From positions 127,429,450 through 127,493,449 of the forward strand of contig CP136069.1 in NCBI GenBank assembly GCA_032622095.1: 64,000 nt of DNA, given 5' to 3'. The notes under the pieces are model-generated. The model was not told the origin of the DNA, made no database searches, and saw only the letters and a list, made by a program, of their open reading frames with translations. Numbering within the stretch: the first letter of the stretch is position 1; each line of letters begins with the position of its first letter. This DNA is from Siphonodentalium dalli. Taxonomy: Eukaryota > Mollusca > Scaphopoda > Gadilida > Siphonodentaliidae. Position numbers and translations under genes: made by a program. Positions 1 through 64,000 of the stretch are shown one piece after another.

Positions 1-1670
1 AATGCAATATAGATCTCCATTATAGTTGCACAAATTAGTTTTCATTTCGTCCCTTTAAATTGACTTTTATTTTTTATGTATGTATGCCACTCTAAAAATA
101 TCAGAAAAAGTACTGTAAACCGTTTGGTTTGATGTTATAGGCACAGGAGATATATATATATATATTTTACATGTCAAATATTGTGAACCCTGCAGATACG
201 TGTATGTGTGTGAGTCGCCTTATGTGTGTGATGTACATGCAATAACTACATGTATATTCTAGTGAAATTTATGGTCTGCACTCTGCAGTATTTCAAAAAC
301 ACGCTATGGCCATGCCTACATATACATATGTACACTGATTCTAACACAATGATTGTCAGGTTATAATCTATGTTTGAGGAAAGTTACTATGTATTTTTCA
401 TCTGTGTTGCATTTGTCAATATTAATGGGTCCCAGGAGCCCAGATATTACCAGTGCAGAGCCCATTTAATTTTCATGAGACTGGTGGACTTTATGTCTAT
501 ACTCCTAAATAAACATGACTCTGAGTCTTATCAGACCAAGACGGTATTGTGTAGGTTTTACTATAATTATATTTTGAAAAGACTCAACCATTATTTTTCC
601 ACTACCCTATATATTACAATATATTCATTTGGCAGTATTCATCCCAAGTTTAGTGGTGATGCTAATAAATTTGGTATGATAGTCAGGTAGAGCAAAGCGA
701 TCTGAACAAATCGAGGATAAGCCACTATGTGTAGTGTACATTAAAAAACATGTATATTGTGAAATATTTTAATAATGGGTGCTGGTTTTTACAAACTGGC
801 CATAATTGAGATGACTATTCCTGTTGTTTACCAAACATCAGCGTACGCATTAAATATTTTGAAGTATATGTGTTCTTGAATGTTTCATACAGACACTGAC
901 TTTTGCCCAAATTGCTCGGATTAGCCAAACAATGGAAAAAGAACCAACTTTAGGTAAAATGATTGTACTATTTCTTAACAGAATCGCCTTGACCTACAAA
1001 CATCGATCATAGCAATCCAGCAGTACCCATCAGCAAAATATAAAATTAGCAGGACCACTTAACCTGCAGTGGTATTGAAAATGAAAATAAATAAGTTATG
1101 AGGGCTATTAGCTATTATGAAGAATTATGTTAGTGAAATTATAGACCCTCATCTTCTCCAACCTGCAACTATCATGGCCAACCAAAACTAATGTGGGACT
1201 GACAAAGGCTCATTCTACTATTGATTGAATAGTGATTATTCCATCATTTCCTAAAACTTTTTGTAAGATGAGGTGTCCTTTTGGAAGAATTGATTACTTC
1301 TGAAATATATACTGGTAGATATGGTCATCTCTCATCTGATTACAACATGTTTTTACTATGCCCAGATGCAATACCCATTTTAAGATCGCAACATGTGGCT
1401 GCTGCATGAGGCAAACAGCTGGTCATTCCATTTAGTAAAAGTGTTTAGCATGTTTCATAGCTTAGTCACTTAAATCAGATCAGCTGTTAAATGTTGATAA
1501 AAAATTTTGAAAACCTGTTTTGTTCAATCTGTACATTTCTGTTGATTAGAGCACAATTGTTACCTGATTTTTGATAAAGCATACCAGTTTCCAAGGCATG
1601 TTCAGTCGGGAAGAGCTCATGTTGTGTGTCGGGGCCAACACATCCTCAGCAGTAATTTGCAATTTGCAAT
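1..1670. other. AT-rich stretch, nothing recognised
   Basis: No gene, RNA or repeat structure is convincing here apart from a short (TA)n run near 150-165. The longest open frame (370-690, 106 codons) has no recognisable motif, no splice context and the base composition of its surroundings, so I do not call it. Confidence 0.5.
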
Positions 1671-1671
1671 T

Positions 1672-1753
1672 TGCTATTTGCTTCACCCGTGGTAGTACAG
1701 TCTCACGCCATATACATGGCGTGAGACTGTACGACCACGGGTGAGGCAAATAG
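1672..1753. repeat. Near-perfect hairpin (about 39-bp arms) at the satellite edge
   Basis: The arms 1672-1710 and 1715-1753 are reverse complements with only a few mismatches or indels, for example CAGTCTCACGCCAT against ATGGCGTGAGACTG around a 4-base loop. The right arm runs directly into the 42-bp satellite and itself resembles a satellite unit (GGTGAGGCAAATAGGTATAC). The hairpin is therefore probably a head-to-head junction of two satellite units, with the left one cut off. It may be the remnant of a second, lost arm of the foldback element to its right. Confidence 0.75.
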
Positions 1754-2200
1754 GTATACAAGAAGTGATGTATGATCATGGATGTAACGAACATGATTAC
1801 CAGGAGTGACTGTATGGTCATCGGTGTGGTGTATATGTATATCTTTAGTGGTTATATAGCTATGCATGTGGCAAATAAATATACATGGAGTGACTGTATG
1901 GCCTATGGTGAGGCGAATAGGTATACAAGAGGTTACTTTGTGTTCATGTATGTAGAATATGTATACAGGTCGTGTGAGGTGTAGGAGTATACCTGATGTG
2001 TCTACATGGTTATTCACGGCTATAGGTTCATGCTTTGGTGTATGGATAAACCCAAGTGTGGCTGTATGGTAATGGGTGAGGTGTATGTCTACACAGCGAG
2101 TGGCACATGACCATTTATGTGGTGTCCATGTATATATGGAGTGACTGCATGCTCATGTGTGATTTGTACTGGTGTACATGTGTGACTATCGCTTTCCACA
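1745..2200 (+). repeat. 42-bp satellite, array A
   Basis: This is a degenerate tandem repeat with a period of about 42-48 bp. The consensus reads roughly GTATACAxGGAGTGACTG followed by TATGGTCATGGGTGAGGTGAATAG. The right border is a conserved motif (GCTTTCCACAATAACTCAAG, about 2190-2210) that also borders the arrays at 36200, 45950 and 59640. The array belongs to a large foldback element family whose arm follows at 2200-3450. Short open frames run through it on both strands because the period is near a multiple of three; I do not regard them as genes. Confidence 0.8.
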
Positions 2201-3450
2201 ATAACTCAAGGATATGCTAATCGATAGAGGTAATATCCACATTAATTGAGTTTTATATGCAATGTGAAGAAAACGGTTTTCCTGACAATAGTTTATAAGT
2301 TAATCAATTTTGATGCAAATGAGCCAGAGTAGCCACATAATATGATCCCTTTCAGTTCAGTTTCAACATTCTGTCCGTTTCCGTTAAAAAAACATGGACA
2401 GAATCCCTAAAGAGGTGTTCGGCAAAATCCATACTGCATCCCTTAAACTGAATTTGTCGTGCCTCATAAGGTGCTGGGATAACCAGAATATAAAATTTAG
2501 TTGTCAGTTGATTAAGTAGCATGTTTAATAACCAAGTGAGTCACAATTTACTACCATTTCGGAACAGCAGAGAATAATGTTCGGAATATAAACTTTTTAC
2601 CAAATTTGGTTGCCATTTTGCATGTCATCTTGAGTAATATTGTCTAAAACGCCACAATTTGACACATTTAATGCATATCAAAATAAAAGAAACTTTGATA
2701 CCAAAGATAGTTCCATTTTACTTGAAAAAAAAATTGTCCAAACATGAAAAGTGATTTTTTGCCGAGTTTGATGCTGTTTGTGATAGAAAAATCCCATAAT
2801 TCTGGTAATTTCAGAATAGTAAAAATTAATCAAGGTGCATAAGAAATGTTGGTATTCAATGTATATAAGACAGAATAATCAATTGTGTGCATCACCACAA
2901 CTTGTAAGCGGTTGCATGGCACGCTGGGATAATAATTACCATTTTCCATATTTTGGCGGCCATTTTGGCAGCCATTTTGAGCCAAAGTGACAACTTTAGT
3001 ACCATTGAGTTCGAATATCAATTAGATATAGAATGCATCACTTACATTGCACAGTTCTTCCCACTTCTTGATGAAATATGACTAGAATCCCAATGGGGAT
3101 CTTTTGTGAAATGTTATACCGCGTTTTGTAAAATTGAATTTTTGAGTGATCGGAAGGAGTATGGACTCCACGAACAGCATATTTCATTGCTCCAATGGTC
3201 ATTTAACATGCTAAATACAAAATAAAGTCACAATTCTCATCCAGTTCCAAACCACAGAAACTTATCTTAAAGATATTAGTAAAACAACTTAAACATTCCA
3301 CTTCCGGTCGCCATTTTGGCGGCCATCTTGGACGGGGACTTCCAATTTTGGCAAATAAAGGTGGCGTTGTGTCTTAGCTTCACAAAAATGTATACATGTG
3401 TATACATATGACAAGATGTTCTCACTATAATTGCATCAAGCTGACTTATA
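2200..3450. mobile_element. Single arm of a large foldback element (family FB-42)
   Basis: This stretch is homologous, with divergence, to the arms of the elements at 34925-38390 and 56773-62024. Shared blocks include GAGTAGCCACATAATATG-like at about 2330, CAAGTGAGTCACAATTTACT-like at 2535, GTTCGGxATATA at 2580, ACAACTTGTAAGC-GGTTGCA at 2898, and the end near 3380-3440, which matches the reverse complement of 34925-35010. Several ATGGCGGCC/GGCCATTTTGGC motifs lie inside (about 2955-2980, 3310-3330). No coding capacity is visible. The element is non-autonomous, and its other arm is absent apart from the hairpin at 1672. Confidence 0.7.
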
Positions 3451-3989
3451 GGAAAATGGCAGCCATCTTGGACGCCATCTTGAATTACAAAAAATGCTCA
3501 AAGCGGATTTTAGCGGATTTTGGATATGTTATAGAGGAGAGCTTCCTCTTCAAAATGGTATAAAAACCAACTTAGTCCGAATTTTTTCTAGGTTGACCCT
3601 AAAATTTGAGTTTATCGACCAGACTATATAGTGCAAGCCTGTATACAACGAGTATTATAATAAGCACTTTGGTGCCCGACTTTTAAAAAATCTCGCCTAT
3701 ATTGCGAGTGACATTTTTCTAAACGTCATGGCCCTATTGGCAGAATTGGTCAAGCGCGGGATGTATGGGTACACTGCTTTCTTTTCTATTAAACCATAAA
3801 CAGCCATCTTGAGATAATGAAAACAAAAAACATGAATAAAAACCTGGATTTTAAAAAGTTGGGTACCCGAATTTGATAATGTGAAAAAGTGAAAAAGCTG
3901 GCTACCCATGTTATCGAAAAATAGTGATCAGCTTTAAAGGCTCGGTGTACTGCATTTATACGGAAGCTTATTCGGGACATGGTGAACAA

Positions 3990-4390
3990 AATTAAGTCAA
4001 AATTTCGACTTTTAATTTTGAAATTTCGACTTTACAAAGTCAAAATTTCAACTTTGTAACTCGAAACTTAGACTTTACAAACTCAAAATTTTGACTTTTA
4101 AAGTCGAAATTTTGACTTTAAAAGTCAAAATTGTGAGTTTATAAAGTCGTAATTTCGAGTTTATAAAGATGAAATTTCGAGTTTAAAAGTCGAAATTTTG
4201 ACTTTATCAAGTCTTAATTTCGAGATTAAAAGTAAAAATTTCGAGTTTATAAAGTCGAAATTTAAAATTTAAAAGTCGATATGTGGACTTTACAAAGTCG
4301 AAATTTAGAATTTAAAGGTCGAAATTTTAAGTGAAAATTTCGAGATTAAAAGTCAAATTTTCGAGTTTATAATGTCAATATTTCGAGTGC
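3990..4390. repeat. Degenerate palindromic array of AAAGTCGAAATTTCGACTTT type
   Basis: About 400 bp are built almost entirely from GTCGAAATTT, CGACTTT, AAAGTC and their complements, in units of roughly 17-20 bp. Because the unit is itself palindromic, both strands look alike. The copies differ from one another at many positions, so the array is old or evolves by short replication errors. Confidence 0.8.
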
Positions 4391-4689
4391 AGGCTGTAGA
4401 TTACCATATCACGATCGCGAATCCACTCCTCTCAAACTTTCGGTGTCGAGTGGGTCACCATAACAATAATATAGCCAAGATGTTGAGTGTTTTACTTATC
4501 ACATGCTCTTTACATACTGTACTTATTTGTATGTGTATAGTATAGTTCAGACGTGGTGTTCTCTGACATGCTGCTGTCGATGTGTTTGGAATTATTGACG
4601 ATATTAGTTGATTGTTACATTCTGCTGTTGGAGTTAGGCAGAGTCTGGATACTAACGCTGAAGGGGTCACTCTCATCAAAATAAAAGTG

Positions 4690-5150
4690 CAAAACGCAGG
4701 TTTTGAAAATGTGCTGAAGGGTACACAGGGTTTGTGATGGGCACTAAGCAGTTACTTCAACTGTGTTCCAGAAAGATTGGCGCCCATCAGCAGTTTGTTT
4801 CAAGTTCATTTTAAATTTCATTGGAAAACAATTCTCTTACACAAATCATGACACACACGAAAACCAAACGTCATTGAGAACGAGATTTCAAAAGATGTGT
4901 ACCCTTCAGCACATTTTCAAAACATGTGTAGCCTTCAGCACATTTCAAAAACATGTGTACCCTTCAGCACATTTCAAAAACCTTTATAGCCTTCAGCACA
5001 TTTTCAAAACCTGTGTAGCCTTCAGCACATTTCAAAAACATGTGTAGCCTGCAGCACATTTAAAAAACATGTATACCCTTCAGCATATTTCAAAAACCTG
5101 TATAGGTTTCAGAACATTTTCAAAACCTGTGTAGCCTTCAGCACTTTTTT
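4690..5150. repeat. About 28-bp tandem array (CCTTCAGCACATTTCAAAA)
   Basis: About nine units of CCTTCAGCACATTTCAAAA plus CATGTGTAC or CCTGTGTAG lie between 4905 and 5145. One unit in reverse orientation stands at 4695-4725 (TTTTGAAAATGTGCTGAAGG), and the flanks 4650-4680 and 5150-5180 are also inverted copies of each other (GGGTCACTCTCA against TGAGAGTGATCCC). The tandem array is thus itself framed by inverted repeats. An open frame of 94 codons is carried by the repeat and is not a gene. Confidence 0.75.
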
Positions 5151-5379
5151 GGTGAGAGTGATCCCTTCAGCGATACTAACTTATCAGTTGCATCCATAGA
5201 AATAATAGTCTGGTCGATAAACTAAAATTGTAGGGTCAACCTAGAATAAATTTGGACTAAGTTGGTTTTTATTCCATTTTGAAGAGAAATATATCCTCTA
5301 TAACATATCCAAAATCCGCTAAAATCCGCTTTGAGCATTTTCTGTAATCCAAGATGGCGTCCATGATGGCAGTTGGTAT

Positions 5380-7240
5380 CGAAAAATTCTGAATTTCGGT
5401 GGTAGGTGCGCCAACTAATATCAAATTAGTAATAAAATAAAATACTCACAAACAATGCTTCTAAAGTCGTAAACCATATCGGTAGAAAGTCTGTCCCAAT
5501 ATGGCCGCCAAAATGGACAAAATCGAATGAAATTTACAATTTGTGGAAAATTTAATAGCTATATAGTCACACAAGAACGAACAAGCCCTCGAATTATACG
5601 AGGAAGAATGAGTTAAGAGTATAAGGGGAGCTTTTAATAATAGATGTAAGAATTCTCTCTAATGTATCTCGCGAGAGAGCAAACGAAAGCCAGGTCTCAT
5701 ACGTATACAACGATTAAATATGGACTTTTTGGGCGCCTAGAAACAGAAGAATAACGCAGTTTTATCTGTACTGTTTATCTTGAATCGTGTAGTATATGTG
5801 TAATTGAACAGTTAAATGTTATCTAATAAGGATGTATTGATTATGTGACCCTTTCTATAAGAAGAAATGTATGTAATGAAAACAGTCTCACGAATGTGAT
5901 CGATAATAATTTATTTTTAAATCTACAACACCAAATCTGTCAAAATTCACTACTATAGAGCAGTATGAGAGCTATTCATTTGGTACTAGGTAAAATGTGT
6001 AGATCCTATTGTCCGTGTCTTAAAATAGTAGTCATATTTGCCTCCGGTCAAGTGATTAAACACGAATATTTCGCTTTTATCACACAAATACATGGTGGTA
6101 TACCATGAACGCAATTTATCTCATTACAAAGGAGTACAATAGACTATCTTCAATAAATTCTCAACATAACCAAATTTGCCTACATACTTTCTGGCAGAGA
6201 CTGTCTTTATACCTGGAAATTATATGTGCTTAACCACGCTGATGACCACATATACGCGAAACGTACTACCCTTTCTACAACCGCGTCGCCGCCTTTACCC
6301 ATTTCCCCTAATGTTACACATATCTGCTGTATACAAAACCATAAATAGCAACATTGAGTGAATGGCAAACGCAGAACTAATAACTTTAAACGCTGATGGC
6401 CTGATATTTAGCGCAAGTATGTGGGTGGCAATGGTAATATAATTTCAAACAACAAGATACTGAAAACTAATAGTGTGCATTGCGTGGTACACATTCCCGT
6501 TGTAAAGTGCCGATTGAAGTAATTTGAACGATATTGTCTACTAAGAAACCGATTTGGAAGTAGTATGAAAATTAGTATTAAATAAAATGCACGATGTACA
6601 GTCTCTTCATTCTAGTGAGATAGGATACTATTCTGTTGAAGAGATGAGTGTTTCTTTACAGTATAATCAGCATTACGACACACGTGTATGGTTTATTATC
6701 ACGGAGAGTGTTGAAAATTCCGAAAATATAACAAGTATTTACACAGCAAGGGTGTCTACTTCAGTTTCTGCATTACATTCAATAATTAATCATCATTCCA
6801 AATGAAACTACCACGCACTGTGTGACGAAATATTACTTCGTGTGTTGCATGCCCGAAATAACTGTTTTTGGCCCGAATGTTGGATGCATTATAAGCAGGA
6901 AACCCGAACGTAAATGATTGGGTTAACGTGCGTTGCAGTGGTCGATAACTCACTCAGTTAGATCTGTTTTAATTATATGTGTACCTTTAAAGATATATAA
7001 CATCATACTTGTAAATTACCAATGTGTATTTTCGCTTATAGGTGGTTATCCAATATGTTGCATTCGTCGTAGCATGGATTGGAGTTGCGGCCATTTTGAC
7101 AGCCATTTCATCGCTCTAATTTCACACAAACTGGTATATATCGGATGGAGGATTAATGCGTTCTGGTGTCGCCGATGAGGGATATTGTAGAAAAACGTAC
7201 TTCACAAGGTCGAAAATTGGCATTTTTTAAAGTCTCTGTG
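5380..7240. other. No gene or repeat recognised
   Basis: Only isolated motifs stand out, such as ATGGCCGCCAAAATGG at about 5505 and GGCCATTTTGACAGCCATTT at about 7090. These resemble the foldback arms and may be fragments of them. Open frames of 60-80 codons at 6176, 6587 and 6933 show no recognisable protein. Confidence 0.4.
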
Positions 7241-7242
7241 AA

Positions 7243-7370
7243 AAAGTTTGCTCAAAGCGGATTTTAGCGGATTTTGGATATGTTGTAGAGGATATATTCC
7301 TCATACAAAATGGAATAAAAACCAACTTAGTCCAAATTTATTCTAGGTCAAACCTTTTATCGACCAGACG
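7243..7370. repeat. Solo copy of the 3452/5205 arm
   Basis: The sequence matches 3490-3630 in the same orientation: CTCAAAGCGGATTTTAGCGG, then GGATATGTTGTAGAGGA, then AACTTAGTCC and TTATCGACCAGAC. It shows that the inverted-repeat element is dispersed rather than unique. Confidence 0.75.
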
Positions 7371-7684
7371 ATAAGACCACATTAATCGTCTTTAAGTTCT
7401 GAAATTTCTACTGGGACAGCAAGTTACGAGAGTTGTCCTGCATTCGCGATGATGATGCTCTTGCTATATATGTGATTTTTCTCTTTACAGAGGATCACGA
7501 CTATTGTGATTATTGGCTGGAGAACAACCCACAATTCTGCGAGCTGTATGGATTTTGGTGCCCGGCATCGTGTCGGTGATGAATGGACACTGGGGGTCAT
7601 ATTCACCACGTTTTTACTAAAGATCTTTTGCGCCCATATTTTATATTTGTAACATAACAGTTTAATACATAAAATTGTTATTTA

Positions 7685-7765
7685 TCAACATTTTGTTCAA
7701 CGAAATCTAGCCGGATTGTCAAATATATAACACGCAAAGCCACTTGATTTTAAAACTTGGTCATA
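7685..7765 (+). repeat. Dispersed repeat, copy 1 of 3
   Basis: The block TGTTATTTATCAACATTTTG, then AACGAAATCTAGCCGGATTG, then GCCACTTGATTTT recurs at 9105-9190 and 62555-62660 in the same orientation. Identity is highest between the first two copies. The family is unknown. Confidence 0.7.
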
Positions 7766-8704
7766 ATTTTTACAGTTGAAAATTTAATATCGGACACAAC
7801 ATTATTTGGAAATTTCGGATAGAAAGTAAGTTGAAACAGTGTTGATAGTTTTATTTTCCAACAACATTTATTGTGAAATTTGATTTGTTTAGACAAAGAA
7901 TCGTACATCTTCCTATTGTCGGTCTAACAGTTGACTGAAATGGCCATTAGTTGGAAAATTTCCAAACATATATGGGGTGCCAAGAATTGAAAAGTTCGCA
8001 GTACCCGCTTGGTACCAGTTCGAAAATTCGAACCCAGGAGCGGGTGAAATATGGAACTTCCCGGACTTGAGGATCCATCTAATTGTTCAAACAATCGTAC
8101 AGCGTCGCTTTCATTGCAGGTCGTTCGGCATATACCCTGGCTGTTATAAATACATGTCATTGTGAACAAATTGAACTCTAAAATACTCACAATACGACTG
8201 TAGGTCTCGTGATCACAAAATGTCTACACTAGATGATCTCCGGTTCCTATGATGAGATCGTGATGTTTGCTACCCGGTGAATGATTGCTGTTCCAATAAA
8301 TATGATACCTTTATATCCTTGAGATGTTGAAACTTTATATTCAGGATCCCAACCAATATATGGTGGCATCAACTAAGACGTGGTTTTTTGGTTGAATTTA
8401 GCGCACACAGAAACGTGTGGGGGCGTTTCTCACACTCTTCCAATAGTTTGAATTAACGGTATAACTTTCAGAGTGATAACAGGTTGAAATTGTTCCATTA
8501 GTTTGAGTTTTCACCTAATATATAGTGTAAACACACTAAGCGAACGAAATCGGTTTCTTGTGTAGACAAGAACCGGGAAATTGTTTGATCGACGATTTTT
8601 GTTGACGATATCCGACTTTCTTGTTTGGCATTAGAACGTATACGAATACCAAGGCAAAACAATGGCAAGTTGGAGAAAATTGACAGCAATTTGCTTTTCG
8701 AACA

Positions 8705-9005
8705 CAAGGACGTATATGTTACAGTTAAAACGTATAATCAGTTATTATGTATAATAACTGAACAATTCAGTGATTATGTATAATCACATTATTCCTTAAT
8801 ATATTTTGTTACCTATAAGCCTGAAATGTTTAGTTATTATGCTGGAAAAATAGATAGTCATTACTATATATTTAACATACAAATTTAAATTATCTAATTG
8901 CTTAAAATTTATGTTATTATACATATAATAACTGGGTATTTCAGGTATTATACCTATAATAGCTGATGAAGTCAGGAAATATACATAATAAACTGAAAAC
9001 AAAAA
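8705..9005. repeat. Cluster of AT-rich palindromes
   Basis: Repeated palindromic motifs occur here, such as AGTTATTATGTATAATAACT, TGATTATGTATAATCA, GTTATTATACATATAATAAC and TATTATACCTATAATA. The spacing is irregular. They could form a chain of small cruciforms. No coding potential. Confidence 0.6.
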
Positions 9006-9104
9006 CACCATTTCTTCAAAATTCCGCTTCAGTTATCATATTAATGATGATAAAATAAAAAATGATAACCAAAGTCAACTATATTATAAAATTGCCCCAA
9101 ACGT

Positions 9105-9190
9105 GTTATTTATCAACATTTTGTTCAACGAAATCTGGCCGGATTGTCAAATATCTAACACGCAGAGCCACTTGATTTTATAGAGTTATC
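9105..9190 (+). repeat. Dispersed repeat, copy 2 of 3
   Basis: Same family as 7685-7765. Here it extends rightward into GAGTTATCCATCTTCGTTCG, an extension shared with the copy at 62555 (GAGTTATCCATCTTCATCCG). Confidence 0.7.
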
Positions 9191-9520
9191 CATCTTCGTT
9201 CGTAATTTGGTCCGAGACCGTCGGCTTGACGAATATTTTCAAGGCCGCCAAAAATTATATATCTCGGGAAATAACATATTTCAAAAATCGATATCTCATC
9301 ACTCTGAGCTTCGATGGGTTATACTGCAAAGTTTGTTGAACACTTTCTTATTAAAATCGAGTTAGTACGATGAAAATTCAAGCTTTATCGATATATTGTA
9401 AAAAAATCAACTACACGGTCTTTTGAACTGATCAGTTATAGATCATAGTCCACGTACCATGCAATTTGAATGAGAAATTATTTAGTCTTGGTCTGGAAAG
9501 TATGCACCGTTTTGTAACTG

Positions 9521-9868
9521 TAGGTTACAGTGAAGTAATTATTTCCCATAGGCCTCAGTGTTAACATATAATGGCCTGCAGCCCTGACTATCCACGAATT
9601 GTGATAAATGAGTACATGACCAACAGGATTGGCATCTACGCAAAGTTTCTGCATGAAAAAAAAATCATATAGTCTAGCATGGAGTATACCTTTAAATTTG
9701 GGATTTATAATCTAGAGTCAGAATTGCATGAAAACAATATTGACATTTTTTACCTCACACCAAAAATGTTCAATCGAGGAACCACGTGCTTTACAGTGTG
9801 CCAATGTTTTGTTTGGAGTCTGAAATTTCAAGAGGAGTGATTGCATCGAATTACTTCACTGTAACCTA
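9521..9868. mobile_element. MITE-1, complete copy (TA-flanked, 18-bp TIR)
   Basis: Terminal inverted repeats GGTTACAGTGAAGTAATT (9523) and AATTACTTCACTGTAACC (ending 9866) are perfect and flanked on both sides by TA, as expected of a TA-duplicating element (Tc1/mariner-like or similar). The body of about 340 bp has no meaningful reading frame. Related but longer copies occur at 10758-11200 and 13505-13953. Confidence 0.85.
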
Positions 9869-10169
9869 TAAAGTGACAACAGTGTCAATGACATGTCATC
9901 TGAAAATGACACAAATCGGTCCCTGGACTAGCATTTGAAAATAAAATGCAAAATCTCTATCCATGACTTTGTTTTCGTCGTATTAACCCTTTCTGACCGC
10001 ACCCCTGTTTACAATTGCAACACAAACTATCTTAAAATGAACACGAAAAGTCACCATAATTATGAGGTCCATGTCGATAAAGTAAACGATGGTAGCATTC
10101 ATACCCATCATTGGTGTTATAGCTGACCGATTTCTCTCTGAGAAAATATGGACGATGGTTCGCTTGATA

Positions 10170-11200
10170 AACATGGCCACGCTGGAGCTTGAATTGGGCG
10201 CACTTGACCAATTCTGAGTTCTGGTAAACGCAATTTTGGCATAAAACTGAAGTTTTGAGTGCAGCAGAATTATTTTGTGCCTACATGTATATGCATGGAA
10301 ACAGCCACATCACTCACACACACACCACTGTGTTGCACGTTTTGTCGATAAGTCACCTCAAACAGACCAATTGGCTGTCATTTAACCCTGCACTGGTCAT
10401 GTTTTACATCAAATTTTAGAGACCTGTCACATATAACGATGTAGTTTGCTCTTATGGCTCGTCGAAAAGCATTTATTTCAGTTTTCTACCGACCCTCGAT
10501 GTACAGCGCGTGAATGGTTACCATGACATTAATTAAAGGTACACATATGGGCTCAAAACGGAAAAAAAGGAGTTTTTCGAGGTGAAAATTGGAAGCAAAA
10601 TTGGCCCAGATGGGTTAATATTGGCTTCTCATTGATTACCACATACTCAAATAATATAAGATGCCACGTGCTACAAGTTCCCGAATTGTTTGTTGATCAA
10701 TATTGATAGGAATCCCACCACTGGGCCCAAATGAGAAAAATGATAATTTTTGTTCTTTAGGTTACAGTGAAGTAATTATTTCCCATAGGCCTCAGTGTTA
10801 ACATATAATGGCCTGCAGCCCTGACTATCCACAAATTGTGATAAATGAGTAAATGACCACCAGGATTGGCATCTGCGCAAAGTTTCTGCATTAAAAAAAT
10901 CATATAGTCTAGCATGGAGTATACCTTTAAATTTGGGATTTATAATCTGGAGTCAGAATTGCATGAACAAAATATTTTTTACCTCACACCAAAAACAATC
11001 AATCTAGAAACCTCGTGCTTTACAGTGTGCCAATGTTTTGTTTAGAGTCTGAAATTTCAAGAGGAGTGATTGCATGTATTTTATATGTTTAAATATCGAA
11101 ACTACTATTAACCAACCAGAGCCCAGAATTGTTTTAATTCTCTCCTGCATCTTGGTCCAAAATCCGTTGGAGGGCGCTACCAATCGAATTACTTCACTGT
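10170..11200 (+). repeat. 1-kb segment repeated at 12925-13953, containing a MITE-1 copy
   Basis: From the block CACGCTGGAGCTTGAATTGG onward this matches 12925-13953 along its whole length with perhaps 90% identity. The right part (10758-11200) is a MITE-1 copy: TA plus GGTTACAGTGAAGTAATT at the left, and AATTACTTCACTGT at the right. Its last bases are replaced by the start of MITE-2. This copy is longer than that at 9521, because it includes about 90 bp (around 11075-11180) missing there. Confidence 0.75.
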
Positions 11201-11653
11201 AGGAATCAGGGAGCTAAATGTGTTCTAGAGTCGGGGAGCGAGTACACCGCTAAAGGTGAAGGTAACTGAAGAATGAACTTCACCTGATACATGCGACACG
11301 TTATTAAATGATAACATCGCGTTTATTTGATTTGTACATAATATCTAAATAATTTAAACTGGTGAATGAATGGGGGAATGGATTTTTGTGAGCGGGAAAT
11401 TTATTTAACTAGCTGCTGTAGTTCTGGGTTTTTCCAGTTCAAATTTGTCTGTGGGATAGCCCTGTCGTACACTTGGGGATTTATTTTAAAAAGTAAACAC
11501 ATGACCTATGATTTTTCTTACATTTTCGTGATCAACTGGTGTCAATCTAGCTGGGTAAACATCACTGGTATGGCCTGCAGGCTTAATTCAGTGAAATTTG
11601 CCGAAACGTTAACACTGTCGCCTATGGGAAACCATTTAGTTCAGTGATTCCTA
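11200..11653. mobile_element. MITE-2 (GGAATCA termini, TA-flanked), inserted at the end of a MITE-1
   Basis: The left end TA|GGAATCAGGGAGCTAAATG and the right end CATTTAGTTCAGTGATTCC|TA are imperfect inverted repeats, giving an element of about 450 bp. It begins exactly where the MITE-1 right TIR should finish, which suggests insertion into it or a deletion during insertion. A second left end stands at 12551, and a reversed right part at 13971-14070. Confidence 0.65.
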
Positions 11654-12550
11654 TAAGAAAAATTTGAATTTTACGAAATTTCACGTCTCGCCATGATGAG
11701 TTGTTAATTCCATATTTTCTTATTTTCAAATGATAATGACCATATTTTGGACAGATTTAAAGAAGAAACGCATGGATCCGCCTGTAGATAGTAAAGAAAG
11801 TGATAAATCTGGTAATTTTGTATGGATGTCAGGTACCATTAGGGGGGCAGGGGGTCTAAAGCCCCCCTCCGCACAATTTTGAGGAGTGTTAGCCCCCCCC
11901 CCCCTATTGGGAAAAGGTGACAGTTGACCCAATTTAGCTTTTCCGGCACCCAGTAGTCTTATCGGGGACCGTAGCCACACCCCAAGTCGGGGGGGGGGGG
12001 GTGTGGTGGAATCACCACTAGAGTTACTGTCGTGCAAAATTGTCATGGCATGTTTGTTAAACAGACAGTATGCCCTGCCATCTGGTAAAATTTCATGCAT
12101 GAGGCTGTGTCTGATGTTGCATCATTATGTTTAGATATTTAAATTGACTTATGGTTGCTTTATATTGCTATTAAAGTATTTTTTATTTTAATTTTCTGTT
12201 AATTTTAGTAAATGGTTATTATAAATTGCCAAATTCTGCATGAAGTGTTTAAAATTGGACAAGATATCCCTCTCAAAATGTATATTAACATTTCCTCTTC
12301 AATTTAGTAATATTATGGTATATAAGGGCATACTTTAGTTATACGAGATGCATCAGCTAGTAAAATTGAAGAAAACAAATCTTAATTTTTTGGCTTTATT
12401 TTGAGGATTGACACTAATTTTCAGGATGACTCATATTGGAAAAATAAACCACTACTGCTCGATATAATCCATTTTTGATTTCAGTAAGGTCTATATTTTG
12501 ATAAAATACTATAAGAAACGCTGTGTTTCACACATATACATACATATATA
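11654..12550. other. No gene; homopolymeric G/C tracts near 11845-12005
   Basis: The only structure is a GC-rich stretch with runs of C (about 11890-11903) and G (about 11989-12001). It has self-complementary arms of GGGGGCAGGGGGTCTAAAGC type. The 124-codon open frame on the minus strand across it contains low-complexity proline-rich sequence and is not called. Confidence 0.45.
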
Positions 12551-14110
12551 TAGGAATCAGGGAGGTAAATGTGTTCTAGAGTCGGGGAGCGAGTACACCG
12601 TGGAATGCTAAAGTGAAGGTAACTGAAGAATGACCTTCACCTGATACATGCGACACGTTATTAAAGGATGACATCGCGTTTATTTGATCTGTACATAATA
12701 TCTAAATAATTTAAACTGGTGCTGTAGTTCTGGGTTTTTCCAGATCAAATTTGGCTGTGAGATAGCCCTGTCGTAGACTTGGTGATTTATTTTAAAAAGT
12801 AAACACATGACCTATGATTTTTCTTGCACTTTCGTGATCAACTGGTGTCAATCTAGCTGGGTAAACATCACTGGTATGGCCTGCAGGCTTCAATTCAGCG
12901 AAAAAGTCACCATGTGAGGTCCATGGACACGCTGGAGCTTGAATTGGGCGCACTTGACAAATTCTGAGTCCTGGTAAACGATATTTTTGCATAAAACTGA
13001 AGTTTTGAGTGCAGTATAATTATTCCGTGTCTACATGTATGTACATGGAAACAGCCACATCACTCAAACACACCACCGTGTTACACTTTTTGTCGACAAG
13101 CCACATCAAGCAGTCTAATTGGCTGCCATTTAACCCTGCCTGGTCATGTTTTACATCAAATTTTAGAGACCTGCCACAGATAGCGATATAGTTTGCTCTT
13201 ATGGCTAGTCGAAAAGCCTTTATTTCAGTTGTGTACCGACCCTCGATGTTCAGTGCGTGAATGGTTACCATGACATTCATTAAAGGTACACATAAGGGCT
13301 CATAACTGACAAAAAAAGGGATTTTCGAAGTGAACATATGAAGCAAAAATTGTCCCAGGTTAATATTGGCTTCTCATTGATTACCACCGACTCAAATATT
13401 ATTATATGCCACGTGCTACAAGTTCCCTAATTGTTTGTTGGTCAATATTGATAGGAAACCCACCACTGGGCCCAAATGAGAAAAATGACAATTTTTGTGC
13501 TTTAGGTTACAAGTGAAGTAATTATTTCCCATAGGCCTCAGTGTTAACATATAATGGCCTGCAGCCCTGACTATCCACCAATTGTGATAAATGAGTACAT
13601 GATCACCGGGATTGGCATCTGCGCAAAGTTTCTGCATGAAAAAATCATATCGTCGAGCATGAAATGTACCTTTAAATTTGGGATTTATAATCTAGAGTCA
13701 GAATTGCATGAAAAAAATATTGACATTTTTTACCTCCCACCAAAAAAATTCAACCCAGAAACCACGTGCTTTACAATGTGCCAATGTTTTGTTTGGAGTC
13801 TGAAATTTCAAGAAGAGTGATTGCATGTATTTTATATGTTTAAATATCGAAACTACTATTAACCAACCAGAGCCCAGAATTTTTTTAATTCTCTCCTGCA
13901 TCGTGGTCCAAAATCCGTTGGAGGGCGCTACCAATCGAATTTCTTCACTGTAACCTGTACAGGAATCACTGAACTAAATGGTTTCCCATAGGCGACAGTG
14001 TTAACGTTTCGGCCAAATTCACTGAATTGAAGCATGCAGGCCATACCAGTGATTTTTACCCAGCTAGATTGACACCAATCGAATTACTTCACTGTAACCT
14101 ATGATGTTTG
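12551..14110. mobile_element. Nested MITE-1/MITE-2 composite
   Basis: Reading rightward: a MITE-2 left part begins with TA|GGAATCAGGGAGG at 12551 and runs to about 12900. It is joined to a copy of the 10170 segment (12925-13500), then to a MITE-1 copy starting near 13505, whose left TIR carries one extra A, and ending with CACTGTAACC at about 13953. Then follows a reversed MITE-2 end (GGAATCACTGAACTAAATGG at 13971), and finally another MITE-1 right terminus ending in CACTGTAACCTA at about 14102. Elements have inserted into and recombined with each other. Confidence 0.6.
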
Positions 14111-15289
14111 ATTCCCTGACAGTTAACTATAGGTGTAGCATCTACATCCACATGTAGCTATATAGTCTGGACAGAAGCTAGATCCAGTCCCGCCGTATGT
14201 ACATTCATATTTCTATATAAAATGTCAATGTCTCTTAAGTTCAGAAATTTTCTTGTATATAAAAATGGATTTTCTCAAAATCTGTCAGGGATTTATCGTG
14301 ACACAATATATAAGAACCATCAACCCGCTGGGCATTATAACTTCATTTACTTTATCTTTATGGAATGAAAAATATTTAAAATTTCACTGTTTTCAGGTAC
14401 CAAGAACTTCTGTAAAATATTTTTTTCTCTCCAAAAGTACAGTTCATCACGAAGCCTCCTCTCATAGATCCAAGGCAGTAAGCTATTTGGTGTTTAGATT
14501 GTTTTGTGAAATTAATTCTTCTGGCAGTTCTTGGTACCGAAAGCGACAAAAAAGAAATTAATATTTTCAACCTCTCAAATGTACTAGGGTCCATTGTTTT
14601 TTTTAATAATTGCTTAGGTTCTAACTACAATGAAAATGGTGATATGTGAAATTCACGATATTTCACCTGGTAGATCCAAAGAAATTCTTTATTGTAAATC
14701 TGTTGCAATTTTTCGCTGGATTTATGCGAAACGTATGTCTACCCCTTAAATCTATTCTGTCTCTTCTGGACAACGGCTGAGAACATGGTGGCTAAGTTGG
14801 CACGGCGTATTAAACCAACATAAGCTACCAAACAGTGACAAAGGTAGCGATTGAATGAACACACGAATAGAGAAGGGATCAGTCCTGAATCCCGATCCTT
14901 TCACCTAGACAACATTGCCGCCAACACACTTTTCTCTCAATCTTTCTAGGATATTCCCCGAGATGTCAGCTTGAGCTGTCAGGTATTCGGAAAACTAATT
15001 CACCGAGGATGTTATCTGGCCGAATACCCGACAAGGAGGAGATATCTGGCTTACACACCAGTTACTTGGTGGTCCTGAAACCCACATACCTCGTATCAAA
15101 TACTATTAGATTGTTGGTAAACATTTCAACTATAGTAGTCTAGGCAAATATGGACATAGGTGTCGCCTCGAGAGGGAATTTATGAGACCTACATTTTTGG
15201 TTAGCATGAACTTAACTTTCGGAATCAGTATGTTGGATTTGTCAGATAATTCAATTCAATTAGTTTATTCTGATCGTCAAATTAAGACA
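14110..15289. other. No gene; contains a dispersed repeat at 14262-14410
   Basis: Positions 14262-14410 are similar, in reverse complement, to 52118-52270. For example, GGATTTTCTCAAAATCTGTC mirrors GACAGATTTTGAGAAAATCC, and GGTACCAAGAACT mirrors AGTTCTTGGTACC. Within the segment, GGTACCAAGAACT (about 14398) and AGTTCTTGGTACC (about 14527) are also inverted relative to each other and may be the ends of a small TIR element. The 102-codon open frame over it is not a recognised protein. Confidence 0.55.
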
Positions 15290-17736
15290 TCTCATATATA
15301 TTTTGAAGACCTCTGTCTGTATGTTTGTTTGTCTGTCTGTCTGTACAAATCTACGATTCTCGACCGATCGGGACGAAACTTGGTACGTGTGTGTAGTTTG
15401 ACCAGGCGGTGAACGTTGTCGTATTGGCGAGCCCGTGCGGCGCCCGCTTCGCGCATGCGCAGACGAGATCTCGGAAACGGGTGGAGCTATCGACTTGAAA
15501 TTTGCTATGTGAATGTATCTTGCCCCGGATACGAATTTTATCGGGTCGCCGAGCCCGTGCGACACCAGCTTCGCGCATGCGCAGACGAGATCTCGGAAAC
15601 GGGTGGAGCTATCGACTTGAAATTTGCTATGTGAATGTATCTTGCCCCGGATACGAATTTTATCGGGTCGCCGAGTCCGTGCGACGCCAGCTTCGCGCAT
15701 GCGCAGACCAGATCTCGGAAACGGGTAGAGCTATCGACTTGAAATTTTGTTTTTGAATAGCCCGGACAACGTCGGGCTCATCGGCTAGTCTCATATATAT
15801 TTTGAAGACCTCTGTCTGTATGTATGTTTGTCTGTCTGTCTGTCTGTCTGTCATTTATACAAATCTACGATTCTCGACCGATCGGGAGGAAACTTGGTAC
15901 GTGTGTGTAGTTTGACCAGGCGGTGAACGTTGTCGTATTGGCGAGCCCGTGCGGCGCCCGCTTCGCGCATGCACAGACGAGATATCGGAAACGGGTGGAG
16001 CTATCGACTTGAAATTTGCTATGTGAATGTATCTTGCCCCGGATACGAATTTTATCGGGTCGCCGAGCCCGTGCGACGCCAGCTTCGCGCATGCGCAGAC
16101 CAGATCTCGGAAACGGGTAGAGCTATCGACTTGAAATTTTGTTTATGAATAGCCTATCGACTTGAAATTTGATATGTGAATGTATCTTGCCCCGGATACG
16201 AATTTTATCGGGTCGCCGAGCCCGTGCGACACCAGCTTCGCGCATGCGCAGACGAGATCTCGGAAACGGGTGGAGCTATCGACTTGAAATTTGCTATGTG
16301 AATGTATCTTGCCCCGGATACGAATTTTATCGGGTCGCCGAGCCCGTGCGACACCAGCTTCGCGCATGCGCAGACGAGATCTCGGAAACGGGTGGAGCTA
16401 TCGACTTGAAATTTGCTATGTGAATGTATCTTGCCCCGGATACGAATTTTATCGGGTCGCCGAGCCCGTGCGACGCCAATTTGGCGCATGCGCAGACCAG
16501 ATCTCGGAAACGGGTAGAGCTATCGACTTGAAATTTGGTTTTTGAATAGCCCGGACAACGTCGGGCTCATCGGCTAGTCTCATATATATTTTGAAGACCT
16601 CTGTCTGTTTGTCTGTATGTATGTTTGTCTGTATGTCATTTATACAAATCTACGATTCTCGACCGATCGGGACGAAACTTGGTACGTGTGTGTAGTTTGA
16701 CCAGGCGGTGGACGTTGTCGTATTGGCGAGCCCGTGCGGCGCCCGCTTCGCGCATGCGCAGACGAGATCTCGGAAACGGGTGGAGCTATCGACTTGAAAT
16801 ATGCTATGTGAATGTATCTTGCCCCGTATACGAATTGTATCGGGTCGCCGAGCCCGTGCGGCGCCCGCTTCGCGCATGCGCAGACGAGATCTCGGAAACG
16901 GTGGAGCTATCGACTTGAAATTTGTATGTGAATGTATCTTTCCCCGGATACGAATTTTATCGGGTCGCCGAGCCCGTGCGACGCCAGCTTCGGGCATGCG
17001 CAGATAAGATCTCGGAAACGGGTGGAGCTATCGACTTGAAATTTGATATGTGAATGTATCTTGCCCCGGATACGAATCTTATCGGGTCGCCGAGCCCGTG
17101 TGACGCCAGCTTCGCGCATGCGCAGACCAGATCTCGGAAACGGGTAGAGCTATCGACTTGAAATTTGGTTTTTGAATAGCCCGGACAACGCCGGGCTCAT
17201 CGGCTAGTCTTATATATATTTTGAAGACCTCTGTCTGTTTGTTTGTATGTTTGTCATTTATACAAATCTACGATTCTCGACCGATCGGGACCAAACTTGG
17301 TACGTGTGTGTAGTTTGACCAGGCGGTGGACGTTGTCGTATTGGCGAGCCCGTGCGGCGCCCGATTCGCGCATGCGCAGACGAGATCTCGGAAACGGGTG
17401 GAGCTATCGACTTGAAATTTGGTATGTGAATGTATCTTGCCCCGGATACGAATTTTATCGGGTCGCCGAGCCCGTGCGACGCCAGCTTTGCGCATGCGCA
17501 GACGAGATCTCGGAAACGGGTGGAGCTATCGACTTGAAATTTGGTATTTGAATGTATCTTGCCCCGGATACGAATTTTATCGGGTCGCCGAGCCCGTGCG
17601 ACGCCAGATTCGCGCATGCGCAGACCAGATCTCGGAAACGGGTAGAGCTATCGACTTGAAATCGTCGGGCTTTGTAGAGCTATCGACTTGAAATTTGGTT
17701 TTTGAATAGCCCGGACAACGTCGGGCTCATCGGCTA

Positions 17737-18601
17737 TCTATTATATATTTTGGAAGATATGTGTGTGTGTGTGTGTGTATCTGTGTGTGTGTGTGTGTGA
17801 TCGCGATGAACTCGAAAACGGCCGATCCGATTTCGATGAAACTTGGTATGTGGGGGTATTGTCGGCCAGGAAGTGACACAGGCCTATTAATTTTCAGATC
17901 CGATGTCAACTTTTCACGTGCCGAGGTCAAATCTGTTTTTACGCTGTGTTACGGGACTTTCATTTGAGTTCGGTGCTTACAAATCGATTTGAAACAGCGC
18001 GAATAATAAAATGCCAGTCATAATAATGACACTGTGAGAATCTTTCGTGTTTCCTCTTTCCAACGATATATAATGCGTATGTATCCGTTTTAGTTATCTG
18101 CCTCAATTATCAAGAAGAAGTGGTACTATCTTCCATCAGGATAAAAACAATGCGTAACTTCTATGACGTCGTTAGAGGTCATAACGTTAGATCACGTTAA
18201 CGCTTAACCGGCCGATGCATTTGACTGTTTCAGACGTCTTGGGGATATCTCGGGCACCGATGGTAATTTATCTAATACGTTGAAACTTGATAATTAATGA
18301 GCGTGTGTATATGAGGCGCGTTTATATACTTGAGTGGAAATCAAATCGGGTTAAACTGGCGGATTTGTACGGACGAAATTTGATGCATAGGGTATCTCGG
18401 TATCCGCTGGGCCGATTTCCCGGTATCCGCTGGGCCGATTTCCACCATTTTTGGGGTGTTGGTGTTTGACCCCATCTGACCTTGACCTTCAAAATGGTAA
18501 ATTCAAGGTCAAAGCCCGGACGAAGTCGGGTCAACAATAATAAAATGGGACAGAGACATCACACTGAATTTCAGTGTTATACGGAACATTGTAAGGTATA
18601 A
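17737..18601 (+). mobile_element. Longer Helitron variant inside the array, copy 1
   Basis: It begins TCTATTATATATTTTGGAAG, a diverged form of the unit 5' end, directly after a CTA that lacks the usual final G. A (GT)n tract follows, then GATTTCGATGAAACTTGGTA. Near its right side lies a hairpin AGCCCGGACGAAGTCGGGTC (18513-18532), followed by about 70 bases without CTRR. The body is unlike the 122-bp core and contains TGACCTTGACC motifs. A near-identical copy lies at 20473-21335. An open frame of 68 codons here is not a recognised protein. Confidence 0.65.
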
Positions 18602-20472
18602 TCTCATATATATTTTGAAGACCTCTGTCTGTATGTATGTTTGTTTGTTTGTTTGTTTGTTTGTCTGTCTGTCATTTATACAAATCTACGATTCTCGACC
18701 GATCGGGACGAAACTTGGTACGTGTGTGTAGTTTGACCGGGCGGTGAACGTTGTCGTATTGTCGAGCCCGTGCGGCGCCCGCTTCGCGCATGCGCAGACG
18801 AAATCTCGGAAACGGGTGGAGCTATCGACTTGAAATTTGCTATGTGAATGTATCTTGCCCCGGATACGAATTGTATCGGGTCGCCGAGCCCGTGCGACAC
18901 CAGCTTCGCGCATGCGCTGACGAGATCTCGGAAACGGGTGGAGCTATCGACTTGAAATTTGCTATGTGAATGTATCTTGCCCCGGATACGAATTTTATCG
19001 GGTCGCCGAGCCCGTGCGACGCCAGCTTCGCGCATGCGCAGACCAGATCTCGGAAACGGGTAGAGCTATCGACTTGAAATTTTGTTTATGAATAGCCCGG
19101 ACAACGTCGGGCTCATCGGCTAGTCTCATATATATTTTGAAGACCTCTGTCTGTATGTTTGTCATTTATACAAATCTACGATTCTCGACCGATCGGGACG
19201 AAACTTGGTACGTGTGTGTAGTTTGACCAGGCGGTGGACGTTGTCGTATTGGCGAGCCCGTGCGGCGCCCGCTTCGCGCATGCGCAGACGAGATCTCGGA
19301 AACGGGTGGAGCTATCGACTTGAAATTTGCTATGTGAATGTATCTTGCCCCGGATACGAATTTTATCGGGTCGCCGAGCCATTGCGACGCCAGCTTCGCG
19401 CATGCGCAGACGAGATCTCGGAAACGGGTAGAGCTATTGACTTGAAATTTGGTTTTTGAATAGCCCGGACAACGTCGGGCTGGGTAGAGCTATCGACTTG
19501 AAATTTAGTTTTTAAATAGCCCAGACAACGTCGGGCTCATCGGCTAGTCTCATATATATTTTGAAGACCTCTGTCTGTATGTATGTTTGTTTGTTTGTTT
19601 GTTTGTCTGTCTGTCATTTATACAAATCTACGATTCTCGACCGATCGGGACGAATCTTGGTACGTGTGTGTAGTTTGACCAGGCGGTGAACGTTGTCGTA
19701 TTGGCGAGCCCGTGCGGCGCCCGCTTCGCGCATGCGCAGACGAGATCTCGGGAACGGGTGGAGCTATCGACTTGAAATTTGCTATGTGAATGTATCTTGC
19801 CCCGGATACGAATTTTATCGGGTCGCCGAGCCCGTGCGACGCCAATTTGGCGCATGCGCAGACCAGATCTCGGTAACGGGTAGAGCTATCGACTTGAAAT
19901 TTGGTTTTTGAATAGCCCGGACAACGTCGGGCTCATCGGCTAGTCTCATATATATTTTGAAGACCTCTGTCTGTTTGTTTGTATGTTTGTCATTTATACA
20001 AATCTACGATTCTCGACCGATCGGGACCAAACTTGGTACGTGTGTGTAGTTTGACCAGGCGGTGGACGTTGTCGTATTGGCGAGCCCGTGCGGCGCCCGA
20101 TTCGCGCATGCGCAGACGAGATCTCGGAAACGGGTGGAGCTATCGACTTGAAATTTGCTATGTGAATGTATCTTGCCCCGGATACGAATTTTATCGGGTC
20201 GCCGAGCCCGTGCGACGCCAGCTTCGCGCATGCGCAGACGAGATCTCGGAAACGGGTGGAGCTATCGACTTGAAATTTGGTATTTGAATGTATCTTGCCC
20301 CGGATACGAATTTTATCGGGTCGCCGAGCCCGTGCGATGCCAGATTCGCGCATGCGCAGACCAGATCTCGGAAACGGGTAGAGCTATCGACTTGAAATCG
20401 TCGGGCTGGGTAGAGCTATCGACTTGAAATTTGGTTTTTGAATAGCCCGGACAACGTCGGGCTCATCGGCTA

Positions 20473-21335
20473 TCTATTATATATTTTGGAAGATATATGT
20501 GTGTGTGTGTGTATCTGTGTGTGTGTGTGTGTGATCGCGATGAACTCGAAAACGGCCGATCCGATTTCGATGAAACTTGGTATGTGGGGGTATTGTCGGC
20601 CAGGAAGTGACACAGGCCTATTAATTTTCAGATCCGATGTCAACTTTTCACGTGCCGAGGTCAAATCTGTTTTTACGCTGTGTTACGGGACTTTCATTTG
20701 AGTTCGGTGCTTACAAATCGATTTGAAACAGCGCGAATAATAAAATGCCAGTCATAATAATGACACTGTGAGAATCTTTCGTGTTTCCTCTTTCCAACGA
20801 TATATAATGCGTATGTATCCGTTTTAGTTATCTGCCTCAATTATCAAGAAGAAGTGGTACTATCTTCCATCAGGATAAAAACAATGCGTAACTTATATGA
20901 CGTCGTTAGAGGTCATAACGTTAGATCACGTTAACGCTTAACCGGCCGATGCATTTGACTGTTTCAGACGTCTTGGGGATATCTCGGGCACCGATGGTAA
21001 TTTATCTAATACGTTGAAACTTGATAATTAATGAGCGTGTGTATATGAGGCGCGTTTATATACTTGAGTGGAAATCAAATCGGGTTAAACTGGCGGATTT
21101 GTACGGACGAAATTTGATGCATAGGGTATCTCGGTATCCGCTGGGCCGATTTCCCGGTATCCGCTGGGCCGATTTCCACCATTTTTGGGGTGTTGGTGTT
21201 TGACCCCACCTGACCTTGACCTTCAAAATGGTAAATTCAAGGTCAAAGCCCGGACGAAGTCGGGTCAACAATAATAAAATGGGACAGAGACATCACACTG
21301 AATTTCAGTGTTATACGGAACATTGTAAGGTATAA
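20473..21335 (+). mobile_element. Longer Helitron variant inside the array, copy 2
   Basis: Nearly identical to 17737-18601; the visible differences are the (GT)n length and a few substitutions. With the units on either side it forms a second-order repeat: the block 17208-19943 (units 4-7) corresponds to 19944-22931 (units 8-11). The blocks differ mainly in the number of 122-bp cores in their last unit. Confidence 0.7.
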
Positions 21336-23388
21336 TCTCATATATATTTTGAAGACCTCTGTCTGTATGTATGTTTGTTTGTTTGTTTGTTTGTCTGTCT
21401 GTCATTTATACAAATCTACGATTCTCGACCGATCGGGACGAAACTTGGTACGTGTGTGTAGTTTGACCGGGCGGTGAACGTTGTCGTATTGTCGAGCCCG
21501 TGCGGCGCCCGCTTCGCGCATGCGCAGACGAGATCTCGGAAACGGGTGGAGCTATCGACTTGAAATTTGCTATGTGAATGTATCTTGCCCCGGATACGAA
21601 TTGTATCGGGTCGCCGAGCCCGTGCGACACCAGCTTCGCGCATGCGCAGACGAGATCTCGGAAACGGGTGGAGCTATCGACTTGAAATTTGCTATGTGAA
21701 TGTATCTTACCCCGGATACGAATTTTATCGGGTCGCCGAGCCCGTGCGACGCCAGCTTCGCGCATGCGCAGACCAGATCTCGGAAACGGGTAGAGCTATC
21801 GACTTGAAATTTTGTTCATGAATAGCCCGGACAACGTCGGGCTCATCGGCTAGTCTCATATATATTTTGAAGACCTCTGTCTGTATGTTTGTCATTTATA
21901 CAAATCTACGATTCTCGACCGATCGGGACGAAACTTGGTACGTGTGTGTAGTTTGACCAGGCGGTGGACGTTGTCGTATTGGCGAGCCCGTGCGGCGCCC
22001 GCTTCGCGCATGCGCAGACGAGATCTCGGAAACGGGTGGAGCTATCGACTTGAAATTTGCTATGTGAATGTATCTTGCCCCGGATACGAATTTTATCGGG
22101 TCGCCGAGCCATTGCGACGCCAGCTTCGCGCATGCGCAGACGAGATCTCGGAGACGGGTAGAGCTATCGACTTGAAATTTGGTTTTTGAATAGCCCGGAC
22201 AACGTCTGGCTGGGTAGAGCTATCGACTTGAAATTTGGTTTTTAAATAGCCCAGACAACGTCGGGCTCATCGGCTAGTCTCATATATATTTTGAAGACCT
22301 CTGTCTGTATGTATGTTTGTTTGTTTGTTTGTTTGTCTGTCTGTCATTTATACAAATCTACGATTCTCGACCGATCGGGACGAAACTTGGTACGTGTGTG
22401 TAGTTTGACCAGGCGGTGAACGTTGTCGTATTGGCGAGCCCGTGCGGCGCCCGCTTCGCGCATGCGCAGACGAGATCTCGGGAACGGGTGGAGCTATCGA
22501 CTTGAAATTTGCTATGTGAATGTATCTTGCCCCGGATACGAATTTTATCGGGTCGCCGAGCCCGTGCGACGCCAGCTTCGCGCATGCGCAGACGAGATCT
22601 CGGAAACGGGTGGAGCTATCGACTTGAAATTTGCTATGTGAATGTATCTTGCCCCGGATACGAATGTTATCGGGTCGCCGAGCCCGTGCGACGCCAGCTT
22701 CGCGCATGCGCAGACGAGATCTCGGAAACGGGTGGAGCTATCGACTTGAAATTTGCTATGTGAATCTATCTTGCCCCGGATACGAATTTTATCGGGTTGC
22801 CGAGCCCGTGCGACACCAGCTTCGCGCATGCGCAGACTAGATGTCGGAAACGGGTGGAGCTATCGACTTGAAATTTGGTTTTTGAATAGCCCGGACAACG
22901 TCGCCCGGACAACGTCGGGCTCATCGGCTAGTCTCATATATATTTTGAAGACCTCTGTTTGTCTGTATGTTTGTCTGTATGTCATTAATACAAATCTACG
23001 ATTCTCGACCGATCGGGACGAAACTTGGTACGTGTGTGTAGTTTGACCAGGCGGTCGTCGTTGTCGTATTGGCGAGCCCGTGCGGCCCCCGCTTCGCGCA
23101 TGCGCAGACCAGATCTCGGAAACGGGTAGAGCTATCGACTTGAAATTTGCTATGTGCATGTATCTTGCCCCGGATACGAATTTTATCGGGTCGCCGAGCC
23201 CGTGCGCGACGCCAGTTTCGCGCATGCGCAGACCAGATCTCGCAAACAGGTAGAGCTATCGACTTGAAATTTGGTTTTTGAATAGCCCGGACAACGTCGG
23301 GCTGGGTAGAGCTATTGACTTGAAATTTGGTTTTTGAATAGCCCGGACAACGTCGGGCTCATCGGCTAGTTACAGATATATATGGATA

Positions 23389-24821
23389 CTAGCAGGTGGA
23401 CCGACTTCGTCCGGGCTGTTTCCCCTCTGCTGCTCGGCGAATTGCGCGATTTGACCTTGAATTGTCCAGTTTGAAGGTCAATGTCAGGTGGTGTCACGAT
23501 TTGACCAGTCCAAAACACTGCCCGGACAAAAGTACCCGACAAAAGTACCCATCGAAATCCATCCGGTTTTACCCGATTTGACCTCGAATTGATCATTTTG
23601 AAGGTCAAGGTCAGGTCGGGGTCACGATTTGACCCGTCCAAAACACTCAGTGGACAAAAGTAACCTACCTCTGCTTTTCGGCGAATTTCGCGATTTGACC
23701 TTGAATTGTCCATTTTGAAGGTCAAGGTGAGGTGGGGTCATGATTTGACCCGTCCAAAACACAGCCCGGACAAAAGTACCCGTCGAAATCCATCCGGTTT
23801 TACCCGATTTGACCATTTTGAAGGTCAAGGTGAGGTGGGGTCACGATTTGACCCGTCCAAAACACTGCCTGGACAAAAGTACCAGACAAAAGTACCCGTC
23901 GAAATCCATCGTTTTTACCGATTTGACCTCGAATTGGTCATTTTGAAGGTCAAGGTCAGGTCGGGGTCACTATTTGACCCGTCCAAAACACTCCGTGGAC
24001 AAAATGTGGACCCGACTTCGTCCGGGCTGTTTCCACTCTGCTTTTCAGCGAATTGCGCGATTTGACCTTGAATTGTCCATTTTGAAGGTCAAGGTGATGT
24101 GGGGTCACGATTTTACCCGTCCAAAACACTGCCCGGACAAAAGTACCCGACAAAAGTACCCGTCGAAATCCATCCGATTTTACCCGATTTGACCTCGAAT
24201 TGATAATTTTGAAGGTCAAGGTCAGGTCGGGGTCACGACTCGACCGTTCCAAAACACTCAGTGGACAAAAGTAACCATATGTATGACATTGAATTGTCCA
24301 TTTTGAAGGTCAAGGCAAGGTGGGGTCACGATTAGACCCGTCCAAAACACTGCCCGGACAAAAGTACCCGTCGAAATCCATCCGGTTTTACCAGATTTGA
24401 CCTCGAATTGATCATTTTGAAGGTCAAGGTCAGGTCGGGGTCACGACTCGACCCGTCCAAAACACTCAGTGGACAAAAGTAACCCCACTATCAAATTTCG
24501 TCGAAATCCCATCAAAATTCGCGATTTGACCTTGAATTGACCCGATTTCAAGGTCAAGATCACGTCGCACGGGCAAACGAACAGGCTTACGACACTCCCC
24601 ATACGAAAGTATCCCCAGACACTAATTTTCCCGTGATACTCGGGAGTTCGACCTTGAAATAACCCGATTTCAAGGTCAAGGTCACGTCGCACGGGCAAAT
24701 TAACAGGCACATGCCACTCCACGGCCGAAAGTACCCCCACATGCCAAGTTTCATCGAAATCGGCTCGGCCGAACACACAGACAGACATACAGACACACAC
24801 ACACACACCCTTGTTTGTAGA
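23389..24821 (-). mobile_element. Helitron-like element in minus orientation, with internal GGTCA-rich tandem repeats
   Basis: Read on the minus strand, the 3' end is AGCCCGGACGAAGTCGGTCC, five bases (ACCTG), then CTAG (23389-23392) followed by T. This is the same hairpin-plus-CTAG layout as the neighbouring array. The 5' region on the right has the GTGT/TCTG microsatellite and ATTTCGATGAAACTTGGCAT, matching the variants at 17737 and 20473. The interior (23440-24560) is a tandem repeat with units of about 110-235 bp built on GAAGGTCAAGGTCAGGTCGG and CCCGTCCAAAACACT. The exact 5' terminus (about 24821) is uncertain, since the preceding base is not A. No protein is encoded. Confidence 0.65.
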
Positions 24822-25240
24822 GGCTACGTTGCGGGGACCCCGTGAGAAACCAACCATAAACCAGCGTTAAGGGGACACATGTTTCCCATGGAGCTACGAG
24901 GTTGATATATTCGCAAGTGATGCATAGTGTCTCGGTATTGTACTAAATTGTATAATTAGCTCTATAACTATATTTTCAAAGGGACCGTAGTTGTGGGGAC
25001 ACATTGTGAACGACGTCCTCATATGGCTGTTTCGATTCATTACTTCACTATTATGCACAACATCTGGAAGTCCATAAATTGTAGGACACACAAGCACAGA
25101 TTGTTTCATAAACTAGTTACGTTGTGGGGTCACATTGCGGACGTACTCACAAAGATGATTTCATTTATTACACACCTCCCATATTGTTTGACTCGAGTCC
25201 CCACCACCGGATCAACTCGGCGATAGACAATGTTTCATGT
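24822..25240. repeat. Degenerate repeat of about 131 bp
   Basis: TAGTTGTGGGGACACATTG (24986) and TACGTTGTGGGGTCACATTG (25117) start two related units that both continue to a TTTC..TTTATTAC-like block. A third partial start (CTACGTTGCGGGGACCCCG) is at 24824. The function is unknown. Confidence 0.5.
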
Positions 25241-25338
25241 GTTTCATGGATATAAACAATAACAGAGTCGTGTTATTGTATACATCCATGAACACATCAA
25301 CAATGTGGCGCGCAGAGTTAAGCATATGTAATGCCGCC

Positions 25339-26068
25339 TATGGGAGGCCCTTTTCACATGTATTATTCATTTTCGATTAAGCACAAATATTTACGCTTAA
25401 GCGTAAATCAATTGCGCTTAAGCGCAAATCATTTACCTTAAGCGCAAATAAAAATTAATATTCATTGATCGCCCTGAATTAATTTTAAATGGCACAGGCC
25501 TAAACACATCACTCAAGTCTATATAGGCCCACCATATGAGGGAAGCAATCCCCCAGTAACCCCTAGATTCCATTTATGACAATGGAAATGGTAGATCTGT
25601 GCAGGATATGTCTCTTTTATAAAATATACTACATCTCTGGGATGGAGACACAAATTGCTGGAGACAGGGATGCTGATAGTATGAAAATAGGGGTTTTCCC
25701 CCTATTTCAAGTCAATAAGTACACCATATAAGGGAAGTAACCCCTAATTCCCCTTTTATGGCCATGGAAATGGTATATATCTGTGCAGGAGACGTCCGTT
25801 TAATAAAATATACTAGAGCTCTGGGAGTGAGGTACCAATTCTTCGGACACCAGGAACAGAGATGCTGATATGGAAATATGTTTTTTCTTCAACTTTCGAG
25901 CCTGTATAAATAAATATAATAATATACTATGAGATGGACTCAATCATTCACAATCAGAGGGAGGTAAGGGAGTGGTAAGTATTTGCGCTTGAGCGCAAAT
26001 AAATTGAGACACATATTTGCGCTTAGTTAAGCGCAAATAAATAATAAATGTGAAAGGGGCCTCCCATA
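25339..26068. mobile_element. TIR element with GCGCTTAAGCGC subterminal palindromes, complete copy
   Basis: The ends TATGGGAGGCCC-TTTTCACAT (25339) and ATGTGAAAGGGGCCTCCCATA (ending 26068) are inverted repeats. Inside each end is a run of (A/T)TTGCGCTTAAGCGCAAAT-type palindromes. If TA is the target duplication, the element is about 726 bp. The middle holds an internal duplication of roughly 190 bp (25520-25670 against 25730-25870, both with CCATGGAAATGGTA-like and GGGATGCTGATA-like blocks). A second copy, reversed, begins at 63382. Confidence 0.75.
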
Positions 26069-26470
26069 GCCACCAATAAACAAAAGAAATAGAATACTGC
26101 GTCACACCACATGCGATTCATAAATTCAGAAGAAAACAAAATTTTCCCCTTTTAATTTCGAATAAACGTTAGAAAAATTCATATTAAGACCTCACGGGTA
26201 TCTGAAGGGATGAAGCAATAGTTTTTGGATACAAATTGTGTCAACATGACACCAAAAGTGCATGCGAGTGCATTACATCATATATCCGTAAAATTCCACC
26301 AGAATTCCATTGTAACGTCAATTCTGAATTAAACGGAAATGATCATCGTTGTTATCTAGATGACTGAATCGCAAATCAGATAGGTTGTCGGATGGGTCCA
26401 TTCGAATATTCAAATTAATTTAATGTAGCTTTTAAAGTGGTGTACATGCGAAAAGAAGGTCTGTAAGTTC

Positions 26471-26617
26471 GTTACCGACTTCGGTGTGGGTCATGTATGG
26501 CGGCAAGAAGAACTGTCTCTCGCGAGGAACCTCATCTCCCTATGGGGGACTCGGTTGTACCATTGCTTTTCAACAGGTCTCTCGCCGCCATACATGACCC
26601 ATACCTCGGTCGGTAAC
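26471..26617. mobile_element. Small foldback/MITE
   Basis: The arms GTTACCGACTTCGGTGTGGG plus TCATGTATGGCGGC (26471-26504) and their complement (26585-26617) are nearly perfect and enclose about 80 bp. The whole is 147 bp. Confidence 0.75.
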
Positions 26618-26803
26618 TAATACTTACCATGACCCTATGCGAAGTTTCAGAAATTCTAATTTTATTCACGTCCTCTTTTTATTACGATACCTAACAAGTT
26701 TGGAGGTGATTGATTAACAAATACTACACTTGTCAATCGGATAACCCCCAAAAAACTACATATTCTTCAAATAAGTTGAAAATGTACATACATGGGTCAA
26801 TAA

Positions 26804-27020
26804 TACAGTAATGCTCTAATTAATCGACCGCTTAACCACAGCATAATTATGGGTAACTTTTCAGGATTTAGTCGGAAATATGGCTTGTTGCCATTCACTG
26901 GAAATCTCTCACCGAGAGCTTTCCGGTGAATGGCAACAAGCCATATTTCCGACTGAATCCTGAAAAGTTACCCATAATTCTGCTGTGGTTAAGGGGTTGA
27001 TTAATTAGAGCATTACTGTA
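26804..27020. mobile_element. Palindromic MITE, TACAGTAATG family, long member
   Basis: A 217-bp near-perfect palindrome runs from TACAGTAATGCTCTAATTAA to its complement ending CATTACTGTA. Its arms include CTTAACCACAGCATAATTAT and GGAAATATGGCTTGTTGCCA. The ends read TA|CAGTAATG and CATTACTG|TA, consistent with TA duplication. A shorter member with the same outer arms lies at 39654-39786 and in its duplicate at 49402-49534. Confidence 0.8.
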
Positions 27021-28295
27021 GTTGTTGGGCCGGACCAAATGTGATCTGTGTTTACTTGTAATTATACCACATACCAACATTTGATGCCATTGATAAATAT
27101 ACCATTCAGACAACGAAGTTTGACTGATGGGCATAAAGATGGATGCTGGGGCCTGGGGGACACTTATATTCGTGCTGAAATTGTACCCTTCGTCAAGACA
27201 ATGTGACTACCTGGGATCAAACAGGTTAAAATGTTTTGGCATTTCAGTGTCTGCAGTTGGCCGATAGAAGTGAAGCAATTGAGGTCTACCAGAATATGAG
27301 TAATTTCATCCCCAGTGATATATCACAATATTTTGTAACAATAGGTTGAGTTAAAAGTGTCCCTTCAAACTTAAGATGGCCAACGTAACAGTTTCAATAA
27401 GGTGGGAAAAAATAAATAAAACACCTATCAACATAGATAACCAATTTTTGAGGATATCTACAAATAGTCAGTCAAAAATTTACAACATGCAATGGTTTAT
27501 ATCGATTACTACAAATGAATTAAGGAGTTTTCTCGAAAAGTGACCCAGGATTGTGAAACATGACTGAAATTGTTTGGACAACACAACAGTTACAACAACA
27601 AGTGAAATCATGTTGTGTAACGAATCATCAGACGGAACATTTTTCAATATATGTACTGTAGTACACACAAGAGGCACTGAAATGTCCAAAATTGCAGTGC
27701 TTAGCCAAATGGTAGCAGTTTCCAACTCTAACAGTGGTCATAAACATCAGCTTGAGGTCACACGTGTACATTATAGCCATTAAATATATAGCACCATATA
27801 ATGTTACAAAAAATGTCATGTCATATTTTCATATTTGTAACAAATTTATGTTATCGAAAAATTATCAATAGTCAGCCCGATATTCACAATTAGATGACAC
27901 CTGGAACTCTGTCAAGTTGACCACATTTAAGGTGCCAATAAGCCCATCTCATAGAGTTAGATTGAATGACGAAAATTGATTCAACATAATTTTATTCACA
28001 GAAAACAGAGTAAAATAAAATTAACAGTCATTACAATATGAAACAAATAGCAAAAGTGACAAAATCATGCTTCTTATACTCAGAAGACATTATTTAGACA
28101 CATTGAAACCATAAAAGCCAATCAGTTTTCCACTAACTTTTAAAACAACTCAATTTTGTTCTGACATGTGATAAAACTTTACTGCATTGTAACTAATTTA
28201 TCATTCTGATTTGAACAAAGTATGCATTTTCACAGCACATAAATATAGAAGATAGCAAATATATATTCAATTTCCAAACTCACTGATGGTGAAAT
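27021..28295. other. No gene or repeat recognised
   Basis: AT-rich sequence with open frames of at most 81 codons that overlap on both strands and match nothing I recognise. Confidence 0.4.
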
Positions 28296-28299
28296 GGTA

Positions 28300-28645
28300 G
28301 CTAGAATTTGTCTTGCCATCTCAATTGAAAAGTGTAATGCCCACATCAATTAAAAGGGCTAATGTAAATGTGAATATTTCTTTTGAAAAAGGGCCATAAC
28401 TCAGTTAAAACTAGTCGGATCAAACCCATATTCGAACTCGATCTGTATTTGAGGCTGAGAGACTCACATACCAAAATTGGTTGCGATAAGATAGGAAATG
28501 TTCAGTTATCACAGTATGCGTAAAGTGTCTATGGACGGACAGACGGACGGCTAGACAGACGGACGGACGAACGACGAGTGGTCAATCCGGACAACGACAC
28601 TATGTTTACCATACTGTGCTATGGGTAAACATAAAAAGGTTATTT
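28300..28645 (+). mobile_element. Dispersed element ending in an ACGG/ACAG microsatellite
   Basis: The order is AAAGGGCCATAACTCAGTT, then CATATTCGAACTCGATCTGT, then CAAAATTGGTTGCGATAAGA, then GGACGGACAGACGGACGG, then CTATGTTTACC. I recall this order from a common class of short non-autonomous elements in bivalve genomes; that is memory, not a search. The boundaries are not defined and there is no coding sequence. Confidence 0.45.
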
Positions 28646-28692
28646 GTTAAGCTTAAGGTTCTGACCGGTATACTCGTCTTACAGGTTGAAAG

Positions 28693-28779
28693 CACAGGTC
28701 CCCAGAACAAAAATTGACCACACTCTATAGGATTAAGTATTATTGGGGGTGGGGTCAATTTTTGTTCCGGGGACCTGTG
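28693..28779. mobile_element. Small foldback (87 bp)
   Basis: CACAGGTCCCCAGAACAAAA and ATTGACC pair with GGTCAATTTTTGTTCCGGGG plus ACCTGTG around a loop of about 32 bases. It is a plausible solo MITE. Confidence 0.7.
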
Positions 28780-29178
28780 GTTGAAAGGGTTAAGCTTCCT
28801 CGCTGTGGACATACAATTTACTTATTGTTTTCTATGAAAAACTTAATCTGGTCCCAGGGTCAAGCACTAAGGATATGAGCCTTCCTCATAGGCTCCAGAC
28901 ATTGACATTTCCCTGGTAGGCTATTACAAGTGAAATACTTTCCTAGATGCTTTAAATATGGATAGCAGCCTTTTGTTCATCAGTCCATTTGTTCCGGATG
29001 GTTGATTTTCTCCGTCTTTATTTTGGTTGTTCTGAAGAAGCGGCATGTGTGACGTCATTAGTTCTTTGTTTTGTAGAAGACCTCTGTATTTCTTGTGATT
29101 GCACATGTATGTCTTGTATATCTTCTGATTATGCTGCATCACCAAATTCTGTCAATTTATTAAAGAGGTAATTATACT

Positions 29179-29318
29179 TAAGAAATGGATGTTGATTTGC
29201 TTGCGTTCCATAGAGTATGGATGCAAGTTGGTCTGACATCTTGTGTGGAACGCGAAAATGTCAGACCAACTTGCATCCATACTCTGTGGAACGCAACAAA
29301 ATCAACATTCATTACTTA
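29179..29318. mobile_element. Small foldback (140 bp)
   Basis: The arms start TAAGAAATGGATGTTGATTT and continue with GCGTTCCATAGAGTATGGAT and GCAAGTTGGTCTGACAT. The complement ends AAATCAACATTCATTACTTA. The loop is only about 15-20 bp, so transcripts would form an RNA hairpin of about 60 bp. A related fragment (ATGGATGCAAGTTGG) is at about 29420. Confidence 0.75.
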
Positions 29319-29899
29319 TATTTACACTCAATCGAGTCAACTGGCAGAGTAAACGAGTTATAAGCGTCCATTTCCAACGTTATTATCGTGGCTCGGAGCA
29401 AGTTGCGTCTACACAAAAATGGATGCAAGTTGGGGTCAGCGCGCGACGTCATGTGACGTAATTTCGACCAACCAACGTCCTGCATTCATGTTCCACAATA
29501 GGAATGCTCTTGTGAGTGTAAATATATTCTGATGACAACTGCGCACCCTGAATGCCCTCTAACAGAGAAATGTGCGTTGATTGATCACTTTACTTACTTA
29601 ACACATATGCACTGAGCTATGAAACAGCCAATGCAAAAGCTTAGCTTGTCAGAAATTTGACCCAATGTTGGTCACAATGTTGTTTACTGCACAATATTGA
29701 TTAGGTTACCGGGTACCTTGCACCGTAATTGGGCTGAATATAGAAAAATTGTTGTGCCCATAAATAGAACAGTCCAGAATTATCTGGCTATATTTAGGCT
29801 ATGCCCATCTGCTAGTGAGGAAATTGATGCCAATGTTTTGAGATCGTGTATCAGCATGTAGTCAAAAATTGGATTAATTTAATAACAGAGGTGATATAA

Positions 29900-30311
29900 G
29901 AGGGTATTACCCCCCTCCCCCTGAATCCCGAATACCAGTTAATTTGGGGGGGGGGGGGTAGAATCCTGAATACCAGTTAATTTTGGGGGGGTGAATTCTG
30001 AATACATGTTAAGAAATAATATGCGATAAATGACATACAAATTGACGGCGGTGTCACATTATGGGCGTTATGAGCAATTATGATACGGTTAATGATACTT
30101 TATGATGGCATAATGGTCGAATATGCCCAAGAAGCTATTCTACCCACTCATTCATACAGATAACTAGCACATAAATATTATTTTGCGCCATCAAAACCTA
30201 CGTCCAATATGTTATGCTTGAACCTGAATACCAGTTAATTCGGGGGTATGAATCCCGCGTACGGCTTCAAAACACCCTGAATCCCGCGTACCGAAAGGGG
30301 GTGATACCCTC
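29900..30311. mobile_element. TIR element with GAGGGTATYACCCCC ends
   Basis: GAGGGTATTACCCCC at 29900 and GGGGGTGATACCCTC ending at 30311 are inverted repeats. Inside them, CTGAATCCCGAATACCAGTT/AATTTGGGGGG repeats at 29930, 29970 and 30222, and CTGAATCCCGCGTACCG stands at 30280. The element is about 412 bp and non-coding. Confidence 0.55.
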
Positions 30312-30356
30312 AAAGCATGACAGACAAAGGACAAACACTTCTTCATAATATAAGTA

Positions 30357-30580
30357 TACTAGCTATGTGCCCGCTGACTCCGCGGTAGATTTCATGTCAT
30401 CAAGGTCATATGACAGGGGCAGTATATGACTCTGTACAGTGCATACAAAAAGTGAAGTCTATCCAAATAAATTATCGATTCCAAGATAAGGTTAAAGGTA
30501 ATTTGTGGGTACCTGTATGGAAGGATGGGCAGACAGACACACCCCCCCCAAAATACCTATATATACCAAAACATAATCTC
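30357..30580 (-). mobile_element. Possible degenerate Helitron-like element
   Basis: On the minus strand the sequence CCGCGGAGTCAGCGGGCACA is followed by TAG and CTAG, then T. That is a short GC hairpin close to a CTAG end, as in the array at 15290. A GTGTCTGTCTGCCC stretch at about 30525-30545 occupies the place of the 5' microsatellite. The 5' terminus is not visible, and the assignment rests on layout alone. Confidence 0.35.
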
Positions 30581-30599
30581 TATGGGCAATGTAGTTCCT

Positions 30600-31803
30600 G
30601 AGATTGTTAAGTCACTTGGTCATACATGGTGTCTGTTCCAAGGTCACAGGAACATCGGAAGGGCAAATTATCTTGACAGCATTAAACCCTTCCAGTCCCA
30701 AAATACCTTAGCTAGCAAATTTTGTTGATATAGGCCCAATAGTTTACGAGTGTACCTGATTAAGAGAAAGCATGCGCCTTATTCTGACCCAAGTTATAAA
30801 CTTAAAGGGGCATATGTCAGAAACTAATAGAATTAATATTCTGAGAAATTAGTTTGCTGTTTTAATTAAGGTCTTAAAAATCTAGAAATAATCCAGTAAC
30901 AATTTAAACCAATATCTTTCAAGTGACTGTATAACAACTGAAGTTATTTATTATATGACTGTAGTTTTCTCTCCCCGTATCTTGCTTAAACGCGTTCTAG
31001 TTTTTCTATTAGAAAACAAGAGTGTTTTTTTCTCCTATTTATTATGCTACTCAGCATGTCATCGGTGTCGTCATTTTGTAAACATCATATACTGAATGAA
31101 GCGAGAAATCGATTCGTTCGTTTCTAGGCTTAATTTTCGAACCCCCAGATAACATTATATAAAACTATATGCCATATAGTATACAATTTGAAAGAGGACG
31201 CTGAAAGACATTGTATTATCAACTTATCCGTTGTAATAAACTGTGAACATGTTGCTTTTGTTGATGTTACCGACGTGTTTTCTATGCTTAAGTTTCTGCA
31301 ATGTTTATTATTTTCAATGGAAGGGGAATAACTCTATATCTTAGTTTGAATTCTATTGCATTCTGAGAGCGAGACGGTGGAAATGTTTCTATGATTTCAG
31401 CTTTTTTCTATTCCTATATGGGCACCTTCTGAGACACACATTCCAAATGGTGATGAATTGTAGTATTTTCATCATATTTTGTGTCATAGATTGTTATTAA
31501 AACCGTATATCAAGGCATTTAAAGACGTTTTGGCCGGGTTCATGTGGTCTTTCGCGCTTCTTGTAAATAAATTGTGTGTGTTCCTGTTGGGAAAGAATCA
31601 GGGGATTTTGAATGTCGTTCCTCAGTTGGTGGCGGTATTTGTGATTTTATGTTGCGTTCTTTAATCCTGACAGCATTTTTTTCTGGGAATCTATAACTAC
31701 ATGTATGCACCCATGCATGGATGGGTGTGTGAATGAAATGCTGACAGCAATGTTCAGACATGTGACAAATTAACATTTTGTCCTGTTTTGTGTGTGTTTC
31801 TTT
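30600..31803. other. No gene recognised
   Basis: AT-rich sequence. Positions about 31590-31740 resemble 31840-31920 in pieces (CAGTTGGTGGCGGT, CATGGATGGGTGTGTGAATG against ATGGATGGTTGTGTGAAATG), so an old local duplication is likely. The 61-codon frame at 31479 lies in it and is not called. Confidence 0.4.
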
Positions 31804-32185
31804 TCAAGTTTCTTGAAAAGAGGTACCCGGGTGCTTTTGTTGGGACCCCCGTCGCGTTCTTGATGCTCACATCCTGTTTCGGGGAACCTATATATGGATG
31901 GTTGTGTGAAATGAATGCTGGCAACATAGCGCACATATTTAGTGATATAAACCATACAATTATGACATAATATCATGCTGCACCTAAATGTGAATTTGCG
32001 CAAATGTTTGAAATGAATTCCTGCTGTTAAATTAATATTCAACGGATATTTTGCTGGTTACTCAGCCATATAGATTACGCACCGGTGGCTTTATTATTAT
32101 ACATTTGGGTTTATATATTAATCACTTTCGTAATTTCACTGTATACTTCTGAAGACTCGAGCGACTCCTCATTCTGCTGGTCGGG

Positions 32186-32243
32186 ATGGATTCACTTCTC
32201 ATAGTTAGATTTCTGTGTGTCGCGGTATATTGTATCTGTGTTG
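32186..32243 (+). CDS. Possible first exon encoding a signal peptide
   Basis: The ATG is followed by 19 codons reading MDSLLIVRFLCVAVYCICV, a short basic-hydrophobic stretch typical of a secretion signal. A good 5' splice site (TTG|GTAAGC) then leaves phase 1. First exons of secreted metazoan proteins often have this form. I cannot find a convincing next exon. An acceptor at about 32420 (TTTTTGCAG) would give a stop after seven codons, and read-through of the genomic frame gives only 85 codons. It may be a remnant or chance. Confidence 0.25.
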
Positions 32244-32407
32244 GTAAGCAATTTATAAAGGATTTACAAAGATGTATAAATGGATCCGTATTTTTTTGTG
32301 AAAAATATTTTACGTCTTATTTTGATTCTAATGTGAAAAATAACAGAATTGGAACAATATCGATACCAAATGCATACAAGACGCTTAGTTGTTTAATATT
32401 TAATGTT

Positions 32408-33590
32408 CTATCCATTTTTGCAGTGGAACAAATAAAAGAATGAATTATTGTAGATGTTGTAATAACTGGATGTTTGGAACCGTGTTGCACCTTTATAAGT
32501 GGAATGTCTATGCAAAACTTCTCGGCAGTAGTTATGAAATATCTCATATTTTATGGATTCAAAAATGGTGAAATATCGGATGACTTGGGAATTAGTCCGT
32601 GGTCGGTTTTTGGACACGTTCCAATTACACGGCTGAGTGTTTTTAGAATTTATATTGCCAATAGTTATATACTTAGTTAATTTTTTCAACAACGAAATTA
32701 TTTATTTTTATTAATTGGTCTACTTACTCAACTGTACCACATTAGTTTTTTAAACATTGTTTTGCAGTGGAACAAAGCTAAATAATTAATTATATTATAT
32801 GTTGTAGTAACTGGAAGTTTGGAACCGTGGCACACCTTTATAATTGGAATGTCCATGCAAAACTTCTCGGCAGTAGTTGTGAAATATCTCATATTTTAAA
32901 GGGGTCCTGTACGCCATTTTCAATAAATTCCCGGTGATAAGAACGGTCTAATATCGATAATATATAGACAACTAAGTAATTTGAGTCAAAGATGTATTAT
33001 GTAAACGTTCAGGTTAATAGGTTATCTTAAAATCAAAGTTAATAATTTTATATCAATTTATTTTATGGCTAGAGCCATAAATTAAATTACAAATTTCCGT
33101 GTACAAGAGGTAATAAAAATAATTCACGGATAGTGGATTGGGCAAAACGTGGCACACATGATCGTGTTCAAAATTATGTTGATACTTGGCGTAAACTCAA
33201 GCCACTCACTGACTATATAGTGACTATACAATGATTTAATGATTATGTGGGACTAGTATGCATATAATATAACATTTATTTGACACATTTGCTTGAAAAC
33301 TGTCAAAAAATTACTCGACATCGACAATTGGTATTTTTGCATTCCGGGTAATCAGCCATCCGTAACATTACTTCGTAATCAACAGACTTTTAAAAGATAG
33401 AAATCTGGTTACCTTATTCTACAACTCAGAGACTAAAGAAACCAGCAACAACATTTTGGTACAGTATCCCTTTAAGGATTCAAAGATATGTGAAATATCG
33501 GATGACTTAGGAATTTGTCCGTGGTCGGTTTTTGGATGTTTCAATTACACGGCTGTGCGTTTTTGTGTAATTTCTATTGCCATATTTGAA
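32408..33590 (+). repeat. Local duplication (about 250 bp), second copy split by a MITE
   Basis: The segment 32415-32665 (TTTGCAGTGGAACAAA, TGGAACCGTG, GCAAAACTTCTCGGCAGTAG, GGAATTAGTCCGTGGTCGGT) recurs as 32760-32899 plus 33472-33590. The latter two pieces are separated by the TTAA-flanked element. The duplication predates the insertion. The 68-codon frame at 32474 is carried by the first copy and is not conserved in the second. Confidence 0.8.
32900..33471. mobile_element. TTAA-flanked MITE (Kolobok- or piggyBac-type), copy in block 1
   Basis: It is flanked by TTAA at 32896-32899 and 33472-33475. The termini AGGGGTCCTGTAC and GTACAGTATCCCT are inverted repeats with two mismatches. The uninterrupted paralogue at about 32549-32560 shows the pre-insertion sequence, so the ends are certain. 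TTAA duplication is used by piggyBac and Kolobok. The AGGG terminus fits Kolobok better than the CCY of piggyBac; this is from family knowledge. No transposase is encoded in the 572 bp. Confidence 0.85.
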
Positions 33591-34920
33591 ACGAAATTAT
33601 AAAATATCCGTGATTTTTGAAACAACTTAGGGTAAATGCTTATTTTATATGAATATATATATTAAATTATTTGACGTTCATTGAAATTCTGTTAAGAGGA
33701 ATTCAATTAAAATATATCCAACTTTGTGCTCAGAGATAATCAATCCCTGTTTAGATAAATTCTATTGAACTTAAAGACATATAATAGACTTGTTCGGCTG
33801 CGTAGAACTGCAAGTGAGTACACAGACGCTATGCCAGCTGTGTCAATGTAGCATTATACTAACATCGCCGAAAAAAATCAAAGAAATCGACCATCCCACT
33901 CCATAGAAATCATCGTCTGAACTACGCTTATAATTGTAAATATTTACATCTCGTTTCGGGACACAGCAATCGGCGATAAACTAACGCAAATGTTTTCGCC
34001 ATCAAGAGTCATTGCATTTAATTAATATATCAGAATGACAATGACAATTCCATTGAGCATACATGTGCCCGTGGAATCGGCGTTGAATAAATCAGCGCTC
34101 GGGCGCTGCTATTAGCGGAGCGGATATGTGCCAGAAATAGGCGAATCGTTACACTTTGTGAATAAATTACGAAATTTTACACACTTAATCTTTGGTATGT
34201 CTCGGTTTAGCAACATACCCCTGTGATAATTTACGGCCATCTATGTGAATAGTATCAGACATGTCGATGTAGGCATTGCTTTATCCAATAGAGAAAAGAC
34301 CAATATATATAACAGACTGTAAAATTTGGGCCCAGATCACCAAAATTTAGCTTGTTGCCATGGAAACTAATGGATTTTCTTCAAAAACTGAGTAAAAAAA
34401 TTAAAATTTGGACTTAGTTTGTACCTGTCAGCACAAAATTCATGCGATAAGTTTAAATTTAAGATAATATCATCTTCGGTAATCCATAAAGACAATATAA
34501 CAGATTTTTCGCATTTAGCTAGTGATTGACCACAATAAACGAAGTTTTATATGAACACTGGTTGACGCGAATTGGCAGTTTCGAGATTGGCTGGTTGTTG
34601 ACAAATTGAAGTTCAGGTAGTAGCTTTGGTGCACATGTTAAGAATGGGAATTCCTGCTATAAGATTACATTCGCAGCTCTGAAATATGATATATATATAT
34701 GTATATATCATCAAAGCAGGTTTCCCCATACCCACATTTAGGCCCTAGTTGCCATGGGAACAAGCTTTCCCCAATTAACTCTGCCAATAGGCACACTAGC
34801 TGATATGTAGATATCCAGGCACCCCCATGATTTAACTTCACCTGACTCATTTTCCTCCGCATTATGTCCCTCAACATTTAATCAATGTTAACACGAAAAA
34901 AGTGGTCGTGTAGACACCAG
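33476..34920. other. No gene recognised
   Basis: After the end of the local duplication (about 33590) I see only AT-rich sequence with a short (TA)n-like palindrome at 34685-34710. The 70-codon frame at 34665-34877 has no recognisable motif. Confidence 0.4.
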
Positions 34921-34924
34921 ACCA

Positions 34925-37900
34925 TTCACTAAGTCAGTTTGATGCAAATTATAGTGAGAAAATATTGTCATATGTATACAAATGTATATATTTTTGTGAA
35001 GCTAAGATATAATTCCACTTGTCATAGTAAAATGGGAACTCCCCGTTCAAGATGGTCGCCAAAATGGTAGTCGGGAGTGGAAATTTAATGTTTTTCACTA
35101 ATAACTTCTTGATCAGTTTCTGTTGTATGGAACTGGGTGATAATTGAGACTTTATTTTCTACTGTTCATTTAAGTGATCGTTGGAGCAATGAAATATGCC
35201 ATTCATGTGGTCCCCGTCTCTTCCGATCCATAAAAATTCGATTTTACAGAACGCGATAAAAATTCACCAAAAATCACCTTTGGGATTGTAGTCATATTTC
35301 AACAATAAATGGGAAGAACTGTGCACTGTAAGTAAGGCATACCATTACTTATGAATATTCCAACTCAATCTGACTCAATGGAGCCAAAATTGTCTCTCTG
35401 GCTCTCAAACTGGCTGCCAAAATGACACCCAAAATATGGAAAATGGTAAATATCGTCCCAGCGTGTCATGCAATCGGTTAAAAGTTGGTTAATTTATAAA
35501 ATTGGCTATTGTGTATTTTATAGATTGAATACTAACATTGTTAATACACCTCGCTTGAATGTTAGTATTGTATATAGCCACTGACATTACCAGAATTATT
35601 GGAATTTTCTATCACAAACTCGACATCAAAATCGGCAAAAAAATTACTTTTCTGGTTTAGACGATTTTTTCAAGTAAAATGGAACTATCTTTGGTATCAA
35701 ATCTGTTTATTGTTTCGATCTCTCTTAAATGAGTGACACTGAGGTGTTTTTAGACAAAATTACCCAAGATAGCAACCAAATTTGATAAAAAATAGTTTAT
35801 TTTTCACATATATACCCAACATTATTCTTTGCTCTTCCGAAATTGTAGCAAATTGTGACATATACTTTGTTACTAAATATGTAACATAATTCACTGACAA
35901 TTAAATGTTCTATTCTGGATGTCTCAGTACATTATACGGCATGTCACATTCATGTTAAAGGATGCAGTATGGAATGTTAGCGAAAACTTATTTTGGGATT
36001 CTGGCCAGTTTTGAACAGAACTTTGAAACTGAACTGAGATGTGCCATATTATGTGTCTAATTTGCCCAACAACATCAAAATTCATCACAATTGATTGACT
36101 CATGTCAGGAAAACCGTTTCCTCCATTGTACAGATAACACACCATCATGCTAGAGAACACTATGACATTACCTCTCTATCTATTAGCATGTCCATGAGTT
36201 ATTGTGGAAAGCGATAGTCACCCAGATGTACGCCTGTACAACCCACACATGAACATGCAACACTCCATATATACATGAACACCACACAAATGACCATGTA
36301 GCCACTCGCTTTATACACATACATCTCACGCATGACCATACAGCCATACATTGTATACCCGTACACCCACACATGAATATACAGTCATGCAGGCACACCA
36401 GGTATAACCCTACACATCACCATGACTATATTGTCACTCCATGTGTAATTGTTCACCACATCGATGATCATAGTCACTTCTTGTATACATATTCGCCTCA
36501 TCAGTGGCCATAGAATCACTCCCTGTATATTTATTTGCCACACCATGGCCATATAGCCACTCAAGATATACATATACACTACAACCATAACAATAGTCAC
36601 TACAGTTATACATATACACATCACTAATGGCCATACAGCCCTTCTATATATCCCATACTCTGCACACGGCCATTCATACAGGCCAGACTTGAATGTACAT
36701 CTCACTCATGGCAATTCAGACTCTCGCTGTATACTCACACATCACATTCGTAGTCATACAGTAATTCCTTGTATACATATGCACTCCGCCATTGGTCATA
36801 TTGTTGCTCCCTGTACACATATTGCCCACAAATATGGACAAATAGCCACTCAAGACATATATATAAACCCCACCTGTGCATATATAGTCACTCTAGGTAT
36901 ACATAAACACATCACCAATGGCCATACAACCCTAGATATACCAATATCCCGGATATCACATCAACATTGGCCATACTGTCACTCCTGGTATACCTATTGG
37001 CCACACCCATTACCATATAGCCACTCAATATATTCATACACATCCCACTCATGGCCATATAGTCTCTCCGGGTATACATCTACACCTCACCAATGACCAT
37101 GGGGCCCTTCAATATATACCAATACCCTGATCACACAGCCATCCATACACTCCAGACTTACATATACACATCACCAATGGCAATTTAGACACTCGCTGTA
37201 TACTCACACATACCAATTTATGACTACTTACCTATTTATGACTACTTACCTATTTACCCGCTCATTGTATAACTTTCGCCACACCATGGCCATATAGCCA
37301 CTCAGAATATTCATATTCACCCCGCATATTACCACAGCATGTATACACATACAGTACACCTCATCAATAGATATACCAATACCCGGCGCATATGGTCATG
37401 TGTACACCCCAGACTTGCATATACACATCGCCCATGAGAACCCATCGACTCGCTGTATACTGTTACACACATCCATGACAATACAGACACAGCAGATATG
37501 CATTTACATACCATATATACACCCATGTCCACAATGACACTTCCTCTATACCCACAAGCCCGCCAATGACTACCCAGCTATACATGTATTCCATGTATGC
37601 ATATACACTTCAGCAATCACGACCGTACATTCATTCCATGTACACCTATATACATTACCCATAAGCATACAACCACTCCCCATTTGTCCATACATCCACC
37701 CATGATCATACAGCCAACACGTGTATAGATATACATCCATCCATAATATAGCCACCCAAGATACACCTGTAAATCCCACACATGGCTATCTAGTCACTTC
37801 ATATATACATAAACAATACACCGATGACCATGTAGCTACTCTCGCTATACCCATACACCACATCAATTATCATGCAGCCACTCCCTGTATTCCTATTCAC

Positions 37901-38390
37901 TTCACACATGACCATACAACCACTCCTTGTATACATATGCATTTCATTGACACCCCACCCATGACCATATAGCCACTCCTTGTATAACTATTCACATCGT
38001 TCATGGTCATACAATAACTCCCTCTAAACATATTCACATGCAGTCACACCCTGGCTGCCATTTTGAATTACATCATGTATTAATTTGATCAATTGTGAAG
38101 CTAATGGATAAGAGTAGCCACATAATATGGTTCCTCTCAGTTCTGTTTCGAAGTTTTGCCCATTTCCGTTTAGAAATATGACCATAACACAAAAGACGAT
38201 TTGTCAGAATTCCATACTGCATCTTTAAAATGAATTTGTCATCCCCAGAAGGTACTGGGACAACCAGAATGGAACATTTCGTGTCAGTTAATTATATAAC
38301 TTGGTTAATAGCCAAATGAGCTACAACCTATGCTACCTTTTTCGGAACAGCAGAGAATAATGTTCGGGATATATGTGACAAATCATTTAA
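34925..38390. mobile_element. Foldback/satellite element (family FB-42), copy in block 1
   Basis: The left arm (34925 to about 36200) is the reverse complement of 2200-3450. A central array of the 42-bp satellite occupies 36200-38060. A short right arm (38060-38385) is inverted relative to the left, with GAGTAGCCACATAATATGG and TTCGGAACAGCAGAGAATAA. The right arm is only about 330 bp, so it is truncated. The arm-border-satellite-arm order is the same as in 56773-62024. No protein is encoded. Confidence 0.7.
36200..38060 (-). repeat. 42-bp satellite, array B
   Basis: About 44 units in minus orientation read ACTCxxTGTATACATATxCA then CxTCAxxxATGGCCATAxAGxC. Translation of 36689-37096 shows strict 14-residue steps (HTVIPCIHMHSAIG, HIVAPCTHIAHKYG, QIATQDIYINPTCA, YIVTLGIHKHITNG), confirming the 42-bp period. 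The frame is open for 135 codons only because the period is a multiple of three. Confidence 0.85.
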
Positions 38391-38725
38391 CAAGAAATTC
38401 AATTAATTGAGGAAAAACACCCACTGTCCCGAGTGGTATTGATAAGCTATTGGAGGGTCTTCCACTTCGCATGCAAAATAGCAAAATATTATTAATTGAT
38501 GACTGATGTACATGTACAGTACACACATAGTAATAACAATTAACGTTATGATTTGAAACTAACCATGATAGGATATTGACAGTAAGGTGGTATTATCTAC
38601 TACGAGTGGTATTAGTAATAATAGTACCATTCTAGCATAATATATGTGTACATGATGTATGGGAAATATTAAAGGACAAAACCATAGTTACAATACAATT
38701 AGAACTTTTTTTTAAATTAATCGCA
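38391..38725. other. No gene recognised
   Basis: AT-rich sequence between the foldback element and the TTAAGCGC palindrome array; nothing supported. Confidence 0.4.
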
Positions 38726-38727
38726 AG

Positions 38728-39205
38728 AAGAGCTAATTGCACTTAAGCACAATAAGGGAATCTCTATTGTGATTAAGCGCAATAAGGATATATTTAACTT
38801 TGCTTAAGCGCAATAATGGAATTTACAAATTGCGCTTATATAATAAAACCCAATAAGGAATCTCTTAATAAGGAATATATTATATATAGAACATAAACTC
38901 CCTATAATTCAGGTGGTGTAGTCCATCTCCATGGTACAATGGGTGGAACAAATATAGGATTATTCTACTATTTGCACAAGGGTGATCTAATGAGAGAGAT
39001 ATTAATTGCGCTTAAGTGCAATATTGATGTAATTTCGCTTACATGTAATAAGGAATGTCTTATTACACTTAAGCGCAATAAGAATATTCCTTATTGCACA
39101 GGAATATCACATTGTGCTCAAGCGCAATAAGGTATATCTAACTGCGCTTAAGCACAATAACTGAAGGAATAATCTTATTGGGCTTGAGCTCAATTAGAGA
39201 TTCCT
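38728..39205. repeat. Array of ATTGCGCTTAAGCGCAATAAGG-like palindromes
   Basis: About ten dispersed copies of a palindrome centred on CTTAAG (TTGCACTTAAGCACAATAAG, GATTAAGCGCAATAAGG, TTGCTTAAGCGCAATAA, ATTGCGCTTAAGTGCAAT) are separated by 20-60 bp, and many are followed by GGAAT or GGATAT. The core GCGCTTAAGCGC is shared with the TIR element at 25339, although the flanking consensus differs (CAATAAGG rather than CAAAT). A 63-codon frame is carried by the array. Confidence 0.75.
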
Positions 39206-40036
39206 TAAGTTATTGCAGTTCATCGAAATTGTCTATTAAATGTCAAGTTGGTTTCCCATAGAGATCATCAACGATGTCAATGCGCAAGGGACCTACGCCA
39301 GTCTTCTCTGTTGGGATTCCAATTGTTGGCTTATTAAATATGCACATATGCTTAAGATACAGTCGTGCGCGAAGCGCGCTCCTGTAGGTCAGGTTTTGGA
39401 TCCCAGTGAATTAAAATATCATTGAAATAATCGGTCCCCCCCCCCATCCAATAAACATCCATATATTGAATATATACATGTTTTTGGAGCAGAATTAGAT
39501 AGTCCATATTGGACGCCATCATGGAATTTAATTTTTTTATTTAATTTTCACACATAGTTATTAGTTATGTGGATGGCGTTATCATTAAACATCACACCCG
39601 TATATTGATTATGTGGATAGAGTTATCATTAAACCTCACATCCTTATATTGGTTACAGTAATGCCCAAAGTAATTGACCACTTAACCACAGCAGAATTAT
39701 TGGTAATTTTTCAGGATTTAAAATCCTGAAAAATTACCCATAATTCTGCTGTGGTTAAGTGGTCAATTACTTTGGACATTACTGTATGTGGATAGAGTTA
39801 TCATTACACCTCACATCCTTATATTGGTTAGGTTATGTAGATGTGAGTTATCATTAAACCTCACATCAGTGTGTTGGGGATTTTGGACCTTGACTTGGGA
39901 CCTTTGGTTTTTAACGCAACAAATGCGAGTACACCTTATACACAAGTTTCTTGGATAAGATGAGTTTGAAGCCTGCTTACATTTCGAAATGTTGTCAGTT
40001 TTGTATCGCCTGCAGCAGAAGCAAAAGTTACAAGAG
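39206..40036. other. Intergenic; encloses the palindromic MITE 39654-39786
   Basis: TTATCATTAAACCTCACATC(CTTATATTGGTTA) is repeated at about 39580, 39620, 39795 and 39850, forming a loose repeat of 50-60 bp interrupted by the MITE. A 61-codon frame at 39240 is not called. Confidence 0.5.
39654..39786. mobile_element. Palindromic MITE, TACAGTAATG family, short member (block 1)
   Basis: A 133-bp almost perfect palindrome: TACAGTAATGCCCAAAGTAA and CTTAACCACAGCAGAATTAT pair with the complement ending CATTACTGTA, with no loop at GGATTTAAAATCC. The outer 70 bp match the member at 26804-27020, which has a longer centre. Confidence 0.85.
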
Positions 40037-40890
40037 ATAAAATATGTACGTAACGAGACTATAATACAAATGAAAAAATAAATTCAGGGAGGGGTGGGCG
40101 ATACAGGGAACTAAGGGTTGAACCGATATAAATTTGTAGAGCGATAACGACCAATGTTGACATATCATGCATCTCAACTCTACTGTTGAAACAAGGCTAT
40201 AAAATGGGGGGGGGGTGTCATAATCTTAGTTATCTCTATATAGTGCCAGAATAGTCATTTATGGACTTCTATAGTGGTACAATGCAAATTGGAATCAAAT
40301 GATAAAAATATGTATGTAACGCAACTACGGTATACGGATGAAAATAAAAATAATAATTTAGGCCGGGATTAGATGTTGGGTTGGTTAAATAGACTCGGAG
40401 AAAAAGGGGAACGATGAACTGACATAAATTAGTAGAGCGATAGCGATCAATGTTGCCATGTGATGCATCGCGACTGTACTGTAGCAGCAATGATATAAAA
40501 TTGGGGGGGTGGACTGAAATTATCTCTATCTCTATAGATGGCACCAGGATTATATAGAAAGGAATAGCAATTGATATACGTATACCGTATACTATAGTAA
40601 TACCATAGACATATAAGTACAAGTATCACATGATAAAATATTACGTAACTTGACTATAGCGATGAAAGAAAAAAAAATTGGACCGGGATTAGAGGTTCGG
40701 TTGGTTATATGTGGATAATTGGATATGGAATTCATACCGATGAGACGATAAAAATTAGTGGAGCGATAAAGACCAATGTTGACACTTAGTCAGGCGGTTG
40801 ATACGATAGACCGAAATAAATTTGTCGGGTGATAATGACCAATGTTGACGTATAATGTAACGCGACTGTACTGTCGCACAATTATCAGGT
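40037..40890. repeat. Degenerate tandem repeat of about 265-330 bp
   Basis: Three units begin at about 40037, 40300 and 40631 with GATAAAAATATGTATGTAAC-like sequence. They share GGGATTAGATGTTGGGTTGG, AGAGCGATAACGACCAATGT and a short G-run after ATAAAAT. The duplicated block ends inside the third unit. The 117-codon minus-strand frame here is not a gene. Confidence 0.65.
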
Positions 40891-41552
40891 AGAACCTGTT
40901 AAATATGGACTCTGGTGGCCAATATGGAACAGCTCAGAAAACATTCGCAGTGCCCTAAAATTTATTTAACATGGGATCTGCCATTAAAATTGATTTATGT
41001 CGATAAAATTCTTATTTTTCAAAATTTTAAGCTGAAACTTGGTGTGTCTGTGTGGAATACTTATATATTCCTAAAATGACAGGGTACAGCACGTAATTAT
41101 TTTTTAGATGGAAGAAATTAATTTTTTTCGATGATAAATTTTAACATGGGATTTGCTATTCAAATCGATTTATGTCGATAAAACTCTTATTTTGAAAAAT
41201 TTTAAGCTGAGACTTGGTGTGTCTGCGTGGAATACTTATATATTCCTAAAATGACAGGGTACAGCACGTAATTATTTTTTAGATGGAAGAAATTATTTTT
41301 TTTCGATGATAAATTTTAACACGGGATTTTCCCATTCAAATCGATTTATGTCGATAAAACTGTTATTTTTTCAAAATTTTAAGCTGAGACTGAGGTATGT
41401 CTGCGTGGAATACTTATATATTCCTAAACTGACAGGGTCCAGCACGTAATTATCTTTTAGATGGAAGAAATTGATTTGTTTCCATGATAAAAATCGAGCG
41501 TGTACTGTAACTGTGCGGCAGGCAGTGTGCGCTCAAAATGTAAACAACTTTC
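40827..41552. repeat. Spacer between duplicate blocks, with three 175-bp tandem units
   Basis: Units start at 40967, 41142 and 41317 (TTAACATGGGATTTGC, then AATCGATTTATGTCGATAAA, then GACAGGGTACAGCACGTAAT) and are about 95% alike. The array ends near 41490, just before the second block begins with TCAAGTTTCTTG at 41553. Confidence 0.85.
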
Positions 41553-41934
41553 TCAAGTTTCTTGAAAAGAGGTACCCGGGTGCTTTTGTTGGGACCCCCG
41601 TCGCGTTCTTGATGCTCACATCCTGTTTCGGGGAACCTATATATGGATGGTTGTGTGAAATGAATGCTGGCAACATAGCGCACATATTTAGTGATATAAA
41701 CCATACAATTATGACATAATATCATGCTGCACCTAAATGTGAATTTGCGCAAATGTTTGAAATGAATTCCTGCTGTTAAATTAATATTCAACGGATATTT
41801 TGCTGGTTACTCAGCCATATAGATTACGCACCGGTGGCTTTATTATTATACATTTGGGTTTATATATTAATCACTTTCGTAATTTCACTGTATACTTCTG
41901 AAGACTCGAGCGACTCCTCATTCTGCTGGTCGGG

Positions 41935-41992
41935 ATGGATTCACTTCTCATAGTTAGATTTCTGTGTGTCGCGGTATATTGTATCTGTGTTG
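41935..41992 (+). CDS. Possible signal-peptide exon, copy in block 2
   Basis: Identical to 32186-32243, including the GTAAGC donor. As in the first copy, no following exon is convincing. Confidence 0.22.
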
Positions 41993-42648
41993 GTAAGCAA
42001 TTTATAAAGGATTTACAAAGATGTATAAATGGATCCGTATTTTTTTGTGAAAAATATTTTACGTCTTATTTTGATTCTAATGTGAAAAATAACAGAATTG
42101 GAACAATATCGATACCAAATGCATACAAGACGCTTAGTTGTTTAATATTTAATGTTCTATCCATTTTTGCAGTGGAACAAATAAAAGAATGAATTATTGT
42201 AGATGTTGTAATAACTGGATGTTTGGAACCGTGTTGCACCTTTATAAGTGGAATGTCTATGCAAAACTTCTCGGCAGTAGTTATGAAATATCTCATATTT
42301 TATGGATTCAAAAATGGTGAAATATCGGATGACTTGGGAATTAGTCCGTGGTCGGTTTTTGGACACGTTCCAATTACACGGCTGAGTGTTTTTAGAATTT
42401 ATATTGCCAATAGTTATATACTTAGTTAATTTTTTCAACAACGAAATTATTTATTTTTATTAATTGGTCTACTTACTCAACTGTACCACATTAGTTTTTT
42501 AAACATTGTTTTGCAGTGGAACAAAGCTAAATAATTAATTTTATTATATGTTGTAGTAACTGGAAGTTTGGAACCGTGGCACACCTTTATAATTGGAATG
42601 TCCATGCAAAACTTCTCGGCAGTAGTTGTGAAATATCTCATATTTTAA

Positions 42649-43220
42649 AGGGGTCCTGTACGCCATTTTCAATAAATTCCCGGTGATAAGAACGGTCTAA
42701 TATCGATAATATATAGACAACTAAGTAATTTGAGTCAAAGATGTATTATGTAAACGTTCAGGTTAATAGGTTATCTTAAAATCAAAGTTAATAATTTTAT
42801 ATCAATTTATTTTATGGCTAGAGCCATAAATTAAATTACAAATTTCCGTGTACAAGAGGTAATAAAAATAATTCACGGATAGTGGATTGGGCAAAACGTG
42901 GCACACATGATCGTGTTCAAAATTATGTTGATACTTGGCGTAAACTCAAGCCACTCACTGACTATATAGTGACTATACAATGATTTAATGATTATGTGGG
43001 ACTAGTATGCATATAATATAACATTTATTTGACACATTTGCTTGAAAACTGTCAAAAAATTACTCGACATCGACAATTGGTATTTTTGCATTCCGGGTAA
43101 TCAGCCATCCGTAACATTACTTCGTAATCAACAGACTTTTAAAAGATAGAAATCTGGTTACCTTATTCTACAACTCAGAGACTAAAGAAACCAGCAACAA
43201 CATTTTGGTACAGTATCCCT
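42649..43220. mobile_element. TTAA-flanked MITE, copy in block 2
   Basis: Duplicate of 32900-33471 with TTAA at 42645-42648 and 43221-43224. It was copied as part of the block, not inserted independently. Confidence 0.85.
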
Positions 43221-44673
43221 TTAAGGATTCAAAGATATGTGAAATATCGGATGACTTAGGAATTTGTCCGTGGTCGGTTTTTGGATGTTTCAATTACACG
43301 GCTGTGCGTTTTTGTGTAATTTCTATTGCCATATTTGAAACGAAATTATAAAATATCCGTGATTTTTGAAACAACTTAGGGTAAATGCTTATTTTATATG
43401 AATATATATATTAAATTATTTGACGTTCATTGAAATTCTGTTAAGAGGAATTCAATTAAAATATATCCAACTTTGTGCTCAGAGATAATCAATCCCTGTT
43501 TAGATAAATTCTATTGAACTTAAAGACATATAATAGACTTGTTCGGCTGCGTAGAACTGCAAGTGAGTACACAGACGCTATGCCAGCTGTGTCAATGTAG
43601 CATTATACTAACATCGCCGAAAAAAATCAAAGAAATCGACCATCCCACTCCATAGAAATCATCGTCTGAACTACGCTTATAATTGTAAATATTTACATCT
43701 CGTTTCGGGACACAGCAATCGGCGATAAACTAACGCAAATGTTTTCGCCATCAAGAGTCATTGCATTTAATTAATATATCAGAATGACAATGACAATTCC
43801 ATTGAGCATACATGTGCCCGTGGAATCGGCGTTGAATAAATCAGCGCTCGGGCGCTGCTATTAGCGGAGCGGATATGTGCCAGAAATAGGCGAATCGTTA
43901 CACTTTGTGAATAAATTACGAAATTTTACACACTTAATCTTTGGTATGTCTCGGTTTAGCAACATACCCCTGTGATAATTTACGGCCATCTATGTGAATA
44001 GTATCAGACATGTCGATGTAGGCATTGCTTTATCCAATAGAGAAAAGACCAATATATATAACAGACTGTAAAATTTGGGCCCAGATCACCAAAATTTAGC
44101 TTGTTGCCATGGAAACTAATGGATTTTCTTCAAAAACTGAGTAAAAAAATTAAAATTTGGACTTAGTTTGTACCTGTCAGCACAAAATTCATGCGATAAG
44201 TTTAAATTTAAGATAATATCATCTTCGGTAATCCATAAAGACAATATAACAGATTTTTCGCATTTAGCTAGTGATTGACCACAATAAACGAAGTTTTATA
44301 TGAACACTGGTTGACGCGAATTGGCAGTTTCGAGATTGGCTGGTTGTTGACAAATTGAAGTTCAGGTAGTAGCTTTGGTGCACATGTTAAGAATGGGAAT
44401 TCCTGCTATAAGATTACATTCGCAGCTCTGAAATATGATATATATATATGTATATATCATCAAAGCAGGTTTCCCCATACCCACATTTAGGCCCTAGTTG
44501 CCATGGGAACAAGCTTTCCCCAATTAACTCTGCCAATAGGCACACTAGCTGATATGTAGATATCCAGGCACCCCCATGATTTAACTTCACCTGACTCATT
44601 TTCCTCCGCATTATGTCCCTCAACATTTAATCAATGTTAACACGAAAAAAGTGGTCGTGTAGACACCAGACCA

Positions 44674-47600
44674 TTCACTAAGTCAGTTTGATGCAAATTA
44701 TAGTGAGAAAATATTGTCATATGTATACAAATGTATATATTTTTGTGAAGCTAAGATATAATTCCACTTGTCATAGTAAAATGGGAACTCCCCGTTCAAG
44801 ATGGTCGCCAAAATGGTAGTCGGGAGTGGAAATTTAATGTTTTTCACTAATAACTTCTTGATCAGTTTCTGTTGTATGGAACTGGGTGATAATTGAGACT
44901 TTATTTTCTACTGTTCATTTAAGTGATCGTTGGAGCAATGAAATATGCCATTCATGTGGTCCCCGTCTCTTCCGATCCATAAAAATTCGATTTTACAGAA
45001 CGCGATAAAAATTCACCAAAAATCACCTTTGGGATTGTAGTCATATTTCAACAATAAATGGGAAGAACTGTGCACTGTAAGTAAGGCATACCATTACTTA
45101 TGAATATTCCAACTCAATCTGACTCAATGGAGCCAAAATTGTCTCTCTGGCTCTCAAACTGGCTGCCAAAATGACACCCAAAATATGGAAAATGGTAAAT
45201 ATCGTCCCAGCGTGTCATGCAATCGGTTAAAAGTTGGTTAATTTATAAAATTGGCTATTGTGTATTTTATAGATTGAATACTAACATTGTTAATACACCT
45301 CGCTTGAATGTTAGTATTGTATATAGCCACTGACATTACCAGAATTATTGGAATTTTCTATCACAAACTCGACATCAAAATCGGCAAAAAAATTACTTTT
45401 CTGGTTTAGACGATTTTTTCAAGTAAAATGGAACTATCTTTGGTATCAAATCTGTTTATTGTTTCGATCTCTCTTAAATGAGTGACACTGAGGTGTTTTT
45501 AGACAAAATTACCCAAGATAGCAACCAAATTTGATAAAAAATAGTTTATTTTTCACATATATACCCAACATTATTCTTTGCTCTTCCGAAATTGTAGCAA
45601 ATTGTGACATATACTTTGTTACTAAATATGTAACATAATTCACTGACAATTAAATGTTCTATTCTGGATGTCTCAGTACATTATACGGCATGTCACATTC
45701 ATGTTAAAGGATGCAGTATGGAATGTTAGCGAAAACTTATTTTGGGATTCTGGCCAGTTTTGAACAGAACTTTGAAACTGAACTGAGATGTGCCATATTA
45801 TGTGTCTAATTTGCCCAACAACATCAAAATTCATCACAATTGATTGACTCATGTCAGGAAAACCGTTTCCTCCATTGTACAGATAACACACCATCATGCT
45901 AGAGAACACTATGACATTACCTCTCTATCTATTAGCATGTCCATGAGTTATTGTGGAAAGCGATAGTCACCCAGATGTACGCCTGTACAACCCACACATG
46001 AACATGCAACACTCCATATATACATGAACACCACACAAATGACCATGTAGCCACTCGCTTTATACACATACATCTCACGCATGACCATACAGCCATACAT
46101 TGTATACCCGTACATCCACACATGAATATACAGTCATGCAGGCACACCAGGTATAACCCTACACATCACCATGACTATATTGTCACTCCATGTGTAATTG
46201 TTCACCACATCGATGATCATAGTCACTTCTTGTATACATATTCGCCTCATCAGTGGCCATAGAATCACTCCCTGTATATTTATTTGCCACACCATGGCCA
46301 TATAGCCACTCAAGATATACATATACACTACAACCATAACAATAGTCACTACAGTTATACATATACACATCACTAATGGCCATACAGCCCTTCTATATAT
46401 CCCATACTCTGCACACGGCCATTCATACAGGCCAGACTTGAATGTACATCTCACTCATGGCAATTCAGACTCTCGCTGTATACTCACACATCACATTCGT
46501 AGTCATACAGTAATTCCTTGTATACATATGCACTCCGCCATTGGTCATATTGTTGCTCCCTGTACACATATTGCCCACAAATATGGACAAATAGCCACTC
46601 AAGACATATATATAAACCCCACCTGTGCATATATAGTCACTCTAGGTATACATAAACACATCACCAATGGCCATACAACCCTAGATATACCAATATCCCG
46701 GATATCACATCAACATTGGCCATACTGTCACTCCTGGTATACCTATTGGCCACACCCATTACCATATAGCCACTCAATATATTCATACACATCCCACTCA
46801 TGGCCATATAGTCTCTCCGGGTATACATCTACACCTCACCAATGACCATGGGGCCCTTCAATATATACCAATACCCTGATCACACAGCCATCCATACACT
46901 CCAGACTTACATATACACATCACCAATGGCAATTTAGACACTCGCTGTATACTCACACATACCAATTTATGACTACTTACCTATTTATGACTACTTACCT
47001 ATTTACCCGCTCATTGTATAACTTTCGCCACACCATGGCCATATAGCCACTCAGAATATTCATATTCACCCCGCATATTACCACAGCATGTATACACATA
47101 CAGTACACCTCATCAATAGATATACCAATACCCGGCGCATATGGTCATGTGTACACCCCAGACTTGCATATACACATCGCCCATGAGAACCCATCGACTC
47201 GCTGTATACTGTTACACACATCCATGACAATACAGACACAGCAGATATGCATTTACATACCATATATACACCCATGTCCACAATGACACTTCCTCTATAC
47301 CCACAAGCCCGCCAATGACTACCCAGCTATACATGTATTCCATGTATGCATATACACTTCAGCAATCACGACCGTACATTCATTCCATGTACACCTATAT
47401 ACATTACCCATAAGCATACAACCACTCCCCATTTGTCCATACATCCACCCATGATCATACAGCCAACACGTGTATAGATATACATCCATCCATAATATAG
47501 CCACCCAAGATACACCTGTAAATCCCACACATGGCTATCTAGTCACTTCATATATACATAAACAATACACCGATGACCATGTAGCTACTCTCGCTATACC

Positions 47601-48138
47601 CATACACCACATCAATTATCATGCAGCCACTCCCTGTATTCCTATTCACTTCACACATGACCATACAACCACTCCTTGTATACATATGCATTTCATTGAC
47701 ACCCCACCCATGACCATATAGCCACTCCTTGTATAACTATTCACATCGTTCATGGTCATACAATAACTCCCTCTAAACATATTCACATGCAGTCACACCC
47801 TGGCTGCCATTTTGAATTACATCATGTATTAATTTGATCAATTGTGAAGCTAATGGATAAGAGTAGCCACATAATATGGTTCCTCTCAGTTCTGTTTCGA
47901 AGTTTTGCCCATTTCCGTTTAGAAATATGACCATAACACAAAAGACGATTTGTCAGAATTCCATACTGCATCTTTAAAATGAATTTGTCATCCCCAGAAG
48001 GTACTGGGACAACCAGAATGGAACATTTCGTGTCAGTTAATTATATAACTTGGTTAATAGCCAAATGAGCTACAACCTATGCTACCTTTTTCGGAACAGC
48101 AGAGAATAATGTTCGGGATATATGTGACAAATCATTTA
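44674..48138. mobile_element. Foldback/satellite element (FB-42), copy in block 2
   Basis: Duplicate of 34925-38390, with the satellite at about 45949-47808. The satellite copies are nearly identical between blocks (one visible change at about 46113), although units within an array differ widely. The block was therefore duplicated long after the satellite diverged. Confidence 0.7.
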
Positions 48139-48476
48139 ACAAGAAATTCAATTAATTGAGGAAAAACACCCACTGTCCCGAGTGGTATTGATAAGCTATT
48201 GGAGGGTCTTCCACTTCGCATGCAAAATAGCAAAATATTATTAATTGATGACTGATGTACATGTACAGTACACACATAGTAATAACAATTAACGTTATGA
48301 TTTGAAACTAACCATGATAGGATATTGACAGTAAGGTGGTATTATCTACTACGAGTGGTATTAGTAATAATAGTACCATTCTAGCATAATATATGTGTAC
48401 ATGATGTATGGGAAATATTAAAGGACAAAACCATAGTTACAATACAATTAGAACTTTTTTTTAAATTAATCGCAAG

Positions 48477-48954
48477 AAGAGCTAATTGCACTTAAGCACA
48501 ATAAGGGAATCTCTATTGTGATTAAGCGCAATAAGGATATATTTAACTTTGCTTAAGCGCAATAATGGAATTTACAAATTGCGCTTATATAATAAAACCC
48601 AATAAGGAATCTCTTAATAAGGAATATATTATATATAGAACATAAACTCCCTATAATTCAGGTGGTGTAGTCCATCTCCATGGTACAATGGGTGGAACAA
48701 ATATAGGATTATTCTACTATTTGCACAAGGGTGATCTAATGAGAGAGATATTAATTGCGCTTAAGTGCAATATTGATGTAATTTCGCTTACATGTAATAA
48801 GGAATGTCTTATTACACTTAAGCGCAATAAGAATATTCCTTATTGCACAGGAATATCACATTGTGCTCAAGCGCAATAAGGTATATCTAACTGCGCTTAA
48901 GCACAATAACTGAAGGAATAATCTTATTGGGCTTGAGCTCAATTAGAGATTCCT
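48477..48954. repeat. CTTAAG palindrome array, copy in block 2
   Basis: Duplicate of 38728-39205. Confidence 0.75.
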
Positions 48955-49401
48955 TAAGTTATTGCAGTTCATCGAAATTGTCTATTAAATGTCAAGTTGG
49001 TTTCCCATAGAGATCATCAACGATGTCAATGCGCAAGGGACCTACGCCAGTCTTCTCTGTTGGGATTCCAATTGTTGGCTTATTAAATATGCACATATGC
49101 TTAAGATACAGTCGTGCGCGAAGCGCGCTCCTGTAGGTCAGGTTTTGGATCCCAGTGAATTAAAATATCATTGAAATAATCGGTCCCCCCCCCATCCAAT
49201 AAACATCCATATATTGAATATATACATGTTTTTGGAGCAGAATTAGATAGTCCATATTGGACGCCATCATGGAATTTAATTTTTTTATTTAATTTTCACA
49301 CATAGTTATTAGTTATGTGGATGGCGTTATCATTAAACATCACACCCGTATATTGATTATGTGGATAGAGTTATCATTAAACCTCACATCCTTATATTGG
49401 T

Positions 49402-49534
49402 TACAGTAATGCCCAAAGTAATTGACCACTTAACCACAGCAGAATTATTGGTAATTTTTCAGGATTTAAAATCCTGAAAAATTACCCATAATTCTGCTGT
49501 GGTTAAGTGGTCAATTACTTTGGACATTACTGTA
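49402..49534. mobile_element. Palindromic MITE (TACAGTAATG), copy in block 2
   Basis: Duplicate of 39654-39786, unchanged. Confidence 0.85.
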
Positions 49535-49784
49535 TGTGGATAGAGTTATCATTACACCTCACATCCTTATATTGGTTAGGTTATGTAGATGTGAGTTATC
49601 ATTAAACCTCACATCAGTGTGTTGGGGATTTTGGACCTTGACTTGGGACCTTTGGTTTTTAACGCAACAAATGCGAGTACACCTTATACACAAGTTTCTT
49701 GGATAAGATGAGTTTGAAGCCTGCTTACATTTCGAAATGTTGTCAGTTTTGTATCGCCTGCAGCAGAAGCAAAAGTTACAAGAG

Positions 49785-50573
49785 ATAAAATATGTACGTA
49801 ACGAGACTATAATACAAATGAAAAAATAAATTCAGGGAGGGGTGGGCGATACAGGGAACTAAGGGTTGAACCGATATAAATTTGTAGAGCGATAACGACC
49901 AATGTTGACATATCATGCATCTCAACTCTACTGTTGAAACAAGGCTATAAAATGGGGGGGGGGTGTCATAATCTTAGTTATCTCTATATAGTGCCAGAAT
50001 AGTCATTTATGGACTTCTATAGTGGTACAATGCAAATTGGAATCAAATGATAAAAATATGTATGTAACGCAACTACGGTATACGGATGAAAATAAAAATA
50101 ATAATTTAGGCCGGGATTAGATGTTGGGTTGGTTAAATAGACTCGGAGAAAAAGGGGAACGATGAACTGACATAAATTAGTAGAGCGATAGCGATCAATG
50201 TTGCCATGTGATGCATCGCGACTGTACTGTAGCAGCAATGATATAAAATTGGGGGGGTGGACTGAAATTATCTCTATCTCTATAGATGGCACCAGGATTA
50301 TATAGAAAGGAATAGCAATTGATATACGTATACCGTATACTATAGTAATACCATAGACATATAAGTACAAGTATCACATGATAAAATATTACGTAACTTG
50401 ACTATAGCGATGAAATAAAAAAAATTGGACCGGGATTAGAGGTTCGGTTGGTTATATGTGGATAATTGGATATGGAATTCATACCGATGAGACGATAAAA
50501 ATTAGTGGAGCGATAAAGACCAATGTTGACACTTAGTCAGGCGGTTGATACGATAGACCGAAATAAATTTGTC
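49785..50573. repeat. Degenerate 265-330-bp tandem repeat, copy in block 2
   Basis: Duplicate of 40037-40826, cut off by the gap. Confidence 0.65.
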
Positions 50574-50673
50574 NNNNNNNNNNNNNNNNNNNNNNNNNNN
50601 NNNNNNNNNNNNNNNNNNNNNNNNNNNNNNNNNNNNNNNNNNNNNNNNNNNNNNNNNNNNNNNNNNNNNNNNN
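50574..50673. other. Assembly gap (100 N)
   Basis: A run of exactly 100 N, the conventional placeholder for a gap of unknown size. The sequence to its right is unrelated to that following copy 1 of the block. Confidence 0.98.
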
Positions 50674-50722
50674 TCCCCGAAACAATTAAATAACTCAATA
50701 ATTGACGTTAACGTTTTTACAG

Positions 50723-50800
50723 ATAGATTTGAGATACCAGAGTATCACGGATCCAGATATATCTATATATGTGCGACTACAAGGTTTCATCATATCAGAG
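50723..50800 (+). CDS. Probable internal exon of an unrecognised gene
   Basis: A 78-base open segment is bounded by AACGTTTTTACAG on the left and GAG|GTAGGT on the right, a good acceptor/donor pair. It reads 26 codons in phase 0: IDLRYQSITDPD then ISIYVRLQGFIISE, with alternating hydrophobic residues as in a beta strand. It is in phase with the open segment at 51308, and the intervening 507 bases would be an ordinary intron. I do not recognise the protein; its earlier exons would lie in or beyond the gap. Confidence 0.4.
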
Positions 50801-50984
50801 GTAGGTACCTACGGCGATCAGAGGTACATGTATCCCACTAAAGTTCATGTTTTGATCCCAAAAAAAAAAACAAACAAACAAACAAACGTCAATTCCAAGC
50901 ACGTCGACTGTACGATTTAAAAATGATAACGTCTGAAGTACGCGCAGTTGTAAATAAATATAATACATAAATAAATAAACACCC

Positions 50985-51049
50985 GAGCGTTTCGCCGAAG
51001 GATGCCACGCGAGCCTTCGGCTCTTGGGGTATCCTTCCGCGAAACGCTC
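50985..51049. repeat. GC-rich hairpin in the putative intron
   Basis: GAGCGTTTCGCCGAAGGAT and ATCCTTCCGCGAAACGCTC form a near-perfect stem, and a second small hairpin GAGCCTTCGGCTC lies in the loop. It may be a very short MITE. Confidence 0.65.
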
Positions 51050-51307
51050 AAGTGCAATGATCACTTCAACGTCCCAAAAATATGTGGTTCTATCTACGTA
51101 TCACAACTACAACTTATATATCCTCATGTTTTTCGTATATTTTAAATTCTTATTTTAAATAGTGTTGAGAAAGTTATATTTTATTCTTCATCTGGGTCGG
51201 GTTATCGCGGGTCGATCGGGTCGGATGGCCCCGTTCCTCCCCCATATCTCTGATACATCTTTACGTATATATATTGTGAGGCTCAAATTGTTTAACTTCT
51301 CTTGTAG

Positions 51308-51487
51308 ACTGAGGCGGCGTCATCGGTTTGGAACTCCGGGCAATTGGTGACAGACACTGTGCTGAATCCTAACCGGAAATTACTACACGAAGATGTTCTC
51401 GAAAGTTTCCGTGATGCCATATCGAACCTCGATTTCGCCGGGATGCCATCAGACCACGTGATGCTGTTCACCGAGTACGTACAGTAG
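51308..51487 (+). CDS. Probable last coding exon of an unrecognised gene
   Basis: A pyrimidine tract and acceptor (TTTAACTTCTCTTGTAG) precede 59 open codons ending in TAG. The peptide begins TEAASSVWNSGQLVTDTVLN, continues PNRKLLHEDVLESFRDAISN and ends LDFAGMPSDHVMLFTEYVQ. Base composition is clearly higher in G+C than the flanks, amino-acid use is protein-like, and the phase matches the exon at 50723. A possible donor (TAC|GTACAG) just before the stop means it could also be internal. The function is unknown; a charged helix (HEDVLESFRDAISN) followed by a short hydrophobic end is all I can see. Confidence 0.5.
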   Translation, partial: TEAASSVWNSGQLVTDTVLNPNRKLLHEDVLESFRDAISNLDFAGMPSDHVMLFTEYVQ

Positions 51488-51571
51488 GGGTGGATGTACT
51501 AAGCTAACATGTTACGAAAGCGCATTATGAGAGCCATCCGAAACACCAACTTACCCCCAAATATACAATGC

Positions 51572-51740
51572 ACAACTCGTTATAACGACTTCCAACTAAC
51601 GAGTTGTGAAAGTCGTTATTATGACTTACAACTTGTTATAACGAGTTGTTGGAAGTCGTTATAGCGACTTGTAGAAATAAACATATTAAAAGTCGTTATA
51701 ACGACTCGTTTTCATTTCTACAAGTCGCTAAAACGACTTC
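51572..51740. repeat. Array of GTCGTTATAACGAC palindromes
   Basis: Four to five copies of AAGTCGTTATAACGACTT or ACAACTCGTTATAACGAG variants are linked by CCAAC, GTAGAAAT and related spacers. Larger inverted arms (TTTCTACAAGTCGCTAAAAC against GTTATAGCGACTTGTAGAAA) enclose the right half. The array lies directly after the putative terminal exon. Confidence 0.75.
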
Positions 51741-52444
51741 CGGTGTGGGGTCAAAGGGGATGGGACACATTTTACACAGTGTGCCCCAACGACCACGACG
51801 CCGTATCCCACAATAACACACCCACCAACTACATTAATTTCTTAAATAAGCCACAGAGATATGGTGGTCAGATTTAAATTGGTTATGAACCCATGACCCG
51901 GAACTCATCTCAGCCCAATTTTTCATTGATCAACCGGCATACATGGCATGTGAATTCTAAAATATAGAAATTAATTTATGGGTAGTTGCCTTTCTAAATG
52001 AAAATAATCCTTACATTTCACGAATCAAGAATAATTAAGTCTCCTCTCATGATCTTCAGATGATATCATGGATATATGAATTGAACTTTAGAAACAAACA
52101 TCTATTCTACCAGTTCTTGGTACCCGAAAATTCAATATATTTTATGTCATAACAGTAAAGTAAATCAGATTAAAATATCCAACGGGTTCTTAATTATTGT
52201 ATCACAATAATCTCTTTTACCAAATTTCACAAAGAAATTCGTGACAGATTTTGAGAAAATCCATTTTGAAATACAGGACATTTTGTCAAAACATCAATTT
52301 TATGTAACACCCAATGTGATCCATATATGTATTCTCGATTTATAGTTAACATTTTTCTGAATACGAAATTAAAATTTACCCCGATTTGAGAAATGCGATC
52401 GACCAAGATTTCGGGAATTGATATCTGAATTTTATTACATATCT
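51741..52444. other. Intergenic; contains the dispersed repeat 52118-52270
   Basis: No gene is seen. Positions 52118-52270 are the reverse complement of 14262-14410 with perhaps 70-80% identity. AGTTCTTGGTACC at 52111-52123 marks one end. Confidence 0.5.
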
Positions 52445-52458
52445 ATCAACGTAATTCG

Positions 52459-52779
52459 GGGGGCCTCGGTGGCTCAATCGGTTAGGGGTACAACTCCAAG
52501 CCGTTTCGCCTTCCAGCGCTGGCGATAAGGGTTCAAATCCACATGTTTCCATCGCGGACTTTGTAACTCGAAATCGTTATCTGGGAAAGTTGCCAGTTAC
52601 TTGCCGATGGCCGGTGGTTTGCCGCACATGCATGGTCGACGAGTTTATCAGCCATTGAAATCACTGTTAGATTAGCCGTAAGTGTGCCGATTTCCTCCAC
52701 CATTAAAACTGGCAATGTCGTGATATGGCCTTAGTGGCTAAAAGCGACATAAAACCCCAATCAATCAATCAATCAATCA
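52459..52779 (+). mobile_element. tRNA-derived SINE, full length with 14-bp target duplication
   Basis: The head carries an RNA polymerase III A box (TGGCTCAATCGGTTAGGGG, about 52469) and B box (GGTTCAAATCC, about 52530). The body runs to GGCTAAAAGCGACATAAAAC and a (TCAA)n tail. The direct repeat ATCAACGTAATTCG flanks it at 52445-52458 and 52780-52793 without a mismatch. The insertion is therefore fairly recent and both ends are defined. LINE-mediated mobilisation is expected of the class. The 60-codon minus-strand frame inside is an artefact. Confidence 0.9.
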
Positions 52780-52793
52780 ATCAACGTAATTCG

Positions 52794-53150
52794 CATGATC
52801 GCACGAGTTTCCAGGCGTGTGATAATTCTCAGAATCGCACTAGTGCAATCTGTCGACGGAACTGTTTCATTCAGTGTTGTTAGACTGGTACTCGCCGTTA
52901 CTATTTTTACTTTTTCAATCAAGACAATAAAGATTGTATCGATGAGTTGATTCAATCAAGTAGTTTCATTTCAAAAATATGTTTGTCGAGGCACATAATT
53001 TAATTTCAAACGCATCATTAAAGATGGGTCAAGGTCACTCGCGGATATACGGGCTCCCTCTCTGATTGTTGCTTTAACCCTAAAATGCCGTTAAAACTCA
53101 ATTAAATTCACATTTTCTGTACCGGAGATGTACGATTGTGAGTCAACTTA
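52794..53150. other. No gene recognised
   Basis: Short AT-rich interval between the SINE and the next foldback; nothing supported. Confidence 0.4.
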
Positions 53151-53154
53151 CTAT

Positions 53155-53358
53155 GATACGGAGATATGTAATAAAAATAGAAGAGCATGAGTGTCTGGAT
53201 GTTGACGAATTATCGCACTCGATTTGTTGGCGGAACGCGTTACCTCTCGTACGGGATTGCGTCCGGCACTCGAGGTATCGCTCCGCCAACAAATCTCGTG
53301 CGATAATTTCGTCACAATCCAGACACTCATGCGGTTCTATCAATATCTCTCTACGATC
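53155..53358. mobile_element. Foldback/MITE with 100-bp arms
   Basis: The arms pair along almost the whole length: GCATGAGTGTCTGGAT with ATCCAGACACTCATGC, ATTATCGCACTCGATTTGTT with AACAAATCTCGTGCGATAAT, and GGCGGAACG with CGCTCCGCC. The loop is short (around 53250-53270). Identity between arms is about 85%, so this is an older insertion than the SINE. Confidence 0.75.
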
Positions 53359-53722
53359 ACACCATAAATATACAGTGCACATGTGTATACATATTATGTA
53401 ATTTCTTTTTTTGTTTCGCTTAGAATCATTAGATAGATCTGTCGAATTTGTGTTTGTTCAATTCCGGACAAGATATAGACCGGCCCCCAGATGAGGGTAG
53501 TGTCACACGAAAGGGTAGACATTTTGACGCTATCTCAAATGGACCTATCCGTAGGTACAGCTACTACAGCCCCAATTTCAATTATAGCCAATGAGCCGAT
53601 AGCTTAATCGCCGAAGCGACATGTGCCTGCCTAGTGATATGAAATACACCACAGGCGGTTATGGGCAGCCATTCGGGTCGGAAATTACATTGAAATAAAA
53701 GTTAATGGTGGTTTGTAAAAAC

Positions 53723-54385
53723 AATAGTCTCCATTTTTAAACCAATGGTCGTTCTTTGATTCTATAAGAGACAATTCCGTTTCAATAGATATAGATTCAA
53801 ACCAAATAGTCTCCATTTTCAAACCAATGGTCGTTCTTGGATTCTATAAGAGACAATTCCGTTTCAATAGATATAGATTCAAACCAAATAGTCTCTATTT
53901 TCAAACCAATAATCGTTCTTGGATTCAATAAGAGACAGTTCCGTTTTAATAGATAAAGATTCATAATCAATGTTGACCGATGCAAAATTAATGTTCTATT
54001 TTAATTTAATAGCGTTCACTGTTCAACTAATATCTAATAACACACAATTAGTAAGATTCGCGCATATTCAATAAACGTACATTCCGTTTCAATGGCCATA
54101 TTTTCTTAATCAATAAAGATATTTCAATATCCAATAGTCTCCATTTTCAAACTAATAGTCGTTCTTGGATTCAATAAGAGACAATTCCGTTTTAATAGAT
54201 ATATTTTCTTAATCAATAGAATCTATTTCAAAACCAATAGCCGTTCCTGGATTCAATAAGAGACAAATCTACTATTTCCGGTCAAACCAATGAATAATAA
54301 TTGAAGATTATTAACATCCGTTTACAAACCAATGATCATTTCTCGAATTAATAACTTCCGTTTACAAACCAATGATCAATTCTTA
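53723..54385. repeat. 82-bp tandem array
   Basis: Units start at 53723, 53805 and 53887 with AATAGTCTCCATTTTCAAAC and continue CAATGGTCGTTCTTGGATTC, TATAAGAGACAATTCCGTTT and CAATAGATATAGATTCAAAC. The first two are nearly identical; those from 53960 onward (for example 54137) are increasingly degraded and end as ACCAATGATCATTTCTCGAA fragments. The minus-strand 62-codon frame is carried by it. Confidence 0.85.
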
Positions 54386-54723
54386 AACCAACGCTAGGGT
54401 CGCGACCAATCTCAAATTAACGCTAGGAGCGCCACCATGAATCTTGTTGGAGTCACCAAACTGGAAATTCCGTGACGTCAACATGTGATACCCCCCTGCC
54501 AACCAAAAAATGCATGTTCTCGAACATTTTCGCGTCAGAAAGCGACCCTGAACATGAAAACTGCGATGATATACGGACTGTGGACTATATCCTGTACCTG
54601 TAGCAGATACCGAAGATCCAATTGAGAGCTTGTTTTTAATAGTGTGATGTTGATCACTTGATGTATCACTTATTCACTGTCAGTATCTGAAATCACTGTC
54701 AGTATTACTGTGATTATCACTGT

Positions 54724-55550
54724 TCCCAACTGACCTACATGTACCAGCTCAGAAACCAGATCATACAAAGCGTCACTCAATCACCATATCTTGGAGTCAT
54801 GCTCTCAAACGATATGAAATGGTTGCCACAGATAGACAAGATCACGAAGAAGGCTAACAGCACGCTCGGATTCATCAGAAGAAACCTTAGGAAGGCACCA
54901 TTCAAGAGTAAATGCGTAGCGTATGAGACACTCGTAAGATCGTCGCTGGAATACGCAGCCATCATGTTGGATCCTCACCAGCAGCAGAACATCGACGCCC
55001 TGGAGAGAATACAGAGAGGAGCTGTACGGCTCATGACCGGCAATTATACCAATCGAAGGACATGGCCAAACTGACGAATGACTGCGAGATAAGACCACTC
55101 GAAGAAAGAAGGAAAGACCAGAGGCTGGAGCTCTTTCACAAGATGGATAAGGGGCAGGTGTCGGCTGTAAACACTCAGTGCTTAATTAAACCAAAAAAGG
55201 TGGGCAGAAAAATCCGAGCCAAGAAATTTGAAGATTTCAGTGCCACAAATATAGTCTCAAAACAGGAATGTAATAATTCACTGTCCTACCGGTAAGAGCC
55301 ACTGGTGACAAACTCTGCTCAATACTCAAATTCATTCTTCCCACGGACAATTATTCAGTGGAACACTCTAAACGAGATGGACGCATGCGAAATTCAAAAT
55401 AGAACAGCAGCGGAGAACTCAACAGTCCCGCAAAGAACATAATTCTCTCTCTCCCGGCATTCTACACATCCGCGAGGATCATACGCCGTACACCATCCAG
55501 ATCCAGATGCAGGGATTGTCTGTCAAAATCCGGTGGAGAACTTAGGATGT
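54724..55550 (+). pseudogene. LINE (Jockey/CR1-like) fragment: end of reverse transcriptase
   Basis: The frame at 54727-55074 reads QSPYLGVMLSNDMKW, then KKANSTLGFIRRNLR, then ETLVRSSLEYAAIMLDPHQQ, then IDALERIQRGAVRLMTGNYTN. This is the conserved region after the catalytic palm of Jockey/CR1-type non-LTR reverse transcriptases. The next part, CEIRPLEERRKDQRLELFHK, is in a different frame (55062-55295), so there is a frameshift near 55060. After a stop, NSAQYSNSFFPRTIIQWNTL (about 55310) is the usual C-terminal motif. The catalytic domain and everything upstream are missing, as in a 5'-truncated insertion. It is inactive. Confidence 0.85.
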
Positions 55551-56120
55551 GTTCGACAAGTACTAACAACAGCAGTACATGTATGAATATGATTATGTCA
55601 ACAATAATAACAACAACATCTCTAACACTGTAAGATAATCGTTCGATCTACTGTGTAGTGCGTACTAGCACTGTACATTGCGACGACTTCTTCTGAAAAC
55701 AACCATTGAGTGGAACCGCTTCAAACAGTCAGATGTTGATTCAGGCGATCGGTAATATTGAATGTCTGAAGGATTTATTAAATATGGCTTCTATTTTCTA
55801 GACGTTTCATACGAGCGTCGTGGAATCGGATTCTGAACATTGCTGGAGTATTGATCAAGTAAACCTGACAGTGCGAAGAGCACTTCAGAACTCAATCATA
55901 AGCCAACTAGAACAGAGGTCATGTCAACTTACAGGTTGCATTATACATGCATATATTGTGACCACATAAATGATCTATACAACTGCAGTGACTTCTTCAT
56001 TATTTCAGTATTTGATACCATAACCATGGTCGTTCCATAGTAATCCATACCATAATTTTTGGTTTTACATAACGGTAGGGTACCGGATTGTTTGGTAACT
56101 TTTTTTATTTCGTACTTTGT
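55551..56120. other. No gene recognised
   Basis: Possibly the 3' untranslated tail of the LINE at first (ACAACAATAATAACAACAAC near 55595), then unremarkable sequence. Confidence 0.4.
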
Positions 56121-56144
56121 AGAAAATCATTTATTTGTTTCCAT

Positions 56145-56300
56145 ATGGTGTGACATACATGTAGTAACATGGTACGAAATGACCAATTGATTTCCTACAT
56201 GGTACGAAACGACCAAACAATAAGGTATGAAACTACCAAAAATATGGTACGAAACTACAAAAAATATGGTCTGAAATGACTTAAGATGATACAAAACGTC
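56145..56300. repeat. Short interspersed motif TGGTACGAAAYGACCA
   Basis: The motif occurs six times in about 150 bp (ACATGGTACGAAATGACCAA, ATGGTACGAAACTACAAAAA and variants). It recurs at 63030-63120 in the same orientation and at 62270-62360 inverted. These copies therefore surround the large foldback element on both sides. Confidence 0.65.
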
Positions 56301-56374
56301 CTGTACCCATTTATATCTCCTCGGCAAGGGGAACAACGAGACAGTGACCCTGTAGACTAGCAGCGCCAACATCG

Positions 56375-56492
56375 TTGGTTTGATATTAGGCCCTATATCA
56401 CCCTGAGGTAACCTCATATCACAATCAGCCTGACGACGAAGGCTGATATGAGGCTACTGAGGACTGAAATCAGGCCTATAATATCAAACCAA
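56375..56492. mobile_element. Small foldback (118 bp)
   Basis: TTGGTTTGATATTAGGCC pairs with GGCCTATAATATCAAACCAA, and CCTCATATCACAATCAGCC pairs with GGCTGATATGAGGC around a tiny loop (TGACGACGAA). It may be a MITE; the arms contain small indels. Confidence 0.65.
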
Positions 56493-56772
56493 CCAAGTAA
56501 TACCCTACATGAATCTATTAATTACGGTAGTTCGCCTCTTAGTAACAGTGTAATATTGACAATTTTTTCTAATGAGTGACATCACAAAAAATTGGTATCT
56601 ATGCCTATTCTAATAGTGAAATAGAATTACACCATGTCAAAGCCATACCGTGTATTACTCAGATCGTGATGTCATAAAATCATACATGTATTACTCGTAA
56701 TTAGTGATGTCGTAAAATGATATTACTCGATTTAGGGCAAATTGAAGTGATATTCAGCTTAGTACAAATTAG

Positions 56773-59700
56773 TCGGGGAGCCAATAAGGTCCACCTGCAC
56801 CCCCCCGATGATTACAAATAACCTTATTTTTATTGTTCCCTATGGTATCCAGATAAAGAATCCGGAATTCTCCGAAAAATAAAGGTGGCCCTACTAGGTG
56901 CTAGAGCCATTTGAATCCAAGATGGCCGCCATTTCCTCTAATTCCGACCAGCTGTATTTAATCGTTGTAATAGATCGGTTGTTAGCAAAAGACATAGACA
57001 AAATATATGCCATTTGTTGGTATGATGTCCTTCTTCAAAATGACGGCAAAAAATTTCGAAAAAAATTCAAAATGGCCGCCGAAAAATGACGTCATCTGCA
57101 CGAAAATAGGAAATTTAATTAATATTTCACCATATCTTCCATTTTTCTTCACATTAATCATTAGTAAATGGCAATGTTTTTGAGACAGTCATCAAGCGTG
57201 ATATTATAGCGTCATTTTAAGACATTTGCCATTGACGAGGGTTCCGTAATAGATACAGAAAGAGGATTTGAAAAAGAGGGGTAAAATTTTCGATTTTTTT
57301 CAAGACGATTTTGATAGTCATTTTATCGACAAACCACACAGGCTGTTAATAGAATGTCAACAACTATGTGCTTTATTTTATTGGACGGATGTTTTACTTT
57401 AATGGGAATGAAATTGGTGTAGAAAATTTCCAAAATGGCCGCCGAAAATATGAAAAATGGTAAATATTGCCCCAGGGTGTCCTGCAATGGCTTACAAGTT
57501 GTGGTTAATATATAAAATTGGCTAATCTGTATTATATACATTGCATACTAACATGTCTGATGCACCATGGATCATTGTTTCTATTGTCACCACTGACATC
57601 ACCAGAAATATTGGATTTTTCTCTCACAAACTTGACATAAATTTCGACAAAAATTCACTTTTCAGGGTTGGACAATTGTTTTAAGTAAAATGCAACTATC
57701 ATTGGTATCAAAGGTATTTATTGTATTGGTCTATCTTAAATGTGTCACACTACGGTGTTTATAGACCAAATTGCTCAAGATGGCTTCCAAAATGGCAACC
57801 AAATTTGTAAAAAGTAAATTTTTTACATATATCCCGAACATTATTCTCTGCGTTATCCGACAAGGTAGTAAATTGTGACTCACTTGGTTATTGTACGTGT
57901 TAGTTAATTAACTGACAACTACGTTCTATTATGTTTGTCCCAGTTCCGTATGGGGCATGACAAATTCATTTTAAAGTTGCAGTATGGAATTTTGCGGAGG
58001 ACCTCTTTTGTGTTTCTTGCCATATTATTGAAAGGAAATGGGCAGAACTTTGAAACGGAACTGAGATGAACCATAATATGTGGCTATTCTGGTCCATTAT
58101 GATAAAACATATCAACTGGATACATGGTGGATGCCAAGATGGTAGCCAGGGACTTACTATATTATCATAGGTGAGGTGAATAGGTATACAGGGAGTTATT
58201 GTATGGTCAACGGTGAGATGAGTACATGTATGTATACAATTAGTGACTGTATGATCATAAATGTAATGAATAGCTATACAGGGAGTGACTAAATGGTCAT
58301 GTGTCAGGTGTATGAGTATACCCGGTGTTCCTGCTTGGTGATGTGGCGGTATGGTCATGTGTAGGTTATACCGGTATACACATGTGTTGCTATATGGTCA
58401 TGGGCGAGGGGTATGTGTATATAGCGAGCGGCTATATGGGCATGGATGATGTGCATATGCATACATGGAGTGAATATACTGACATGGCTGGGGAGTATTA
58501 GTATATCTTGAGTGGCTATTCTGCTATGGTGTGACAATAGGGATACGGGGAGTGATATGGCCAAGGCTGAGGTGAATATATATACAGGGAGTTACTGTAT
58601 GGGCATGAATGGTGTGAATATGTATACAAGGAGTGACCATATGGTTATGAGTGGGGTGTCCATGGTGAGATGCATAGGAATATAAGGAGTGGCTGTATGG
58701 GCATGTGTGAGGTGAATCGGTATACATGTAGTGACTGTACGGTGTATTGTTGTGTGTGGCCGTTGTGATCGTATGGGCATTGCTGTGGTGTATAGATATA
58801 ACGAGAGTAGCTACATGGTCATCTGTGAGTTGTTTATGTATATATGGAGTGACTGTAATGTCGTGGTGGGATGTATATGTGTACCGTGTGTGGCTGTATT
58901 GTGACATGTGGGTGTATATGTATATTTGTGCTGTCTGTATGATCATGGATGGAGTGCGTAGATAAATAGGGAGTGATTTTATGGTTATGGGTAATGTGTA
59001 TAGGTGCACCTGGTATGCCTGTACGGTCAAGATTGAAGTTATATGCATACCTGTGGCTATATAGGGAGTGCCCTTTTGGTAACGGTGGGTCGTATATTGA
59101 TATATGTTGTGGATGTATTATCATCGGTGGTGTATAGGGTGTAGATGAATGATCATGGATGGCGTGTATAAGTATACATTGAGTTTCTGAATTGTCATGT
59201 GCGAGGTGTATATGCAAGTATTAAACTTATGAGTGGTCGTGTGTGCGGGTATTGGTATATTTGGAAGGGCTCACCATTGATGAGGTGTATATGTATATCT
59301 GGATTGACTCTATGGTCATGGGTATGGCGAATAGATATACATGTTGTGGCTGTATGGTCCACGGTGAGGTGAATAGGTATACAATGAGTGACTTTATGAT
59401 CGTGAATATGTATACACATAGTGACTATATGGTCAGGTGTAGGAGTATACCCGGTGTTCATGCATGGTGACTCATGGCTGTATCGTCATTTGTGGCATGT
59501 ACCAGTATAACCAAATATGGCTGTATGGTCAGGTGTATGTGTATAGAGTGGGTGACTATATTGTCATCTGTGTGGTGTTTATGTACATATGAGGTCATGG
59601 TGGGTTGTACATGTGTAATTTGGGTGGCTATCGCTTTCCACAATAACGCAAGGATATGTTAATCAATAGAGAGGTCATATCAAAGAGTTCTCCACCATGA

Positions 59701-62024
59701 TAGTGTTTGTGTACATGGGGGAACTTTAAACGTGAAAAGCGATAGCCACCCATTACCACACAGTCATTCCATATATACATAAACACTACAGACATAACAA
59801 TATAGTGACCAACTGTATAAACGTACACCTGACCCATGACCATGGATGGCCATACAGCCATGAGTCACAATGCAGTCACACCGGGTATAATCCTAAACAT
59901 GACCCATAACCATAGAGTCACTCCTTGTATACCCATTCACCTCACTATTGGCCATACGGTCATCCCATGTATACCTATTCTCCACACACACATGGTCAAA
60001 TAGACATTCAATATATACATCAACACCACAACAATGACCATAGAGTCACCCCGGGTATACATATCCACCTCACCAATGGTCATATAGCCACTCGCTTCAT
60101 ACACATACCCTCACCCATGCCACCTGGTATACTCCTTCATCTGACCTATGGCCATATAGTCACACCGTGTGTACCTATTCAAAAAATTCGTACATGATCA
60201 TGGTCAATCATTGTATATATATTCACCTCACCCTTGGCCATGTCACTCCCCGTATCCCTATTTGTCACACCATAGCAGAATAGCCACTCAAGATATACTA
60301 ATACTCCCCAGCCATGTCAGTATATTCACTCCATGTATGCATATGCACATCATCCATGGCCATATAGCCGCTCGCTATATACACATACCCCTCGCCCATG
60401 ACCATATAGCAACACATGTGTATACCCGTATAACCTACACATGACCTACACGTCACCAAGCAGGAACACCGGGTATACTCATACACCTGACACATGACCA
60501 TTTAGTCACTCCCTGTATAGCTATTCATTACATTTATGATCATACAGTCACTAATTGTATACATACATGTACTCATCTCACCGTTGACCATACAATAACT
60601 CCCTGTATACCTATTCACCTCATCTATGACCATATAGTAACTCCCTGGCTACCATCTTGGCATCCACCGTGTATCCAGTTGATATGTTTTATCATAATGG
60701 ACCAGAATAGCCACATATTATGGTTCATCTCAGTTCCGTTTCAAAGTTCTGCCCATTTCCTTTCAATAATATGGCAAGAAACACAAAAGAGGTTCTCCGC
60801 AAAAATTCCATACTGCAACTTTAAAATGAATTTGTCATGCCCCATACGGAACTGGGACAAACATAATAGAACGTAGTTGTCAGTTAATTAACTAACACGT
60901 ACAATAACCAAGTGAGTCACAATTTACTACCTTGTCGGATAACGCAGATAATAATGTTCGGGATATATGTAAAAAATTAACTTTTTACAAATTTGGTTGC
61001 CATTTTGGAAGCCATCTTGAGCAATTTGGTCTATAAACACCGTAGTGTGACACATTTAAGATAGACCAATACAATAAATACCTTTGATACCAATGATAGT
61101 TGCATTTTACTTAAAACAATTGTCCAACCCTGAAAAGTGAATTTTTGCCGAAATTTATGTCAAGTTTGTGAGAGAAAAATCCAATATTTCTGGTGATGTC
61201 AGTGGTGACAATAGAAACAATGATCCATGGTGCATCAGACATGTTAGTATGCAATGTATATAATACAGATTAGCCAATTTTATATATTAACCACAACTTG
61301 TAAGCCATTGCAGGACACCCTGGGGCAATATTTACCATTTTTCATATTTTCGGCGGCCATTTTGGAAATTTTCTACACCAATTTCATTCCCATTGAAGTA
61401 AAACATCCGTCCAATAAAATAAAGCACATAGTTGTTGACATTCTATTAACAGCCTGTGTGGTTTGTCGATAAAATGACTATCAAAATCGTCTTGAAAAAA
61501 ATCGAAAATTTTACCCCTCTTTTTCAAATCCTCTTTCTGTATCTATTACGGAACCCTCGTCAATGGCAAATGTCTTAAAATGACGCTATAATATCACGCT
61601 TGATGACTGTCTCAAAAACATTGCCATTTACTAATGATTAATGTGAAGAAAAATGGAAGATATGGTGAAATATTAATTAAATTTCCTATTTTCGTGCAGA
61701 TGACGTCATTTTTCGGCGGCCATTTTGAATTTTGTTCGAAATTTTTTGCCGTCATTTTGAAGAAGGACATCATACCAACAAATGGCATATATTTTGTCTG
61801 TGTCTTTTGCTAACAACCGATCTATTACAACGATTAAATACAGCTGGTCGGAATTAGAGGAAATGGCGGCCATCTTGGATTCAAATGGCTCTAGCACCTA
61901 GTAGGGCCACCTTTATTTTTCGGAGAATTCCGGATTCTTTATCTGGATACCATAGGGAACAATAAAAATAAGGTTATTTGTAATCATCGGGGGTGCAGGT
62001 GGACCTTATTGGCTCCCCGACTAA
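56773..62024. mobile_element. Large foldback element (FB-42), complete, 5.25 kb
   Basis: The arms 56773 to about 58575 and about 60222 to 62024 are reverse complements with only scattered single-base changes (roughly 98-99% by eye). The outer ends are TAGTCGGGGAGCCAATAAGG and its complement, each bordered by TA, so a TA duplication is possible. The loop of about 1.65 kb is the 42-bp satellite: forward to about 59635, then a 110-bp centre, then reversed. The arms contain many GGCGGCCATTTTG/ATGGCCGCC motifs. No transposase is seen. Open frames in the arms (61-73 codons) occur twice only because the arms are copies. Confidence 0.85.
58145..60650. repeat. 42-bp satellite, arrays D1 (plus) and D2 (minus), head to head
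   Basis: D1 (58145-59635) runs in the orientation of array A and D2 (59745-60650) in that of array B. The boundary is the conserved GCTATCGCTTTCCACAATAA motif at about 59625. The part of each array within the arms is shared; the loop part is not symmetric (D1 is longer). A 174-codon minus-strand frame (58524-59048) is due to the three-fold period. Confidence 0.85.
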
Positions 62025-62550
62025 ATGGAGTTTGATAACAAGCCATATCGTGCAAAAATGTCATATCTAATTAATAATTTTCGAACAAATTTTGGACCGA
62101 TATACATTTACCCTGTACTAGTAGCCATCAGTAGGAAACTTCCTTCCAAGGGGGTGCTGTCGGAACATACATGTATCAAGGTGGACCCCCTCCCCAATGG
62201 GAGACTCGTATCCATGCCCATTGGGAATAAATGATAATGTGCAATGGATGAATAGGTTGCTGGCATTTCATACCATGGAAGTTTGACATGGAGATGTTTC
62301 GCACCAGTGTTCTGGACATTTCATACCAGTTCCTGTATAATCATTTCGACAATTCGTACCTTTGAGTATACCGGTATTATTTAAAAAAAAAATGACATTA
62401 AAGGTACTCAGTCCGATTTGATGGTTCCCATATCATCATATTTCAACAACAACAACAACACCATTTTTTTAAATGCCACTTCGTTTACCAGAATCGATTA
62501 ATGCCCCAAAAATAATGCTAACCAGTCAAATATAGTATACAATTGCCCAA
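62025..62550. other. Unique flank with inverted TGGTACGAAA-like motifs
   Basis: It contains the inverted copies of the 56145 motif and a (CAA)n run at 62447-62461. No gene is seen; the 69-codon frame at 62025 begins at the element boundary and matches nothing known to me. Confidence 0.45.
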
Positions 62551-62554
62551 AACC

Positions 62555-62660
62555 TGTTATTTATCAATATTTTGTTCAATGAAATTTTGCGGGTTTGTCA
62601 AATATCTGACACAACAAAAGCCACTTGCTTTTTGAGTTATCCATCTTCATCCGTCCTCTT
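62555..62660 (+). repeat. Dispersed repeat, copy 3 of 3
   Basis: CTGTTATTTATCAATATTTT, then GAAATTTTGCGGGTTTGTCA, then GCCACTTGCTTTTTGAGTTA. It is the most diverged of the three copies (others at 7685 and 9105). Confidence 0.65.
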
Positions 62661-63381
62661 TCGACTTTTTATTGGGCCACTAAAAATTATCGATGGTAAA
62701 AAATAATAGATTTCATATATCAATATCTGATCATTCTCAGCTTTGATGGGTGGGTTCCTCAAATCACATATGTTTTACCCGAAGCCAAGGAAATAGTAAT
62801 ATTCAAGCGTTAATTCGGATTATGCATCTTTAACTTTGTCGCGACAATTTCGATTGGTTCATTTTGTTTCGAAAAAAAAAGAAAGAAATATGTTAACATG
62901 TAAATGTTGGGTTGTCATCATCACGAACGTTAAATCATGATCATGTTCACTCTCATTAAGTTAACACGATTAATATAATTTTTCACATGTACGAATGACC
63001 ATTCATCATTTTTGGGAATCAATGAAACATACCAATATATGGTGTGAAATGACCAAAAACATGGTACGAAACAATTAAATGTGTCATTCAAATCAAGGGT
63101 ACAAACTGGCCATAGTAGGAAAAGTCGTTTGAGCCATCCAACAGACCTGGGTGAATCGCTTGGGCGATCGGTTTTCCACAGTAAGGATGCATCTTGGAAG
63201 AGGGGAGTCAATCTAATTAACTGTTATCTATAACCGATACTTAAAAACAATAACAATTTATTCTGATTTCTTTTGAAACACACAGAATAATTATTTACTG
63301 AGAATATTCAATATAAACATATACAAATTTTCAAACAAAAAGGAATTTCAATGTTCAAGAAATTTAGAGTCCCCTCTTACT
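62661..63381. other. No gene recognised
   Basis: AT-rich sequence with TGGTACGAAACAATTA-like motifs at about 63035-63080. The 93-codon minus-strand frame at 62930-63211 has no recognisable domain. Confidence 0.4.
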
Positions 63382-64000
63382 TATGGGAGGCCCTTTTCAC
63401 ATTTATTATTTATTTGCGCTCAAGCACAAATATTAAGCTTAAACATAAATCATTTGGGCTTAAGCGAATGTCATTTGCGCTTGAGCACAAATATGTGTCT
63501 ATCAATTTGTTTGCACTTAAGTGAAAATCATTTGCGCTTAATTGTAAATGATTACTTCCCTCTGATTGTGAATGATGGAGTCCATCTCATAGTATATTAT
63601 TATGGGCCCATGGTAGTAGCCCATACAGACTCGAAAGTTGAAAAGTCAAAAGCATCTCTGTCTCTGGTGTCCCAAAAATTGGTGCCTCATTCCCAAAGCT
63701 CTAGTATAATTTATTAAATGGACATCTCCTGCACAAATATATACCATTTCCATGGTCATAGAAGGGGAATTAGGGGTTACTGGTGGCTTGCTTCCCTTGT
63801 GGTGTACATGTACTTATTGAATAGAAATAGGGGAAAAACATATTTTCATATTATCAGCATCCCTGTCCCTAAGAATTTGTGCCTCCATCCCAGAGATCTA
63901 TTACATTTTATAAAAGATACATATCCTGTACAGATATATACCATTTCCATGGTCATAAAAGGTACTGGTATCTAGGGATCACTGGGGATGCTTCCCTTGT
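63382..64000. mobile_element. Second copy of the GCGCTTAAG TIR element, cut by the window end
   Basis: It starts TATGGGAGGCCCTTTTCACA as at 25339, followed by TTGCGCTCAAGCACAAAT-type palindromes. The interior is the reverse of the first copy: GATTGTGAATGATGGAGTCC mirrors 25930-25960. It also has the internal duplication of about 185 bp (CCATTTCCATGGTCATA at about 63745 and 63943). The window shows about 619 of an expected 730 bases. The 85-87-codon frames here are carried by the element. Confidence 0.8.

Follow-up and report, generated by a model that had tools for sequence, protein, structure and literature searches.

We found an array of head-to-tail Helitrons in the window, a 64,000-nucleotide stretch of contig C9 (127429450-127493449) from a genome of 2.23 Gb in nine contigs, and we suggest that this array was most likely built mainly by repeated insertion of new copies at an A|T whose A belongs to the host and whose T opens a resident Helitron, followed by one crossover. 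The layout of the array is real and is very common in the genome. Joins between different Helitron families are frequent and strongly polar, and joined neighbours are only slightly more alike than units taken from elsewhere.

Overall organization of the array

The array (15290-23369) is composed of 12 family A units and two family B elements (Table 1). It contains ten CTAG ends, nine of which are followed by TCT (15788, 16577, 17207, 19123, 19547, 19943, 21853, 22277, and 22931), while the tenth at 23369 is followed by T, and the left neighbour of the array, base 15289, is A. An earlier note on this DNA had recognized the ten CTAG ends, the nine internal CTAG|TCT joins, the tenth end on the right border, and the outer flanks A and T, all of which are seen in the sequence. 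The Helitron identity that it assigned, the head-to-tail joins at the units' own ends, and the A|T flanks also hold across the genome. It had further described two joins running through a longer variant of the unit. These two joins are present at 17736/17737 and 20472/20473, but they read CTA|TCTATTATATATTTTGG with the final G missing, and the longer unit into which they lead is an element of a separate family, B.

The B elements of the window have lost their own right end, after 18533 in the first copy and after 21267 in the second, and 68 bp of other DNA lies between each of them and the following A unit, whose start at 18602 or 21336 is preceded by GTATAA. When we searched the genome with 17737-18610, the 38 places outside the array among the best 40 all ended at query base 797 (18533). 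The window contains one open reading frame of at least 150 amino acids, with a length of 174 amino acids.

Table 1. Features of the Helitron array and its borders, in window positions.
Feature	Position	Strand	Basis
Left host junction A|TC	15289..15290	+	sequence
Family A unit 1, CTAG|TCT join	15290..15788	+	unit ends
Family A unit 2	15789..16577	+	unit ends
Family A unit 3	16578..17207	+	unit ends
Family A unit 4, start TCTTAT, end CTA without G, joined to B	17208..17736	+	unit ends
Family B Helitron, left end intact, right end lost	17737..18533	+	genome matches
Non-element DNA, 68 bp, 7-bp stem; last base A adjoins next unit	18534..18601	+	sequence
Family A unit 5	18602..19123	+	unit ends
Family A unit 6	19124..19547	+	unit ends
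Family A unit 7, probable hybrid at crossover	19548..19943	+	high identity to second block stops near 19844
Family A unit 8, copy of 17208-17736	19944..20472	+	unit ends, self-comparison
B element, second copy	20473..21267	+	sequence, genome matches
68-bp spacer, second copy	21268..21335	+	sequence
Family A unit 9	21336..21853	+	unit ends
Family A unit 10	21854..22277	+	unit ends
Family A unit 11	22278..22931	+	unit ends
Family A unit 12, hairpin and CTAG right end	22932..23369	+	unit ends, fold
Host target right of array: T, then ATATATAT (TTACAGATATATATGG...)	23370..23389	+	sequence

Classification of the element families

The 12 A units of the window are 396-789 bp long. Each begins with TCTCATATATATTTTGAAGACCTCTGT or a slight variant of it, continues with simple TCTG/TGTT repeats and an approximately 120-bp head, and then has one or more 122-bp monomers, and the 3' part usually contains GCCCGGACAACGTCGGGC, TCATCGG, and CTAG. 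Family B starts with TCTATTATATATTTTGG and outside the window often ends with GGGTCACCTTCTAG. The units are non-autonomous canonical Helitrons (Helitron1), as examination of their termini and insertion sites revealed. First, the 5' TC and 3' CTRR of canonical Helitrons are found as TCTCAT... and CTAG, with a CTA end in two of the 12 window units. Second, a 6-bp stem stops 10 bases short of the 3' end, where canonical Helitrons carry a hairpin about 10 bases before the terminus, and its fold is no stronger than that of shuffled sequences (z -0.60; 52 of 200 as good). Third, insertion occurs between A and T without target duplication: T is the first base in all 27 distinct host right flanks, and the distinct sequences on the left of A ends finish with A in 32 cases (two of which are Helitron ends without G), with T in one, and with G in one, while 17 are joined through CTAG. 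An assignment to Helentron or HINE elements was rejected, since these need insertion in TT and A|T was found here. Classical satellite DNA was likewise ruled out by the TC/CTAG borders of the units, the A|T outer flanks, and the occurrence of single copies in host DNA.

Joins across the genome and their polarity

The exact 20-base join CATCGGCTAGTCTCATATAT occurs 7,565 times in the genome (3,741 + 3,824) and its reversed-letter control 0 times, indicating that the join is not due to chance. The genome contains 15,660 exact A left ends, of which 7,828 lie behind CTAG, 7,241 behind A (a count that includes the G-less joins with an A start), and 591 remain. About half of the exact A left ends thus adjoin a preceding Helitron right end, and an A precedes most of the rest. 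G-less joins of the form CTA|TCT number 320 when A-type and B-type starts are taken together. Of the 30 A ends that come first on contig C1, 28 could be classified on reading, three of them being copies that share a flank with others; another Helitron left end followed 19 units (A in nine, B or a relative in ten), and host DNA followed nine.

We then compared the joins between the two families. Exact A-to-B joins amount to 3,038 and B-to-A joins to 320, a polarity of 9.5:1, in counts that take in copies from later duplication; 4,233 B right ends lead into an A-type or B-type left end, and the 320 B-to-A joins are among them. Amplified clusters contribute on both sides, with C1:13.75-13.79 Mb supplying 18 of the first 100 A-to-B places and C2:103.71-103.80 Mb supplying 17 of the first 100 B-to-A places. 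Since A-to-B and B-to-A joins alternate in arrays of two families, duplication within arrays adds both about equally. This alternation together with the 9.5:1 excess suggests that most mixed arrays open with A and close with B, a deduction that other families lying between would loosen.

These counts bear on the mechanism favoured by the earlier note, in which rolling-circle replication with missed termination leaves a concatemer of one element, as in the published view of bat and silkworm arrays. The perfect CTAG|TC joins agree with it, and according to the accessible part of the Helraiser report, this element makes circles with joined ends (PMC5876387). However, a concatemer of a single element yields no A-B joins, and the mixed-family joins with their 9.5:1 polarity therefore count against it.

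Likeness of joined neighbours

A concatemer formed in one round should consist of near-identical units of one family, and we examined the divergence of neighbouring units in 79 complete A units, 77 of which have a usable head. They were cut from the window and 78 further loci, 79 sequences that fall into 52 merged regions, and the sampled arrays lie mainly within the initial 20 Mb of a single contig. First, the median distance was 0.0535 for the 24 joined A pairs and 0.0711 for units of different regions. When the pairs were re-paired, the joined mean of 0.0625 compared with 0.0699 (sd 0.0049), and 123 of 2000 re-pairings were as low, or 92 of 2000 with the window array left out, so that joined A neighbours show at most a slight excess of likeness. 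Second, among the 77 units sampled, 33 of the 39 with a joined A neighbour had a closer relative in another region. Third, unit lengths agreed within 5 bp in two of the 24 joined pairs, and the distance was below 0.03 in three of the 24; one joined pair measures 982/982 bp with a distance of 0.027. Finally, no age gradient was observed along the 24 A-A pairs, the downstream unit being the more diverged in 12 and the upstream unit in 12.

The few closely similar pairs are what missed termination would leave, and it may account for a minority of the joins, such as that of the 982/982 bp pair. As the main route, which the earlier note had assumed, it does not agree with the excess of A-to-B over B-to-A joins, with the unequal unit lengths, or with neighbour distances close to those of re-paired units, and we regard it as unlikely.

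A duplicated block inside the array

Comparison of the window with itself gave a 2,945-bp match of 98.4% identity at a shift of 2,736, in which 17212-19844 recurs at 19948-22580. Of its 47 differing columns, 15 fall in 16981-17211 and 9 in 19845-19908, and the other 23 are spread over the 2.6 kb between. The near-identity stops within the unit 19548-19943, away from the element ends, which is the pattern left by homologous unequal crossing-over. The best explanation is that the array was enlarged later by a block of about 2.7 kb through one unequal crossover. Because the block is repeated, the nine internal joins counted in the earlier note are real but represent only about six or seven independent joins, and the two A-to-B joins of the window represent one.

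This block, with its break inside a unit, also agrees with the proposal that unequal crossing-over between tandem units produced most joins from one or a few founders, as do the slight extra likeness of neighbours and the evenly repeated join clusters on C1 and C2. However, crossing-over cannot create the founding joins, it would not on its own produce the imbalance of 3,038 to 320 joins between families, and for most joined units a closer relative was sampled in another region; we consider it quite unlikely as the general source of joins. It is highly improbable that A-B composites move as a single element whose inner terminator is skipped, with one A-B join being copied often, since, although terminator bypass has been described for Helitrons in the available text of PMC5148889 and some A-B pairs are duplicates with common flanks, the A units before B vary from 370 to 982 bp and the 18 sampled B elements behind A units (mixed subfamilies, some picked because they resemble the window copy) show distances of 0.05-0.27 to the majority sequence of B, a spread that argues against one composite that multiplied.

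Target motif and the element left end

To describe the target, 96 distinct sequences behind Helitron right ends were collected from the sampled loci, of which 26 differ from the A/B left end by more than five edits and were used as host right flanks; a 27th, locus L036, came from a separately written search. TATATA lies within the first 14 bases of 24 of these 27 flanks, and the other three, L036 included, lack the box. As background, both strands of the window were scanned outside the array; of the 12,337 A|T sites there, 277 carry the same motif, which also occurs in three of 30 left flanks. The element left ends TCTCATATATATTTT, TCTATTATATATTTT, and TCTACTATATATTTT also contain TATATA. When we applied a weight matrix with fixed register, the ends of A, B, and C ranked among the best 2.2%, 3.5%, and 9.9% of background A|T sites, respectively, percentiles indicating that the short motif alone is insufficient for the preference, and in a leave-one-out analysis the target of this array ranked no higher than 45% of the background. 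Since the position of the box varies by a few bases, the matrix performs less well than the TATATA test, which does not depend on register.

A|T sites with TATATA occur about five times per kb in the window, or about 11 million times per genome if the window is typical, compared with some tens of thousands of left ends. If the genome is assumed to hold between 22,611 and 50,000 left ends, the 28 sampled units and the site density of the window alone would make left ends better targets than other A|T sites with TATATA by a factor of roughly 245 to 1,030, later duplications being included in this estimate.

Proposed origin by insertion at resident left ends

Based on these observations, we suggest the following route for the growth of the array by insertion at resident elements. 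The families insert between A and T with a TATATA box usually a few bases to the right, as observed on the 27 flanks, and the family A left end TCTCATATATATTTTG has a target-like layout. Since the left end resembles the target, a host A followed by a resident left end would again form a good target. New copies of the same or related families would land there, and each would be joined through CTAG|TC to the resident without intervening sequence. The side of insertion follows from the A|T rule, since the left junction of a resident supplies A|T while its right junction would need G|T, and as the left junction after insertion is again A|TC, the site would never be exhausted. Arrays would then grow leftward and older families would come to lie on the right, with family A presumably younger than B. 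Evidence against this route comes from the missing age gradient along A-A pairs, the modest matrix ranks of the element ends, the three host flanks that lack TATATA, and the slight extra likeness of joined A pairs. The Rep protein may choose the target in the same way as it recognises its own left end, and the block of about 2.7 kb would have been added later by unequal crossing-over.

We lean, with some reserve, toward a wider reading in which Rep reads targets as left ends, resident left ends are the best targets, and arrays are records of insertion order, in which the youngest element lies furthest 5', and act as landing pads by which host genes are spared. Head-to-tail Helitron arrays that have been cited for missed termination would need re-reading if most joins are insertions at resident left ends, a mode of growth that would also explain how a transposon concentrates itself in safe arrays, and the thousands of natural joins in this genome allow target choice, insertion order, and later crossing-over to be measured.

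Comparison with known Helitrons

Insertion at a resident element has already been proposed for one maize pair (PMC2267711). As far as its available text goes, that report describes a CTAG|TC head-to-tail join of two different Helitrons at r1, as here, names insertion at the AT made of a host A and the first T of the resident among the possible routes, and gives both models while leaving the insertion order open. The maize case is a single pair, whereas thousands of joins, their polarity, and a target motif common to the left end are found here. In Fusarium and Metarhizium, the accessible portion of PMC5148889 presents one case of three tandem copies, explained either by insertion at the 5' end or by rolling-circle replication; the Fusarium elements differ in having Helitron2-like ends.

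Bat Helibat and Helraiser share the TC and CTAG ends, the hairpin, and the A|T target with the elements described here (PMC4778049, PMC5876387, in the parts accessible). New Helraiser insertions favour AT-rich DNA, a bias that is strongest 3' of the insertion site, and the left end of the element is AT-rich near the cut, but the available text ties this AT-rich left end to melting and not to targeting (PMC4778049). Tandem arrays are cited in the accessible text of PMC5876387 in support of rolling-circle transposition. The AT target of Helitrons is also given in the available parts of PMC13286980 and PMC3789558. Oyster Helentrons resemble the A units as non-autonomous rolling-circle elements carrying satellite-like tandem repeats (PMC7492417), and Helentrons differ in inserting in TT instead of A|T. 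Among the matches listed, whose titles and abstract openings cover subscription journals thinly, neither a test of array polarity between families nor a proposal that the left end copies the target motif appeared, which is weak evidence that both are new.

Candidate autonomous partner

We searched for a Rep protein that could mobilize these elements. At least 151 PF14214 matches were obtained, with 150 of 457 candidates scored. Locus L081 encodes a Rep domain along with the first part of a PIF1 helicase, which was seen at this locus only, as well as HAH and YLFKY, which we take to be the HUH and two-tyrosine motifs; it shows no tie to family A, and no A or B ends were found within about 1.5 kb of the domain at the ten Rep loci L081-L090. 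For locus L091, Pfam gave only STPRs in the part of the reading frame outside the PF14214 match.

One Rep element on C1 combines an A left end and A-type monomers with a PF14214 match in an open frame of 1,614 amino acids, and a pairing of family A with this C1 Rep gene is likely rather than proven, since no A-type right end was found on the candidate copy examined, which carries a hairpin-like GCCCGAACAACATTCAGGC and a CTAG followed by C. The 5' spacer of the C1 element recurs elsewhere in the genome, and a same-strand PF14214 match lies within 6 kb downstream in 18 of the 39 spacer places listed (compared with 45 Rep places, partly hand-picked for nearness). Among four further copies of the Rep element, the whole A left end is present in two, its last part in one whose sequence began there, and none of it in one. 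Both Rep-linked copies with the whole A left end have an A-type right end directly in front of them, CTAG in one and CTA in the other.

Joins, spacers and neighboring repeats

When we examined the joins within the Helitron array, the final G of CTAG was missing at two of them, possibly owing to a shifted cut or base loss. Genome-wide, such G-less joins number 320, with A-type and B-type starts pooled. Two copies found at the places of Rep-linked spacers, L094 with its A end at 305 and L095 with its own at 53, have the right end of another A unit immediately before their left end.

A 7-bp stem lies within the 68-bp stretch that follows the truncated family B element, and this stretch could be either captured flanking sequence bearing an improvised terminator or simply host DNA.

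About 155 bp to the right of the array, degenerate tandem repeats with GACAAAAGTACCC start. The window also contains an inverted pair of repeats and a direct repeat, the latter being either an artefact of the assembly or the product of tandem duplication in the very recent past.

Positions of the joins, spacers and repeats in the window
Feature	Positions	Size	Identity	Gap
G-less joins	17736/17737; 20472/20473			
Stretches after truncated B	18534-18601; 21268-21335	68 bp		
Degenerate tandem repeats	23525-24162			
Direct repeat	31800-40826 / 41548-50573	9.03 kb	99.93%	721 bp
Inverted repeats	56769-58586 / 60212-62024	1.8 kb	98.6%
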